Virus record (IMG/VR): IMGVR_UViG_3300047481_001896
Span: 1-38,487 of that record
Source: a virus
Direction: 5' to 3' (one strand)
DNA length: 38,487 bases
Made by a program: the position numbers and the translations under genes. Shown here in pieces: positions 1 to 38,487 of the stretch. The notes beneath the pieces were generated by a model. It searched no databases. It saw nothing but the letters and a program-made list of their open reading frames with translations, and was not told the origin of the DNA. Each line of letters begins with the position of its first letter. Position 1 is the stretch's first letter.

Positions 1-296
1 TCTGCTGGGGTGCTAAACGTGTTTGGAGTCACGGTGCAGGCTTTGATGTCATCATCTGTGAAAATTTATTCCGTAAAATAGGAAAAGCTGTTCCTTGGCA
101 ATTTTGGGAAGTTCGCGATACTCGAACTTTGTTTGATCTAGGAATAGATCCAAAACGTCCACCCGTGCTAAAACATCACGCTCTAGAAGATGCCTGGAAT
201 CAAGCAGTTGGAGTTCAAAACGTTTTTAAAGCACTAAGAACAGCCAGTTCTGGATTAGACGGAAAATTGTTTATGCCTCTGGCTAATCAAAGATAA
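1..296 (+). CDS. dexA: DexA-like 3'-5' exonuclease, C-terminal part
   Basis: The frame is open from the left edge (codons start at base 3) to TAA at 294-296, so only about 97 C-terminal residues are present. The piece has a WSHGAGFD block followed by a PWQFWEVRDTRTLFDLG block and an HHALEDAWNQA block. The last matches the HxAxxDA motif III of DnaQ/DEDDh exonucleases, and the FD supplies motif II. This arrangement is typical of T4 DexA and related phage 3'-5' exonucleases, which degrade DNA (or RNA) from 3' ends. The N-terminal catalytic DxE motif lies outside the window. Family assignment is fairly sure; the substrate is not. Confidence 0.8.
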   Translation, partial: CWGAKRVWSHGAGFDVIICENLFRKIGKAVPWQFWEVRDTRTLFDLGIDPKRPPVLKHHALEDAWNQAVGVQNVFKALRTASSGLDGKLFMPLANQR

Positions 297-333
297 ATAA
301 AATTCGTAAACTGTACCAAACGGGCAGTTTATA

Positions 334-376
334 GGGCATAGGGCCCAAACAATTAGATCTTACTTTATAAGGAGAT
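334..376 (+). promoter_or_regulatory. Chaperone leader box, copy 1 (upstream of dnaK)
   Basis: Two exact blocks are shared with the leader of hsp20. The 14-nt block GGGCATAGGGCCCA is at 334-347 and the 19-nt block TCTTACTTTATAAGGAGAT at 358-376. The second block holds the ribosome binding site (AAGGAG) and can form a short AU-rich stem (CTTA with TAAG) that partly covers it. No other gene in the window has the first block. A shared regulatory site or RNA thermosensor is inferred, not shown. Confidence 0.6.
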
Positions 377-380
377 ATGT

Positions 381-2282
381 ATGTCTAAAATCATCGGTAT
401 TGACCTCGGCACCACCAATTCATGCGTGGCAATCGTCGAAAATGGAACTCCCAAAGTCATTGAAAATTCTGAAGGTGCTCGCACTACACCAAGTATTGTT
501 GCCTATACCAACGAAGAAGTTCTAGTTGGCGCCAGTGCAAAACGTCAATCAATCACTAATCCTAAAAATACAATTTATGCAGCTAAACGTCTAATTGGAC
601 GCAAGTTCAAAGAACAAGCTGTGCAGAAAGATATTGACCTAATGCCATATGAAATTATGGAAAGTAAAAACGGAGATGCATGGGTTAGAACACAAGGTAA
701 AGAACTAGCACCACCACAGATTTCTGCTGAAGTACTGCGCAAGATGAAGAAGACCGCCGAAGACTATCTTGGCACTACGGTCACTCAGGCAGTTATCACA
801 GTTCCTGCTTACTTCAACGACAGCCAACGACAAGCAACTAAAGATGCTGGACAGATTGCGGGATTAGAAGTTCTGCGTATTATCAACGAGCCCACAGCAG
901 CCGCATTGGCCTACGGTGTTGATAAGCAGGATAAGGCAGATCGTAAAATCGCTGTTTATGACCTGGGTGGCGGCACGTTCGATGTGTCGATTATCGAAAT
1001 CGCTAATGTCGATGGAGACAAACAAATCGAAGTTCTTTCCACTAACGGAGATACCTTCCTAGGCGGTGAAGACTTTGATCAACGTATTATGGATTACCTT
1101 GTTGAAGAATTTAGAAAAGAACAAGGTGTTGATTTAACCAAAGATGTGTTGGCCTTACAAAGATTGAAAGACTCAGCTGAAAAAGCTAAAATCGAACTTT
1201 CAAATTCTACACAAACTGAAGTAAATTTACCTTACATCACTGCTGATGCTAGCGGTCCTAAACATTTAGTAGTTAAGCTAACCAAGGCCAAACTAGAAAG
1301 CCTGGTGGAGGATCTAATCCAACGCAGCCTTGCTCCTTGTCGCACGGCCATGCAAGATGCAGGTGTTACTGCCACAGACATCGACGAAGTTATTCTTGTT
1401 GGCGGCCAAACACGTATGCCTAAGGTACAAGAAGAAGTAGAAAAGCTATTTGGCAAAGCCCCGCGTAAGGATGTGAATCCAGACGAAGCTGTTGCTGTAG
1501 GTGCTGCTATCCAAGGCGCTGTGCTAGGCGGAGATAGAACCGATGTTCTTTTATTGGATGTAACTCCACTGAGCTTGGGTATTGAGACCTTGGGTGGTGT
1601 TATGGCAAAGATCATTCAAAAGAACACTACCATTCCTACCAAAGGTCAACAGACATTCTCAACAGCTGAAGACAATCAGCCTGCTGTTACTATCAAAGTA
1701 TTCCAAGGCGAGCGCGAGCTTGTTCAGCACAACAAGCTATTAGGTGAATTTAATCTCGAAGGCATTGCCCCGGCACGTCGAGGACTACCTCAGATCGAAG
1801 TTACCTTTGATATTGATGCCAATGGTATTATGAATATCTCTGCCAAAGACAAAAACACAGGTAAAGAAAATAAGATCACTATCAAATCAGATAGCGGTCT
1901 GAGCAAAGAACAGATTGAACAAATGATTCAAGATGCTGAAATAAATGCAGAAGCTGATAAAAAAGCTAGAGAACTAATCGATACTAAGAACTCTGCAGAA
2001 GCTCAAATTCACGAAGTCAAGAAAGATCTCGAGGAACATCGTAACGAACTTTCTGAATCCGAAATCAACGAATTAGAGTCTGCATTAAAATCAGTGGAAG
2101 AATCTCTCAAGAGTGACGACAAGGATAAAATTACCGAAGAATTGAATAAAGTTTATCCTGCAATGAAAACACTGTTAGAAAAGAAGCAATCTAAACAGCA
2201 AGCATCTCAGGAAACAGCAGCCAGCGAAGGTCCTACAGATGATAATGTAGTGGATGCTACGTTTACAGAAAAAAAGGAATGA
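381..2282 (+). CDS. dnaK: Molecular chaperone DnaK (Hsp70), full length
   Basis: ATP-driven chaperone that binds exposed hydrophobic peptides in the cytoplasm, normally with DnaJ and GrpE. The 633 residues match bacterial DnaK length. The nucleotide-binding domain starts with GIDLGTTNS (residues 6-14) and has [10 protein letters not shown] near 194-203. The interdomain linker and LDVTPLSLG follow near 390, then the substrate-binding beta domain and a helical lid. The tail DDNVVDATF resembles the conserved C-terminus of bacterial DnaK. No interrupted or missing motif is seen, so it should be active. The start has AAGGAG 8 bases upstream. It is followed after 3 bases by a small phage gene, then hsp20 and clpS. 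A complete dnaK in a phage is unusual; acquisition from a bacterium is inferred. No dnaJ or grpE is in this window. Confidence 0.97.
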
Positions 2283-2285
2283 GCG

Positions 2286-2465
2286 ATGGCTGAAGCAGGT
2301 AAAGGTAGTAGAGCTCGCCCGTTCAGTGTCGATCAAAAAACTTTCGATTCTAATTGGGATACTATCTTTAAAAAAGAACAATCTGCAATTGAAGAAGTTT
2401 CTAAACTAATCGCAGAAGAAACTCTTCAAGAAACAGAAAAAAAGAATTACAGGTCACTCGGGTGA
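2286..2465 (+). CDS. Conserved small phage protein, 59 aa
   Basis: The gene begins 3 bases after the dnaK stop, which suggests translational coupling. The product starts MAEAGKGSRARPFSVDQKTF, then an SNWDTIF stretch and an acidic helical tail rich in Glu. I recognise the GKGS-RPFSVD-KTF-SNWD-IF pattern as a small protein common in T4-like aquatic phages; its function is unknown. There is no signal peptide or membrane segment. It was probably transcribed with dnaK before the second chaperone leader box at 2479. Confidence 0.75.
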   Translation: MAEAGKGSRARPFSVDQKTFDSNWDTIFKKEQSAIEEVSKLIAEETLQETEKKNYRSLG

Positions 2466-2478
2466 GGATCGGTAATAA

Positions 2479-2516
2479 GGGCATAGGGCCCAGTTTATCT
2501 TACTTTATAAGGAGAT
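2479..2516 (+). promoter_or_regulatory. Chaperone leader box, copy 2 (upstream of hsp20)
   Basis: Second copy of the two-block leader found before dnaK: the 14-nt block at 2479-2492 and the 19-nt block carrying AAGGAG at 2498-2516. The gap between blocks is 5 bases here and 10 before dnaK. The ATG of hsp20 follows at 2521. Identity of both blocks across two unrelated chaperone genes implies common control. Confidence 0.6.
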
Positions 2517-2520
2517 CATT

Positions 2521-2958
2521 ATGAATAACGCACTAGCAAGACTTGATGCTATCAACAGAGCACTTATTGGTTTCGACACGATGTTCGATCAAATGGAACG
2601 ACGCTTCGCTAATAGTGTATCCAATAACTACCCACCACATAACATTCTCAAAACTGGCGAGAATCAATACGAAATCCAGATTGCTGTTACCGGATTTAAG
2701 AAAGAAGAAATTTCAGTAACTGTAGAGGATAATGTATTAATCGTTAAAGGAGAAAGCGAAACACCGAACGAAAGTGCAGAAATCGTATATCTACATCGAG
2801 GACTGGCTACCAGAGATTTCTGCAAAGAATTTCCTTTGGCTGAACATATCGAAGTAGTAGGTGCAGAGACACAAAACGGAATGCTGTCTATTAAATTGAC
2901 AAGAAATATTCCAGAGTCTGCCAAACCTAAAGTAATCGATATCGTAGAGGTTAAGTAA
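2521..2958 (+). CDS. hsp20: Small heat shock protein, Hsp20/IbpA type
   Basis: ATP-independent holdase of the alpha-crystallin family that keeps unfolding proteins soluble for DnaK-type refolding. The 145 residues contain an N-terminal arm with IGFDTMFDQME, as in IbpA. The crystallin domain follows (about 35-130), with YEIQIAVTGFKKEEISVTVED, VLIVKGE and YLHRGLATRDF. The C-terminal extension IPESAKPKVIDI corresponds to the IbpA end. Hsp20 genes are known in T4-like cyanophages. Here it sits between dnaK and clpS under its own leader box, which supports a phage heat-shock or assembly-chaperone module. Confidence 0.95.
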   Translation: MNNALARLDAINRALIGFDTMFDQMERRFANSVSNNYPPHNILKTGENQYEIQIAVTGFKKEEISVTVEDNVLIVKGESETPNESAEIVYLHRGLATRDFCKEFPLAEHIEVVGAETQNGMLSIKLTRNIPESAKPKVIDIVEVK

Positions 2959-2962
2959 TAAT

Positions 2963-2984
2963 AGTGGGGGAGAAATCCCCCACT
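2963..2984 (+). promoter_or_regulatory. Perfect 9-bp hairpin with GAAA tetraloop between hsp20 and clpS
   Basis: AGTGGGGGA (2963-2971), loop GAAA, TCCCCCACT (2976-2984). It is very stable but has no T-run after it, so it is not a standard intrinsic terminator. An mRNA stabilising or processing hairpin in the chaperone operon is the likelier role. Confidence 0.55.
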
Positions 2985-3000
2985 GATACCGGAGCATCGA

Positions 3001-3300
3001 ATGAGCACAGAAATCAAAACAGAAGAAAAAGTTAAAGTTAATTTACAACCTCCTTCTTTATGGAAAGTGGTTTTTTTAAATGATGACCAAACTCCAATGG
3101 AATTTGTCATCGAACTTTTGACATCGATTTTCAAACACAAAGAAGATGTGGCCAAGGATCTTACCTTAGAAATCCATAACACAGGTTCTGCTGTAGTAGG
3201 GGTTTTCAATTATGAAATCGCTGAACATAAATCAGTAGAATCAACTAAACTTTCTAGACTGAACGGTTTTCCGTTACAGATTAATTTAGAAAGAGAATGA
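3001..3300 (+). CDS. clpS: ClpS-like adaptor protein
   Basis: ClpS binds N-degron substrates and delivers them to the ClpA(P) protease. The 99 residues have a polar N-terminal tail and then the ClpS core. The core starts WKVVFLNDDQTPMEFVIELL (the family's ...NDDYTPMEFV... signature), with the acidic pair lining the N-degron pocket, followed by an F-KHKEDVAKDL helix corresponding to the residues that hold the substrate N-terminus. The C-terminal part (NYEIAEHKSVEST) matches the ClpS region that contacts ClpA. A phage ClpS could redirect host proteolysis; a ClpP homologue lies at 21583. The stop overlaps the next start (ATGA). Confidence 0.9.
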   Translation: MSTEIKTEEKVKVNLQPPSLWKVVFLNDDQTPMEFVIELLTSIFKHKEDVAKDLTLEIHNTGSAVVGVFNYEIAEHKSVESTKLSRLNGFPLQINLERE

Positions 3301-3563
3301 TACAAGAAAATTACAAAATAGTTTCTTATCAAAATGTGGGATCGAAAAGATTTGGACATTGGGCGTTGATCAAAGATTACAGAACTCCGGCAGCTACTTT
3401 AGGAAGATTAGGTAGATTGGATTTTATCAAAACAATAGAACAGTCCTTCGGAAAATTAGGTGCTAAATGGCAATATCAAAAAAATAACGGAAACACCTTT
3501 TTCATTAAATTTGACAACGAAAAAGATCTCTTATTATTGTTATTGAAAATTTCTAAAGTGTAA
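3297..3563 (+). CDS. Hypothetical protein, 88 aa, coupled to clpS
   Basis: Starts in the ATGA overlap with clpS, so it is translationally coupled to it. The product is basic and mixed alpha/beta by eye, with FGHWALIKDYRTPAATLGRLGRLDF in the middle and a Leu-rich end (LLLLLKISKV). The pattern F-I-KFDNEKDLLLLLL at the C-terminus resembles the F-F--E-D---F-L ends of the small paralogues at 18039-19568, but similarity is weak. I do not recognise a family. Confidence 0.75.
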   Translation: MIQENYKIVSYQNVGSKRFGHWALIKDYRTPAATLGRLGRLDFIKTIEQSFGKLGAKWQYQKNNGNTFFIKFDNEKDLLLLLLKISKV

Positions 3564-3566
3564 ATA
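3559..3566 (+). promoter_or_regulatory. T4-like late promoter octamer, TGTAAATA
   Basis: It lies 7 bases before the heme oxygenase ATG. The T4 late-promoter octamer is TATAAATA with a start site about 6-7 bases downstream, so the transcript would begin at or just before the ATG. There is no Shine-Dalgarno sequence between. Confidence 0.5.
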
Positions 3567-3573
3567 ACTCACT

Positions 3574-4122
3574 ATGAGCTTACGAGAAATAACCAAAGAC
3601 TTGCATTCAGATGCAGAACGCACAGAATTCGCTAAGAAACTTCTAAGCGGATCTATATCCAAAGAAGATTATGCCAACTATCTATGGCAAATGGTTTTGA
3701 TTTATCAACCTATTGAAATGGGTAACAAAATACTAGGCAATTTCACTAACCTACCGGATATAGAAAGAGCCTGGCCGATTTATCAAGATTTTATTGAACT
3801 AGCAGGCAAAGATCATAATTTTAAATGGTTACCTTCTACTATCGAGTATCATAATTATCTACTAGAACTATCCAATGATCCAGAAAGAAAGAATTTAATC
3901 AAAGCACATCTTTACTGTCGACATATGGGCGACCTGTACGGAGGTCAGATGATAGCTAAACGTGTACCTGGCCAAGGTCGTTTTTACAAATTTAAAGATC
4001 CGGAAAAACTTAAAGAACAGATTCGTGCAGAACTAACAGATGATTTAGGCGACGAAGCTCGCGTAGCCTTTGAATGGGCTATCCGAATTATGAAAGACCT
4101 AAATGACGGATCACAAAAGTAA
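3574..4122 (+). CDS. ho1: Heme oxygenase (biliverdin-forming)
   Basis: Opens heme to biliverdin IX-alpha, CO and iron using O2 and reduced ferredoxin or another reductant. The 182 residues are short for the family (usually about 210-240) but cover the core. LREITKDLH places the proximal heme ligand at His11. The distal-helix signature GDLYGGQ at 119-125 matches GDLSGG of canonical enzymes, providing the flexible Gly pair over the heme. The all-helical pattern is kept. It precedes a DUF2452-like gene and a bilin reductase, as in phages that make bilins; the next frame overlaps its end by 20 bases. No ribosome site is seen; a late-promoter octamer sits 7 bases upstream. Confidence 0.93.
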   Translation: MSLREITKDLHSDAERTEFAKKLLSGSISKEDYANYLWQMVLIYQPIEMGNKILGNFTNLPDIERAWPIYQDFIELAGKDHNFKWLPSTIEYHNYLLELSNDPERKNLIKAHLYCRHMGDLYGGQMIAKRVPGQGRFYKFKDPEKLKEQIRAELTDDLGDEARVAFEWAIRIMKDLNDGSQK

Positions 4123-4597
4123 TCGAGCCAAAGGCAAGGACAGTTACGACAGTCAAGTCGGTGATTCTCTCGTACAATTTTTTAATAGAAACGTTACCCC
4201 TTATCCAACCGAAGTTGGCGGTCCAGCATTTGATCTTATACCTGTCGAAAAACAAAAAGATATAATGGTCAATGTTGCTCGTATGCACGGGCAACAAGAG
4301 TATAATCGCATAATGGAGTTGGTGGCTGTGCTCCAAAAACAAGCAGCCAGCATAAAACGTAGATTAGAGATTACAGATCTAGTCCACGCGGCCAAATATC
4401 AATTTCAAACCTACCACGGACAGATATATTGGTTAGCATATGATAATAGAAAAGGTGGTACACTTCTTACACTTCATGGTCCTAATGACTGGAGTACCGG
4501 AGCACCAGATTGGTATGAATATATCTGCAGAGTAAAATGGTTGGGAGACTACACTTGGATCGAAGTGAACGATCAAGGAGAACCACTTGAACAGTAA
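4103..4597 (+). CDS. DUF2452-like phage protein, 164 aa
   Basis: Soluble protein lying between heme oxygenase and bilin reductase and overlapping both. The N-terminus is polar; a central helix (VARMHGQQEYNRIMELVAVL) is followed by a beta-rich C-terminal half. That half has HAAKYQFQTYHGQIYWLAYD and a WY-YICRVKWLGDYTWIEV end, a pattern I associate with DUF2452 proteins. Function is unknown. Its position in the bilin operon could mean a role with the pathway, but the family also occurs in phages without bilin genes. Confidence 0.75.
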   Translation: MTDHKSNRAKGKDSYDSQVGDSLVQFFNRNVTPYPTEVGGPAFDLIPVEKQKDIMVNVARMHGQQEYNRIMELVAVLQKQAASIKRRLEITDLVHAAKYQFQTYHGQIYWLAYDNRKGGTLLTLHGPNDWSTGAPDWYEYICRVKWLGDYTWIEVNDQGEPLEQ

Positions 4598-5267
4598 AGT
4601 ATGGGACACCCTAATAGAAATACAACAGCTACTAGAAAATAAATTTTCAGAAACAGGTGTAGAAGCTTTTGAACCTGGCATGGAAAGATTTAATCAGTCG
4701 GGTTGGGTAAATCGTGTTTGGAGCAGCGGCAATTATCGCAGAGCCCATATCGATGTAGTCGATTCCCGATCCACAAAGGGTCTCTGGATGATGCACTGCT
4801 GCGTCTTTCCGCATACCCATAACCCGGCTCCCATATTTGGCTTTGACGTAATCGCAGGCAAAAACAAGATCACAGGCTGTTTCATAGATTACAGTCCCAC
4901 AACTGATCGAAATCATCCGATGATAGAATATTTTGCTGAAGAAGTCAGCAGATATGAATGGATTAAAAAACGCGATCTTCCTGATTGGGCACAGCGTATT
5001 TTCAGTTCGAGTATGATAGCTGCAGGAAATGTCAGTGATGAACACGAATTAAATCAAATAGAAAATCTAGCACACATACTAATAAACCATTACATAGAAA
5101 CAGTAGGTGAAACTAACCATAAAGTAGCAGACACTACATTTGAACAGAATTTCTATGCTCAAAATCAAAAGCAAAACCCCCATACACCGCGTGTAATGGT
5201 CAGTTTAGGCCTTTCTGAAGAGGATGTTAGGGTGTTTATACAGGATTGTCTATTCCCAGAAATCTGA
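4587..5267 (+). CDS. Ferredoxin-dependent bilin reductase (PcyA/PebS/PcyX family)
   Basis: Reduces biliverdin made by heme oxygenase to a coloured phycobilin, using electrons from ferredoxin. The 226 residues show the family core: HIDVVD (54-59), MMHCCVFPHTHNPAPIFGFD (68-87) and a DYSPT end of the block (101-105). By alignment with PcyA, Asp56 occupies the Glu76 site, His70 the His88 site and Asp87 the Asp105 site; the His-to-Asp spacing of 17 is the same as in PcyA. The start is TTG at 4587 with AAGGAG 7 bases upstream. Subtype (PcyX, PebS or PcyA) cannot be decided by eye; PcyX is the form described from non-cyanobacterial oceanic phages and is the likeliest. A diverged echo of its last 15 residues lies at 6379. 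Confidence 0.9.
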   Translation: MNSKVWDTLIEIQQLLENKFSETGVEAFEPGMERFNQSGWVNRVWSSGNYRRAHIDVVDSRSTKGLWMMHCCVFPHTHNPAPIFGFDVIAGKNKITGCFIDYSPTTDRNHPMIEYFAEEVSRYEWIKKRDLPDWAQRIFSSSMIAAGNVSDEHELNQIENLAHILINHYIETVGETNHKVADTTFEQNFYAQNQKQNPHTPRVMVSLGLSEEDVRVFIQDCLFPEI

Positions 5268-5273
5268 TAAATA
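5266..5273 (+). promoter_or_regulatory. T4-like late promoter octamer, GATAAATA
   Basis: Overlaps the stop of the bilin reductase gene and ends 5 bases before ATG 5279. The expected late transcription start falls on the ATG itself, giving a leaderless message; no ribosome site is present. Confidence 0.6.
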
Positions 5274-5278
5274 TTGGC

Positions 5279-6337
5279 ATGAGAGCATTTGAATTAATAA
5301 CTGAAACTCCGCAGCAAATCAATCAGATCGCCCAAGGTGTGCAAAAACTATCACCAAATACGGACCCACGACTGTTACAAAAACTTCAAGATTTAATAGA
5401 TCTAGCCATTAATGGCCCAGGAACCAAAACTAAACCCAAAACACCTTCAACATACGGTGCTGTTGCCACCCCATTATCGAATGTAGATGATAGAGATACT
5501 AAATCGCATTATAAGGAAATGGCTAAGTTTATGATAGGAAACGGGCTCACTTCAAAAGAGATAAAAGATATTATCTTAAAGTTAGAAGATGACAGCCTTG
5601 TGAATTTAAATGCATTGAAAGCAACATCTAGTGATCTTTCAAAGATTATTCCCTACTATAATACATCTGCCGAAGTAGCCCATTATTTTGATGATATGTT
5701 GATGTATCAACCAGGACAGCGTATTGGTCCCGGCGAAATTTTATTTTCCACACATAGTAAAAATTTAACTAAAGGAAGCAAAGGTGACCTAACTGTCATC
5801 AGCGATAACCGCGAAATAGAAGTCAAGGGCGGAAAAACCGCAGGTAGATTCAGCGATGATGATGTGAAAACAAATATTGCACCATACTCAGCAGAAGTAT
5901 CAAAATTTTTACAAAAATACGGAAATTTGATTACCGGTGCGGGTAAAAGCGGTTACTCTATGGAACATATAGTAGCAGGAATGAATTCTAATCCAGATAA
6001 GGCGGATCAAATAGTTAAAGATGCTGTTGCTACTATAGGAGCATTGTGGGGTTCTAATAACAAATATCTACCTCAGATAGAAGAATCTCTTAAAAGCAAA
6101 AATGCAAAAGATGCTTTGTATTATCACGGGCTAGCCAATTTAGAATTATATTTTGGTGCCAAAGCGGCAGGAATGGGTATATTATTCGTTCATGCAGGTA
6201 AACGCCCGGCTAGAACAAACTATGCAGATAGTTTAGGAGATTTACTTTCTGTGAGTAATATCAGTGTTAGTGCTGCGTATCCTATTTCTCCAAGACCAGC
6301 AGAAGCATTTCCAAAAATATCTGCTATTGCAAAATAA
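5279..6337 (+). CDS. Phage protein with possible PD-(D/E)XK nuclease motif, 352 aa
   Basis: The ATG at 5279 is chosen over one 33 bases upstream because a late promoter lies between them and because MRAFELITETPQ is a typical phage N-terminus. The first 75 residues are helical and Pro/Thr-linked. The middle has GPGEILFSTH, GDLTVI and 9-10 residues later EVKGGKTAGRFS. A GD followed by an ExK across a beta hairpin is the layout of PD-(D/E)XK nucleases, and E, D and K are all present. A Gly-rich C-terminal region (AAGMGILFVHAG) follows. It could be a structural or a DNA-cutting protein. It lies between the bilin reductase and an echo of that gene's 3' end, which raises the question of whether it was inserted. 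Confidence 0.6.
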   Translation: MRAFELITETPQQINQIAQGVQKLSPNTDPRLLQKLQDLIDLAINGPGTKTKPKTPSTYGAVATPLSNVDDRDTKSHYKEMAKFMIGNGLTSKEIKDIILKLEDDSLVNLNALKATSSDLSKIIPYYNTSAEVAHYFDDMLMYQPGQRIGPGEILFSTHSKNLTKGSKGDLTVISDNREIEVKGGKTAGRFSDDDVKTNIAPYSAEVSKFLQKYGNLITGAGKSGYSMEHIVAGMNSNPDKADQIVKDAVATIGALWGSNNKYLPQIEESLKSKNAKDALYYHGLANLELYFGAKAAGMGILFVHAGKRPARTNYADSLGDLLSVSNISVSAAYPISPRPAEAFPKISAIAK

Positions 6338-6378
6338 TTCTCGCAGCATTAATCCGTCATCGATCCTCAGTAAATAAG

Positions 6379-6426
6379 GAAGATGTAAGAGTTTTTATTC
6401 AAGACTGCCTTTTTCCTGAAATCTAG
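6379..6426 (+). pseudogene. Remnant of a second bilin reductase allele (C-terminus only)
   Basis: Fifteen codons and a stop spell EDVRVFIQDCLFPEI, identical to the last 15 residues of the intact bilin reductase ending at 5267. Eleven of the 15 codons differ from that copy, every time at a synonymous third base, and the stop is TAG instead of TGA. The residue before is Lys instead of Glu, and upstream similarity fades. So this is the 3' end of a long-diverged allele kept under protein-level selection, not a recent duplication. No start codon or other domain remains. The rest of 6338-6451 holds only this fragment and the late promoter at 6438. Confidence 0.75.
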
Positions 6427-6437
6427 GGAAAATGCTA

Positions 6438-6445
6438 TATAAATA
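6438..6445 (+). promoter_or_regulatory. T4-consensus late promoter, TATAAATA
   Basis: Exact T4 late octamer ending 6 bases before the ATG of the DUF3307 gene. The start site is predicted at the A of ATG, so the mRNA would be leaderless. Confidence 0.7.
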
Positions 6446-6451
6446 GAATAA

Positions 6452-6820
6452 ATGGAAATACTGCTACTTTTATTATTTCTTCAGATCAAACATTGGTACG
6501 CAGATTTCAAAATCCAAACCTATTTACAGACTGTTAAAAAAGGCGTTTGGTTAGATCCCATTGGCATAAGTCACAGTGCAGATCATGTGTTATGCACATT
6601 AGTAGCTTTATTATTGTTCAGCCTAATACATCCATTATCGGGATTGGCAATTTTAATAATCGCATTTGTTGAAGGAATTTTACATTACATAATAGATTTT
6701 GTAAAAGTAAAATATGGTTGTAAAGACAACACTAAGCCACAATTTTGGAATCAATTTGGTTTAGATCAACTTGCACATCAGGCCACCTATCTAGGTATCG
6801 CTTACATTCTATTGGTTTAA
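6452..6820 (+). CDS. DUF3307-like membrane protein, 122 aa
   Basis: Mostly hydrophobic protein. A first membrane segment (1-11) is followed by HWYADFKIQTYLQTVKKG, which matches the H-x-x-x-DF-lQ pattern of the DUF3307 family. Two more segments lie near 45-75, with HYIIDFVKVKYG after them, then LDQLAHQATYLGIAYILLV at the end. His and Asp residues at membrane borders are typical of the family; its function is unknown. It has a perfect late promoter and no ribosome site. It separates the bilin operon from the curli operon. Confidence 0.75.
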   Translation: MEILLLLLFLQIKHWYADFKIQTYLQTVKKGVWLDPIGISHSADHVLCTLVALLLFSLIHPLSGLAILIIAFVEGILHYIIDFVKVKYGCKDNTKPQFWNQFGLDQLAHQATYLGIAYILLV

Positions 6821-6848
6821 CTCATACTATTATCGGAATTACCGGTTC

Positions 6849-6856
6849 ACTAAATA
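6849..6856 (+). promoter_or_regulatory. Late promoter-like octamer ACTAAATA before csgF
   Basis: Lies 23 bases before the csgF ATG, with a GGGAGCGAACCG ribosome site between. It would start the curli operon transcript late in infection. Confidence 0.5.
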
Positions 6857-6879
6857 ATTAGGTAACCGGGAGCGAACCG

Positions 6880-7338
6880 ATGAAGAAAACGTTAGTATCT
6901 TTAGGGATATTTTTATCCTTATCGACAGCAGGACAAGCTGCCGAACTTGTCCATCAATTCAACAGTCCTTCCTTTTCAGGCATTGGGTTTTCAAGTCATG
7001 CCTTAACTATCTACAGTCAAGAACTAAGTCGAAAACTTGCAATTGCCGCAGAGAAAAAAGCCGATGAATTGAAAGCAGAAAACGATGCTAAAAACACCAC
7101 AATGGCCAAGTTTGTGGCAAACTTAGAAAGTCGTGTTTACAATGAACTAGCAAGACAGATAACTGAAAAATTATTTGAGGGCCAGGGAACTCAAGCCACC
7201 GGAACATTTGTATTCAATGGCGGAACAATCACATACACCAAAGCAGGTAATATGATTGAAATAACCATTAGAGATGCTAACGGTAATGTTACTACGATGA
7301 CCGTACCAATAGGAGACTTCGGATGGCTAGTACCATAA
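6880..7338 (+). CDS. csgF: Curli assembly factor CsgF
   Basis: CsgF caps the CsgG pore on the cell surface and positions the nucleator during curli amyloid secretion. The 152 residues begin with a signal peptide (about 1-20, cut after QAA). Next comes ELVHQFNSPSFSGIGFSSH, the conserved CsgF N-terminus (FQF-NP-FGG in E. coli) that inserts into the pore. A helical middle of about 60 residues follows, and then a C-terminal beta region with FVFNGGTITYTKAGNMIEITI and a TTMTVPIGDF end. Length and order agree with E. coli CsgF (138 aa). It overlaps csgG by 16 bases, as expected for a secretion operon. Confidence 0.92.
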   Translation: MKKTLVSLGIFLSLSTAGQAAELVHQFNSPSFSGIGFSSHALTIYSQELSRKLAIAAEKKADELKAENDAKNTTMAKFVANLESRVYNELARQITEKLFEGQGTQATGTFVFNGGTITYTKAGNMIEITIRDANGNVTTMTVPIGDFGWLVP

Positions 7339-8249
7339 CAAAAATAACACCTATAGTACTGGCTATTTTATTAGCAGGTTGCGGAACGATGGGAAATGCT
7401 GTAAGAAGTTTTGAAGATCCTGTAGTCATCGCACCTAAACTTAAGAATGAAGTAAAACTTCCAGAACCTTCTACAGGCGCTATCACTGTAGCAGTTTATA
7501 ATTTTAGGGATATGACCGGACAAAGAAAATCTAGCCAGGTCATTGCTAGCCTTAGTTCTGCTGTCACACAAGGTGCAGATGCTTATCTTGTTAAAAGTTT
7601 ACAAGATGTTGGAAGCGGCAAATGGTTCAAAGTTTTAGAAAGAGGCGGATTAGATAATCTTGTAAAAGAACGTCAGTTAATTCGTCAAATGAGAGAACTT
7701 TATCAAGGAGATAAAGCACAGCCTTTACCTCCTATGTTGTTCGCTGGAATACTTGTAGAAGGTGGTATTATTGGCTACGATTCTAATACAATGAGCGGAG
7801 GTAGTGGCGCTAGATTATTAGGTATTGGTGCTACAACACAGTATCAACAAGACGAAGTAACTGTTAGTTTAAGAGCAGTTTCTGTGGCTACCGGAGAAGT
7901 CTTAGTAGTTGTTAATACTAATAAAAAAGTTATTAGTTTTATGGATAAACTAGGAGTTCTTAGATTTTACGATGCAGGAACACAGGCTTTAGAAATAGAA
8001 ACAGGGTCAGCAACTAACGAATCAATGAACAAGGCAGTACAATTAGCCATTCATGCTGCTGTTATCGAGATGATCAATGATGGTGTTAGAAAAGGACACT
8101 GGGCCTTTAAGTCTGAAACGGTCGCTGTAAAAAACGAGGAGAAGAAAAATGAGTTGGTTCAAACGAACTCCGCACCTTCGGAAACCCCGAAAACAGAAAC
8201 TCCACAAGAGCAGTCTGTTGAGAGACAAGAAGCAGTTGGAACAAAGTGA
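7323..8249 (+). CDS. csgG: Curli secretion channel CsgG (lipoprotein)
   Basis: CsgG forms a nonameric outer-membrane pore that exports curli subunits. The 308 residues start with a lipoprotein signal ending LLAGC (lipidated Cys20). The family core follows: ITVAVYNFRDMTGQ, a KWFKVLERGGLDNLVKERQL stretch, an ILVEGGIIGYDSN stretch, SGGSGARLLGIGATTQYQ, and VSLRAVSVATGEVLVVVNT, through to INDGVRKGHW. All match E. coli CsgG blocks, including the constriction-loop and transmembrane hairpin regions. The last 45 residues are a polar Thr/Pro/Glu tail absent from the usual family; its coding DNA is overlapped by another gene (8149-8292). AGGAG lies 9 bases before the ATG. Confidence 0.97.
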   Translation: MASTITKITPIVLAILLAGCGTMGNAVRSFEDPVVIAPKLKNEVKLPEPSTGAITVAVYNFRDMTGQRKSSQVIASLSSAVTQGADAYLVKSLQDVGSGKWFKVLERGGLDNLVKERQLIRQMRELYQGDKAQPLPPMLFAGILVEGGIIGYDSNTMSGGSGARLLGIGATTQYQQDEVTVSLRAVSVATGEVLVVVNTNKKVISFMDKLGVLRFYDAGTQALEIETGSATNESMNKAVQLAIHAAVIEMINDGVRKGHWAFKSETVAVKNEEKKNELVQTNSAPSETPKTETPQEQSVERQEAVGTK

Positions 8250-8292
8250 GAAAATAAAGATTATAGATACACAGGCAAAAAGTAAGGCTTAG
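8149..8292 (+). CDS. Small basic phage protein, 47 aa, overlapping csgG out of frame
   Basis: The ATG at 8149 has a strong GAGGAG ribosome site 7 bases upstream. The product begins MSWFKRTPHLRKPRKQKLH and continues with a Lys-rich, Ser-containing helix ending DTQAKSKA. MSWFKR(T/K)P followed by a basic Pro-rich stretch is the start of a small protein I recognise from T4-like phages; function unknown. The first 101 bases overlap the csgG tail in another frame, so csgG may have grown into this gene or the reverse. Confidence 0.65.
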   Translation: MSWFKRTPHLRKPRKQKLHKSSLLRDKKQLEQSEKIKIIDTQAKSKA

Positions 8293-8343
8293 ATTAGTTA
8301 AAAATAAAATAACAAGGTATAATAAAATACCAAGGAGCGAAAA

Positions 8344-9027
8344 ATGTTAAAAAATTCTAGAAGTGGTTTCGCCTTTGTAATAGCGGCCGTGTTCTGGGGT
8401 TCAGGCGCCTACGCAAACAATGGGGTTTACATTGAACAAGTCGGATCAACCAACACGGTTACGATAACACAAATAGGTGCTAATAATAGAGTAGGAAACA
8501 GCGGATTAAATCAACAAAGTAAAATCACAGGTTCTACAAATACTCTAACTGCATCACAAACTGGCGACGGAAATATTATTGATTATACAGTAGTAGGTAG
8601 TAGCAATACTATCAGCAAGACTGTTGTCGGTGATACAAATCAGATTACTTTTGTTTGCGGTGACGGAACAACAGGTTGTACTAATGTCACTAGTACTATG
8701 AATATTACAGGTGATCTTAATATTGTTACCAGTACTATTAAAGGATCAAATATTAGTAATCTTTTAAATATTACCGGTGACAGCAATACTGTAACACAAA
8801 CTATTACAACTAATAATAGTTCTAGCACGATTACAATATTAGGAGACTCTAACACATTTACTTCAACTATGAGTGGTGCCAGTGCAGGTAGCGGACATAC
8901 ATTAGTAGCCAGTGTGACAGGAACTTCTAACACACATACTGTGACTCAGTCCGGAACTGTTAATACAACAGTGAATATTACAACCAATGGCAACAGTAAC
9001 AATGTAAACGTTTCTACAGGTAATTAA
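8344..9027 (+). CDS. Curlin-repeat secreted protein (CsgA/CsgB-like)
   Basis: Probable amyloid fibre subunit or nucleator exported through CsgG. The 227 residues have a signal peptide (cut near AYA-NN, residue 24) and then degenerate curlin repeats: IEQVGSTNTVTITQIG, TLTASQTGDGN, and many GDSNT/GSSNT turns about every 20-24 residues. The x-G-x-x-N-x-x-x-x-x-Q strand-turn-strand pattern is kept. Gln is often replaced by Thr, so it is less Gln-rich than E. coli CsgA (5 repeats, 151 aa) and longer. There is a Cys pair near residues 101 and 107. AAGGAG is 9 bases upstream, and the stop overlaps the next start (ATGA). Confidence 0.88.
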   Translation: MLKNSRSGFAFVIAAVFWGSGAYANNGVYIEQVGSTNTVTITQIGANNRVGNSGLNQQSKITGSTNTLTASQTGDGNIIDYTVVGSSNTISKTVVGDTNQITFVCGDGTTGCTNVTSTMNITGDLNIVTSTIKGSNISNLLNITGDSNTVTQTITTNNSSSTITILGDSNTFTSTMSGASAGSGHTLVASVTGTSNTHTVTQSGTVNTTVNITTNGNSNNVNVSTGN

Positions 9028-10112
9028 TGAAAACGGTATGGCTGCTTGTCAGCATGTTATTTTGCACTGGAGTTCAAGCAAACATAGGAAATTTGACTGA
9101 ACTCCAGGGCACAGCCATTGAAATAAAAAGAAAAAATCAATCAATCAAAGCACAAGATAAAAGCATCGTTGAATCGATGGATACTGTTATAGTTGGTTCA
9201 AAAACTAGCACAGGCATTACATTTATAGATAATACCAAAGTAAAAATCACAGAAAACTCAAGATTAGTTATAGATGATTTTGTCTTTGATCCAAATATCA
9301 AAGACGCTGGAAAACTAGGAATGAAAGTTGCTCTAGGTACAGTTAGGTATGCCAGCGGTCAGGTAGCAAAAAATAATCCACAAAATGTTAACATCAAAAC
9401 TCCTACGGCATCTATTGCCGTAAGAGGAACCGATTTTGCCATGACCGTAGATGAAGTAGGAAGAAGTCTTGTAGTTTTACTTCCTAGTTGCGATGATGAA
9501 TCTAGATTAGTAACTCATACACAAATATCCGGAAATTGCACTGTGGGTGCAATTGAAGTTGAAACTCTTGGAGGAAGCGTATCGCTGAGAGAAGCCTACA
9601 CCGCTACTTATGTTACTGATGCGCAACAACCTCCACTCCCACCTGTAAAGGTTGATCCTGCAGTTGTAAGCAATGACAGCAACTTGAAAAAACCCGAATC
9701 TATTCTAAAATCTGAAACAGAAAGAGATGATAAAAAAGATCGAGACAAGGATAAAAGCAGAACCAATGATGATGAAAAGAAAACCTCTAGAGAAAGTAGT
9801 GATAAAAATGCGGTCTCTAGACTAGCACAGGCCCATGAAGAAACAAAGTTAATAGGTTTGAACGCAGGAGCCAACGGAGCATTAGGCGACCCTAGGTCTA
9901 ATCCCTGTTGGCCTTTTAATGACTGCGGCAACGAAAAAGGTCTAAATTGGTATTATAGAAAAGACGACGATCGAGGCAATACAATAGTAATTAGAAGTGG
10001 TGAAAAGATGGACAACACTACCTATAGTATTTCTATTAATTCTAACGATATTGAGACTAAAACAGTAGGCGATGGATCTAACAAAGTAACAGTAAGGATC
10101 TGGAACCGATGA
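9027..10112 (+). CDS. FecR-domain secreted protein, 361 aa
   Basis: Starts in an ATGA overlap with the curlin gene. It has a signal peptide (about 1-18, cut after VQA). The FecR-like beta domain covers residues 20-150, with DKSIVESMDTVIVG, FIDNTKVKITENSRLVIDDF and PTASIAVRGTDFAM, the last being a FecR landmark. A Cys pair (CDDESR...NCTV) follows. Next is a highly charged Lys/Asp/Glu/Arg linker (about 220-265), then a small Trp/Cys motif (NPCWPFNDCGNEKGLNWYY) and a beta C-terminus. FecR domains often sense or hold ligands at the periplasm; here it may anchor or guide the fibre. No membrane anchor is seen. It is coupled to the next gene (ATGA). Confidence 0.85.
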   Translation: MKTVWLLVSMLFCTGVQANIGNLTELQGTAIEIKRKNQSIKAQDKSIVESMDTVIVGSKTSTGITFIDNTKVKITENSRLVIDDFVFDPNIKDAGKLGMKVALGTVRYASGQVAKNNPQNVNIKTPTASIAVRGTDFAMTVDEVGRSLVVLLPSCDDESRLVTHTQISGNCTVGAIEVETLGGSVSLREAYTATYVTDAQQPPLPPVKVDPAVVSNDSNLKKPESILKSETERDDKKDRDKDKSRTNDDEKKTSRESSDKNAVSRLAQAHEETKLIGLNAGANGALGDPRSNPCWPFNDCGNEKGLNWYYRKDDDRGNTIVIRSGEKMDNTTYSISINSNDIETKTVGDGSNKVTVRIWNR

Positions 10113-11788
10113 ACAAATTTAAACTTTGGCTTGATGCAGCCATCATCTTATTTCTTTTGATACTTCTCAGCCCTAAGACTTGGGCTGCTCTTACAGATAT
10201 ACAATTTGGTCGATACCAGATAGCAGATAGTCAATGGAATGTAAGTGCTTGTTTGAACACCACGACCTGCCAGATCTACAGTAAGAATCCAGGTGTGATG
10301 TATAAGATACCCTGGACCAGTGGACAATGGTCGTGGCAAGCAGGACAGTATGTGAAATTCAGTCTTTCTGGCAATGCCAGTTTTCCCTATGAAGGCAAAG
10401 TCTACAACAGCGACGGAAGTGTGGCTGGAACCATTGGCCTAGGTAAAATCGTCAATATGGGTCCTGATTATTTCTTTTTCGTAGGCAGCGACAACGACAC
10501 CGGTCAACTTTTTAGTGGCAGTTCAGGTATGAACAACACAGCCGGTGTATCTTGGACCGGCACATTGAATCCCACCACAGCGCAGGCCAACACCTATGCT
10601 GATGCCAATTACTCAACTGTACCACTAAGTCAGGGTCAAACTGCCACACAAACGCCCAGCAATTCTACTCCTAGCCCTGTGCCCACTGCCATCTACAACA
10701 ACAGCAGTAATGTTTGGATCACCAATCATTATCCTACCAGTAATAATAGTCCTGCAGGCGAAGGTGCCGCTAACGCATTTGACAACAACCCCTATACCAA
10801 ATATCTAAACTTTGACAAGTACAATGCTGGAGTGACTGTGAAATTAAATGAGGGTCGTATTGTCACAGGATTTACTTTAACCACCGCCAACGATTTTCCA
10901 GGTAGAGATCCTACCAGTTACAAATTATATGGTAGTAATAATGGTACTACTTGGACGCTGATACAAGACGGTAATCTAAATCTCAGCGACAGTAGATATA
11001 ATACCAGCGCAATGATCACCGTGACCAATTCTACATCATATATCTATTACTACATATTCTTCCCTACAACCAAAGCAGGAGATGGTTGCGGATTAAACTG
11101 CGACTCGATGCAGATAGCAGAAATAACTTTTTACTATGACTATAATAATGCAACGACATCTGCAGACGCAGGTTCCGGCTCAGTGTCTAATCCCGGCAGT
11201 TTCTGCTGCGGTGGAACTAATGCACCGTTTAATGCTGACACACAATTTACTAATAGAGTTACAACATTCCAGAACAGACCACTACAGGATACTAAGGTTA
11301 TCATTACACAAATAGGTAACAATAATTCTGCTACGGTTATACAAAGCGGAACAAAAAATAACTATAGTGAAATTTATGTCAGCGGAAGCAATAATACAAC
11401 CAATACTACACAAACCAGTACCAGTGCCAGTGCTACAAACTATATAGAACTAGATGTTATAGGCAGTTCTAATACTGTAAATCTTACACAGAGCAGTACC
11501 GGAGGTACCAAAGGAATAATGGCTACTATCGATAATACAGCTAATAGTCTAACTATAAATCAAAGCGGCAGCGGTAATCACTATTCAGAAATTAATCTAA
11601 GCGGCGGAAATAAAACTGTCAATCTAACACAGAGCGGAAGTGCTGCACACATGGCCAATATAACACTAAGTGGCGGAACTACTTCTATCACAACATCACA
11701 ATCTGGTAGCACTCAGCAGCATTATTCAATCAATTACAACTGCGCCCAGATCAGCTGCGCTGCAATCACTGTAACACAGGGGCAATAA
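10109..11788 (+). CDS. Hybrid surface protein: F5/8C (discoidin) domain plus curlin repeats
   Basis: 559 residues. An N-terminal signal or membrane segment (10-27, ending TWA) is followed by a beta-rich region with paired Cys (about 28-180) and a Thr/Pro/Ser linker. Residues about 205-345 form a discoidin/F5-8C-like sugar-binding domain: AANAFDNNPYTKYLNF, a TNDFPGRDPTSYKLYGSNN-like block and WTLIQDGNL are its usual landmarks. From about 395 onward come curlin repeats (IITQIGNNNSATVIQSGT, then QSGSGNH and TQSGSAAH units). The protein could ride in or on the amyloid fibre and bind cell-surface glycans. I know of no standard curli protein with this order. GC looks higher in the first half than in the repeats, which suggests fusion. 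Confidence 0.82.
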   Translation: MNKFKLWLDAAIILFLLILLSPKTWAALTDIQFGRYQIADSQWNVSACLNTTTCQIYSKNPGVMYKIPWTSGQWSWQAGQYVKFSLSGNASFPYEGKVYNSDGSVAGTIGLGKIVNMGPDYFFFVGSDNDTGQLFSGSSGMNNTAGVSWTGTLNPTTAQANTYADANYSTVPLSQGQTATQTPSNSTPSPVPTAIYNNSSNVWITNHYPTSNNSPAGEGAANAFDNNPYTKYLNFDKYNAGVTVKLNEGRIVTGFTLTTANDFPGRDPTSYKLYGSNNGTTWTLIQDGNLNLSDSRYNTSAMITVTNSTSYIYYYIFFPTTKAGDGCGLNCDSMQIAEITFYYDYNNATTSADAGSGSVSNPGSFCCGGTNAPFNADTQFTNRVTTFQNRPLQDTKVIITQIGNNNSATVIQSGTKNNYSEIYVSGSNNTTNTTQTSTSASATNYIELDVIGSSNTVNLTQSSTGGTKGIMATIDNTANSLTINQSGSGNHYSEINLSGGNKTVNLTQSGSAAHMANITLSGGTTSITTSQSGSTQQHYSINYNCAQISCAAITVTQGQ

Positions 11789-11795
11789 TTCTCTC

Positions 11796-11803
11796 ACTAA
11801 ATA
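11796..11803 (+). promoter_or_regulatory. Late promoter-like octamer ACTAAATA
   Basis: Lies 24 bases before ATG 11828 with TTAAGGACAAGC ribosome site between. It starts the small membrane-protein pair after the curli operon. Confidence 0.45.
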
Positions 11804-11827
11804 GCTGTGTTTTTTTAAGGACAAGCT

Positions 11828-11965
11828 ATGATATTAGAAATAATGATGTGGGGATTCTTTTCTGCCTGGGGTTGGTTTGGTGCTAGTTATATCAAGGACC
11901 GAGTATGGCCTCCCGAACCTGTTCCACAGGTACAGACAGAAAAGCAGGATAAGCAACAAAATTGA
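11828..11965 (+). CDS. Small membrane protein, 45 aa
   Basis: The product starts MILEIMMWGFFSAWGWFGAS, one hydrophobic segment, followed by YIKDRVWPPEPVP and a polar Gln/Lys tail. AAGGA precedes the ATG. Its stop overlaps the next start (TGATG). I do not recognise it; the single-pass design would fit a small membrane effector or a late phage envelope protein. Confidence 0.7.
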   Translation: MILEIMMWGFFSAWGWFGASYIKDRVWPPEPVPQVQTEKQDKQQN

Positions 11966-12213
11966 TGCTGACTTATCTGATCACGTTTCTTGCAATTTTT
12001 GTAACAGATATAATCTATGTATGTTTTGTGAATTCTATTCAAAACAACAAACCGCTAACTGCCAGTTTCTGGTCAGCATTTGTAACATTCACTGCCAGTG
12101 TTGCTGTAATAAATTATACACAAGATAACATGGCTCTTATACCTGCACTGATGGGGGCATTTTCAGGAACATATGCAGGTATGTTGATCAAAGACAGATT
12201 CAAAAATAAATAG
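11965..12213 (+). CDS. Small three-pass membrane protein, 82 aa
   Basis: The ATG at 11965 overlaps the previous stop, preferred over an upstream TTG. Hydrophobic segments lie at about 2-20, 31-50 and 55-75 (LIPALMGAFSGTYAGML). The pattern of a DxxYVxxV helix, a short polar loop with NKPLTASFWSA, a second helix and a GAF-GTYAGM helix is seen in unnamed phage membrane proteins. Function unknown. Confidence 0.75.
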   Translation: MLTYLITFLAIFVTDIIYVCFVNSIQNNKPLTASFWSAFVTFTASVAVINYTQDNMALIPALMGAFSGTYAGMLIKDRFKNK

Positions 12214-12231
12214 TGTTTTAAGGAGTATGCC

Positions 12232-12525
12232 ATGCGTCTGTATTCCGTGGCGTTCCTATTCTGCCTAACTAGCTCTATAGCCAACGCTCAATTTAGATAT
12301 GATTACCCTGTATTGTGTGATTCCACACAAACAGTGATAGAGAGTCTAAATAAAAATTATCAAGAAAAACTAAGTTGGGCCGGAAACCACGATAATGACG
12401 GCTCAGTATACAGTCTATGGGTTGATCTCAAGGGCAACAGCTGGACTCTTTTAAAAAGTAATAAAGAGTTTGCCTGTATCCTTGGAGTGGGCAACAATTC
12501 TAAATTTATTTTTGAGAAGATTTAA
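12232..12525 (+). CDS. Small secreted protein, 97 aa
   Basis: AAGGAG precedes the ATG. A clear signal peptide (1-19, ending ANA) gives a mature protein of about 78 residues with two Cys (LCDST and FACILG) that could form a disulfide. Trp, Gly and Asp turns (WAGNHDNDGSVYSLWVDLKG) suggest a compact beta fold. A late-promoter-like AATAAATA overlaps the end of the upstream gene (12205-12212). No family recognised. Placement after the curli genes suggests a periplasmic or surface role. Confidence 0.7.
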   Translation: MRLYSVAFLFCLTSSIANAQFRYDYPVLCDSTQTVIESLNKNYQEKLSWAGNHDNDGSVYSLWVDLKGNSWTLLKSNKEFACILGVGNNSKFIFEKI

Positions 12526-12549
12526 CTAGCTAATCACCTCAAATAGTTA

Positions 12550-12557
12550 GTTAAATA
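12550..12557 (+). promoter_or_regulatory. Late promoter-like octamer GTTAAATA
   Basis: Ends 4 bases before ATG 12562 and 7 before ATG 12565 of the cyclase gene, with no ribosome site, so a leaderless transcript is predicted. Confidence 0.45.
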
Positions 12558-12561
12558 CTCA

Positions 12562-14622
12562 ATGATGAAAAAAATACTCTTAAGTCCTTGGACTGCTATT
12601 ATAACATTGGCACTTATAGTAAGTATAAGAATAGCCGATCCTGTCTTTGTAGAAAGTATAAGATTAAGATATTTTGACACACTCATAGTCAACAAAATTC
12701 CCACAGAAAATAACATTGTCACGGTAAACATAGATGAAAATGCTCTAGACAAATACGGACAATGGCCATTTAACCGTGAAATATATGCAGCACTTATAGA
12801 AAATCTTTATCTAAGAAATGCTGGGCTAGTGGTTTTCAATGTGCTGATGACAGAAAAGGATAGACAAGGCGGAGATCGAGCTCTAGCAGACACACTGTCT
12901 AGGTACCCTGTGATACTGCCTAATATGCCTGCGGATAGAAATAAAAACGAAGCAAAGCAACCAGGAACCGCAGTCATAGGATCAGACTATCAGGATAGAA
13001 TAATTCAATATCCTGGTATCATGGCCAATATCGCTAGCATAGAACAAAAGGCTGCTGGCGTGGGCGTAGTCAATACTCTACCAGAAGTGGATGGTGTTAA
13101 TCGTAGGATGCCTTTATTGGTAGCTGTAGACGGTAAGATATATCCTAGCTTGGCCATGGAAGCTCTGCGTGTGGCGGCACAGGATTCAACTGTTCAAATT
13201 AAATTGAACGACAACGGCGTAGAAAAAATGCGTATACCCAAGTTTGGTCCTATCAGCACAGACAATCTAGGTCGTGTGTGGATTGACTGGAGCCAACAAT
13301 CTAAAAGTGTGTCGATGACAGAACTACCAAAAGATTTTGGGGGTGCTGTGGTAATAGTGGGAGTAGCAGCAGCAGGGTTAGGTAATCCTGTGCCCACAGC
13401 AGTGGGTAGTGTTTGGCCGCACGAAGTACAGGCCGCTGTGCTAGGTACTATGTTTAACGGTGTTACTATACAAAGACCCGACTATGCAGATGGTCTTGAA
13501 ATTTTAATACTGGCAGTGGCGGGTGTATTATTAATTTTCTTAACGAGGTATGTGTATGCAGGTTTGGCAACAACGATTATTATCGTGGCTGGTAGTGCTG
13601 TTGGCAGTTGGCTTATGTTCGATTTCAATCTATGGTTACTTGACGCTACTGCCCCTGCAGTTGGCCTACTCTTGGTCGCTCTGCATGCCTACGGTATCAA
13701 GTTCGTCTCAGAGTTCTTACAGAAGCAGGCCATAAAGAAACAGTTCGCTGGCTATTGTTCTCCAGAAGTCGTGAGACTGTTACAAGAGAATCCAGATTTA
13801 ATCAAGAAAGGTGTTAAAAAAGATGTATCAGTTATGTTCAGCGATCTACGTGGATTCACCCCAATTGGGGAACACTTTGATAAACCAGGTAATGGTGGAC
13901 CAGAAGGACTAGCCAAATATATGAACGGCTACATGGATGCTATTACTATTCCTATCATCAATGCCAACGGTATGGTCATCAAGTATGTAGGCGATGCTAG
14001 TATGCACATGCATGGTGCTCCGTTGGATGATCCCAATCATGCTCATACTATCGTCAAAGTTGGTTTAGAAATGTTAGATGCTGTGCAGACGTTTACTAAA
14101 GAAAAAGAAGCACTAGGCTTACCTCCTGCCGCGATGGGCTGGGGTTGCAATACCGGTGATGGATATATTGGTGAGATGGGTTCGACTGCTAGGCACGGAT
14201 ATGATATCTTAGGCGATATGGTTTCAACTGCTGCACGACTAGAAGCACGTTGTAAGGCCTATGGTGTGTTGGCCATCATCGGAGCAGAAACATACAATAG
14301 AACAGCCAACGATTTCTTCTACCTATACTTGGATAACCTACAACCAAAAGGCAAGACAGTAGCGGACAGCATCTACACTGTGCTAAGAATCAGAGGCAAT
14401 GAAACAGCCTACTATAAGTCACTGGAAACACACAATAAGATGCATCAACTATACAAAGAAAAACAATTTGATGCGGCTAAAATTCTCTGCGGAGAATTAA
14501 AAGGTTCCTTCGACGGCCAGATGGACAAGTATTACAAGATGTGGATTGAACGCTGTGACTTTATGAAACAGCAAGATCTAGGTCCTGACTGGAATGGCGA
14601 ATTTATCGCTCACGAAAAATGA
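12562..14622 (+). CDS. CHASE2-domain adenylate cyclase, class III
   Basis: 686 residues. A first membrane helix (6-22) is followed by a periplasmic CHASE2 sensor domain (about 30-300; RLRYFDTLI, VTVNIDENALDKYGQWPF). Three membrane helices (about 312-390) lead to a cytoplasmic class III cyclase domain (about 410-610). FSDLRGFT holds the first metal Asp and YVGDASM the second. The Lys in VIKYVGD and Asp in YDILGD are the adenine-selecting pair, so cAMP is the likely product. The usual Asn of VNxAxRL is Ser here (GDMVSTAARLE), while the Arg is kept; this could lower turnover. Start is ATG 12562 or 12565. Such a sensor cyclase in a phage is unusual. It could raise host cAMP in response to an envelope signal. 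Confidence 0.9.
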   Translation: MMKKILLSPWTAIITLALIVSIRIADPVFVESIRLRYFDTLIVNKIPTENNIVTVNIDENALDKYGQWPFNREIYAALIENLYLRNAGLVVFNVLMTEKDRQGGDRALADTLSRYPVILPNMPADRNKNEAKQPGTAVIGSDYQDRIIQYPGIMANIASIEQKAAGVGVVNTLPEVDGVNRRMPLLVAVDGKIYPSLAMEALRVAAQDSTVQIKLNDNGVEKMRIPKFGPISTDNLGRVWIDWSQQSKSVSMTELPKDFGGAVVIVGVAAAGLGNPVPTAVGSVWPHEVQAAVLGTMFNGVTIQRPDYADGLEILILAVAGVLLIFLTRYVYAGLATTIIIVAGSAVGSWLMFDFNLWLLDATAPAVGLLLVALHAYGIKFVSEFLQKQAIKKQFAGYCSPEVVRLLQENPDLIKKGVKKDVSVMFSDLRGFTPIGEHFDKPGNGGPEGLAKYMNGYMDAITIPIINANGMVIKYVGDASMHMHGAPLDDPNHAHTIVKVGLEMLDAVQTFTKEKEALGLPPAAMGWGCNTGDGYIGEMGSTARHGYDILGDMVSTAARLEARCKAYGVLAIIGAETYNRTANDFFYLYLDNLQPKGKTVADSIYTVLRIRGNETAYYKSLETHNKMHQLYKEKQFDAAKILCGELKGSFDGQMDKYYKMWIERCDFMKQQDLGPDWNGEFIAHEK

Positions 14623-14789
14623 TATATACTCCTCTAGATTGGTGGATTGACTATTCTGTGTGGCTGATGCTACAATATTAGTTCATGGCCCCGGCACAGA
14701 TGATCAGCGTCAACGACGATATGGCTAAGTTTATACAAACTTTTAGCCTAAATGGTATTAAGTCTTTTAATATTTGCAAACCATGTTGA
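14619..14789 (+). other. Gene-poor spacer with two mini-ORFs
   Basis: A 20-codon frame (14619-14681) starts in an ATGA overlap with the cyclase stop, and a 34-codon frame (14685-14789) runs into the next gene. Neither has a clear ribosome site or a family. They could be decay products of a small gene; I do not call them genes. Confidence 0.3.
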
Positions 14790-15496
14790 GATTTTTTTCT
14801 TTTATTTTATTAGTATCGCTGTCTTTCAGCACTCAGGCCAAAGATATTACAGCTACCGCATGGCTAGTGGCCAACGGCGATGGGGATATCATTCAAAGTG
14901 AAAACATGCACGAGCGTCGTAGTATCGCCAGCATAACCAAATTAATGACTGTTATGGTAATTTTAGATGCCAAACAGGATTTGGATCAATTCTTCAAACC
15001 CTATACGAGAAAAGAATTGATACAGTTAGCCATAGTGCATTCCGATAACAGAGCTTCCGAAGCATTATGTAACCATTATCACGGAGGACGTACTGCCTGT
15101 GTGAACGCTATGAATGCCAAAGCAAAGTATCTCGGCATGTTAGATACCAGTTTTGTTGATCCTACAGGATTGGGGGTAATGAATTCTAGTACAGCCTACG
15201 ATCTAATAAAATTAGTCAAGGCTGCAGAACACTACGAAGAAATAGTAGCGGCCAGTAACATGTCTGTGGTGAAGATTCCTTACAAGAAGAAAAAGTATCT
15301 GGTTTTCAAAAATACCAATCCGTTAGTGGCACATAAAGATTTTATTATCAGCAAGACAGGTTATATCAGAGCATCGGGCGGATGTATTGTAATGATGCTG
15401 GATACAAAAATAGGACGACGTATTGTCGTCCTATTGAATAGTAAAAATACTAAGACTCGAATTCCCGAAGCCTATAAGTTGGCCAGCAGTTATTAG
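14783..15496 (+). CDS. D-alanyl-D-alanine carboxypeptidase/endopeptidase (S11, PBP7-like)
   Basis: Serine peptidase acting on peptidoglycan cross-links or stem peptides in the periplasm. The ATG at 14783 gives 237 residues with a signal peptide (1-19, STQA-KD); an upstream TTG would only lengthen the signal. All three penicillin-binding motifs are present: SITK at 50-53 (Ser50 nucleophile, Lys53), SDN at 87-89 and KTG near 185. The size, about 240, and absence of the C-terminal domain resemble PBP7/PbpG rather than DacA. It may help lysis or open the wall for fibre export. The gene ends tail-to-tail with the minus-strand gene, overlapping it by 4 bases. A perfect 9-bp hairpin lies in the coding sequence at 15411-15433. 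Confidence 0.92.
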   Translation: MLRFFSFILLVSLSFSTQAKDITATAWLVANGDGDIIQSENMHERRSIASITKLMTVMVILDAKQDLDQFFKPYTRKELIQLAIVHSDNRASEALCNHYHGGRTACVNAMNAKAKYLGMLDTSFVDPTGLGVMNSSTAYDLIKLVKAAEHYEEIVAASNMSVVKIPYKKKKYLVFKNTNPLVAHKDFIISKTGYIRASGGCIVMMLDTKIGRRIVVLLNSKNTKTRIPEAYKLASSY

Positions 15497-15819
15497 ACTT
15501 TTTTGTCATCTATGTGAGCAGCTTCGTCGAATTTTTTATTGGCTTCGTTGTCGACTTTGACCTGTTCTAAAACACGCTCACTTTCAATAATTTTACCACG
15601 TAGATGTAGTGTTGTATTAACTTTTTGTTGTAATCGAATAAGATCATTGTCTAACATACGGATACGATCGATCAGGGCTATTAGAGTTGTATTTGCTTCG
15701 CTGAGTACTGGTTTAACTTCCTTTGTGGCCCATTCCCATACGTAAAAGATGAGATATCCCATGCCGCCTGCGGCGACTATGGGAAAACCATATTTGTTGA
15801 CTAATTCTACTGGATCCAT
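15493..15819 (-). CDS. Single-pass membrane protein with coiled coil, holin-like, 108 aa
   Basis: MDPVELVNKYGFPIVAAGGMGYLIFYVW forms a short outside start and one membrane segment (about 12-30). A long helix (about 40-100) with heptad-like Leu/Ile spacing follows. N-K-x-GFP-x-AAxG-GYLxF is shared with the gene at 16569-16850, so the two are paralogues. The layout (N-terminal membrane helix, coiled coil, charged end) is that of BhlA/UviB-type holin-like proteins. It is the last gene of a minus-strand run. Confidence 0.75.
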   Translation of the reverse strand: MDPVELVNKYGFPIVAAGGMGYLIFYVWEWATKEVKPVLSEANTTLIALIDRIRMLDNDLIRLQQKVNTTLHLRGKIIESERVLEQVKVDNEANKKFDEAAHIDDKKV

Positions 15820-15829
15820 TTATTTCCCC

Positions 15830-16033
15830 TTATAAATTTTTGAAAGGTGATGGCTTTGATACTTTTTCCGCTTTGTCGTGATAATAATTCCATGCACTCA
15901 TTGTCTGTCGTTTTTTAGAATCATTCAATTCTCTTTCTACTTCTCTCAAAGTTAGAAAAGAATAAATGGCAAACAATAATGCTATCACGGCCACGGTATA
16001 GGTCAATCCAAATAGTATTAAAGTAGAATCCAT
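15830..16033 (-). CDS. Small membrane protein, 67 aa
   Basis: One membrane segment (5-27, LILFGLTYTVAVIALLFAIYSFL), then a helical charged stretch (REVERELNDSKKRQTMSAWNYY) and a basic tail. It begins where the upstream gene's stop ends (shared base 16033). Could be a lysis-cassette or membrane-anchoring peptide; no family recognised. Confidence 0.7.
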   Translation of the reverse strand: MDSTLILFGLTYTVAVIALLFAIYSFLTLREVERELNDSKKRQTMSAWNYYHDKAEKVSKPSPFKNL

Positions 16034-16233
16034 TATCCGATCAACGGTCTAATAGATTGTTCCAACGGTCTCCATGCCCACTCGTATCCTACAACGAGAC
16101 CAACGAAAAATCCTAAGACCACTCCTATAACTAGAGATTTATATAAATCTCTGTCTCTCCAAATTGGTTGTTCTTTGAGATACTTCTGCATCTGTGGAGA
16201 TAACGAATCCCACCAGGCTTCATTCTTGTTCAT
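16033..16233 (-). CDS. Small membrane protein, 66 aa
   Basis: A soluble start (MNKNEAWWDSLSPQMQKYL) is followed by a Gly-rich membrane segment (about 32-52, VIGVVLGFFVGLVVGYEW) and a short end. The GxxxG spacing suggests helix packing. It overlaps both neighbours in the minus-strand run. Function unknown. Confidence 0.7.
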   Translation of the reverse strand: MNKNEAWWDSLSPQMQKYLKEQPIWRDRDLYKSLVIGVVLGFFVGLVVGYEWAWRPLEQSIRPLIG

Positions 16234-16417
16234 TTTTATCCGCTCCTTCTAGTATGAACTGCTGAACATTTCCTACTTTTCTTAATATCTGCCTTCCGTT
16301 TATGTTGATTAACTGAAAATAATCTCCGCTTTTCCAGCCCAGCTTGTCGCTGTTAAATTCTTCATCAAGAAGGATTCCTCTTTCACTACAATCCCAGGTA
16401 TAATCAACATATAACAT
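16220..16417 (-). CDS. Small soluble protein, 65 aa
   Basis: Beta-rich, with CSERGILLDEEFNSDKLGWKSGDYFQLIN. The GW--GD-F-L pattern resembles an AbrB/SpoVT-like or phage 'GDYF' fold, but this is only a hint. No membrane segment, unlike its neighbours. It overlaps the downstream gene by 14 bases. Confidence 0.65.
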   Translation of the reverse strand: MLYVDYTWDCSERGILLDEEFNSDKLGWKSGDYFQLININGRQILRKVGNVQQFILEGADKNEQE

Positions 16418-16419
16418 TT

Positions 16420-16566
16420 TTATTCCTTAAAAAATCCCCACGGATCCCAAACTTTTTTTGTTTGTGTTTTAGGCTCGTGGTAATAATACACTGCTGCTAA
16501 AATCAAAACCAAGCACTCTAAGAGATAAAATACCAAAAAAGACTCAAATAGAAGACCAGCTTCCAT
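16420..16566 (-). CDS. Very small membrane protein, 48 aa
   Basis: Minus-strand frame from ATG at 16566 to TAA at 16420-16422. MEAGLLFESFLVFYLLECLV starts a membrane helix of about 25 residues, then YYYHEP and KKVWDPWGFF near the end. The aromatic end WDPWGFF recurs in small phage membrane proteins. It sits tightly between two minus-strand genes, which supports it. Confidence 0.6.
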   Translation of the reverse strand: MEAGLLFESFLVFYLLECLVLILAAVYYYHEPKTQTKKVWDPWGFFKE

Positions 16567-16568
16567 AA

Positions 16569-16850
16569 TCAGTCTCTTCTAGCATCATTTTTTCCATCGG
16601 CACGAGCAATACGATCTACATCGGGCCTAAGACCTAATGCATTCGAAACTACTGTGTCGATGCGAATCACATCGTGATTCATGGTTTTGACTCGATTATC
16701 CAGTGCGTTAATAATACCAGCCATACCTTTTACACTAGATGTAACACCAGCCAAAATAAATTTGAGCGTTAGGAATACAAAGTATCCTGCCCCCATTGCA
16801 GCCGCGATTGGAAAGCCCAATTCTGCGACCAGTTTGAAAAAATCTCCCAT
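16569..16850 (-). CDS. Holin-like membrane protein, paralogue of the gene at 15493, 93 aa
   Basis: The layout is the same as at 15493-15819: an amphipathic start, a membrane segment (ELGFPIAAAMGAGYFVFLTL, about 10-30), a helix with NALDNRVKTMNHDVIRIDTVV, and a charged end. The shared helix pattern (ALxDRxxxxxxDxIR) confirms paralogy. GGGGGCG lies 5 bases before ATG 16850. It is the first gene of the minus-strand run, divergent from the metallophosphoesterase. Confidence 0.75.
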   Translation of the reverse strand: MGDFFKLVAELGFPIAAAMGAGYFVFLTLKFILAGVTSSVKGMAGIINALDNRVKTMNHDVIRIDTVVSNALGLRPDVDRIARADGKNDARRD

Positions 16851-16888
16851 CGTTTCGCCCCCGGGTTTATATACATGTATTTAACTGA

Positions 16889-16917
16889 TTGACTTTTCAA
16901 TTAAGTGGTGCTATAAT
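16889..16917 (+). promoter_or_regulatory. Sigma-70 promoter, TTGACT-N17-TATAAT
   Basis: Minus-35 at 16889-16894, minus-10 at 16912-16917, exact 17-base spacer, with extended TGC before the minus-10. It drives the metallophosphoesterase operon and is host-type, so probably early. Confidence 0.85.
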
Positions 16918-16945
16918 ATACATACTTTTCTAAGAAAGAGAAATT

Positions 16946-17749
16946 ATGCGTATCCAAATTGTTTCCGATCTGCATTTAGAGTTTTCGGATTATTTCATAA
17001 AAAATGAAAACAATGCTGACGTCTTAATACTCGGCGGTGATATTATGCTGGCTGAAAAAATTCTTCTGCCAGAAAGTGAGCTTGGAATCCGTTTTAGAGA
17101 CTTTTTAAAGAGAGTAAGTTTTCAGTTCCCTCACGTGATTTATATCGCAGGTAATCACGAATTCTATGGCGGATATTGGTCTAAGAGTATAGACAAGCTT
17201 CGTGCTGCCTGCGCAGTTCACGATAATGTCTATTTCTTAGAAAGAGATACCAAAATCATCAACGATGTAGTTTTTGTTGGCGGAACCCTTTGGACAGATA
17301 TGAACAAAGGTGATCCTCTGACACTTCACGCCGTTCGTGATATGATGAACGATTTTCGTGCTATCACGGATGATAACTTGGGCTATACAAAATTAAAGCC
17401 TGTAGAAACTGCTAAACGACATCGTGATACCGTAGATTATATAAAACTGGTAGTAAAAGAAAATCCAGATAAAAAGGTAGTGGTAGTTGGTCACCACACT
17501 CCTTCTTATCAGAGCTGCCACGAAATGTACAGAAGTGATCACGTAATGAACGGTGCATATCACAGTGATCTCACAGACATAATGTTAGATCATCCTCAGA
17601 TAAAACTGTGGACGCACGGTCATACACATCATCCATTTGACTACTCAGTCGGTGATTGCCGTGTTATCTGTAATCCCAGAGGCTATGAACAGACCAGTGG
17701 GTGGAGTGAGGATACTGGTTGGAACCCTAACTTAACGGTGGAAATATGA
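16946..17749 (+). CDS. Calcineurin-like metallophosphoesterase, 267 aa
   Basis: Two-metal phosphoesterase fold. DLHLEF near residue 8 gives the DxH motif, GGDIM near 30 the GD motif, GNHEFY near 70 the GNHE motif. VVGHHTPS near 180 and WTHGHTHHPF near 225 supply the His ligands. All five family blocks are present. Substrate is unknown: nucleotides, a phosphoprotein or RNA ends are all possible. Proteins of this size with MRIQIVSDLHLE starts are common in phages. It is led by a consensus sigma-70 promoter and overlaps the next gene (ATGA). Confidence 0.92.
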   Translation: MRIQIVSDLHLEFSDYFIKNENNADVLILGGDIMLAEKILLPESELGIRFRDFLKRVSFQFPHVIYIAGNHEFYGGYWSKSIDKLRAACAVHDNVYFLERDTKIINDVVFVGGTLWTDMNKGDPLTLHAVRDMMNDFRAITDDNLGYTKLKPVETAKRHRDTVDYIKLVVKENPDKKVVVVGHHTPSYQSCHEMYRSDHVMNGAYHSDLTDIMLDHPQIKLWTHGHTHHPFDYSVGDCRVICNPRGYEQTSGWSEDTGWNPNLTVEI

Positions 17750-18072
17750 ACGATAAACAAAAGTTTCTAGAAGATCTAAAAACAGGTGTGCGTTCTGTGG
17801 TTATCAATGACTGCTATGGTGGCTTTGGATTAAGTTCTAAAGCTATCGATGAGTATCGTCGTTTGGCCTGTATCACCGATCCTGAATTTTACGATAGGGA
17901 AATCGCTAGAGATGATCCCTATCTAGTAAAAATCGTCAAGCAACTAGGAATGGGAGCCAACGGTCCCCATTCCAATCTTAAAATAGTGGAGATCCCTGGT
18001 GATGTTGAATGGATCATACAAGAATATGATGGTGCAGAATGGGTAGCGGAAGCACACAGGACCTGGAGTTAA
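17746..18072 (+). CDS. Conserved phage protein, 108 aa, unknown function
   Basis: Starts in an ATGA overlap with the metallophosphoesterase. A helical start (DKQKFLEDLKTG) is followed by VVINDCYGGFGLSSKAIDEYRRL and an ICR-like acidic region. The end has LKIVEIPGDVEWIIQEYDGAEWVAEAHRTW. The IxxYDGxExVAExHRxW end is familiar from phage hypotheticals, but no function is known. Confidence 0.8.
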   Translation: MNDKQKFLEDLKTGVRSVVINDCYGGFGLSSKAIDEYRRLACITDPEFYDREIARDDPYLVKIVKQLGMGANGPHSNLKIVEIPGDVEWIIQEYDGAEWVAEAHRTWS

Positions 18073-18278
18073 TCACTAAGGTTTCTTTTGGCAAAGACAG
18101 ATATCATGAACAAGAGGACATGATACGTTGGTGTCAAAAGAATCTCGGAACCGGTGGTTGGCAATGTTCTCTGGTCTTAGGTGATAATCGCTGGCGGGTC
18201 GATTCAATGTTTGGAAGTACCCAGTTCTGGTTTAAAGAAGAACGAGATTATCTATTGTTTTCTCTGAGGTGGATGTGA
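18039..18278 (+). CDS. LRW-family small protein 1
   Basis: First of five tandem paralogues sharing the pattern WC (helix), then a loop with W, then an F-F-x(n)-D-x-x-x-F-x-L-R-W end. Here MIRWCQKNLG and FWFKEERDYLLFSLRWM carry it. The annotated ATG at 18039 lies inside the previous gene. By comparison with paralogue 2, translation may really begin near 18063-18072 at a non-ATG codon. Soluble, unknown function. Confidence 0.65.
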   Translation: MGSGSTQDLELITKVSFGKDRYHEQEDMIRWCQKNLGTGGWQCSLVLGDNRWRVDSMFGSTQFWFKEERDYLLFSLRWM

Positions 18279-18481
18279 TTAAAATCAGCTTTGACAAACT
18301 ACAGGCAGAACACAAGAAAGAAATGGTCCGATGGTGTGTGCAGAGATTTGGACACAGCGAACCAGATCCTCGTGGACTTGTAGGAGACAAGCGATGGACC
18401 TATGACAGTGTAGGTCCTAGACTATTCTTCTTCTTCAACAATGATTACGATCATGTGATGTTCGCACTGAGGTGGATGTGA
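18275..18481 (+). CDS. LRW-family small protein 2
   Basis: Start GTG at 18275 in a GTGA overlap with paralogue 1, with GAGGTGG 4-5 bases before it; a GTG 6 bases upstream is the alternative. 68 residues: IKISFDKLQAEHKKEMVRWC, a Gly/Asp loop, FFFNNDYDHVMFALRWM. It aligns over its full length with paralogue 1 (TKVSFGKDRYHEQEDMIRWC), which shows a recent tandem duplication. Confidence 0.7.
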   Translation: MIKISFDKLQAEHKKEMVRWCVQRFGHSEPDPRGLVGDKRWTYDSVGPRLFFFFNNDYDHVMFALRWM

Positions 18482-18501
18482 GAGTACTTTAAAAAATCAA
18501 T

Positions 18502-18765
18502 ATGGCCGCAAACCTAGAAGAAGAAATCGCCAATGAGTTAGCCAGTGGCATGCAGAGTGAAATGGATTTTCACATACTATCAGACATGCTGGTACAACTA
18601 GGATGGAAGAAAGTAGTTCTTACTAGATTCTTCAGTCGCAAACATTCTGTAGACATTTTGATGTGGTGCGAAGAACATATCAAACATCCTTTTGAGCATA
18701 GAGGTACCACCTTTGTTTTTGAAAACAAAGGAGACGCTGTGAACTTTACATTAAAATGGACATAA
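18502..18765 (+). CDS. LRW-family small protein 3
   Basis: 87 residues. An acidic helical start (NLEEEIANELASGMQSEM) and DFHILSDMLVQLGWKKVVLT precede the family part: ILMWCEEHIKHPF and FVFENKGDAVNFTLKWT. Here the LRW end is LKW. It is the most diverged of the first three. The next start (ATG 18756) lies inside its end. Confidence 0.7.
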   Translation: MAANLEEEIANELASGMQSEMDFHILSDMLVQLGWKKVVLTRFFSRKHSVDILMWCEEHIKHPFEHRGTTFVFENKGDAVNFTLKWT

Positions 18766-19040
18766 AATACAAAATCGTAGGAGACAGAGTCGAAGAAATT
18801 CGCGGAGTAACTGTTTATGAATTTAAAGTAGGCGATGTTGACGATCCGGAAATATACGCTGCCCAACCTATATGGGAATGGCAACAGAGTGAACGAGGAC
18901 AATGGGTAATGAAAAATGCCTATGAAGTTCCTGTGTACTATCATCAGGCAGATTTTGCCGATATGGGACATAAGTACGTAATAAGAGCAAAATTTATGGG
19001 ACCAGCATTGACAGAATGGTTGTTAAAGTATGGCAAGTAA
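18756..19040 (+). CDS. Conserved phage protein, 94 aa, inside the LRW array
   Basis: Overlaps paralogue 3 by 10 bases and paralogue 4 by 11. It begins MDIKYKIVGDRVEEIRGVTV; then come FKVGDVDDPEIYAAQPIWEWQQ and ERGQWVMKNAYEVPVYYH, a beta-rich pattern found in unnamed T4-like phage proteins. The end is FMGPALTEWLLKYG. It lacks the WC and LRW marks of its neighbours. Function unknown. Confidence 0.75.
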   Translation: MDIKYKIVGDRVEEIRGVTVYEFKVGDVDDPEIYAAQPIWEWQQSERGQWVMKNAYEVPVYYHQADFADMGHKYVIRAKFMGPALTEWLLKYGK

Positions 19041-19296
19041 AGAATATCCAAAATTATTTGCCAATATGGCCCATAAACAAGTAGGGGCAATTTTATTGGA
19101 ACACGAAAGATTGATGCAGATCCTTGAATCTTATCATGTGGTGAGATTAATCAATGATGATGACTTTGCAGAAAAATTGACCTGGTGTATGGAGCATTGC
19201 CAAAGTAAATTTCGAGACATAAAAGAATCTAGTTGTCGAGCTTGGTATTTCCAAAACGAGCAAGATGCTAGTATGTTTGCTATGAGATGGGCATGA
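19030..19296 (+). CDS. LRW-family small protein 4
   Basis: 88 residues. A helical start (HKQVGAILLEHERLMQILES) precedes the family part: KLTWCMEHCQSKF, RAWYFQNEQDASMFAMRWA. The WC, aromatic-F and MRW marks are all present. Coupled to paralogue 5 (ATGA). Confidence 0.7.
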   Translation: MASKEYPKLFANMAHKQVGAILLEHERLMQILESYHVVRLINDDDFAEKLTWCMEHCQSKFRDIKESSCRAWYFQNEQDASMFAMRWA

Positions 19297-19568
19297 GATA
19301 TAATCAAATATGGATCGATGAAATGACCGAACTACCCAATACCAAAATTTATTGGATAGATACTGCTAGGCGATATGCACTATCAGCAAGAATGCGGGTA
19401 ATTTCTGCAGATAATGAAAATCATTTTGTCACAGGACTCAGCGAAAAAGACATAGATCCAATACAACAATGGTGTGAAGAACACAACTGCGGCCGCCGAT
19501 TAAGTTTTGATACTTTTCAATTTAAAAATAAAAAAGAAATTACTATGTTTCTGCTGAGGTGGGGATGA
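19293..19568 (+). CDS. LRW-family small protein 5
   Basis: 91 residues from ATG 19293, which overlaps the previous stop (an ATG 6 bases upstream is possible). DPIQQWCEEHNCGRR and FQFKNKKEITMFLLRWG carry the family pattern. Its first half (IWIDEMTELPNTKIYWIDTA) is unlike the others. Coupled to the next small gene (ATGA). Confidence 0.7.
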   Translation: MRYNQIWIDEMTELPNTKIYWIDTARRYALSARMRVISADNENHFVTGLSEKDIDPIQQWCEEHNCGRRLSFDTFQFKNKKEITMFLLRWG

Positions 19569-19690
19569 TAGCCAAAATACTAATATGGTGTTATATAATC
19601 TTTGTAGTTCCGCCATTAGCGATTATTATGGTTAGTTTAGCCTATGGCGGTGTGGTAGAAATATCAAAATCATTGACAAAACCTCATTGA
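19565..19690 (+). CDS. Very small membrane protein, 41 aa
   Basis: Starts in an ATGA overlap with paralogue 5. MIAKILIWCYIIFVVPPLAI runs into IMVSLAYGG, making one or two membrane segments, then a polar end. It overlaps the minus-35 of the next promoter. No family recognised. Confidence 0.6.
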   Translation: MIAKILIWCYIIFVVPPLAIIMVSLAYGGVVEISKSLTKPH

Positions 19691-19715
19691 CTTTCTTAAG
19701 AAGATATGCTATAAT
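19687..19715 (+). promoter_or_regulatory. Sigma-70 promoter, TTGACT-N17-TATAAT
   Basis: Minus-35 at 19687-19692, minus-10 at 19710-19715, spacer 17, with TGC before the minus-10 as in the promoter at 16889. It drives the genes from 19748. Confidence 0.85.
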
Positions 19716-19747
19716 AGTGTATCATTAATTGAAATAGCGAGTGTATT

Positions 19748-20203
19748 ATGCCCAGAGAAAGAGCAAAACTCACTGACAAACAAGAACGTATCCTAGTACA
19801 GGCTCAACTAATGGGTTTGACTCCCAGCGATATGACTAAAATTTCTAACAGATTGGTAGCTCTACAAAAAGAAGCTGACGATATGCGAGAGATCGCTGAT
19901 ACTATCGAAGGCTACAGTTGGAGTAAAGATGAAAAGAATCATTGGACTATTCGTACATCCGATGGTTATGTCTGCAAGTTTGTCAAAGGCAAAACTGGTC
20001 GCAGTCAGTACTATGATACTTCTTGGGACTACAATGTTACCATTTCTAAACCAGGTACTGCGTTTAAAACCCGCTATCTACAAAAGAAGTCTGTAAACTT
20101 AAAGCACGATTGGCGAAGCAAACTCTGTCCTGAAAACAGTAAAGAACTCTACGGTTTGGTCCGTTTTCTTAAAGCACATTTGAATTGGTTGATTTCAAAA
20201 TGA
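19748..20203 (+). CDS. Hypothetical phage protein, 151 aa
   Basis: A basic helical start (RERAKLTDKQERILVQAQLM, then a long helix to about residue 55) precedes a beta-rich half with W-W-x-R-T-S and YNVTISKPGTAFKTRY. Soluble; Lys/Arg-rich, so nucleic-acid binding is possible but not shown. Overlaps the next start (ATGA). Confidence 0.8.
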   Translation: MPRERAKLTDKQERILVQAQLMGLTPSDMTKISNRLVALQKEADDMREIADTIEGYSWSKDEKNHWTIRTSDGYVCKFVKGKTGRSQYYDTSWDYNVTISKPGTAFKTRYLQKKSVNLKHDWRSKLCPENSKELYGLVRFLKAHLNWLISK

Positions 20204-20670
20204 AACGAGAACTAGACGAACTGCTGTGTGAACGCTATCCTAAGATTTTCAAGGATAGACACGCTCCTATGGCAGAAACTGCTATGTGTTGGGGATTTGA
20301 ATGCGGAGATGGTTGGTTTAATATCATCAATCAGCTCTGCTCAAATATCCAGCATCACGTTGATTGGAAGCAAGAGCAGAAAGAAAAGTATGGACGTGGG
20401 GAAGGCTGCTCGCAGGTCATAGCCATGCAGGTCAAAGAAAAGTTTGGTACACTGCGTTTTTATACCAGTGGCGTTGACGATACTATCTATGGTATGATCC
20501 GTATGGCTGAAAGTATGAGTGCAGTGACCTGCGAAGAATGTGGTAGTCCTGGTCAGATACGTGGTCGAGGTTGGATCTATACTGCCTGTGATGCACACGC
20601 TAAAGAAGAAGATCTCATCGACGAAGATCAGCGCCAACGAGAAATGAAACAGTCAGGGCTCGAAGAATGA
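20200..20670 (+). CDS. Conserved phage protein with a Cys cluster, 156 aa
   Basis: The ATG at 20200 overlaps the previous stop; a TTG 15 bases upstream is less likely. Marks: LCERYPKIFKDRHAPMAETAM, CWGFECGDGWFNIINQLC, VKEKFGTLRFYTSG and, near the end, CEECG...CDAH, which could bind zinc. I recognise this as a protein found in many phages and some bacteria with unknown role. Coupled to the next gene. Confidence 0.85.
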   Translation: MKRELDELLCERYPKIFKDRHAPMAETAMCWGFECGDGWFNIINQLCSNIQHHVDWKQEQKEKYGRGEGCSQVIAMQVKEKFGTLRFYTSGVDDTIYGMIRMAESMSAVTCEECGSPGQIRGRGWIYTACDAHAKEEDLIDEDQRQREMKQSGLEE

Positions 20671-21071
20671 AGATTGGTTTTAGTTTTGGTCGTTGTGTTC
20701 GTGATATCGTCAACGGCGAAGTCAGCATCGACGATGTGGCATTCCTCATCACTGCCACCCGTATCAGAGATCAAGAACATATTGCGCAGGTCATCGGCAC
20801 ATATATGGATGAATCTACCTACCTAATGGGTCTAGACTACGATCAATGTTTAGCAGTAGCATTGGCACTGTGGAATACCAATCGTGTGCTACAGCCCAGA
20901 GCACAGGGTATGCATCGTCATATGCAACCTGAGAGTTCAATCTGGGTCGATATTTTCCCCACAGCTCTCAGTGATAACGAGTCTGTCAAGACAGCCTGGG
21001 ATGCATATAGATTTATGCTACATATGGTAGAGAATGTAGACACGGAGGCTACGGAAGTTTTTAAAACATAG
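20667..21071 (+). CDS. Conserved phage protein, 134 aa, unknown function
   Basis: ATGA overlap with the previous gene. It starts KIGFSFGRCVRDIVNGEV (a phage-typical start). Then come DVAFLITATRIRD, a helical region with YDQCLAVALALWNTNRVLQP, and WVDIFPTAL. Soluble alpha/beta by eye. No catalytic motif seen. Confidence 0.8.
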   Translation: MKIGFSFGRCVRDIVNGEVSIDDVAFLITATRIRDQEHIAQVIGTYMDESTYLMGLDYDQCLAVALALWNTNRVLQPRAQGMHRHMQPESSIWVDIFPTALSDNESVKTAWDAYRFMLHMVENVDTEATEVFKT

Positions 21072-21079
21072 GAGGGTGT

Positions 21080-21268
21080 ATGGAAATAAAAAACGGATCA
21101 AGATGGTGGAGTGGACAGGGCAGAGTTTTTGTTGTTATAGGAACTATGATAGTAGAAGGCAAAGATTGGGTCTACTACAGAATGGAACAACCTGTTGACG
21201 ATCAGCCTAAAGAATATAGCTGTTATCAAGAAAGCTTTTTGAGTAGATTTACTCCCTTACCCGAATGA
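21080..21268 (+). CDS. Small phage protein, 62 aa
   Basis: AGGAGGGTGT precedes the ATG, a strong ribosome site. MEIKNGSRWWSGQGRVFVVI and WVYYRMEQP, then EYSCYQESFLSRFTP: this G-S-x-W...F-V-I...W-V-Y-Y-R...E-Y-S-C...F-x-x-R-F-T-P pattern is a short beta-rich protein common in phages. Function unknown. Confidence 0.75.
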   Translation: MEIKNGSRWWSGQGRVFVVIGTMIVEGKDWVYYRMEQPVDDQPKEYSCYQESFLSRFTPLPE

Positions 21269-21534
21269 TAAATCTACGGTTTGAAATTCAAAATCCCTGG
21301 AGCCGAGATAGATTTAAAAATCTAGGTTCCATTTTTGGTAAAATCACCCAAAATAAAAGTTGGGAATTAGAACACACTTTTTACGACGGAATGATTTTAG
21401 ACGCAGAATGTAAGTTCACTACCAAACAAGATCACGCAGGTTTAGAACTTGTTTTAGGCATTTTGGGCTACGGAGTGTGTTTTAGGATATACGATAACAG
21501 ACATTGGGATTATGAAAACGGTCGCTGGAATTAA
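21265..21534 (+). CDS. Small phage protein, 89 aa
   Basis: ATGA overlap. INLRFEIQNPWSRDRFKNLG, SWELEHTFYDGMILDAECKF, then DHAGLELVLGILGYGVCFRIYDNRHWDYENGRW at the end. The G-L-x-L-x-x-x-I-x-G-x-x-x-x-F-x-x-Y-D-x-R-H-W end is familiar from T4-like phage proteins of unknown function. Soluble. Confidence 0.75.
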   Translation: MINLRFEIQNPWSRDRFKNLGSIFGKITQNKSWELEHTFYDGMILDAECKFTTKQDHAGLELVLGILGYGVCFRIYDNRHWDYENGRWN

Positions 21535-21535
21535 C

Positions 21536-21547
21536 TGATGCTATAAT
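21536..21547 (+). promoter_or_regulatory. Extended minus-10 promoter, TGCTATAAT
   Basis: TATAAT at 21542-21547 with TG one base upstream, as in the promoters at 16889 and 19687; no good minus-35 at 17 bases. It places the start site near 21554, which excludes the ATG at 21550 and supports GTG 21583 for clpP. Confidence 0.55.
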
Positions 21548-21582
21548 ATATGATAAGTAATAGTGAATCCAGAGGAGCAAAC

Positions 21583-22143
21583 GTGACCAAAAAAGCAGAT
21601 GATTTTAATGCGGAAGATCGCGTCAACATTAAATTACTCGAAAGCAACATACATTATCTTTTTGGGGAAATTGAAGAGAGCAATATTTCAGAATGCATCA
21701 AATGGATTTTATACGAAAATCTAGATGCCAAAGAAAAAGTTCTTACTCTGTACATAAACTCAACGGGCGGTAATCTCTACGAAGCATTTGCACTGATCGA
21801 TGTGATTAGAAATAGTCGTCATTCTGTAAGAACTATAGCCCTGGGTTCAGTGATGAGTGCAGCATTTTTAATCTTTGCAGCAGGAACCAAAGGCGAAAGA
21901 TATGCTGCCAGAAATACCAGTTTTATGTGTCATCAATTCAGCGAAACTATGAGTGACAAATATCATGATCTCAAAGCGACCATGAAAGAAAATGATATCT
22001 GTAATGAAAAAATGGTAGTGATATTGAAAGAAGCCACCGGATTAGCTGCCGGCGTGATCAAGAAAAAATTGCTGCCACCGTCTGATGTTTATCTGACAGC
22101 AGAAGAATGTGTAGATCTTAATGTGGCAGACCATATTACCTAA
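21583..22143 (+). CDS. clpP: ClpP-like serine protease subunit
   Basis: Barrel-forming peptidase of the Clp system. The start is GTG 21583: AGGAG lies 5 bases before it and a promoter minus-10 overlaps the upstream ATG frame. In 186 residues, LYINSTGG (57-63), GSVMSAA (Ser92 nucleophile), FMCHQFS (His117) and PPSDVYLTAEE (Asp168) supply the whole catalytic triad, and VIKKKL lies in the handle region. ClpP homologues in phages serve as prohead-type or host-directed proteases. Here ClpS and DnaK are also present, suggesting control of protein quality during infection. The usual Tyr/Phe residues for ClpX loops cannot be judged by eye. Confidence 0.93.
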   Translation: MTKKADDFNAEDRVNIKLLESNIHYLFGEIEESNISECIKWILYENLDAKEKVLTLYINSTGGNLYEAFALIDVIRNSRHSVRTIALGSVMSAAFLIFAAGTKGERYAARNTSFMCHQFSETMSDKYHDLKATMKENDICNEKMVVILKEATGLAAGVIKKKLLPPSDVYLTAEECVDLNVADHIT

Positions 22144-22152
22144 GGATTTTTT

Positions 22153-22395
22153 ATGAATGTAGTTACACTTGATCCAAAAGCTAAAAAAGATGAAGAAAGA
22201 AAAATCTCGATGCTAGAAGTGTTGCGAGAAATGCAACGACAGATCGAGGAAGGAAAGATAAAAGAATTCGTAGCCTGTTCGATGGATGACTGCGGCGAAG
22301 CACAGGTTCACGCCAGTTGTCTTGATCTCGTAGGCGGAGTAGGTATGTTCGAAGTTGGTAAGCACTTACTAATCGAATCTGATAAACTGTTGTAA
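22153..22395 (+). CDS. Small phage protein, 80 aa
   Basis: Ribosome site AAGGA. An acidic/basic helix (KKDEERKISMLEVLREMQRQI) is followed by KEFVACSMDDCGEAQVHASC and a Gly-rich VGGVGMFEVGKHLLI strand. Three Cys and a His could bind a metal, but spacing is not that of a known finger. No family recognised. Confidence 0.75.
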   Translation: MNVVTLDPKAKKDEERKISMLEVLREMQRQIEEGKIKEFVACSMDDCGEAQVHASCLDLVGGVGMFEVGKHLLIESDKLL

Positions 22396-22423
22396 AAATG
22401 CCACATTATCTGGGTATTTTTAG

Positions 22424-22452
22424 TTGACATATAAATAAACAGACAATACAAT
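22424..22452 (+). promoter_or_regulatory. Sigma-70 promoter, TTGACA-N17-TACAAT
   Basis: Minus-35 at 22424-22429, minus-10 at 22447-22452. First of two nearly identical promoters in tandem, 95 bases apart, before the RNA region. Confidence 0.8.
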
Positions 22453-22518
22453 TAGTGCATAGTTAAATTGTCTTGCAAAACAAGCAACAGAGCTTGTAAT
22501 CAATTTTACCAAAAGTGG

Positions 22519-22547
22519 TTGACAGCGAGACTAAATAACTATACAAT
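22519..22547 (+). promoter_or_regulatory. Sigma-70 promoter, TTGACA-N17-TACAAT
   Basis: Minus-35 at 22519-22524, minus-10 at 22542-22547. The start site is expected near 22554, at the foot of a perfect 6-bp hairpin (TATGCG with CGCATA, 22554-22575 region). It leads the attenuator-like RNA. Confidence 0.85.
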
Positions 22548-22597
22548 AGACATATGCGTTAGAGATAGCGCATAATTTAAAGGAAAAAACAAAGCAA

Positions 22598-22738
22598 ATG
22601 AACACAGTAAGATCGTTATCAAGACATTATTGTATAGCCAAACAGGTAGGCATGTCCATCTCTTGGTCTGCGATTAGTCTCTTTAATAATGATCGTACAC
22701 CAGAGCTATATCCGGGGTCCGTGGAGGCTGTGAGTTAA
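22598..22738 (+). CDS. Possible leader peptide, 46 aa
   Basis: Frame from ATG to TAA with a weak, distant ribosome site (AAAGGA about 13 bases away). It reads MNTVRSLSRHYC..., with Ser/Ile/Trp in the middle and no recognisable family. Its stop codon lies within the TGAGTTA arm of the downstream hairpin, so ribosomes finishing it would disturb that fold. It could equally be chance in a non-coding RNA. Confidence 0.35.
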   Translation: MNTVRSLSRHYCIAKQVGMSISWSAISLFNNDRTPELYPGSVEAVS

Positions 22739-22765
22739 GCAAAAAGTAACTCAAACCACAAAAGG

Positions 22766-22797
22766 ACCCCAGGACTAAAAACCCTGGGGTTTTTGTT
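22766..22797 (+). terminator. Intrinsic terminator before the tRNA region
   Basis: CCCCAGG (22767-22773), 9-base loop, CCTGGGG (22783-22789), then five T. A ribosome site and the ATG of the 58-aa gene follow within 20 bases, so read-through must be regulated or served by another promoter. Confidence 0.8.
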
Positions 22798-22812
22798 TAT
22801 ATAAGGAGAAAT

Positions 22813-22989
22813 ATGTATTTGAACGAAAAAGAATTTAATCAGTTGAGTCAACACATAGTTGAACAGGCTTACGCTTCTGCTAGTCAGGTACTAGATGAAG
22901 AACAGAAACGCAAACTTATTCAAGATAAGATCGATAGAGCCCGTGTTTTATACGAAGCTCAACAAATGAGTCCAGTCTACGAAGACTAA
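22813..22989 (+). CDS. Small helical protein, 58 aa
   Basis: ATAAGGAGAAAT precedes the ATG. The product is one or two amphipathic helices: MYLNEKEFNQLSQHIVEQAY, then a stretch rich in Gln/Glu/Lys/Arg (LDEEQKRKLIQDKIDRARVL), ending SPVYED. Charged and soluble; no family recognised. Lies just after the terminator and before a structured RNA. Confidence 0.65.
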   Translation: MYLNEKEFNQLSQHIVEQAYASASQVLDEEQKRKLIQDKIDRARVLYEAQQMSPVYED

Positions 22990-23215
22990 GACTCAAGTGT
23001 GGATAGGGAACGAGGTCCTAGCGACACACTGTAATAAAAACGTAAACGGGCGGCCTAGTGGATGGAATCCCTCTTGTGGGACTAAAAAAACTAGCGTAAT
23101 TAAGCATTCACCATTCGCCCTGCGACGGCGTCTAAAATCATAAAGGAGAATGCTTAATTACACACTCTCCTTACTGCCTTGTAAGCGGTTGACAGACATA
23201 GTCGGAGAGTGTTAC
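22990..23215 (+). ncRNA. Structured non-coding RNA candidate A, upstream of the tRNA array
   Basis: No plausible gene in 226 bases, but strong pairing. AGTGTG (22996-23001) with CACACT (23025-23030), holding TAGG/CCTA inside. A perfect 14-bp stem, GTAATTAAGCATTC (23096-23109) with its complement at 23148-23161. A perfect 9-bp stem, ACACTCTCC (23162-23170) with 23204-23212, containing CTTAC/GTAAG. Ornate phage RNAs next to tRNA arrays are known (GOLLD, ROOL types), but I cannot assign it to one. Confidence 0.55.
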
Positions 23216-23218
23216 AAA
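23189..23218 (+). promoter_or_regulatory. Possible sigma-70 promoter, TTGACA-N18-TACAAA
   Basis: Minus-35 at 23189-23194, minus-10 at 23213-23218. Would start the first tRNA of the array; weaker than the others in this region and within the 3' stem of candidate RNA A. Confidence 0.5.
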
Positions 23219-23222
23219 TTTT

Positions 23223-23311
23223 GGATCCTGTTCCCAACGGCAGACTGTAAATCTGTTGCCTTGATATGTTGGGTGGCTGGCGATTAGGTTCGATTCCTTC
23301 AGGGTCCACCA
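23223..23311 (+). tRNA. tRNA-Tyr (GTA), irregular
   Basis: Acceptor GGATCCT pairs with AGGGTCC and ends ACCA; anticodon loop CTGTAAA gives GTA. About 10 bases of the usual D-arm are missing, the variable region is long, and the T-stem has two mismatches. CCCAAC near the start is complementary to GTTGGG in the variable region, an odd pairing. May be non-canonical or decayed. Confidence 0.6.
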
Positions 23312-23316
23312 AATTT

Positions 23317-23391
23317 GGTCTCAAGGTGTTCATGGACGCATACCGGCTTGTCACGCCGAAGGAGGGGGATCGTTACCCCCTGGGACCGCCA
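23317..23391 (+). tRNA. tRNA-Asp (GTC)
   Basis: Acceptor GGTCTCA/TGGGACC, loop TTGTCAC with anticodon GTC, T-arm GGGGG/CCCCC, encoded GCCA end. Complete cloverleaf. Confidence 0.9.
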
Positions 23392-23400
23392 AAGTTTTAT

Positions 23401-23475
23401 TCCGAGATAGCACAGCGGTAGTGCAGTTGGCTGTTAACCAATTGGTCGTAGGTTCGATCCCTACTCTCGGAGCCA
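23401..23475 (+). tRNA. tRNA-Asn (GTT)
   Basis: Acceptor TCCGAGA/TCTCGGA, loop CTGTTAA with anticodon GTT, GGTTCGATCC T-arm, encoded CCA. Confidence 0.93.
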
Positions 23476-23481
23476 AATAAT

Positions 23482-23556
23482 GCACGGTTCGTCTATCGGT
23501 AAGGACGCTGCCCTTTCAAGGCGGAAAGACGAGTTCGATTCTCGTACCGTGTACCA
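23482..23556 (+). tRNA. tRNA-Glu (TTC)
   Basis: Acceptor GCACGGT/ACCGTGT (first pair G-T), loop CTTTCAA with anticodon TTC, T-arm GAGTTCGATTCTC, encoded CCA. Confidence 0.93.
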
Positions 23557-23557
23557 T

Positions 23558-23633
23558 GCGGGTGTAGCTCAGTTGGTAGAGCGTAACTTTGCCAAAGTTA
23601 AGGTCGACAGTTCGAGACTGTTCACCCGCTCCA
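23558..23633 (+). tRNA. tRNA-Gly (GCC), copy 1
   Basis: Acceptor GCGGGTG with CACCCGC, loop TTGCCAA with anticodon GCC, encoded CCA. A second, shorter Gly-GCC tRNA is at 28866. Confidence 0.93.
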
Positions 23634-23639
23634 AGTTTT

Positions 23640-23738
23640 GCCTCTGTAGCTTAATGGTAAAGAAACGAGCTTATACCTCGTCAAAGCACCGGCCAGATAA
23701 GCCGGCGTGTGCAGGTTCGAGTCCTGCCAGAGGCACCA
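23640..23738 (+). tRNA. tRNA-Ile (TAT) with an unusual long variable arm
   Basis: Acceptor GCCTCTG/CAGAGGC, anticodon stem ACGAG/CTCGT with loop CTTATAC, anticodon TAT. Between anticodon and T arms are about 29 bases holding a CCGGC/GCCGG hairpin. Ile tRNAs normally have a short variable loop, so this class II-like arm is odd. Encoded CCA. Confidence 0.75.
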
Positions 23739-23742
23739 ATAT

Positions 23743-23816
23743 GTATCCTTAGTGTAACGGCAGCATTACAGTCTCCAAAACTGTCGGTGGGGGTTCAAAT
23801 CCCTCAGGGTACGCCA
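23743..23816 (+). tRNA. tRNA-Trp (CCA)
   Basis: Loop CTCCAAA with stem ACAGT/ACTGT, anticodon CCA, T-arm GGGGGTTCAAATCCCTC, encoded 3' GCCA. Confidence 0.92.
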
Positions 23817-23822
23817 AACAAT

Positions 23823-23900
23823 GCACAGGTGGCAGAGTGGCCCAATGCAAGGGACTGCAAATCCCTAAAACCGTGAGTTCAAATCTCACCCTGTGCTCCA
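23823..23900 (+). tRNA. tRNA-Cys (GCA)
   Basis: Acceptor GCACAGG/CCTGTGC, anticodon stem AGGGA/TCCCT with loop CTGCAAA, T-arm GTGAG/CTCAC, encoded CCA. Confidence 0.92.
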
Positions 23901-23904
23901 GTAT

Positions 23905-23982
23905 GCCCCTCTAGCCCAATTGGTATGAGGCGTCTCTCTCAAAAGGAGAATCGTGTCGGTTCGAATCCGACGAGGGGTACCA
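23905..23982 (+). tRNA. tRNA with Leu anticodon (CAA), short variable loop
   Basis: Acceptor GCCCCTC/GAGGGGT, stem TCTCT/GGAGA with loop CTCAAAA, anticodon CAA. Only 5 bases lie between anticodon and T arms, whereas bacterial Leu tRNAs carry a long variable arm. T-arm GTCGG/CCGAC, encoded CCA. Confidence 0.75.
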
Positions 23983-23990
23983 AAGATTAT

Positions 23991-24080
23991 GGAAGTGTGG
24001 CAGAGCCTGGCTGAATGCACCTGTCTTGAAAACAGACGATCCGAAAGGGTCCGTGAGTTCGAATCTCACCGCTTCCACCA
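23991..24080 (+). tRNA. tRNA-Ser (TGA)
   Basis: Acceptor GGAAGTG with CGCTTCC, loop CTTGAAA with anticodon TGA, long variable arm (GATCCGAAAGGGTC), T-arm GTGAG/CTCAC, encoded CCA. A regular class II tRNA. Confidence 0.93.
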
Positions 24081-24085
24081 AATAT

Positions 24086-24160
24086 AGCCTATTAGCTCAG
24101 TGGTAGAGCACCGTCTTGATAAGGCGGGGGTCCTTGGATCGTTCCCAAGATAGGCTACCA
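24086..24160 (+). tRNA. tRNA-Ile (GAT)
   Basis: Acceptor AGCCTAT/ATAGGCT, stem CCGTC/GGCGG with loop TTGATAA, anticodon GAT, encoded CCA. Confidence 0.93.
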
Positions 24161-24227
24161 ACTATAAGGAGAAAACAAAATGGGGCGGTCGCAGTTATTA
24201 TTTTGGTTATCATAGGGTTGATTTGGA

Positions 24228-24256
24228 TTGACAAAACATTGAAGTGAACATATAAT
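24228..24256 (+). promoter_or_regulatory. Sigma-70 promoter, TTGACA-N17-TATAAT
   Basis: Perfect consensus: minus-35 at 24228-24233, minus-10 at 24251-24256. The start site falls near 24262, at the first base of an 8-bp hairpin. Confidence 0.9.
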
Positions 24257-24261
24257 ACAAA

Positions 24262-24360
24262 CACTAAGGAGAAAGACATGAAGCGAGGTAAACCTTAGTG
24301 TCGCCTGGAATCCCGTATGGTCCAGGTTGGCACAGTAAATCAACTTAATACGGACTATAT
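24262..24360 (+). ncRNA. Short structured RNA candidate between Ile and Lys tRNAs
   Basis: Begins at the start site of a perfect promoter. CACTAAGG (24262-24269) pairs exactly with CCTTAGTG (24293-24300) and covers an AAGGAG ribosome site and a 6-codon ATG frame. A second hairpin, CCTGGA/TCCAGG, follows, overlapped by CCGTAT/ATACGG pairing. Could be a leader or small RNA cut from the tRNA-Lys transcript. Confidence 0.45.
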
Positions 24361-24435
24361 GGGAGTATAGCTCAGCGGTAGAGCAGCGGACTTTTAATCC
24401 GTTGGTCCAGGGTTCAAATCCCTGTGCTCCTACCA
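24361..24435 (+). tRNA. tRNA-Lys (TTT)
   Basis: Acceptor GGGAGTA/TGCTCCT, stem with loop CTTTTAA, anticodon TTT, T-arm CAGGG/CCCTG, encoded CCA. Its CCA is also the start of a 19-bp inverted repeat. Confidence 0.93.
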
Positions 24436-24522
24436 TATAAAAACACACTTAACTCCAAACATAGTTAGAGTACTGGGAAAGGCCACCTTCTAGGAAAAAG
24501 GCATAAGTGTGTTTCTATATGG
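24433..24522 (+). repeat. 19-bp inverted repeat bridging two tRNAs
   Basis: The arm at 24433-24451 (from the CCA of tRNA-Lys) and the arm at 24504-24522 (through the GG of tRNA-Met) are complementary at 18 of 19 positions; the loop is 52 bases. In RNA this would be a long stem joining the two tRNAs, probably a processing or stability structure. There is no gene within. Confidence 0.65.
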
Positions 24523-24595
24523 TAATGTAGCATAATGGTAGTGCAACACCTTCATACGGTGCCCAGTGAAAGTTCAACTCTTTCCATTACCACCA
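24521..24595 (+). tRNA. tRNA-Met (CAT), elongator-like or Ile2
   Basis: Acceptor GGTAATG/CATTACC with a normal first pair, loop TTCATAC with anticodon CAT, encoded CCA. Could be elongator Met or a lysidine-modified Ile tRNA; sequence alone does not decide. Confidence 0.88.
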
Positions 24596-24597
24596 GA

Positions 24598-24605
24598 CTT
24601 AAATA
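24598..24605 (+). promoter_or_regulatory. Late promoter-like octamer CTTAAATA
   Basis: Ends 5 bases before ATG 24611, with no ribosome site; another apparently leaderless late gene. Confidence 0.45.
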
Positions 24606-24610
24606 AGTGT

Positions 24611-24853
24611 ATGAAAGAGCTACTGAAAAATCTGCCGCAGATATTAGCTGCGATGCCAGAACTAGTAAAGTACCTGAAATACATTCCAATTCTAATGATC
24701 CTTGCAGGCCTAGGTTTCGGAGCAGTCTACCTAGTACAAAATCGCAAAGATCCTTACAAGTGTGTAAATAATCACGTTTTTGAACAACTAAGATTAGACA
24801 GCGATGTCTATGTGTTCAAAGGCGGCACCTGTGTGGACGCTAAAGATCTATAA
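24611..24853 (+). CDS. Small single-pass membrane protein, 80 aa
   Basis: Sits between tRNA-Met and tRNA-Gln. The ATG at 24611 is used, since upstream codons lie in the tRNA. MKELLKNLPQILAAMPELVK is an amphipathic start. A membrane segment of about 20 residues (IPILMILAGLGFGAVYLVQ) follows, then a polar domain with two Cys (YKCVNNH and GTCVDAKDL). May be a small envelope protein; no family recognised. Confidence 0.75.
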   Translation: MKELLKNLPQILAAMPELVKYLKYIPILMILAGLGFGAVYLVQNRKDPYKCVNNHVFEQLRLDSDVYVFKGGTCVDAKDL

Positions 24854-24857
24854 CTGT

Positions 24858-24931
24858 TGGCGTGTAGTGTAATGGTAACACCACAGACTTTGACTCTGTT
24901 ATTCTAGGTTCGAGCCCTAGCACGCCTGCCA
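24858..24931 (+). tRNA. tRNA-Gln (TTG)
   Basis: Acceptor GGCGTG with CACGCC (first pair T-T), stem CAGA/TCTG with loop CTTTGAC, anticodon TTG, encoded CCA. Confidence 0.9.
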
Positions 24932-24932
24932 A

Positions 24933-25006
24933 GCTCTTGTAGTTAAGTGGTATAACACTGTCTTGGTAAGACAGAATCACAAGTTCAATTCTTGTCTAGA
25001 GCACCA
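24933..25006 (+). tRNA. tRNA-Thr (GGT)
   Basis: Acceptor GCTCTTG/CTAGAGC, stem CTGTC/GACAG with loop TTGGTAA, anticodon GGT, encoded CCA. Confidence 0.92.
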
Positions 25007-25011
25007 TACAC

Positions 25012-25086
25012 CGGTCCGTAGCTCAGTGGAAGAGTTCTGGTCTTCGAAACCAGCAGTCGGGAGTTCGAATCTCTCCGGACCGGCCA
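25012..25086 (+). tRNA. tRNA-Arg (TCG)
   Basis: Acceptor CGGTCCG/CGGACCG, stem CTGGT/ACCAG with loop CTTCGAA, anticodon TCG, encoded CCA. Confidence 0.92.
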
Positions 25087-25102
25087 TTTCAAGGAGATTG
25101 TT

Positions 25103-25288
25103 ATGAAAGCAACTATGCTTAAAAATCGTTTTAATAATGAGCGTTTTGTCTGTGACGATATCCGTGTGACCGAAAACATTGATGGTGTAGAATACATCAT
25201 AGTTCATCGTCCGAATGAGCATCGTGAATTTAAAATGCGTCGCGATGCATTAGAGAAAATTGAAAGAATTAAAGAACCTGCAAAATAA
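25103..25288 (+). CDS. Small basic protein, 61 aa
   Basis: AAGGAG lies 8 bases before the ATG. A beta-rich core (RFVCDDIRVTENIDGVEYII) is followed by HRPNEHREFKMRRDALEKI and a Lys/Glu tail. Lys/Arg-rich, soluble. Lies inside the tRNA array between Arg and His; no family recognised. Confidence 0.7.
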   Translation: MKATMLKNRFNNERFVCDDIRVTENIDGVEYIIVHRPNEHREFKMRRDALEKIERIKEPAK

Positions 25289-25303
25289 GACGATACCATC
25301 AAT

Positions 25304-25377
25304 GGTGTTGCTAGTGTAATGGTTGCACGGCTGTCTGTGAAACAGTAAGGCAGGGTTCGATTCCCGGCTTCACCCCA
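25304..25377 (+). tRNA. tRNA-His (GTG)
   Basis: Loop CTGTGAA with anticodon GTG; discriminator C, which is diagnostic for His. Acceptor GGTGTTG/CTTCACC has two T-T mismatches and the T-stem one A-G. The extra 5' G is not evident. Somewhat degenerate. Confidence 0.8.
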
Positions 25378-25382
25378 AATAT

Positions 25383-25458
25383 GCCAACTTAGCAAATGTG
25401 GTCATTGCAGCCGCCTGAAGAGCGGTAGAACCTGGTTCGATCCCAGGAGTTGGCACCA
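25383..25458 (+). tRNA. tRNA-Phe (GAA)
   Basis: Acceptor GCCAACT/AGTTGGC, stem CCGC/GCGG with loop CTGAAGA, anticodon GAA, encoded CCA. Confidence 0.92.
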
Positions 25459-25461
25459 TAT

Positions 25462-25538
25462 ACGGATGTGACGGAATAGGTATACGTATCAGACTTAAAA
25501 TCTGAGTTTCGTGGGTTCGAATCCCACCATCCGTACCA
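25462..25538 (+). tRNA. tRNA with Leu anticodon (TAA), short variable loop
   Basis: Acceptor ACGGATG/CATCCGT, stem CAGA/TCTG with loop CTTAAAA, anticodon TAA. The D-arm is Leu-like (GACGGAATAGGTATACG) but the variable loop is only 5 bases (GTTTC), unlike class II Leu tRNAs. Encoded CCA. Confidence 0.8.
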
Positions 25539-25543
25539 AACAC

Positions 25544-25615
25544 GCCTCTGCCGATGGAGCGGTGCCAGGTCTTCTAAACCAGGTTATGGGAGTTCGAATC
25601 TCTCCAGAGGCGCCA
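25544..25615 (+). tRNA. tRNA-Arg (TCT)
   Basis: Acceptor GCCTCTG/CAGAGGC, loop CTTCTAA with anticodon TCT, an A-A mismatch in the anticodon stem and a short D-arm (CCG/CGG). Encoded CCA. Confidence 0.85.
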
Positions 25616-25623
25616 GAATATAG

Positions 25624-25652
25624 TTGACATTTGTCAACAAAGAATACATAAT
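25624..25652 (+). promoter_or_regulatory. Sigma-70 promoter, TTGACA-N17-CATAAT
   Basis: Minus-35 at 25624-25629, minus-10 at 25647-25652. Its minus-35 lies in a TTGACA/TGTCAA inverted repeat. Starts the Leu-Val-Ser tRNA group. Confidence 0.75.
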
Positions 25653-25663
25653 ATACATTGTTT

Positions 25664-25746
25664 GCCCCGGTGGTGTAATGGTAGCCACGCTGGTCTTAGA
25701 AGCCAGTGCCTAGTGCGTGTCGGTTCGAGTCCGACCTGGGGCACCA
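25664..25746 (+). tRNA. tRNA-Leu (TAG)
   Basis: Acceptor GCCCCGG with CTGGGGC, stem CTGGT/GCCAG with loop CTTAGAA, anticodon TAG, variable region about 12 bases (reduced class II), T-arm GTCGG/CCGAC, encoded CCA. Confidence 0.92.
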
Positions 25747-25749
25747 AAT

Positions 25750-25824
25750 GCATCGTTAGTTCAGCGGTAGAACGTCGCCCTTACAAGGCGAATGTCAGTG
25801 GTTCGACTCCATTACGATGCACCA
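25750..25824 (+). tRNA. tRNA-Val (TAC)
   Basis: Acceptor GCATCGT/ACGATGC, stem TCGCC/GGCGA with loop CTTACAA, anticodon TAC, encoded CCA. Confidence 0.93.
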
Positions 25825-25830
25825 GATTTA

Positions 25831-25923
25831 GGAAGGATGGCTGAGAGGCTGAAGGCAGCGGTTTGCTAAACCGTCGATCTCTGTAAAAGTGGTCCGAGGG
25901 TTCGAATCCCTCTCCTTCCACCA
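25831..25923 (+). tRNA. tRNA-Ser (GCT)
   Basis: Acceptor GGAAGGA/TCCTTCC, loop TTGCTAA with anticodon GCT, long variable arm, T-arm GAGGG/CCCTC, encoded CCA. Confidence 0.93.
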
Positions 25924-25943
25924 AGTTTAAAAAAGGAAACTAA

Positions 25944-26123
25944 ATGTTGAAACCTACCGCAAATTATAAGATGTCAAAGGCTTTAAAGACCAGTTTAGCA
26001 CTGAGTAAATTTTCTAGCACACAACAACGTAATGATTGGAAACGTGCCATGATTGGTGCAGAACTTGCTGCCGCGATCCAACCTAAGAGAGAGAAAAATC
26101 GTAGAGAGGACAAGGGAGAATAA
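25944..26123 (+). CDS. Conserved small phage protein, 59 aa
   Basis: AAAGGAAACTAA precedes the ATG. LKPTANYKMSKALKTSLALS, then a stretch with NDWKRAMIGAELAAAI and a basic acidic-mixed tail. The pattern NYKMSK...WKR-MI-AELAAAI is familiar from T4-like phages. Helical, basic, unknown function. The stop TAA is followed at once by the next gene. Confidence 0.75.
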   Translation: MLKPTANYKMSKALKTSLALSKFSSTQQRNDWKRAMIGAELAAAIQPKREKNRREDKGE

Positions 26124-26124
26124 T

Positions 26125-26280
26125 ATGCAAGTTAGAGTTAATACAACAGAAAAAATTGGAACCTGCGGCTGTGGTCGTAGCCCAACCGGAGATTGTATTG
26201 GTTGGCACGGATTAAGTGAATCAGAGTTCCAAGCCAAACTTCAAGAATACCTAGCAGAAGAAGAAAAGAAAAATAATTAA
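26125..26280 (+). CDS. Small CDGSH-like Cys/His protein, 51 aa
   Basis: The ATG at 26125 follows the previous stop by one base with GGGAG upstream. TCGCGRSPTGDCIGWHGLSE has C-x-C-x7-C-x3-H spacing. It resembles the CDGSH iron-sulfur motif (C-x-C-x2-S-x3-P-x-C-D-G-x-H) but lacks the Pro-x-Cys-Asp-Gly part. An Fe-S or zinc site is inferred. The tail is an acidic helix. Similar small proteins occur in aquatic phages. Confidence 0.75.
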   Translation: MQVRVNTTEKIGTCGCGRSPTGDCIGWHGLSESEFQAKLQEYLAEEEKKNN

Positions 26281-26286
26281 CGTATT

Positions 26287-26360
26287 GGGGGATTAGTTAA
26301 ATGGGATAACAACGGCTTTGCAAGCCGTGATTAACAGTTCGATTCTGTTATCCTCCACCA
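26287..26360 (+). tRNA. tRNA-Ala (TGC)
   Basis: Acceptor GGGGGAT/ATCCTCC (third pair G-T, as Ala tRNAs have G3-U70), stem ACGGC/GCCGT with loop TTTGCAA, anticodon TGC, encoded CCA. Confidence 0.92.
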
Positions 26361-26364
26361 ATAT

Positions 26365-26438
26365 GCCCTTTTAGTTAAATGGTATAACAGTTGATTTGTA
26401 ATCATCAATTGGCAGTTCGATTCTGTCAAGGGGCACCA
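26365..26438 (+). tRNA. tRNA-Thr (TGT)
   Basis: Acceptor GCCCTTT/AAGGGGC, loop TTTGTAA with anticodon TGT, one mismatch in the anticodon stem, encoded CCA. Closely similar to the Thr (CGT) tRNA at 28944, so probably a duplicate pair. Confidence 0.88.
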
Positions 26439-26454
26439 AGATTATCAAAATGTC

Positions 26455-26482
26455 TTGACAAAGACATAAAACAGTGTATAAT
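26455..26482 (+). promoter_or_regulatory. Sigma-70 promoter, TTGACA-N16-TATAAT
   Basis: Minus-35 at 26455-26460, minus-10 at 26477-26482. Start site near 26489, directly before a GAAA-capped hairpin. It leads the structured RNA B. Confidence 0.88.
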
Positions 26483-26488
26483 AAGTTT

Positions 26489-26730
26489 TGTTGAGTTAGA
26501 AATAACTCAACCGGTGAGGTGAAAGGTAGATGAGGATAGACACTAGGCTTAGGTTTTATACCTAATCCGAACTTATCTGGCAAAGACTCTTGAAAAGTCT
26601 TCGTGCTTGAGTGAACCGATTCTTACATACCTGTCAATTGCTGATCGGAAATATTCAGGCCACTGTCGCCTGTCTATTGCACGTTGTCAAGGATTGATAA
26701 AATCCGTTTGTCATTTGTCCGGTCTATTAC
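26489..26730 (+). ncRNA. Structured non-coding RNA candidate B
   Basis: A transcript from a consensus promoter that begins with an 8-bp hairpin, TTGAGTTA/TAACTCAA (26491-26510), capped by GAAA. Further perfect hairpins: TTAGGT/ACCTAA (26549-26565), AAGACT/AGTCTT (26583-26601), CAGGC/GCCTG (26656-26672), and long-range CCGAT/ATCGG (26616-26620 with 26644-26648). No convincing gene. A promoter for rpoZ follows at 26731. Function unknown; it could act in trans or control the operon. Confidence 0.6.
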
Positions 26731-26759
26731 TTGACCTTTCATTGATCCGTCAGTATAAT
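26731..26759 (+). promoter_or_regulatory. Sigma-70 promoter, TTGACC-N17-TATAAT
   Basis: Minus-35 at 26731-26736, minus-10 at 26754-26759. AAGGAAGCAAG and the rpoZ ATG follow at 26773, so the omega gene has its own host-type promoter and a very short leader. Confidence 0.88.
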
Positions 26760-26772
26760 ATAAGGAAGCAAG

Positions 26773-27003
26773 ATGGCAAGAATTTCGTCAGAAGAAGCAG
26801 TGAAGCAAATTGGTAATAGATTTGATCTTGTACTGATAGCTAGTCAACGTGCCAGAGAACTTAAAAATGGTTCTCTACAAAGAGTAGACGGCAAGGATGC
26901 ATCTCCTACTATTACAGCTCTTAGAGAAATCGAACAAGGTAAGTATACCAAAGCAGAATATCTAACAAAATTAAAGAAAAAGGAAAAGGCAAAATGGGAA
27001 TGA
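26773..27003 (+). CDS. rpoZ: RNA polymerase omega subunit homologue
   Basis: Omega stabilises the beta-prime subunit and affects sigma choice and ppGpp response. [20 protein letters not shown] is near-identical in layout to bacterial RpoZ (MAR[17 protein letters not shown]), followed by ASQRAREL and [10 protein letters not shown], the second conserved helix. At 76 residues it is complete except for a shorter C-terminal tail than E. coli (91). A phage omega could replace the host subunit and retune RNA polymerase. It has its own sigma-70 promoter and overlaps the next gene. Replacement by horizontal gain from a bacterium is inferred. Confidence 0.93.
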
Positions 27004-27572
27004 ATATCACACTGCGCAAGGCTAATGCTGTACAGAACAGCATCAATGATGTAATTAAAAACATCAGCTTCGACACCACTGTAGAACTGAACGAGTTCCA
27101 AGATCCCGGTGTAGAGTTGACCAAGGCCAACGAAGCCTTGTTTACGGCAGATGCCCGTAGACAGAAACTGACGATGGCTCTATATAATATCAGAGCTTTG
27201 GTTGGTACTGCTAATGCCGCTAGTGATATTGATACTACACTAGCTAAAGCTGCGTTTATTGACAAGAGGATTGGTCAATTGGAACAGCTGGCTACATTGA
27301 AGCCTTACACTGATCTCGATGTGATCAAAGGTAAACTTGAGAAGATCAAGAGTCTCAAGGACGAAGCTCGTAGCAGAATTTACGGCTACGGCGATACAGT
27401 AAGTACTACTGTGGTTAGCAAGGAGCAAATCGCTCAGGCCAAGGCAGAAATCCTTAACCTGAAAAAGCAAAAGCAAAAACTCAATGATGAAATTTTAGAG
27501 TTGAACATTAAAACTGAGATTCCGCTCAGCGATGAAGTTGTTCAAGTCCTTCAAGAAGAAGGCTTGCTCTAA
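26994..27572 (+). CDS. Phage coiled-coil protein, 192 aa
   Basis: Start ATG 26994 overlaps the rpoZ end; ATG 27000 in the ATGA overlap is an equal alternative. Mainly helical: [15 protein letters not shown], a long region with [17 protein letters not shown], then [22 protein letters not shown] (heptads, about 150-178), ending [13 protein letters not shown]. Members of this kind occur in T4-like aquatic phages without known role. Confidence 0.8.
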
Positions 27573-27951
27573 CAGACCCCGGGGTCCCTTCCTCGTTATT
27601 AAAGGGGGTAATTGACTTCACCAGAATGTCAGGGTGCAAACGGTAACGACCCCAAGGCCCTCTTTAGGGGCGACTTGAGACACCGTGGCGGCAGAAGCAG
27701 AACTGACGACAAAAACCTAAATACTGATCGACAGGGTAGACAACTCAGTCTAGGGCGGAACAGGGAACTGTGGCTAGACACTTTTATTGATAGCATTCAG
27801 CGGGTATCGTTTGTGGACGCACAGACTCATGAGGAATAGGGCCATCTTACTCTTCTGATAAAACCGTGAGCAATGGCTTATGAGGAGAATCGAACTCCAC
27901 TCAGAAATTCGCTCAGTCCTATAAGGCTTGAGTACTATCAATAAAAGTTTG
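27573..27951 (+). ncRNA. Structured non-coding RNA candidate C, before initiator-like tRNA
   Basis: 379 bases without a convincing gene. A perfect 14-bp stem, ACTTTTATTGATAG (27780-27793) with its complement at 27935-27948, closes a domain holding several hairpins: GTTTGTG/CACAGAC with loop GACG; CTCAT...GCCAT/ATGGC...ATGAG; GGAG/CTCC; CTCA...CC/GG...TGAG. In the 5' half are a 12-bp palindrome (GACCCCGGGGTC) and alternative pairings of one GTCTAG (with TAGAC upstream or CTAGAC downstream). A multibranched RNA is likely; no known family fits by eye. Confidence 0.6.
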
Positions 27952-27952
27952 A

Positions 27953-28026
27953 CGCGGAGTATAGAAATGGTATCTTGTCAGTCTCATAAGCTGACGTTGG
28001 GGGTTCGACTCCCTCCTCCGCAACCA
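27953..28026 (+). tRNA. Initiator-like tRNA-fMet (CAT) with C1-A72 mismatch
   Basis: Reading T8-A9 normally puts C1 opposite A72, with six good pairs after it (GCGGAG/CTCCGC) and the end AACCA. C1-A72 is the formylation mark of bacterial initiator tRNA. Loop CTCATAA, anticodon CAT. The three G-C pairs usual in the initiator anticodon stem are absent (TCAGT/GCTGA), so it is a partial match. Confidence 0.8.
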
Positions 28027-28031
28027 ATCAT

Positions 28032-28110
28032 CCGAGTGTAGGATAGCCTGGTTCATTCCGCCTGCTTTGGGAGCAGGATGTCGCAAGTTCGAATCTTGCC
28101 ACTCGGACCA
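28032..28110 (+). tRNA. tRNA-Pro (TGG)
   Basis: Acceptor CCGAGTG/CACTCGG, stem CCTGC/GCAGG with loop TTTGGGA, anticodon TGG, encoded CCA. Confidence 0.92.
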
Positions 28111-28114
28111 TTTA

Positions 28115-28189
28115 CTCGCTGTAGTTCAATGGACAGAACGAGTTCCTCCTAAGAACTAGATCCAGGTTCGATTCCTGGTAGCGAGGCCA
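28115..28189 (+). tRNA. tRNA-Arg (CCT)
   Basis: Acceptor CTCGCTG/TAGCGAG, stem AGTTC/GAACT with loop CTCCTAA, anticodon CCT, encoded CCA. Confidence 0.92.
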
Positions 28190-28192
28190 AGT

Positions 28193-28200
28193 GTTAAATA
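28193..28200 (+). promoter_or_regulatory. Late promoter-like octamer GTTAAATA before tRNA-Gly
   Basis: Ends 7 bases before the first base of tRNA-Gly (TCC). Same spacing as in the leaderless protein genes, so transcription could begin at or next to the tRNA 5' end. Confidence 0.4.
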
Positions 28201-28207
28201 GTTTTAT

Positions 28208-28285
28208 GCGGGTAGACAGGACAAGGGGCGTCCAGCAGCCTTCCAAGCTGAAGATCGCGGAGTTCGACTCTCCCTACCCGCTCCA
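28208..28285 (+). tRNA. tRNA-Gly (TCC)
   Basis: Acceptor GCGGGTA with TACCCGC, stem GCAGC/GCTGA with loop CTTCCAA, anticodon TCC, encoded CCA. The D-arm is irregular (AGGACAAGGGGCGTCC). Confidence 0.88.
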
Positions 28286-28291
28286 TAATAA

Positions 28292-28864
28292 ATGCAAGTA
28301 ATAGATCAAAACGATACCTTCCGGAAGTTTGACTTTAGCTCTGTAATTACTGAGCAGGATAATAATATCGCCATAGGCATTATTAAAGAAATTATCGCTG
28401 ACGGAAATTACTTTGCAAATTCTCCTAAGTATCAAACCAAAGAAAATATTTTTGCTAGAGCAGAAGACATCTGGTTAAAATATAGAATGAGTTTTTTATT
28501 CAGTGTTTTCTTATATCTAGGTCGTGAAGTTAAAGTTTCTAATATGATGGCCTGGTCATTTATGACTAATCTTGAGGGTGCCGAAAATCGAGAAAATCTT
28601 TGGCATCATCATTGGCATCCATCTAAACCCGAATCTAAAATTATGAGCGGGATCTTTTATCTTGATATTCCCAACGATGTAAAAGATCTAGATTACTGCG
28701 GAACAGAATTCGCTCCGGAAGGTTTAGAATCCGATGTGAAATTTTTTGTAAGACCTTCCAAATACAATTGGCTGATTTACCCTGGTGATAAATGGCACAG
28801 ACCGGGAATAGTGCAGAGTAATGAATACAGGTTTATATTAGCTGCGGACGTTGAATATCTCTAA
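28292..28864 (+). CDS. 2OG-Fe(II) oxygenase-like phage protein, 190 aa
   Basis: No signal peptide. A helical N-terminal half precedes a jelly-roll-like half: WHHHWHPSKPESKIMSGIFY, LDIPNDVKD, GTEFAPEG, then WLIYPGDKWHRPGIVQ, EYRFILAADVEYL. The H-x-H...SG-x-Y-L...P...H...R order is that of phage 2-oxoglutarate/iron hydroxylases, with the distal His in KWHRPG and the Arg in EYRF. The usual Asp of HxD is not obvious. The function in the phage is unknown. It lies between two tRNA-Gly genes. Confidence 0.75.
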   Translation: MQVIDQNDTFRKFDFSSVITEQDNNIAIGIIKEIIADGNYFANSPKYQTKENIFARAEDIWLKYRMSFLFSVFLYLGREVKVSNMMAWSFMTNLEGAENRENLWHHHWHPSKPESKIMSGIFYLDIPNDVKDLDYCGTEFAPEGLESDVKFFVRPSKYNWLIYPGDKWHRPGIVQSNEYRFILAADVEYL

Positions 28865-28865
28865 T

Positions 28866-28939
28866 GCGGGTATGATGTAATGGTAACCTACAACTTTGCC
28901 AAAGTTGATTTGCGAGTTCGATTCTCGCTACCCGCTCCA
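28866..28939 (+). tRNA. tRNA-Gly (GCC), copy 2
   Basis: Acceptor GCGGGTA/TACCCGC, stem CAACT/AGTTG with loop TTGCCAA, anticodon GCC, encoded CCA. It starts one base after the upstream stop codon. Confidence 0.92.
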
Positions 28940-28943
28940 AACT

Positions 28944-29017
28944 GCCCCTTTAGTTAAATGGTATAACAGGTCCCTCGTAATGATCAATTGGCAGTTCGAT
29001 TCTGCCATGGGGCACCA
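28944..29017 (+). tRNA. tRNA-Thr (CGT)
   Basis: Acceptor GCCCCTT with ATGGGGC, loop CTCGTAA with anticodon CGT, one mismatch and one wobble in the anticodon stem. Most of it matches the Thr (TGT) tRNA at 26365. Encoded CCA. Confidence 0.87.
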
Positions 29018-29018
29018 T

Positions 29019-29047
29019 TTGACAGTAATTAAAAAATAAACTATAAT
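29019..29047 (+). promoter_or_regulatory. Sigma-70 promoter, TTGACA-N17-TATAAT
   Basis: Minus-35 at 29019-29024 begins within 2 bases of the last tRNA; minus-10 at 29042-29047. Perfect consensus; starts the infA operon. A 9-codon frame from ATG 29071 overlaps the infA start and could be a leader. Confidence 0.9.
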
Positions 29048-29085
29048 AATACAAAGGAGATTATAATTTATGATCAAGGACGTAT

Positions 29086-29304
29086 ATGTCAAAAACTGAT
29101 ATTATAGAACTAGTTGGTGTAGTAGAAGAAGTGCTGCCGGGCAGTATGTATAGGATTAAATTAGAGCAGATGTCTAAACCTATTGTTTGCTATACAGGCG
29201 GTAAATTGAAACAGCATAAAATTAAAATAATTTTAGGTGATAAAGTAAAGGTAGAAGTCAGTGCCTATGATCTAACCAAAGGTCGTGTCACATATCGTTT
29301 ATAA
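29086..29304 (+). CDS. infA: Translation initiation factor IF-1 homologue
   Basis: IF-1 binds the ribosomal A site and helps IF-2 and IF-3 place the initiator tRNA. 72 residues, the exact E. coli length: an OB-fold with IIELVGVVEEVLPGSMYRIKLE (IE-x-x-GxVxExLPxxMFRVxLE), HKIKIILGDKVKVEVSAYDL (xIRIxxGDKVxVExxPYDL) and a TKGRVTYR end (SKGRIxxR). AAGGA lies in the spacer before the ATG. A perfect promoter drives it. With the initiator-like tRNA at 27953 it implies the phage intervenes at translation initiation. A phage IF-1 is unusual to my knowledge. Confidence 0.93.
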   Translation: MSKTDIIELVGVVEEVLPGSMYRIKLEQMSKPIVCYTGGKLKQHKIKIILGDKVKVEVSAYDLTKGRVTYRL

Positions 29305-29314
29305 GGAAATCGAG

Positions 29315-29854
29315 ATGAATCCGTGGATCCAAAATGTATCGCTGAGCGATATTAAAAAAGGTCATCATATCGATGCAGGTATTAATTCCATGCTGATTCA
29401 AATTGTCGATCCTGATATGGAGTTTCCTACTCCCGGCTATCAGTTCAAAGAAATTCATCAGTTTGAATTTCTTGATCTAGAAAAGTCAGACGACACCATC
29501 AACGATGCTTGGAAAATCTCTGACGCACAGGCTGAGCAACTTATTCAACTGCTACAACGAGCATTTGATAATCATATGAACGTTGTAGTTCATTGTGTGG
29601 CTGGTGTTTGTCGCAGTGGTGCTGTCTGCGAGATTGGTGTTATGATGGGCTTCCGTGATACTGAAGTATTTCGTTCGCCTAATCTCTTAGTCAAGCACAA
29701 GATGATGAAGTGCTTGGGTTGGACCTATGACGAGCAGGAGCCTCACACAATTAATGGGGCTCCTGTCGAAGAAGATTGGACCAACGATAACGAAAAGGTT
29801 TTTACTTTGGCAGCAGCTCGTCGTGAGCGTAGACAGAGTGAAGGAGATATCTAA
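29315..29854 (+). CDS. Dual-specificity-type protein phosphatase, 179 aa
   Basis: Cysteine phosphatase fold. VVVHCVAGVCRSGAVCE holds HCxAGxxRS: catalytic Cys, P-loop Arg and Ser. The Asp general acid may be in DLEKSDDTIND upstream. The start ATG 29315 has AAGGAAATCGAG before it and is preferred to an earlier codon inside infA. Substrates are unknown; host kinase signalling or tyrosine-phosphorylated sugars are possible. A charged basic tail ends the protein. Confidence 0.87.
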   Translation: MNPWIQNVSLSDIKKGHHIDAGINSMLIQIVDPDMEFPTPGYQFKEIHQFEFLDLEKSDDTINDAWKISDAQAEQLIQLLQRAFDNHMNVVVHCVAGVCRSGAVCEIGVMMGFRDTEVFRSPNLLVKHKMMKCLGWTYDEQEPHTINGAPVEEDWTNDNEKVFTLAAARRERRQSEGDI

Positions 29855-30259
29855 TTGGAATACGCTATTGTAACTCGAAGCAAACAAACTAAGGCTTTTT
29901 TTGAGCGCATTGTTCCTAGAATGATCAAAGAGCTCAAATTAACTAGTAGTCGTAAAACTGTAATGATCAAAGTGACCAATACAGAAGTTGGAGATCATGA
30001 AGGTGCTACTGTTCCGTTAGATGTGATCGACAGTTATGTGGTATTAATTAAACCTAGAAGTTTGAAAGACATGGGCATAACACTAGCTCACGAAATGGTT
30101 CATGTCAAGCAATTGGCTAAAGGAACATTGAAGCAGGTCAACGGTGTAAATTATTGGAATGGTCGACGCTATCGTAAAAATCACAAGTATCTGAATCTAC
30201 CGTGGGAAATCGAAGCATTTTCTCGACAGGAATTACTGTTTCGCAAATCAATAGAATAG
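29855..30259 (+). CDS. Zinc metalloprotease-like protein (HExxH), 134 aa
   Basis: Start TTG 29855, directly after the previous stop, with AAGGAG 8-9 bases upstream. LAHEMVHVKQLAKG gives HEMVH, the zinc motif, and LPWEIEAFSRQEL gives a downstream Glu that could be the third ligand. The phage family HEMVHxKQ...W-G--Y...PWEiEA is familiar. Substrate unknown. Lys/Arg-rich overall. Confidence 0.82.
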   Translation: MEYAIVTRSKQTKAFFERIVPRMIKELKLTSSRKTVMIKVTNTEVGDHEGATVPLDVIDSYVVLIKPRSLKDMGITLAHEMVHVKQLAKGTLKQVNGVNYWNGRRYRKNHKYLNLPWEIEAFSRQELLFRKSIE

Positions 30260-30272
30260 AAAGGAGGGCAAT

Positions 30273-30878
30273 ATGCCTAGCGTATTTTTAGTAAGCGATA
30301 CGCACTTTGGACACGCTGGCGTTTGCCGTTTTACACGGGACGATGGCTTTACAAAGTTGCGTCCGTGGGACGATCCTGCGGAAATGGACGAAGCTATGAT
30401 CAAGGCCTGGAACGATCGAGTCAAGCCCACAGACAAAGTCTACCATTTAGGCGATGTTGTGATCAACAGAAAAGCCTTAGCCACATTAGGTCGGTTAAAC
30501 GGCGACAAAGTATTGATACGTGGAAATCACGATATTTTTCGTGATACAGATTACAACCAATACTTTCGTGAGTTAAGAGCCTATCACGTCATGAATGGTA
30601 TGATATTGAGCCATATTCCTGTCCACGAAGCATCGTTGGGACGTTTTGGTGTAAACATACACGGACACTTACACGCAGGCCGTGTAAAAAAAGCTCGTGG
30701 TGTAGACGCTAGAACAGGTGCAATATTGTACGGAGACGAAATCGATCCTCGTTACCACTGTGTTTGCGTAGAACAAACACCTGACTTTGCACCTATCTTG
30801 TTTGAAGACGTGTTAAAGCGTATCGAAGCAGAAGGTGGGCAAGTAGGGTTTAGGAACGGCAACGGTCCTACAATGTGA
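30273..30878 (+). CDS. Calcineurin-like metallophosphoesterase 2, 201 aa
   Basis: All family blocks: VSDTHFGH (DxH), LGDVV (GD), RGNHD (GNHD), SHIPVHE (His) and NIHGHLHAGR (GHxH). It is shorter than and only distantly related to the one at 16946. AAGGAGGGC is the ribosome site. Similar enzymes in T4-like phages are uncharacterised. A strong terminator follows. Confidence 0.9.
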   Translation: MPSVFLVSDTHFGHAGVCRFTRDDGFTKLRPWDDPAEMDEAMIKAWNDRVKPTDKVYHLGDVVINRKALATLGRLNGDKVLIRGNHDIFRDTDYNQYFRELRAYHVMNGMILSHIPVHEASLGRFGVNIHGHLHAGRVKKARGVDARTGAILYGDEIDPRYHCVCVEQTPDFAPILFEDVLKRIEAEGGQVGFRNGNGPTM

Positions 30879-30896
30879 CATTATCTACGTACTTTT

Positions 30897-30922
30897 AGGG
30901 CTCTTCGGAGCCCTATTTTTTT
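30897..30922 (+). terminator. Intrinsic terminator with TTCG tetraloop
   Basis: AGGGCTC (30897-30903), TTCG, GAGCCCT (30908-30914), then A and seven T. Perfect; it ends the operon that starts at 29019. Confidence 0.93.
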
Positions 30923-30946
30923 GGCTATAGGTTATCAAACAGACGG

Positions 30947-30954
30947 CATAAATA
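30947..30954 (+). promoter_or_regulatory. T4-like late promoter, CATAAATA
   Basis: One mismatch from TATAAATA, after the terminator and 34 bases before the fibre ATG with a ribosome site (CAGGAG) between. Fits a late structural gene. Confidence 0.6.
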
Positions 30955-30988
30955 ATACAACAAGAGATAGCTCCAGGAGTCGATTACT

Positions 30989-32665
30989 ATGCCTTTACAA
31001 ATTCGCAGAGGAACAACAGCGGAAAGAACGTCAATTAGGCCCATCATAGGCGAATTGATCTATGATACAACACTCAAACAAGTTTTTGTCGGTGACAGCA
31101 CAGACGGGGGCGTTACTGGCACCCTTGGCGGAACTGCTGTTACAGCTTTCGGAACAGAAGATGCACAAGACGCTGTAGCCAGTGTTCTTTCCTCTGGTAC
31201 ACATACCGGTATTTCGTTTACCTACGACGACGCTGCTAATAAAATTTCTGCTACTGTAGGGGGTGGGGTCGTTGTCCTAGATATCAAAGGTTCTGTATTC
31301 ACAGATGATACTAGCACAGTGTTAGTAGATAGTGTATTAGGTGCTATAAATTTAGATAATACTATTAGAAGCAATGTAATACCTTATGTAGATTCAACCT
31401 ATGATCTCGGCAGTGCTGCTAAAAGATTTAAAGATTTATATTTGAGCGGTTCCAGTCTTTATGTGGGAAACGCTGTAATAACAGCTACAGGCTCAGCTAT
31501 TAATTTACCAGCTGGCTCCACGGTTGGCGGTGTAGCTATTGGTTCGGGATCAGGCGACGGTGTAATAACCGGCAGTAATTACAATATAAACATCGTAGCA
31601 GACGACAGTACCGTTTTATTAAATTCAGGAACAGGTATTATTACTGCTCCGGGAGGATTTGTTGGTAATCTCACTGGCAATGTTACTGGTGCTATGACCG
31701 GTGCTGTCTTTGGTAATGTAAGATCTACTAATGGCGTTACTGTGTTGAATTCAGGCACCACAGGAGATGATGCTTCGTTTGTTGGTATTGTTACCGGTGA
31801 TATTTACGGTTCGGTATTAGCTGAAGACAGCACCGTGATCGTAGATCAATTGAATCAATCGGTGAATGCATCAGGAGGATTTACAGGCAATCTAGTAGGT
31901 AATGTTACAGGTAACCTAACAGGTAATGTTACAGGTAACCTAACAGGTAATGTTACAGGTAACCTAACAGGTAATGTTACAGGTAACCTAACAGGTAATG
32001 TTACAGGTAACCTAACAGGTAATGTTACAGGTAACCTAACAGGTAATGTTACAGGTAACCTAACAGGATTACATATTGGTGATGCTATAGGATCTGTGTT
32101 CGCACAAGATTCTACCCTTCTTGTTAACGGTGTAGATGGGAAAATCGTAGGACCAATAGAAACTAATTCTATTTTGATAGATAAAAACCTAGGTGGTATA
32201 TTAATAGAATCGGAAGGGGATGTAAATGATTCCTATGATTTATTTACTATAAAGCTAGCTAATAGCGAAGTTGACGGATCTCCTAAACTACAACTCAGAT
32301 CTAGAGGAACTATAAATAGTCCAACTGTGATTTTAACCGGTGATGCGATTGCCTCAGATTACTATATGGGATATAACGGCACTACACACATTCCTGCGGT
32401 ACTTGTCACAGCGAAAGCTAGCGGAACTGTTACTACAGGAGGAGCTGTTCCAGGAGCTTTCGAAATATCGACACTTAATAATGCCGGATCTCTAGTATCG
32501 GCATTTAAAGTAGATCATACACAATTAGTTCATGTAGCAAATAACAGTGTGGCGGCCGGAGGAGGATCAGGTCAAGTAAATGTCGGCGGCGGAGTAGTTG
32601 GTTATCTCAAATTAAATATTGGCGGAACAGATTATGCTATTCCGTATTATGGTTTAAATCCTTAA
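30989..32665 (+). CDS. Phage fibre-like structural protein with repeats, 558 aa
   Basis: MPLQIRRGTTAERTSIRPII, GELIYDT and QVFVGD are a common N-terminus of T4-like phage tail-fibre or virion surface proteins. Beta-strand repeats follow with alternating G-N-V-T and G-N-L-T. Seven exact 8-residue repeats (GNVTGNLT) occupy residues about 304-359, encoded by seven identical 24-bp repeats. The C-terminal part (about 380-558) is a Gly/Ser/Ala-rich shaft and a domain ending YLKLNIGGTDYAIPYYGLNP, as in fibre tips. Host attachment is the likely role. It is followed by a terminator and the AT-rich minus-strand cassette. Confidence 0.85.
   Translation: MPLQIRRGTTAERTSIRPIIGELIYDTTLKQVFVGDSTDGGVTGTLGGTAVTAFGTEDAQDAVASVLSSGTHTGISFTYDDAANKISATVGGGVVVLDIKGSVFTDDTSTVLVDSVLGAINLDNTIRSNVIPYVDSTYDLGSAAKRFKDLYLSGSSLYVGNAVITATGSAINLPAGSTVGGVAIGSGSGDGVITGSNYNINIVADDSTVLLNSGTGIITAPGGFVGNLTGNVTGAMTGAVFGNVRSTNGVTVLNSGTTGDDASFVGIVTGDIYGSVLAEDSTVIVDQLNQSVNASGGFTGNLVGNVTGNLTGNVTGNLTGNVTGNLTGNVTGNLTGNVTGNLTGNVTGNLTGNVTGNLTGLHIGDAIGSVFAQDSTLLVNGVDGKIVGPIETNSILIDKNLGGILIESEGDVNDSYDLFTIKLANSEVDGSPKLQLRSRGTINSPTVILTGDAIASDYYMGYNGTTHIPAVLVTAKASGTVTTGGAVPGAFEISTLNNAGSLVSAFKVDHTQLVHVANNSVAAGGGSGQVNVGGGVVGYLKLNIGGTDYAIPYYGLNP
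31898..32065 (+). repeat. Seven exact tandem 24-bp repeats in the fibre gene
   Basis: Each unit begins GGTAATGTTACAGG and encodes GNVTGNLT. All seven copies are identical at the DNA level, so expansion is recent and copy number is probably variable. A partial older unit lies near 31662-31700. Confidence 0.95.
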
Positions 32666-32667
32666 AT

Positions 32668-32688
32668 AAAAGCCCGTTAAGGGCTTTT
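32668..32688 (+). terminator. Bidirectional intrinsic terminator
   Basis: AAAAGCCC (32668-32675), 5-base loop, GGGCTTTT (32681-32688). T-runs on both strands; it serves the fibre gene and the converging radical SAM gene. Confidence 0.9.
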
Positions 32689-34495
32689 ATTTTATAAATA
32701 CTTCCGCATTGAGTTCTATAATTTTATTTTTTAATTTTCCCGATCTTCTTAAAACCCAAATATTTGTATAAGTAGGTACAAAATCTTTGAACTGGCATTC
32801 TATCTTGTAAGCTGTTTTCTTTTCTTGCCAATTTTCTAAATTATAATTTGATTCGATATAGTCAAGAGGCAAATATTTAGGATTCATAACAAATCTTTTT
32901 TGAATTTCGATTATTGTAGGATCTATATAACCGAGAGATTTAGAAAACTCAATTATAAAAATTAAAACTGTTTCTAAATTATCATAGATCAATGAATGAC
33001 TTTTTCCGTTATAATGATGAACAGGAATATCAACCATTAAGGTCCCTGTATCAAATAAATATCTAATATTTTTTTCTACTTCTCTATACTCATTTCCTAA
33101 GATTCCTTGATCTTGTTTCAACGAATTTAAAAGTTTGCTGTAGAATTTTTTATAAGGTATATCTAACACATTTCTACAATATTTAGAAATTATTTGACTC
33201 CAACCTAGATAATGAAAATTTTGTACGGTCCAATGAAACATATAAGCATCGGTTAGATCATTTTTACTCATCGTGTTAGTTTCACATACTAAATCTGTAT
33301 ATTCCGGAATATTGCTTAAATCATTAAAAGAGAATGGTTGATAATTTTCGCATCTAATTGTTTTTATACCGTACTTAAATTTTTGAACCTGATTTAATTC
33401 AGTATTCTCCATTACATTTGCAAGATACATTTCACATTGAGTATGCTGACCTAGCTCTAATAATTCGGATATACCATCTATAAAACTTTCTAGTGTTTCT
33501 TCAGGTAACCCTAGTATTACTTCAGTGTATGTTGTAACTCCATATTGATGACTCAACGCATACATATTTTTCAGATCGTTACTGGCCATATTATCTCTTT
33601 TTATAACCTCAAGAGTCTTTGGATTCATGCTCTGTACACTAAGAGTAACTCCTCGACCCAAAGGACCCAGGGCCTTAGCAACTTTAAATATGTGTTCATT
33701 ACTATTTTTTGCATAGGTAACATTTACATATTCTAAACATGAATTTTTACTATATTTCTCTAATATAGTAGCTATTTCTAAATCTCTTTCTTTGAACGCC
33801 CCAAAATTTGCATCTGTAATAAACAGAGTAGTAATAGGATTCTTTGTTACCCATTCTATTTCATCTTTTACCCGTTCTAAATTAAATCTTTTTACCTTGC
33901 CGTAGGTAGTACTACCCCAATCGCAAAAAGTACAAGAATACGGACATCCTCTATTAGTTTCTAGTACTCCTTGAAAAAAATCTTCTGGAGATTCGGCAAT
34001 GATATCGTCAAAAAAACCAATAAGGTAGGGACTAGGAATTTCTAAATTCTCTAATCTTTTTTTCGTATATAACTCTTGAAGTTTGTTGCCTGCATCTATA
34101 GTTCTAAGAATTTCTAAAAAACTTTCTTCACCTTCTCCGAAAACAATAGAATCAATAAAATCATATTTTAAATGATTACTTCCTGATTGAGGTCCTCCAA
34201 ATACTATATGTGTCTCAGGCCATAATTCCTTAATTTTTTTTGCAGCCGTTAAATTATATTGTTCATTCCAACAGTAGCAACTAAAAACACATACGGTAGG
34301 GTCTTCTATTTTTTTTAATACGGTATCAATAGGATCTCTCCTATAAATTTTTCCTTTTACTTCCCAATTTAATTTTATATCATCGAACTGCTGAGCATAA
34401 GCCCAAAGACAACCAACCGAATATGGTAACCAATACTGTGTTCTTTCGCCGAATTTAGCAGAATAGTTACACTGAAAAAAATATATAGATTTCAT
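32687..34495 (-). CDS. B12-binding-type radical SAM enzyme, 602 aa
   Basis: Radical SAM enzymes cut S-adenosylmethionine to start difficult chemistry. The N-terminal part (about 1-125) reads like a cobalamin-binding Rossmann domain (VFSCYCWNEQYN...HIVFGGPQ), without an obvious DxHxxG. The core has RGCPYSCTFCDWGS (Cx3Cx2C, about 183-190) with a GE-like GEGEES before it, and a TIM-barrel region with TLFITDANFGAF and EVILGLPEETLESF. The C-terminal 200 residues are unassigned. A methyl transfer or carbon-carbon step is possible. Product unknown. It is the last gene of a six-gene minus-strand cassette. Confidence 0.88.
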   Translation of the reverse strand: MKSIYFFQCNYSAKFGERTQYWLPYSVGCLWAYAQQFDDIKLNWEVKGKIYRRDPIDTVLKKIEDPTVCVFSCYCWNEQYNLTAAKKIKELWPETHIVFGGPQSGSNHLKYDFIDSIVFGEGEESFLEILRTIDAGNKLQELYTKKRLENLEIPSPYLIGFFDDIIAESPEDFFQGVLETNRGCPYSCTFCDWGSTTYGKVKRFNLERVKDEIEWVTKNPITTLFITDANFGAFKERDLEIATILEKYSKNSCLEYVNVTYAKNSNEHIFKVAKALGPLGRGVTLSVQSMNPKTLEVIKRDNMASNDLKNMYALSHQYGVTTYTEVILGLPEETLESFIDGISELLELGQHTQCEMYLANVMENTELNQVQKFKYGIKTIRCENYQPFSFNDLSNIPEYTDLVCETNTMSKNDLTDAYMFHWTVQNFHYLGWSQIISKYCRNVLDIPYKKFYSKLLNSLKQDQGILGNEYREVEKNIRYLFDTGTLMVDIPVHHYNGKSHSLIYDNLETVLIFIIEFSKSLGYIDPTIIEIQKRFVMNPKYLPLDYIESNYNLENWQEKKTAYKIECQFKDFVPTYTNIWVLRRSGKLKNKIIELNAEVFIK

Positions 34496-34974
34496 CTTAT
34501 TGTATTAACCTGACAAGTATGAAAATCAAAATTACTTGCATTAACAGCCCAATGCTCTTCGGTATGATCAAAGTACCAAACATCTCCCTTTTTCCATTTT
34601 CTAATAGAAAGATTTTCAAACTCTACGTATTGGCCAAATTTCCAATCTTCTAAAAATATTAAATATCTTATACATTTTTCGACTGTAGTCCCTAGTTTTT
34701 GTTTCAGTGTATAAAAATGATCAAAATGAGGTGCAATGATTTGATTAGGTCGAATGTTAATCCAACCCACAGTGCCGTTATATACGTTTAAAGAAGATTG
34801 AAATTTTTTCCATATTGGAGGTAACTGATCATCAAAGCTTTGTAAAAGATGACCGTTATTGAAATTTTCGTGCCATGATTCTCTCATTCCCGAATAAGGT
34901 ATCTGTTGTTGGTAAACATAGCTTTGCAAATAGTCAGACCAAAAATCTTCTATTTGTCCGTGATATCCCTTCAT
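34492..34974 (-). CDS. 2OG-Fe(II) / cupin-like hydroxylase, 160 aa
   Basis: ATGA overlap with the gene upstream and the one downstream. IAPHFDHFYTL gives HxD, and WYFDHTEEHWAVNAS gives the distal His, in a small jelly-roll (RYLIFLEDWKFGQYVEFENL). No signal peptide. Likely an Asp/Asn-type beta-hydroxylase or similar. Position suggests it acts on the cassette's product. Confidence 0.78.
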   Translation of the reverse strand: MKGYHGQIEDFWSDYLQSYVYQQQIPYSGMRESWHENFNNGHLLQSFDDQLPPIWKKFQSSLNVYNGTVGWINIRPNQIIAPHFDHFYTLKQKLGTTVEKCIRYLIFLEDWKFGQYVEFENLSIRKWKKGDVWYFDHTEEHWAVNASNFDFHTCQVNTIR

Positions 34975-36032
34975 TGAAAATAATCCTCTAAAGGACCTGT
35001 TCTTCTAAGATCTAACGTAGCACAATGAAACCCTCCACTAAGTGTACGAGCGTGTCTCATTGGCATCGGAATTACTGTAAATCCTTTTGATTCTAGGACT
35101 TTAATTAGAGATAGTTGATCTTTTCCTACTACCACAGTATTAGGATTTATGCTTAGTATATTCATTCCTATATAAGGACTACAAGGACTTACCGATCCTG
35201 GACCACTTGTCGGAACCGGAGTTTGAGCCACATCTTGAAAATAAATTTTATCCCATTTATCAAATAATTTAGGACAGTTTTCTGGAGTAACTCTAGTACT
35301 ATTTAACAGTACTAATCCAGGCCTTAAAGGAATTATGGTACTGTCCATATGAGCGAAACTGTATATATGTTCTGCTGCGTGAACTCTGTATCCTCTTTTT
35401 TCTAATACGTTCTTTAACCATTTCATACCAAGATGATTTCCGGTATTGCTAATTTGAAAAAGAATGTCTTTACCCAATCTTACACAATTGGGAGCATCGA
35501 AGATCGGTTCTAAATTTCGAAGACTTGGTTTTTCTTTTATGTCTACAAATTGATAATTATCATCTGTCAATATAGGTTTCGGAGCAGATATCCATTCTAC
35601 TCCATCATTCACTGCTTCTAACATGATGTCGTGATAGGCACGAGTTTCGAAATATCTTGCTCTGCAAGGACTCGGTGTTTCTATCATCAAATTATCGAGA
35701 GGTAACAACAAATCTCTTGGGCACCAAGTATACCATCCTGTTGTTTTCCATTCTGGAGTACTAAATTCTTTGCTATGATCGATTATTCTCGGTCGATGAA
35801 CTTTTATTCCTATAGAAGACAGAGTATCTGCTAACACTTGCATATCTTCATTTGCTTCGTCTATCAACCATTGAGGATATCGACCCTCTAGTTTTTTTAT
35901 TTGATCTATAGAATAATTACTATAGCACATATTCATGGTACTCGAATCTACAGTAGGCACCCGGGCGTTAGTGGCTACTCCAACAACAATCTCCTCTAAC
36001 TGATCCCAATGATTATTTGATGATATTAACAT
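34971..36032 (-). CDS. Amidinotransferase (glycine amidinotransferase-like), 353 aa
   Basis: Pentein-fold enzyme that moves the amidino group of arginine to an amine. WDQLEEIVVGVAT is the family start. YTWCPRDLLLPL contains an Arg/Asp pair, FAHMDSTIIPLRP the catalytic His (about 229), and GGFHCATLDLRRTG the nucleophile Cys337. Length fits glycine or scyllo-inosamine amidinotransferases. The acceptor is unknown. It overlaps the hydroxylase gene upstream by 20 bases. Rare in phages. Confidence 0.9.
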   Translation of the reverse strand: MLISSNNHWDQLEEIVVGVATNARVPTVDSSTMNMCYSNYSIDQIKKLEGRYPQWLIDEANEDMQVLADTLSSIGIKVHRPRIIDHSKEFSTPEWKTTGWYTWCPRDLLLPLDNLMIETPSPCRARYFETRAYHDIMLEAVNDGVEWISAPKPILTDDNYQFVDIKEKPSLRNLEPIFDAPNCVRLGKDILFQISNTGNHLGMKWLKNVLEKRGYRVHAAEHIYSFAHMDSTIIPLRPGLVLLNSTRVTPENCPKLFDKWDKIYFQDVAQTPVPTSGPGSVSPCSPYIGMNILSINPNTVVVGKDQLSLIKVLESKGFTVIPMPMRHARTLSGGFHCATLDLRRTGPLEDYFQ

Positions 36033-36606
36033 TTTGAAAATTTTCTTTACTTGTACTAAATCTTAAGCTAATCCACCATTGATCTGTATTATTCCAAGCA
36101 CAATGAGGAATCTGTGTATCAAAAATAATAGATTTTTCTTCAGCATGACTGTATATATCATTATCTATTTTGATACCAATTAAATTTGCATCTTCGCTAG
36201 GAACTATTACTCCGGTAAACACACTATACCAATTGTTTAAATCATAAGGTTCTCGATTCATATCATCTAGATGTAAAGGAACTATAGAATTGGGACCTAT
36301 AGCTATACACTTTAAAGTGTTAACTCCGGGCATAGTTTGAACATAATTTCTAGTTTTAGAAAATTTTTTCTGTATTTCCTCTGTGGCAGCATACATGTGA
36401 TCGTATAAAAAAATAACATATATCGAAACATTGGTTCTATCTTTCGGATGAACTTCTGTAAGATCGGGAGAATCGTCAAAATCTAAAACATTTATTAAAT
36501 GCTCTTTAATATTTTGAAAATTTTTCATCTCGTCTCTAAAAATTTTTACACATTCCGTAATCATCCAAGGTGCGACATAATAATCTTGAGATACTGTCGT
36601 GTTCAT
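36013..36606 (-). CDS. Aspartyl beta-hydroxylase-like oxygenase, 197 aa
   Basis: IVPLHLDDMNREPY gives the HxD-type iron pair. YSVFTGVIVPSEDANLIGIK and KSIIFDTQIPHCAWNNTDQW give the second His, with WWISLRF the 2OG-binding Arg. This is the layout of aspartyl/asparaginyl beta-hydroxylases. The first 90 residues are helical. Overlaps the amidinotransferase start. Confidence 0.8.
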   Translation of the reverse strand: MNTTVSQDYYVAPWMITECVKIFRDEMKNFQNIKEHLINVLDFDDSPDLTEVHPKDRTNVSIYVIFLYDHMYAATEEIQKKFSKTRNYVQTMPGVNTLKCIAIGPNSIVPLHLDDMNREPYDLNNWYSVFTGVIVPSEDANLIGIKIDNDIYSHAEEKSIIFDTQIPHCAWNNTDQWWISLRFSTSKENFQNVNIIK

Positions 36607-36633
36607 TTTATAAAATCCTTATATTGTTCTATT

Positions 36634-37560
36634 TTAACTAACATGTTTTATAATATATTCAAGATTTACAGTTTTTATCGATTTCAATAGATCGATAAGA
36701 ATTTGTTTTTCTTTTACATTTATAATATCTAAATGTTTAGGATATGTTACAAAATTAACACTCCAAAGAACATTTATTTCTTTTATGTATTTTTCTAATT
36801 CTTTTAAACCAAACCAATTATTAATGTGTAAAACTGTATTTACGGAAAGATCAAATTTTGTTGTTTTAATTTGTTTAATAAACTCATCTATTTGATTCCA
36901 TTTACTTCCTCTACGAACCTGCTCATTTAGATCTTTGAAACCATCTAAACTGACGATGAATGAAACTTTTTTAAATTGTTCAAGAAGTATTATTGTATCT
37001 TTATCTAATAAAAAAGTACCATTAGTATTGTATACGATTTCTACATTAGACTTATCTTTAACAACATTTAAAAATTTTTGATGTCGATTAGTCATTAAAG
37101 GCTCACCACCTAAAAATAAAACTTTTTTTAAAGAATTAGGAATTTCAATAATTTCTTTAGTGGATTTAATATGTACTGATTTTTCTGCATTGGGATATTT
37201 TAATTTACTCCAAGAAGAACTAAATTCCTCATAGCAGCCATCACAAGTTAAATTGCAGATGTTATCAAAACCAATTTCTAAATATTCTATCGAAATCGTT
37301 TCACAATCATAAGTTTCATTAAATTCTTGTCTAAGACTTTTCTTCCCTATAGCTTCTTCGTAATAACACTTTTCGCAACCTTTGATAGGTATATTATCGA
37401 CACTTTGTTTTCTTAGCTCGTTGTATTCTTTTAAGAATAGCACCTGTGAAACATTTCCATCAAATTTAGCAATAGGACTTTTAAATCTACAACAAGGAAA
37501 AATCCTATCGTCGCTTCGAATATTAGTGTGATGCCAAAATGCTGCACATTTAGATTCCAT
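36634..37560 (-). CDS. Radical SAM enzyme with extra Cys pairs, 308 aa
   Basis: ICNLTCDGCYEEF holds Cx3Cx2C (102, 106, 109). Before it lie Cys23/24 and the Cys62/65 pair (PCCRFK, CEKCYYEE), typical of SPASM/twitch-type auxiliary cluster sites, here N-terminal. VLFLGGEPLMTNRH is the GGEP motif, with TNGT further on and FIVSLDG. Such enzymes act on peptides, sugars or small molecules. The gene overlaps its upstream neighbour by 11 bases. Strongly AT-rich. Confidence 0.88.
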   Translation of the reverse strand: MESKCAAFWHHTNIRSDDRIFPCCRFKSPIAKFDGNVSQVLFLKEYNELRKQSVDNIPIKGCEKCYYEEAIGKKSLRQEFNETYDCETISIEYLEIGFDNICNLTCDGCYEEFSSSWSKLKYPNAEKSVHIKSTKEIIEIPNSLKKVLFLGGEPLMTNRHQKFLNVVKDKSNVEIVYNTNGTFLLDKDTIILLEQFKKVSFIVSLDGFKDLNEQVRRGSKWNQIDEFIKQIKTTKFDLSVNTVLHINNWFGLKELEKYIKEINVLWSVNFVTYPKHLDIINVKEKQILIDLLKSIKTVNLEYIIKHVS

Positions 37561-38487
37561 TAGCAGGATTCCTTATGAGTTGATCGTAGCCTGTTCGATC
37601 AAAATAATAATCTATATCTTCTTTTGAAATATAATATTCAGTTTTTAAAAAATCAAAAAATATTTCTTGATCTTTAATTTTTTCTAAAAGAAGATCATAA
37701 TTGTGCATAACATCTTGTTCTATTTGATCAGAAAACTTATCCTGAATTTCTAGAAAATGTTTTGTATTTTCTACAACTGCTTGAAATTTTTCGGCGTCTG
37801 AATATATATTGGCATAGTCGGAAATTTTCATATAATTTAAAAAAGTTTTAAATCCTAATTTTTCTAGATATATGAGTTGTTCCGGATGACCTACTAGAAT
37901 AAAAGGGTGTTGATGAAGTATTGTTCTCCATGTTTTTTCTGTGACAAAATTATGATTATCTCTCCAATAATTTGGACCTTCTGTAATCACACTAAAACTT
38001 GTTTCAGCAAACACGTTCGGATCTAAATAGACTATATTTCTAGTCCACTCTTCATTGGCTAAATCATAAAAAATTTTATTTTCTGATTGATTGGCATAAT
38101 CACCTAAATAACAAGACGCTTTGACATACGTGTCGTCTAAAGACCTTTGACAAAATTTTAAAAATTCTTGGTATTGATTATCATTCCAATGAGAAAGATA
38201 ATTTCTACAATATTTTTTATCATTAATTGTATCAGGAGGAAAAAATGTCCATACACATCTATCAAACATTCTTTCTTCGTAAAATTTACTATACAACCCA
38301 ATTCTATTAGGTCTGGCAGAATTTCCTCCTAACAATAAAAATTTTTTATTTTTTTCTTTTTTATATTTTGGTATACTGTCCAAGATATTCCTATAACCGT
38401 TGTAAGTCATTCTAAGAGTATAATCAAAATAACAATAAGGTAATCCAATATCTCCTATCGTTTCTCCATGTCCCGAAACAATTAATA
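37550..38487 (-). CDS. Glycosyltransferase-like accessory protein, incomplete at its start
   Basis: The frame is open through the right edge: codons before the ATG at 38408-38410 read LIVSGHGETIGDIGLPYCYF and on, so the real start is outside. The known part includes NFVTEKTWRTILHQHPFILV, then GHPEQLIYLEKLGFKTF. This block is found in unnamed phage and bacterial proteins beside glycosyltransferases. FLLLGGNSARPNRIGLYSKF is another landmark. No catalytic site can be named. The end overlaps the radical SAM gene. Confidence 0.7.
   Translation of the reverse strand, partial: LIVSGHGETIGDIGLPYCYFDYTLRMTYNGYRNILDSIPKYKKEKNKKFLLLGGNSARPNRIGLYSKFYEERMFDRCVWTFFPPDTINDKKYCRNYLSHWNDNQYQEFLKFCQRSLDDTYVKASCYLGDYANQSENKIFYDLANEEWTRNIVYLDPNVFAETSFSVITEGPNYWRDNHNFVTEKTWRTILHQHPFILVGHPEQLIYLEKLGFKTFLNYMKISDYANIYSDAEKFQAVVENTKHFLEIQDKFSDQIEQDVMHNYDLLLEKIKDQEIFFDFLKTEYYISKEDIDYYFDRTGYDQLIRNPANGI

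Follow-up and report, generated by a model that had tools for sequence, protein, structure and literature searches.

The window analysed here, a stretch of 38,487 nucleotides of viral DNA (IMG/VR record IMGVR_UViG_3300047481_001896), carries on its plus strand a tRNA array at positions 23317 to 29017, in which 29 tRNAs found by ARAGORN and one tRNA-like element were located using ARAGORN and Rfam. One member of the array, at positions 27953 to 28026 on the plus strand, was identified as an initiator-type tRNA-Met(CAU) by ARAGORN, by Rfam (tRNA, 52.2 bits) and by a table of its base-pair features. The mismatch at the acceptor end on which the sequence-only reading had based its call was confirmed, as C1xA72 does not form a Watson-Crick pair. 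The pairs G2:C71, C3:G70 and A11:U24 are all present, and together with C1xA72 these are the formylation determinants reported for initiator tRNA (PMC7949028). The anticodon loop reads CUCAUAA and the CCA end is encoded. A second tRNA with a CAU anticodon, at positions 24521 to 24595 on the plus strand, was ruled out as the initiator because its G1:C72 and C11:G24 pairs are of the elongator type (or it is a tRNA-Ile2).

The anticodon stem of the initiator-type tRNA reads UCAGU/GCUGA and thus consists, at the three inner positions, of A29-U41, G30-C40 and U31.G39. Since only one of the three G-C pairs at 29:41, 30:40 and 31:39 is kept, the tRNA is named initiator-type, a variant. The three G-C pairs had been claimed to be missing altogether; this held for 29:41 (A-U) and for 31:39 (U.G), which is described as the third of three conserved anticodon-stem pairs (PMC7949028), but not for 30:40. 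It is pair 30:40 of initiator tRNA that A1339 of 16S rRNA is reported to grip, and discrimination against CUG was lost when this pair was swapped (PMC11497404). With G30-C40 in place, it is less probable than first claimed that the checking is lost.

The phage tRNA shares with bacterial initiator tRNA-fMet the 1:72 mismatch, the pairs at 2:71, 3:70 and 11:24, the anticodon loop and G30-C40. The A-U pair at 29:41 was also found in 19 of 87 cellular initiators, while U.G in place of G-C at 31:39 was found in none of the 87 (among the matches listed). Mycoplasmas have unconventional initiators with AU/GC/GU stems, in which the third pair is G31.U39. The phage stem resembles these in its first pair (A-U), in the kept middle G-C and in having a wobble as the third pair, but the wobble is reversed (U31.G39), the tRNA is virus-encoded, and no IF-3 partner was found in the records searched (see below).

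The end of the tRNA (28026) and the start of the IF-1 gene (29086) are separated by 1,060 nt, in agreement with the distance of about 1 kb noted initially. IF-1 is a small OB-fold protein. The gene (infA, positions 29086 to 29304, plus strand) encodes 72 amino acids, and its product scored 82.1 bits with the infA equivalog model TIGR00008 (cut-off 61.15), residues 3 to 72 being aligned to positions 1 to 69 of the 69 positions of the model, that is, over its full length. Pfam PF01176 (eIF-1a) was matched at 64.6 bits (cut-off 30.2), and solved IF-1 structures matched the product with a best E value of 2.8e-19. The two motifs by which the 72-residue protein had been recognized, GDKVxVE and YDLxKGR, are present as GDKVKVE and YDLTKGR. 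Nonsynonymous change is low, with pN values of 0.05-0.15 and pS values of 0.52-0.75 in nine pairs. Compared with three cell sequences, the phage IF-1 family has an altered GK.R.N stretch, which in the window reads GGKLKQHKI, as well as an insertion of one residue.

An exact sigma-70 consensus promoter (TTGACA-17-TATAAT, 12 of 12 positions) is located upstream of IF-1 at positions 29019 to 29047 on the plus strand, and TTGACA and TATAAT are likewise present upstream of IF-1 in the group of loci L003-L008. The promoter is followed on the same strand by a Shine-Dalgarno sequence, AAAGGAG (29053 to 29059), which belongs to a short upstream ORF of nine codons (MIKDVYVKN, 29070 to 29099) overlapping the start of IF-1. 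The two ATG codons are 16 nt apart, a spacing shared with L003-L008 and L044. The IF-1 message of the window's phage appears to have a leader.

In IMG/VR 251 relatives of this IF-1 were found, of which the best 80 loci, many of them short, were kept. A CAU tRNA without a standard 1:72 pair was present in 37 of these best 80 of 251 loci (18 distinct sequences), a degree of conservation by which chance is excluded. Close loci were defined by an IF-1 identity of at least 79% and at least 3 kb of upstream sequence; they comprised 9 distinct IF-1 proteins and 7 distinct tRNAs, and one of them (L002) is the window's own phage. In all 17 close loci among the best 80 of 251, an initiator-type tRNA was located no more than 5 kb from IF-1. 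The more distant relatives among the best 80 of 251 had such a tRNA nearby in only 10 of 40 cases. Twenty-nine records of at least 100 kb were also chosen by a match to the initiator pattern, and the tRNA was confirmed by ARAGORN in 23 of them (among the matches listed). Only 7 of the 23 contained IF-1, so IF-1 and initiator-type tRNAs are often separate.

The window's phage also encodes bS21, 1.4 kb outside the window. IF-3, formyltransferase and deformylase were rejected as a general partner set, as they were found in 0, 0 and 2, respectively, of 26 records of relatives, which are fragments or of uncertain completeness. Among distinct tRNAs, the pair U31.G39 was present in 13 of 15 from IF-1 loci versus 13 of 33 others (Fisher 0.004), but a general link between IF-1 and U31.G39 was rejected, since this comparison is uncorrected for relatedness and five records with IF-1 carry GGG/CCC tRNAs.

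Pair 31:39 was compared in 38 distinct viral initiators with R11:Y24 and in 87 distinct cellular initiators as a control, both being non-random samples among the matches listed. Starting from 96 distinct viral tRNAs, 20 were set aside as host-like, and 38 of the remaining 76 were dropped for having no R11:Y24. The loop CTCATAA was fixed in some of the search patterns, and a loop-free pattern was applied to viruses only; loci from one search were excluded from the viral count because its pattern fixed the stem. The acceptor ends were set by the search patterns and are therefore no evidence.

Among the matches listed, 31:39 was G-C in 86 of the 87 cellular initiators, and 29:41 varied in 22. The 38 viral initiators (again among the matches listed) had U.G in 18 cases, G-C in 14, C-G in 4, and U-A and A-U in one each, while the 76 tRNAs before the R11:Y24 filter had U.G in 29, G-C in 28, A-U in 10, C-G in 5, U-A in 3 and A.C in one. 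C39 was thus present in 86 of 87 cellular but only 14 of 38 viral initiators (29 of 76 unfiltered), whereas 30:40 was G-C in all 38 viral initiators (74 of 76 unfiltered), all among the matches listed. By these counts the putative ribosome-contact pair 30:40 is conserved in viral initiators and its neighbour 31:39 is rewritten. A loss of all three G-C pairs by free drift was rejected on account of the constancy of 30:40 among the matches listed. The wobble at 50:64 was rejected as a special mark, because its frequencies in viral (16 of 38) and cellular initiators (31 of 87) are similar among the matches listed.

U31.G39 occurred in 36 of 104 viral CAU tRNAs without a 1:72 pair versus 48 of 869 other viral tRNAs; the count of 104 omits eight viral CAU tRNAs without an encoded CCA, of which three have U31.G39. 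Thirty-one of the 48 others were tRNA-Leu, and tRNA-Leu(UAG) had the pair in 24 of 33 cases. Initiator-type tRNAs were frequent in viral contigs and were also found in cultured phages, mostly annotated as tRNA-Met.

A gene was classed as leaderless when a T4-type TAAATA box was located 3 to 8 nt before the first ATG; for the placement of the start site from this box we assume the geometry of T4 late promoters. On this assumption 6 of 78 ORFs of the window's phage were predicted to be leaderless (0.20 expected), and 15 of 219 ORFs of the relative G009 had the box at this position (0.35 expected). Examples on the plus strand of the window are the predicted leaderless genes at 12562 to 14622, where the ATG follows the end of TAAATA by 4 nt, and at 6452 to 6820, where it follows the end of TATAAATA by 6 nt. 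The box was found at this position in 0 of 45 cases in the T4 late region and in 0 of 22 in the part of Vibrio phage nt-1 that was read, a phage in which IF-1 was also looked for and not found. Among the boxed genes of G009 are those of a terminase, of virion proteins and of a head-tail adaptor, along with one that matches a tail tube weakly, and those identified in the window's phage are non-structural (heme oxygenase, QueC-like and radical SAM). Promoter position supports the view that several late genes look leaderless, for them as a class, but such genes are a minority.

Of 55 hand-picked starts of the window, 23 had a Shine-Dalgarno match of at least 5 nt, compared with 7.5% of places taken at random. 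Most of the other hand-picked starts had neither a Shine-Dalgarno sequence nor a leaderless box by the criteria used. The lack of Shine-Dalgarno sites in boxed genes (0 of 21) is largely a matter of position, since the box occupies that place. At least 4 leaderless sites were found in 10 of 14 records with IF-1 versus 3 of 8 without detected IF-1; in three of all 8 of the latter (G102, G106 and G119) the initiator match was unconfirmed by ARAGORN. A tight link between leaderless promoters and IF-1 was rejected, as these numbers show only a tendency. With a minority of genes involved, and such promoters also occurring without detected IF-1, the link is suggestive only. The premise that leaderless mRNAs depend on initiator tRNA and initiation factors agrees with a review stating that the translation of leaderless messages is stimulated by IF1 and by additional fMet-tRNA and can be inhibited by IF3 (PMC9031893).

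The presence of IF-1 near a start tRNA of the phage's own suggests that a large bacterial virus manages initiation on its own messages. We see about an even chance that the phage brings its own initiation set, functional and adapted to the phage, which favours responsive phage messages, leaderless late mRNAs included. The set would consist of the initiator tRNA and IF-1, with bS21 encoded outside the window. The tRNA and IF-1 would probably be made early from host-type sigma-70 promoters, and charging and formylation of the tRNA would be left to the MetRS and transformylase of the host. Entry into the P site via the kept G30-C40 contact would enlarge the initiator pool, and the phage IF-1 would raise IF-1 activity without added IF-3. 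Initiation could thereby be sustained late in infection, and the phage messages most responsive to initiator tRNA and IF-1 would be favoured, the leaderless late mRNAs among them. The timing, charging, formylation, ribosome binding and leaderless preference of such a set are inferred. In favour of the set are the infA match and the low nonsynonymous change of IF-1, the formylation determinants of the tRNA, the constancy of 30:40 among the matches listed and bS21 in the same phage; against it are the small number of more distant IF-1 relatives with such a tRNA nearby, the frequent separation of the two genes in the pattern-matched records, the results for formyltransferase and deformylase (0 and 2 of 26 records) and the non-structural nature of the boxed genes identified in the window's phage. 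The bias towards the phage's own messages proposed in the sequence-only reading gains from the linkage of IF-1 and tRNA in close relatives, from the leaderless geometry and from the result for IF-3 (0 of 26 records), but the small share of boxed ORFs in the window's phage, the Shine-Dalgarno matches at its starts, the apparent leader of IF-1 itself, the boxes in records without detected IF-1 and their absence from the part of phage nt-1 read speak against it.

The main rival reading, though with less than an even chance, is that the phage tRNA replaces host tRNA-fMet and is uncuttable by anticodon nucleases such as VapC, IF-1 being a separate asset. In enteric bacteria, the cut that VapC makes in tRNAfMet is reported to lie between A38 and C39 (PMC4105405), and with 31:39 rewritten the base 3' of the cut is no longer C; it is G in the window's tRNA. 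An environmental VapC, BoVapC1 of Bosea, also acts on tRNA-fMet (PMC8522696). The scarcity of C39 in viral initiators, the change of 31:39 into several forms next to a constant 30:40 and the enrichment of U31.G39 in viral CAU tRNAs without a 1:72 pair all favour such an escape, and mutation of the anticodon loop has been proposed as a means of resistance for other phage tRNAs (PMC10264068). The same source, however, places the target of VapC-LT2 within the anticodon, at odds with a cut at A38|C39. Of the 38 viral R11:Y24 tRNAs, 32 have an unchanged loop 32-38 and 14 retain G31-C39 (among the matches listed). We know of no dependence of VapC recognition on base 39, and of no nuclease-related reason for U31.G39 in tRNA-Leu(UAG). 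Escape from nucleases and a phage initiation set are compatible with each other. It is unlikely that large phages couple IF-1 and bS21 to a nuclease-proof initiator, rewritten in the single pair at the reported 38|39 cut with the examined contacts for ribosome and formylation kept, and thereby direct most initiation to phage messages, in particular leaderless late ones, once the host initiator is cut or short.

Rather doubtful is also the view that the initiator is one of a near-complete tRNA set offsetting the decay of host tRNAs, that its stem has drifted and that its closeness to IF-1 reflects a cluster of translation genes. The single array of 29 tRNAs and the many records with an initiator-type tRNA but no detected IF-1 fit this view, but the concentration of change at 31:39 while 30:40 holds is unlike drift, and, apart from tRNA-Leu, most other classes of viral tRNA seldom have G.U at 31:39. 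A weakened third pair might instead lower discrimination in the P site, as in mycoplasma initiators, and make unusual starts usable. The standing of 31:39 as the third conserved pair (PMC7949028) speaks for such relaxed start-site selection, which we regard as improbable because the pair whose swap abolishes CUG discrimination (PMC11497404), 30:40, is kept in all 38 viral initiators among the matches listed. The altered GK.R.N stretch and the insertion in the phage IF-1 could point to a role outside initiation, as an RNA chaperone or antiterminator, with the tRNA as an unrelated neighbour. This is very improbable, given that the protein passes the infA equivalog cut-off and that an initiator-type tRNA is nearby in all 17 close loci among the best 80 of 251.

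IF-1 is likewise phage-encoded in the large genomes of huge phages (PMC7162821) and, as translation initiation factor 1A, in the core gene set of Jug phages, which also have large genomes (PMC12363816). The word 'initiator' is absent from the main text of the former and the word 'tRNA' from that of the latter, whereas here IF-1 and an initiator-type tRNA lie close together and bS21 is encoded by the same phage. The tRNA shares with nuclease-resistant phage tRNAs (PMC10264068) a change within or beside a reported cut site of an anticodon nuclease, but according to that work tRNA-fMet is generally avoided by phages for VapC-LT2, while initiator-type tRNAs are frequent in the viral contigs studied here. 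For more than 50 years there has been debate about what phage tRNAs do (PMC10264068). Initiator-type tRNAs with 31:39 rewritten and 30:40 untouched would permit a precise test both of nuclease escape and of the role of 31:39 in initiation. A takeover of initiation would become testable through the nearness to IF-1 and through bS21 and the leaderless late promoters that these phages also have. Cultured phages with U31.G39 exist, among them Vibrio phage nt-1, whose tRNA has the U31.G39 stem together with a weak U-A pair at 1:72.

The initiator-type tRNA-Met(CAU) at 27953-28026, with the loop CUCAUAA, carries the formylation determinants, which were checked against those named in a review (PMC7949028). 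For the comparison of anticodon stems, cell tRNAs from 119 listed loci and viral tRNAs from two listed pattern-scan sets were all re-extracted with one loop-free pattern, and distinct sequences among the matches listed served as the unit for cells and viruses alike. All 87 distinct cell initiators among the matches listed had G-C at 30:40 and A-U at 11:24, and 31:39 was G-C in 86 and G.U in one. The viral set held 96 distinct sequences among the matches listed, of which 20 were excluded as host-like (probably prophage borders). Among the matches listed, the remaining 76 had G-C at 30:40 in 74 cases, and 31:39 was U.G in 29, G-C in 28, A-U in 10, C-G in 5, U-A in 3 and A.C in 1. R11:Y24, as in cells, was present in 38 of these 76 listed matches; all 38 had G-C at 30:40, with U.G at 31:39 in 18, G-C in 14, C-G in 4, U-A in 1 and A-U in 1. 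U31.G39, the pair of the window tRNA, thus occurred among the matches listed in 0/87 cell versus 18/38 viral sequences (Fisher 1.4e-11, ignoring kinship). Mycoplasma initiators with an altered third pair are known. Cryo-EM work reports that pairs 30:40 and 29:41 are gripped by 16S A1339 and G1338 (PMC11497404). Together with these contacts, the conserved 30:40 and changed 31:39 indicate that the virus has kept the main ribosome grip and rewritten the loop-closing pair. U31.G39 was rare in other viral tRNAs (48/869), tRNA-Leu accounting for 31 of the 48. Distinct phage tRNA-Leu sequences from viral loci L002-L201 had it in 24/33 (UAG), 6/12 (CAA) and 1/35 (UAA) cases, and control cellular tRNA-Leu in 0/24.

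The same pair recurred beside IF-1. The window, itself an IMG/VR record, lies within a 77,298-base contig of the same phage (G001; 99.8-100% identity), and 251 IF-1 relatives were found in IMG/VR, the source contigs of those kept reaching about 270 and 266 kb. A CAU tRNA without a standard 1:72 pair was present at 37 of the best 80 of 251 loci (18 distinct tRNAs), and 35 of these 37 had U31.G39, the exceptions being loci L015 and L044. Among 15 distinct pattern-fitting tRNAs at the best 80 of 251 loci, U31.G39 was found in 13 and G30-C40 in 15. Such a tRNA lay at most 5 kb from IF-1 wherever, among those best 80 loci, IF-1 identity reached 79% and at least 3 kb of upstream sequence was available (17/17, with 9 distinct IF-1 proteins and 7 distinct tRNAs; one of the 17, L002, belongs to the phage of the window). 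At 74-79% identity the figure was 4/19, and under 74% it was 6/21. The strict initiator pattern was matched in 16/26 whole records of relatives. Of 29 records of at least 100 kb chosen for an initiator-pattern match, ARAGORN confirmed 23, and 7 of these contained IF-1, all records being fragments or possibly incomplete. Neither this linkage nor the phage 31:39 change was described in any paper found in the literature searched, with subscription papers mostly outside the search.

Initiator-like tRNAs were compared in 21 named phages hand-chosen from match lists. U31.G39 occurred in Vibrio phages nt-1 and phi-ST2, S-CRM01, Torridgeon, alia, cr85_1 and Lak-A2, C31-G39 in Atu_ph07, RHph_TM3_3_3, Patelgo, Milchi and Zooman, and G31-C39 in BF, GAP32, CN1A, Cosmo and RpAliso. 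The 735-kb phage LR756501 had two such tRNAs, one with G31-C39 and the other with G31.U39, and phiEa21-4 had U31xU39; ARAGORN gave no CAU tRNA in the stretches examined of Av-05 and PVPSE1. These tRNAs are classed as initiator-like only, mostly from A11:U24 and overall likeness, because the ends are ambiguous in several and nt-1, CN1A, GAP32, RpAliso, Torridgeon and Milchi have U1-A72 and so fall outside the class without a standard 1:72 pair.

The IF-1 gene (29086-29304) passed the infA equivalog model, and its product matched solved IF-1 structures (best E 2.8e-19). CY..GKLKQ.KI.IILGD and YDLTKGRVTYRL were at least 90% conserved across 43 distinct phage IF-1 proteins, which differ from three cell IF-1s by a one-residue insertion and an altered GK.R.N stretch. 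Nonsynonymous change was low: nine pairs with the window gave pN 0.05-0.15 vs pS 0.52-0.75, the synonymous sites being near saturation. IF1 and IF3 were already known from huge phages (PMC7162821), and the Jug phage core gene set includes translation initiation factor 1A (PMC12363816). The gene for bS21 was located on G001 at 66708-66863, 1.4 kb past the left end of the window; it was present in 12/52 distinct records tested (10/34 with IF-1, 2/18 without; possibly incomplete). The 26 relatives' records, possibly incomplete, yielded no IF-3 or formyltransferase and deformylase in two.

An exact sigma-70 consensus promoter (29019-29047, + strand, 12/12) precedes IF-1, which suggests early transcription by the host polymerase. 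It was one of three 12/12 promoters within 22400-32800, all on the + strand, where sites scoring at least 9/12 numbered 35 vs 21.6 expected from shuffles. Shine-Dalgarno sites are present on the IF-1 message, and the IF-1 start is overlapped by a short upstream ORF of 9 codons (29070-29099), its ATG 16 nt before that of IF-1. This spacing recurs in loci L003-L008 and L044 and was kept in three sequence groups, possibly for coupling or autocontrol of IF-1. In loci L011-L014, L017 and L026 just 5-6 nt separate the end of a promoter of the same kind from the downstream ATG of IF-1, so that the message there is predicted to be leaderless. Shine-Dalgarno matches of at least 5 nt were present at 23/55 hand-picked window starts (upstream ORF included) vs 7.5% at random places.

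The late promoter of T4 (TATAAATA; PMC2984593) has TAAATA at its core. At 6/78 G001 ORFs of at least 100 aa (0.20 expected) and 15/219 in the relative G009 (0.35 expected; peak at 5 nt), TAAATA lay upstream of the first ATG at a distance of 3-8 nt. If the start geometry of T4 applies, transcripts with a 5-nt gap would begin at the A of the ATG. This near class was absent from the T4 late region (0/45), where 10/17 boxes lay 21-28 nt from the ATG, and from part of nt-1 (0/22). None of 21 near-box genes had a Shine-Dalgarno site, the box itself occupying that position. TAAATA was also enriched 20-49 nt upstream (G001, 3 vs 0.98 expected; G009, 23 vs 1.75), so promoters giving a leader exist as well. 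Ten near-box genes scanned in G009 comprised a terminase, two virion proteins, a head-tail adaptor, a weak tail-tube match, tail-fibre-like, heptose-kinase-like and radical-SAM matches and two without family; those with an identity in G001 were non-structural (heme oxygenase, QueC-like, radical SAM). The late sigma family phrog_234 was found in 12/22 records, including G009, and not in the G001 fragment. With 60-80 kb read per record, G001 and G009 excepted, at least 4 near sites were present in 10/14 records with IF-1 vs 3/8 without detected IF-1; the latter indicate that the predicted leaderless-promoter trait extends beyond the IF-1 set. At L427:14700-16089 and L432:4428-6737, the late boxes of divergent genes stand back to back, with 4-8 nt between box and ATG on either side.

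Leaderless translation is stimulated by IF1 and fMet-tRNA and can be inhibited by IF3 (PMC9031893). A phage with leaderless genes that supplies an initiator tRNA and IF-1, and no IF-3, would therefore profit, since it adds only the first two. Escape from an initiator-cutting nuclease may separately account for the stem change. VapC of enteric bacteria is reported to cut tRNAfMet at A38|C39 (PMC4105405), next to the rewritten pair; a 2023 paper places the target of VapC-LT2 in the anticodon itself and states that, in the case of this toxin, phages generally avoided encoding tRNA-fMet (PMC10264068). The data fit nuclease escape at least as well as an initiation set biasing ribosomes towards phage messages, and both can hold.

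Five tRNA genes lie between the initiator-type tRNA and IF-1, and ARAGORN listed 29 in the whole window, none of them tRNA-Tyr; an Rfam tRNA with a long variable arm (23640-23735) was outside its default list. An ORF at 28292-28864 is wedged between two tRNA-Gly genes: its ATG follows the CCA of the first by 6 nt, 1 nt separates its stop from the second, and tRNA processing could yield a nearly leaderless message. Elsewhere, DnaK, IbpA-like Hsp20, ClpS-like and Clp protease genes (381-3300 and 21550-22143) form a phage chaperone/proteolysis set. At 3574-5267, heme oxygenase adjoins a phycocyanobilin:ferredoxin oxidoreductase-like gene (91.7 bits, under the curated cut-off of 206) in a bilin pathway. 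At 6880-11788, a CsgG-like curli export protein (190.5 bits, under its cut-off) is followed by repeat proteins, curlin-like by eye, and a FecR-like protein. Small genes in series at 18039-19568 have similar ends (LRWM, LKWT, MRWA, LRWG) and appear to be a family of paralogues in tandem, and GNVTGNLT is repeated in tandem at 31881-32067 within a tail-fibre-like protein.
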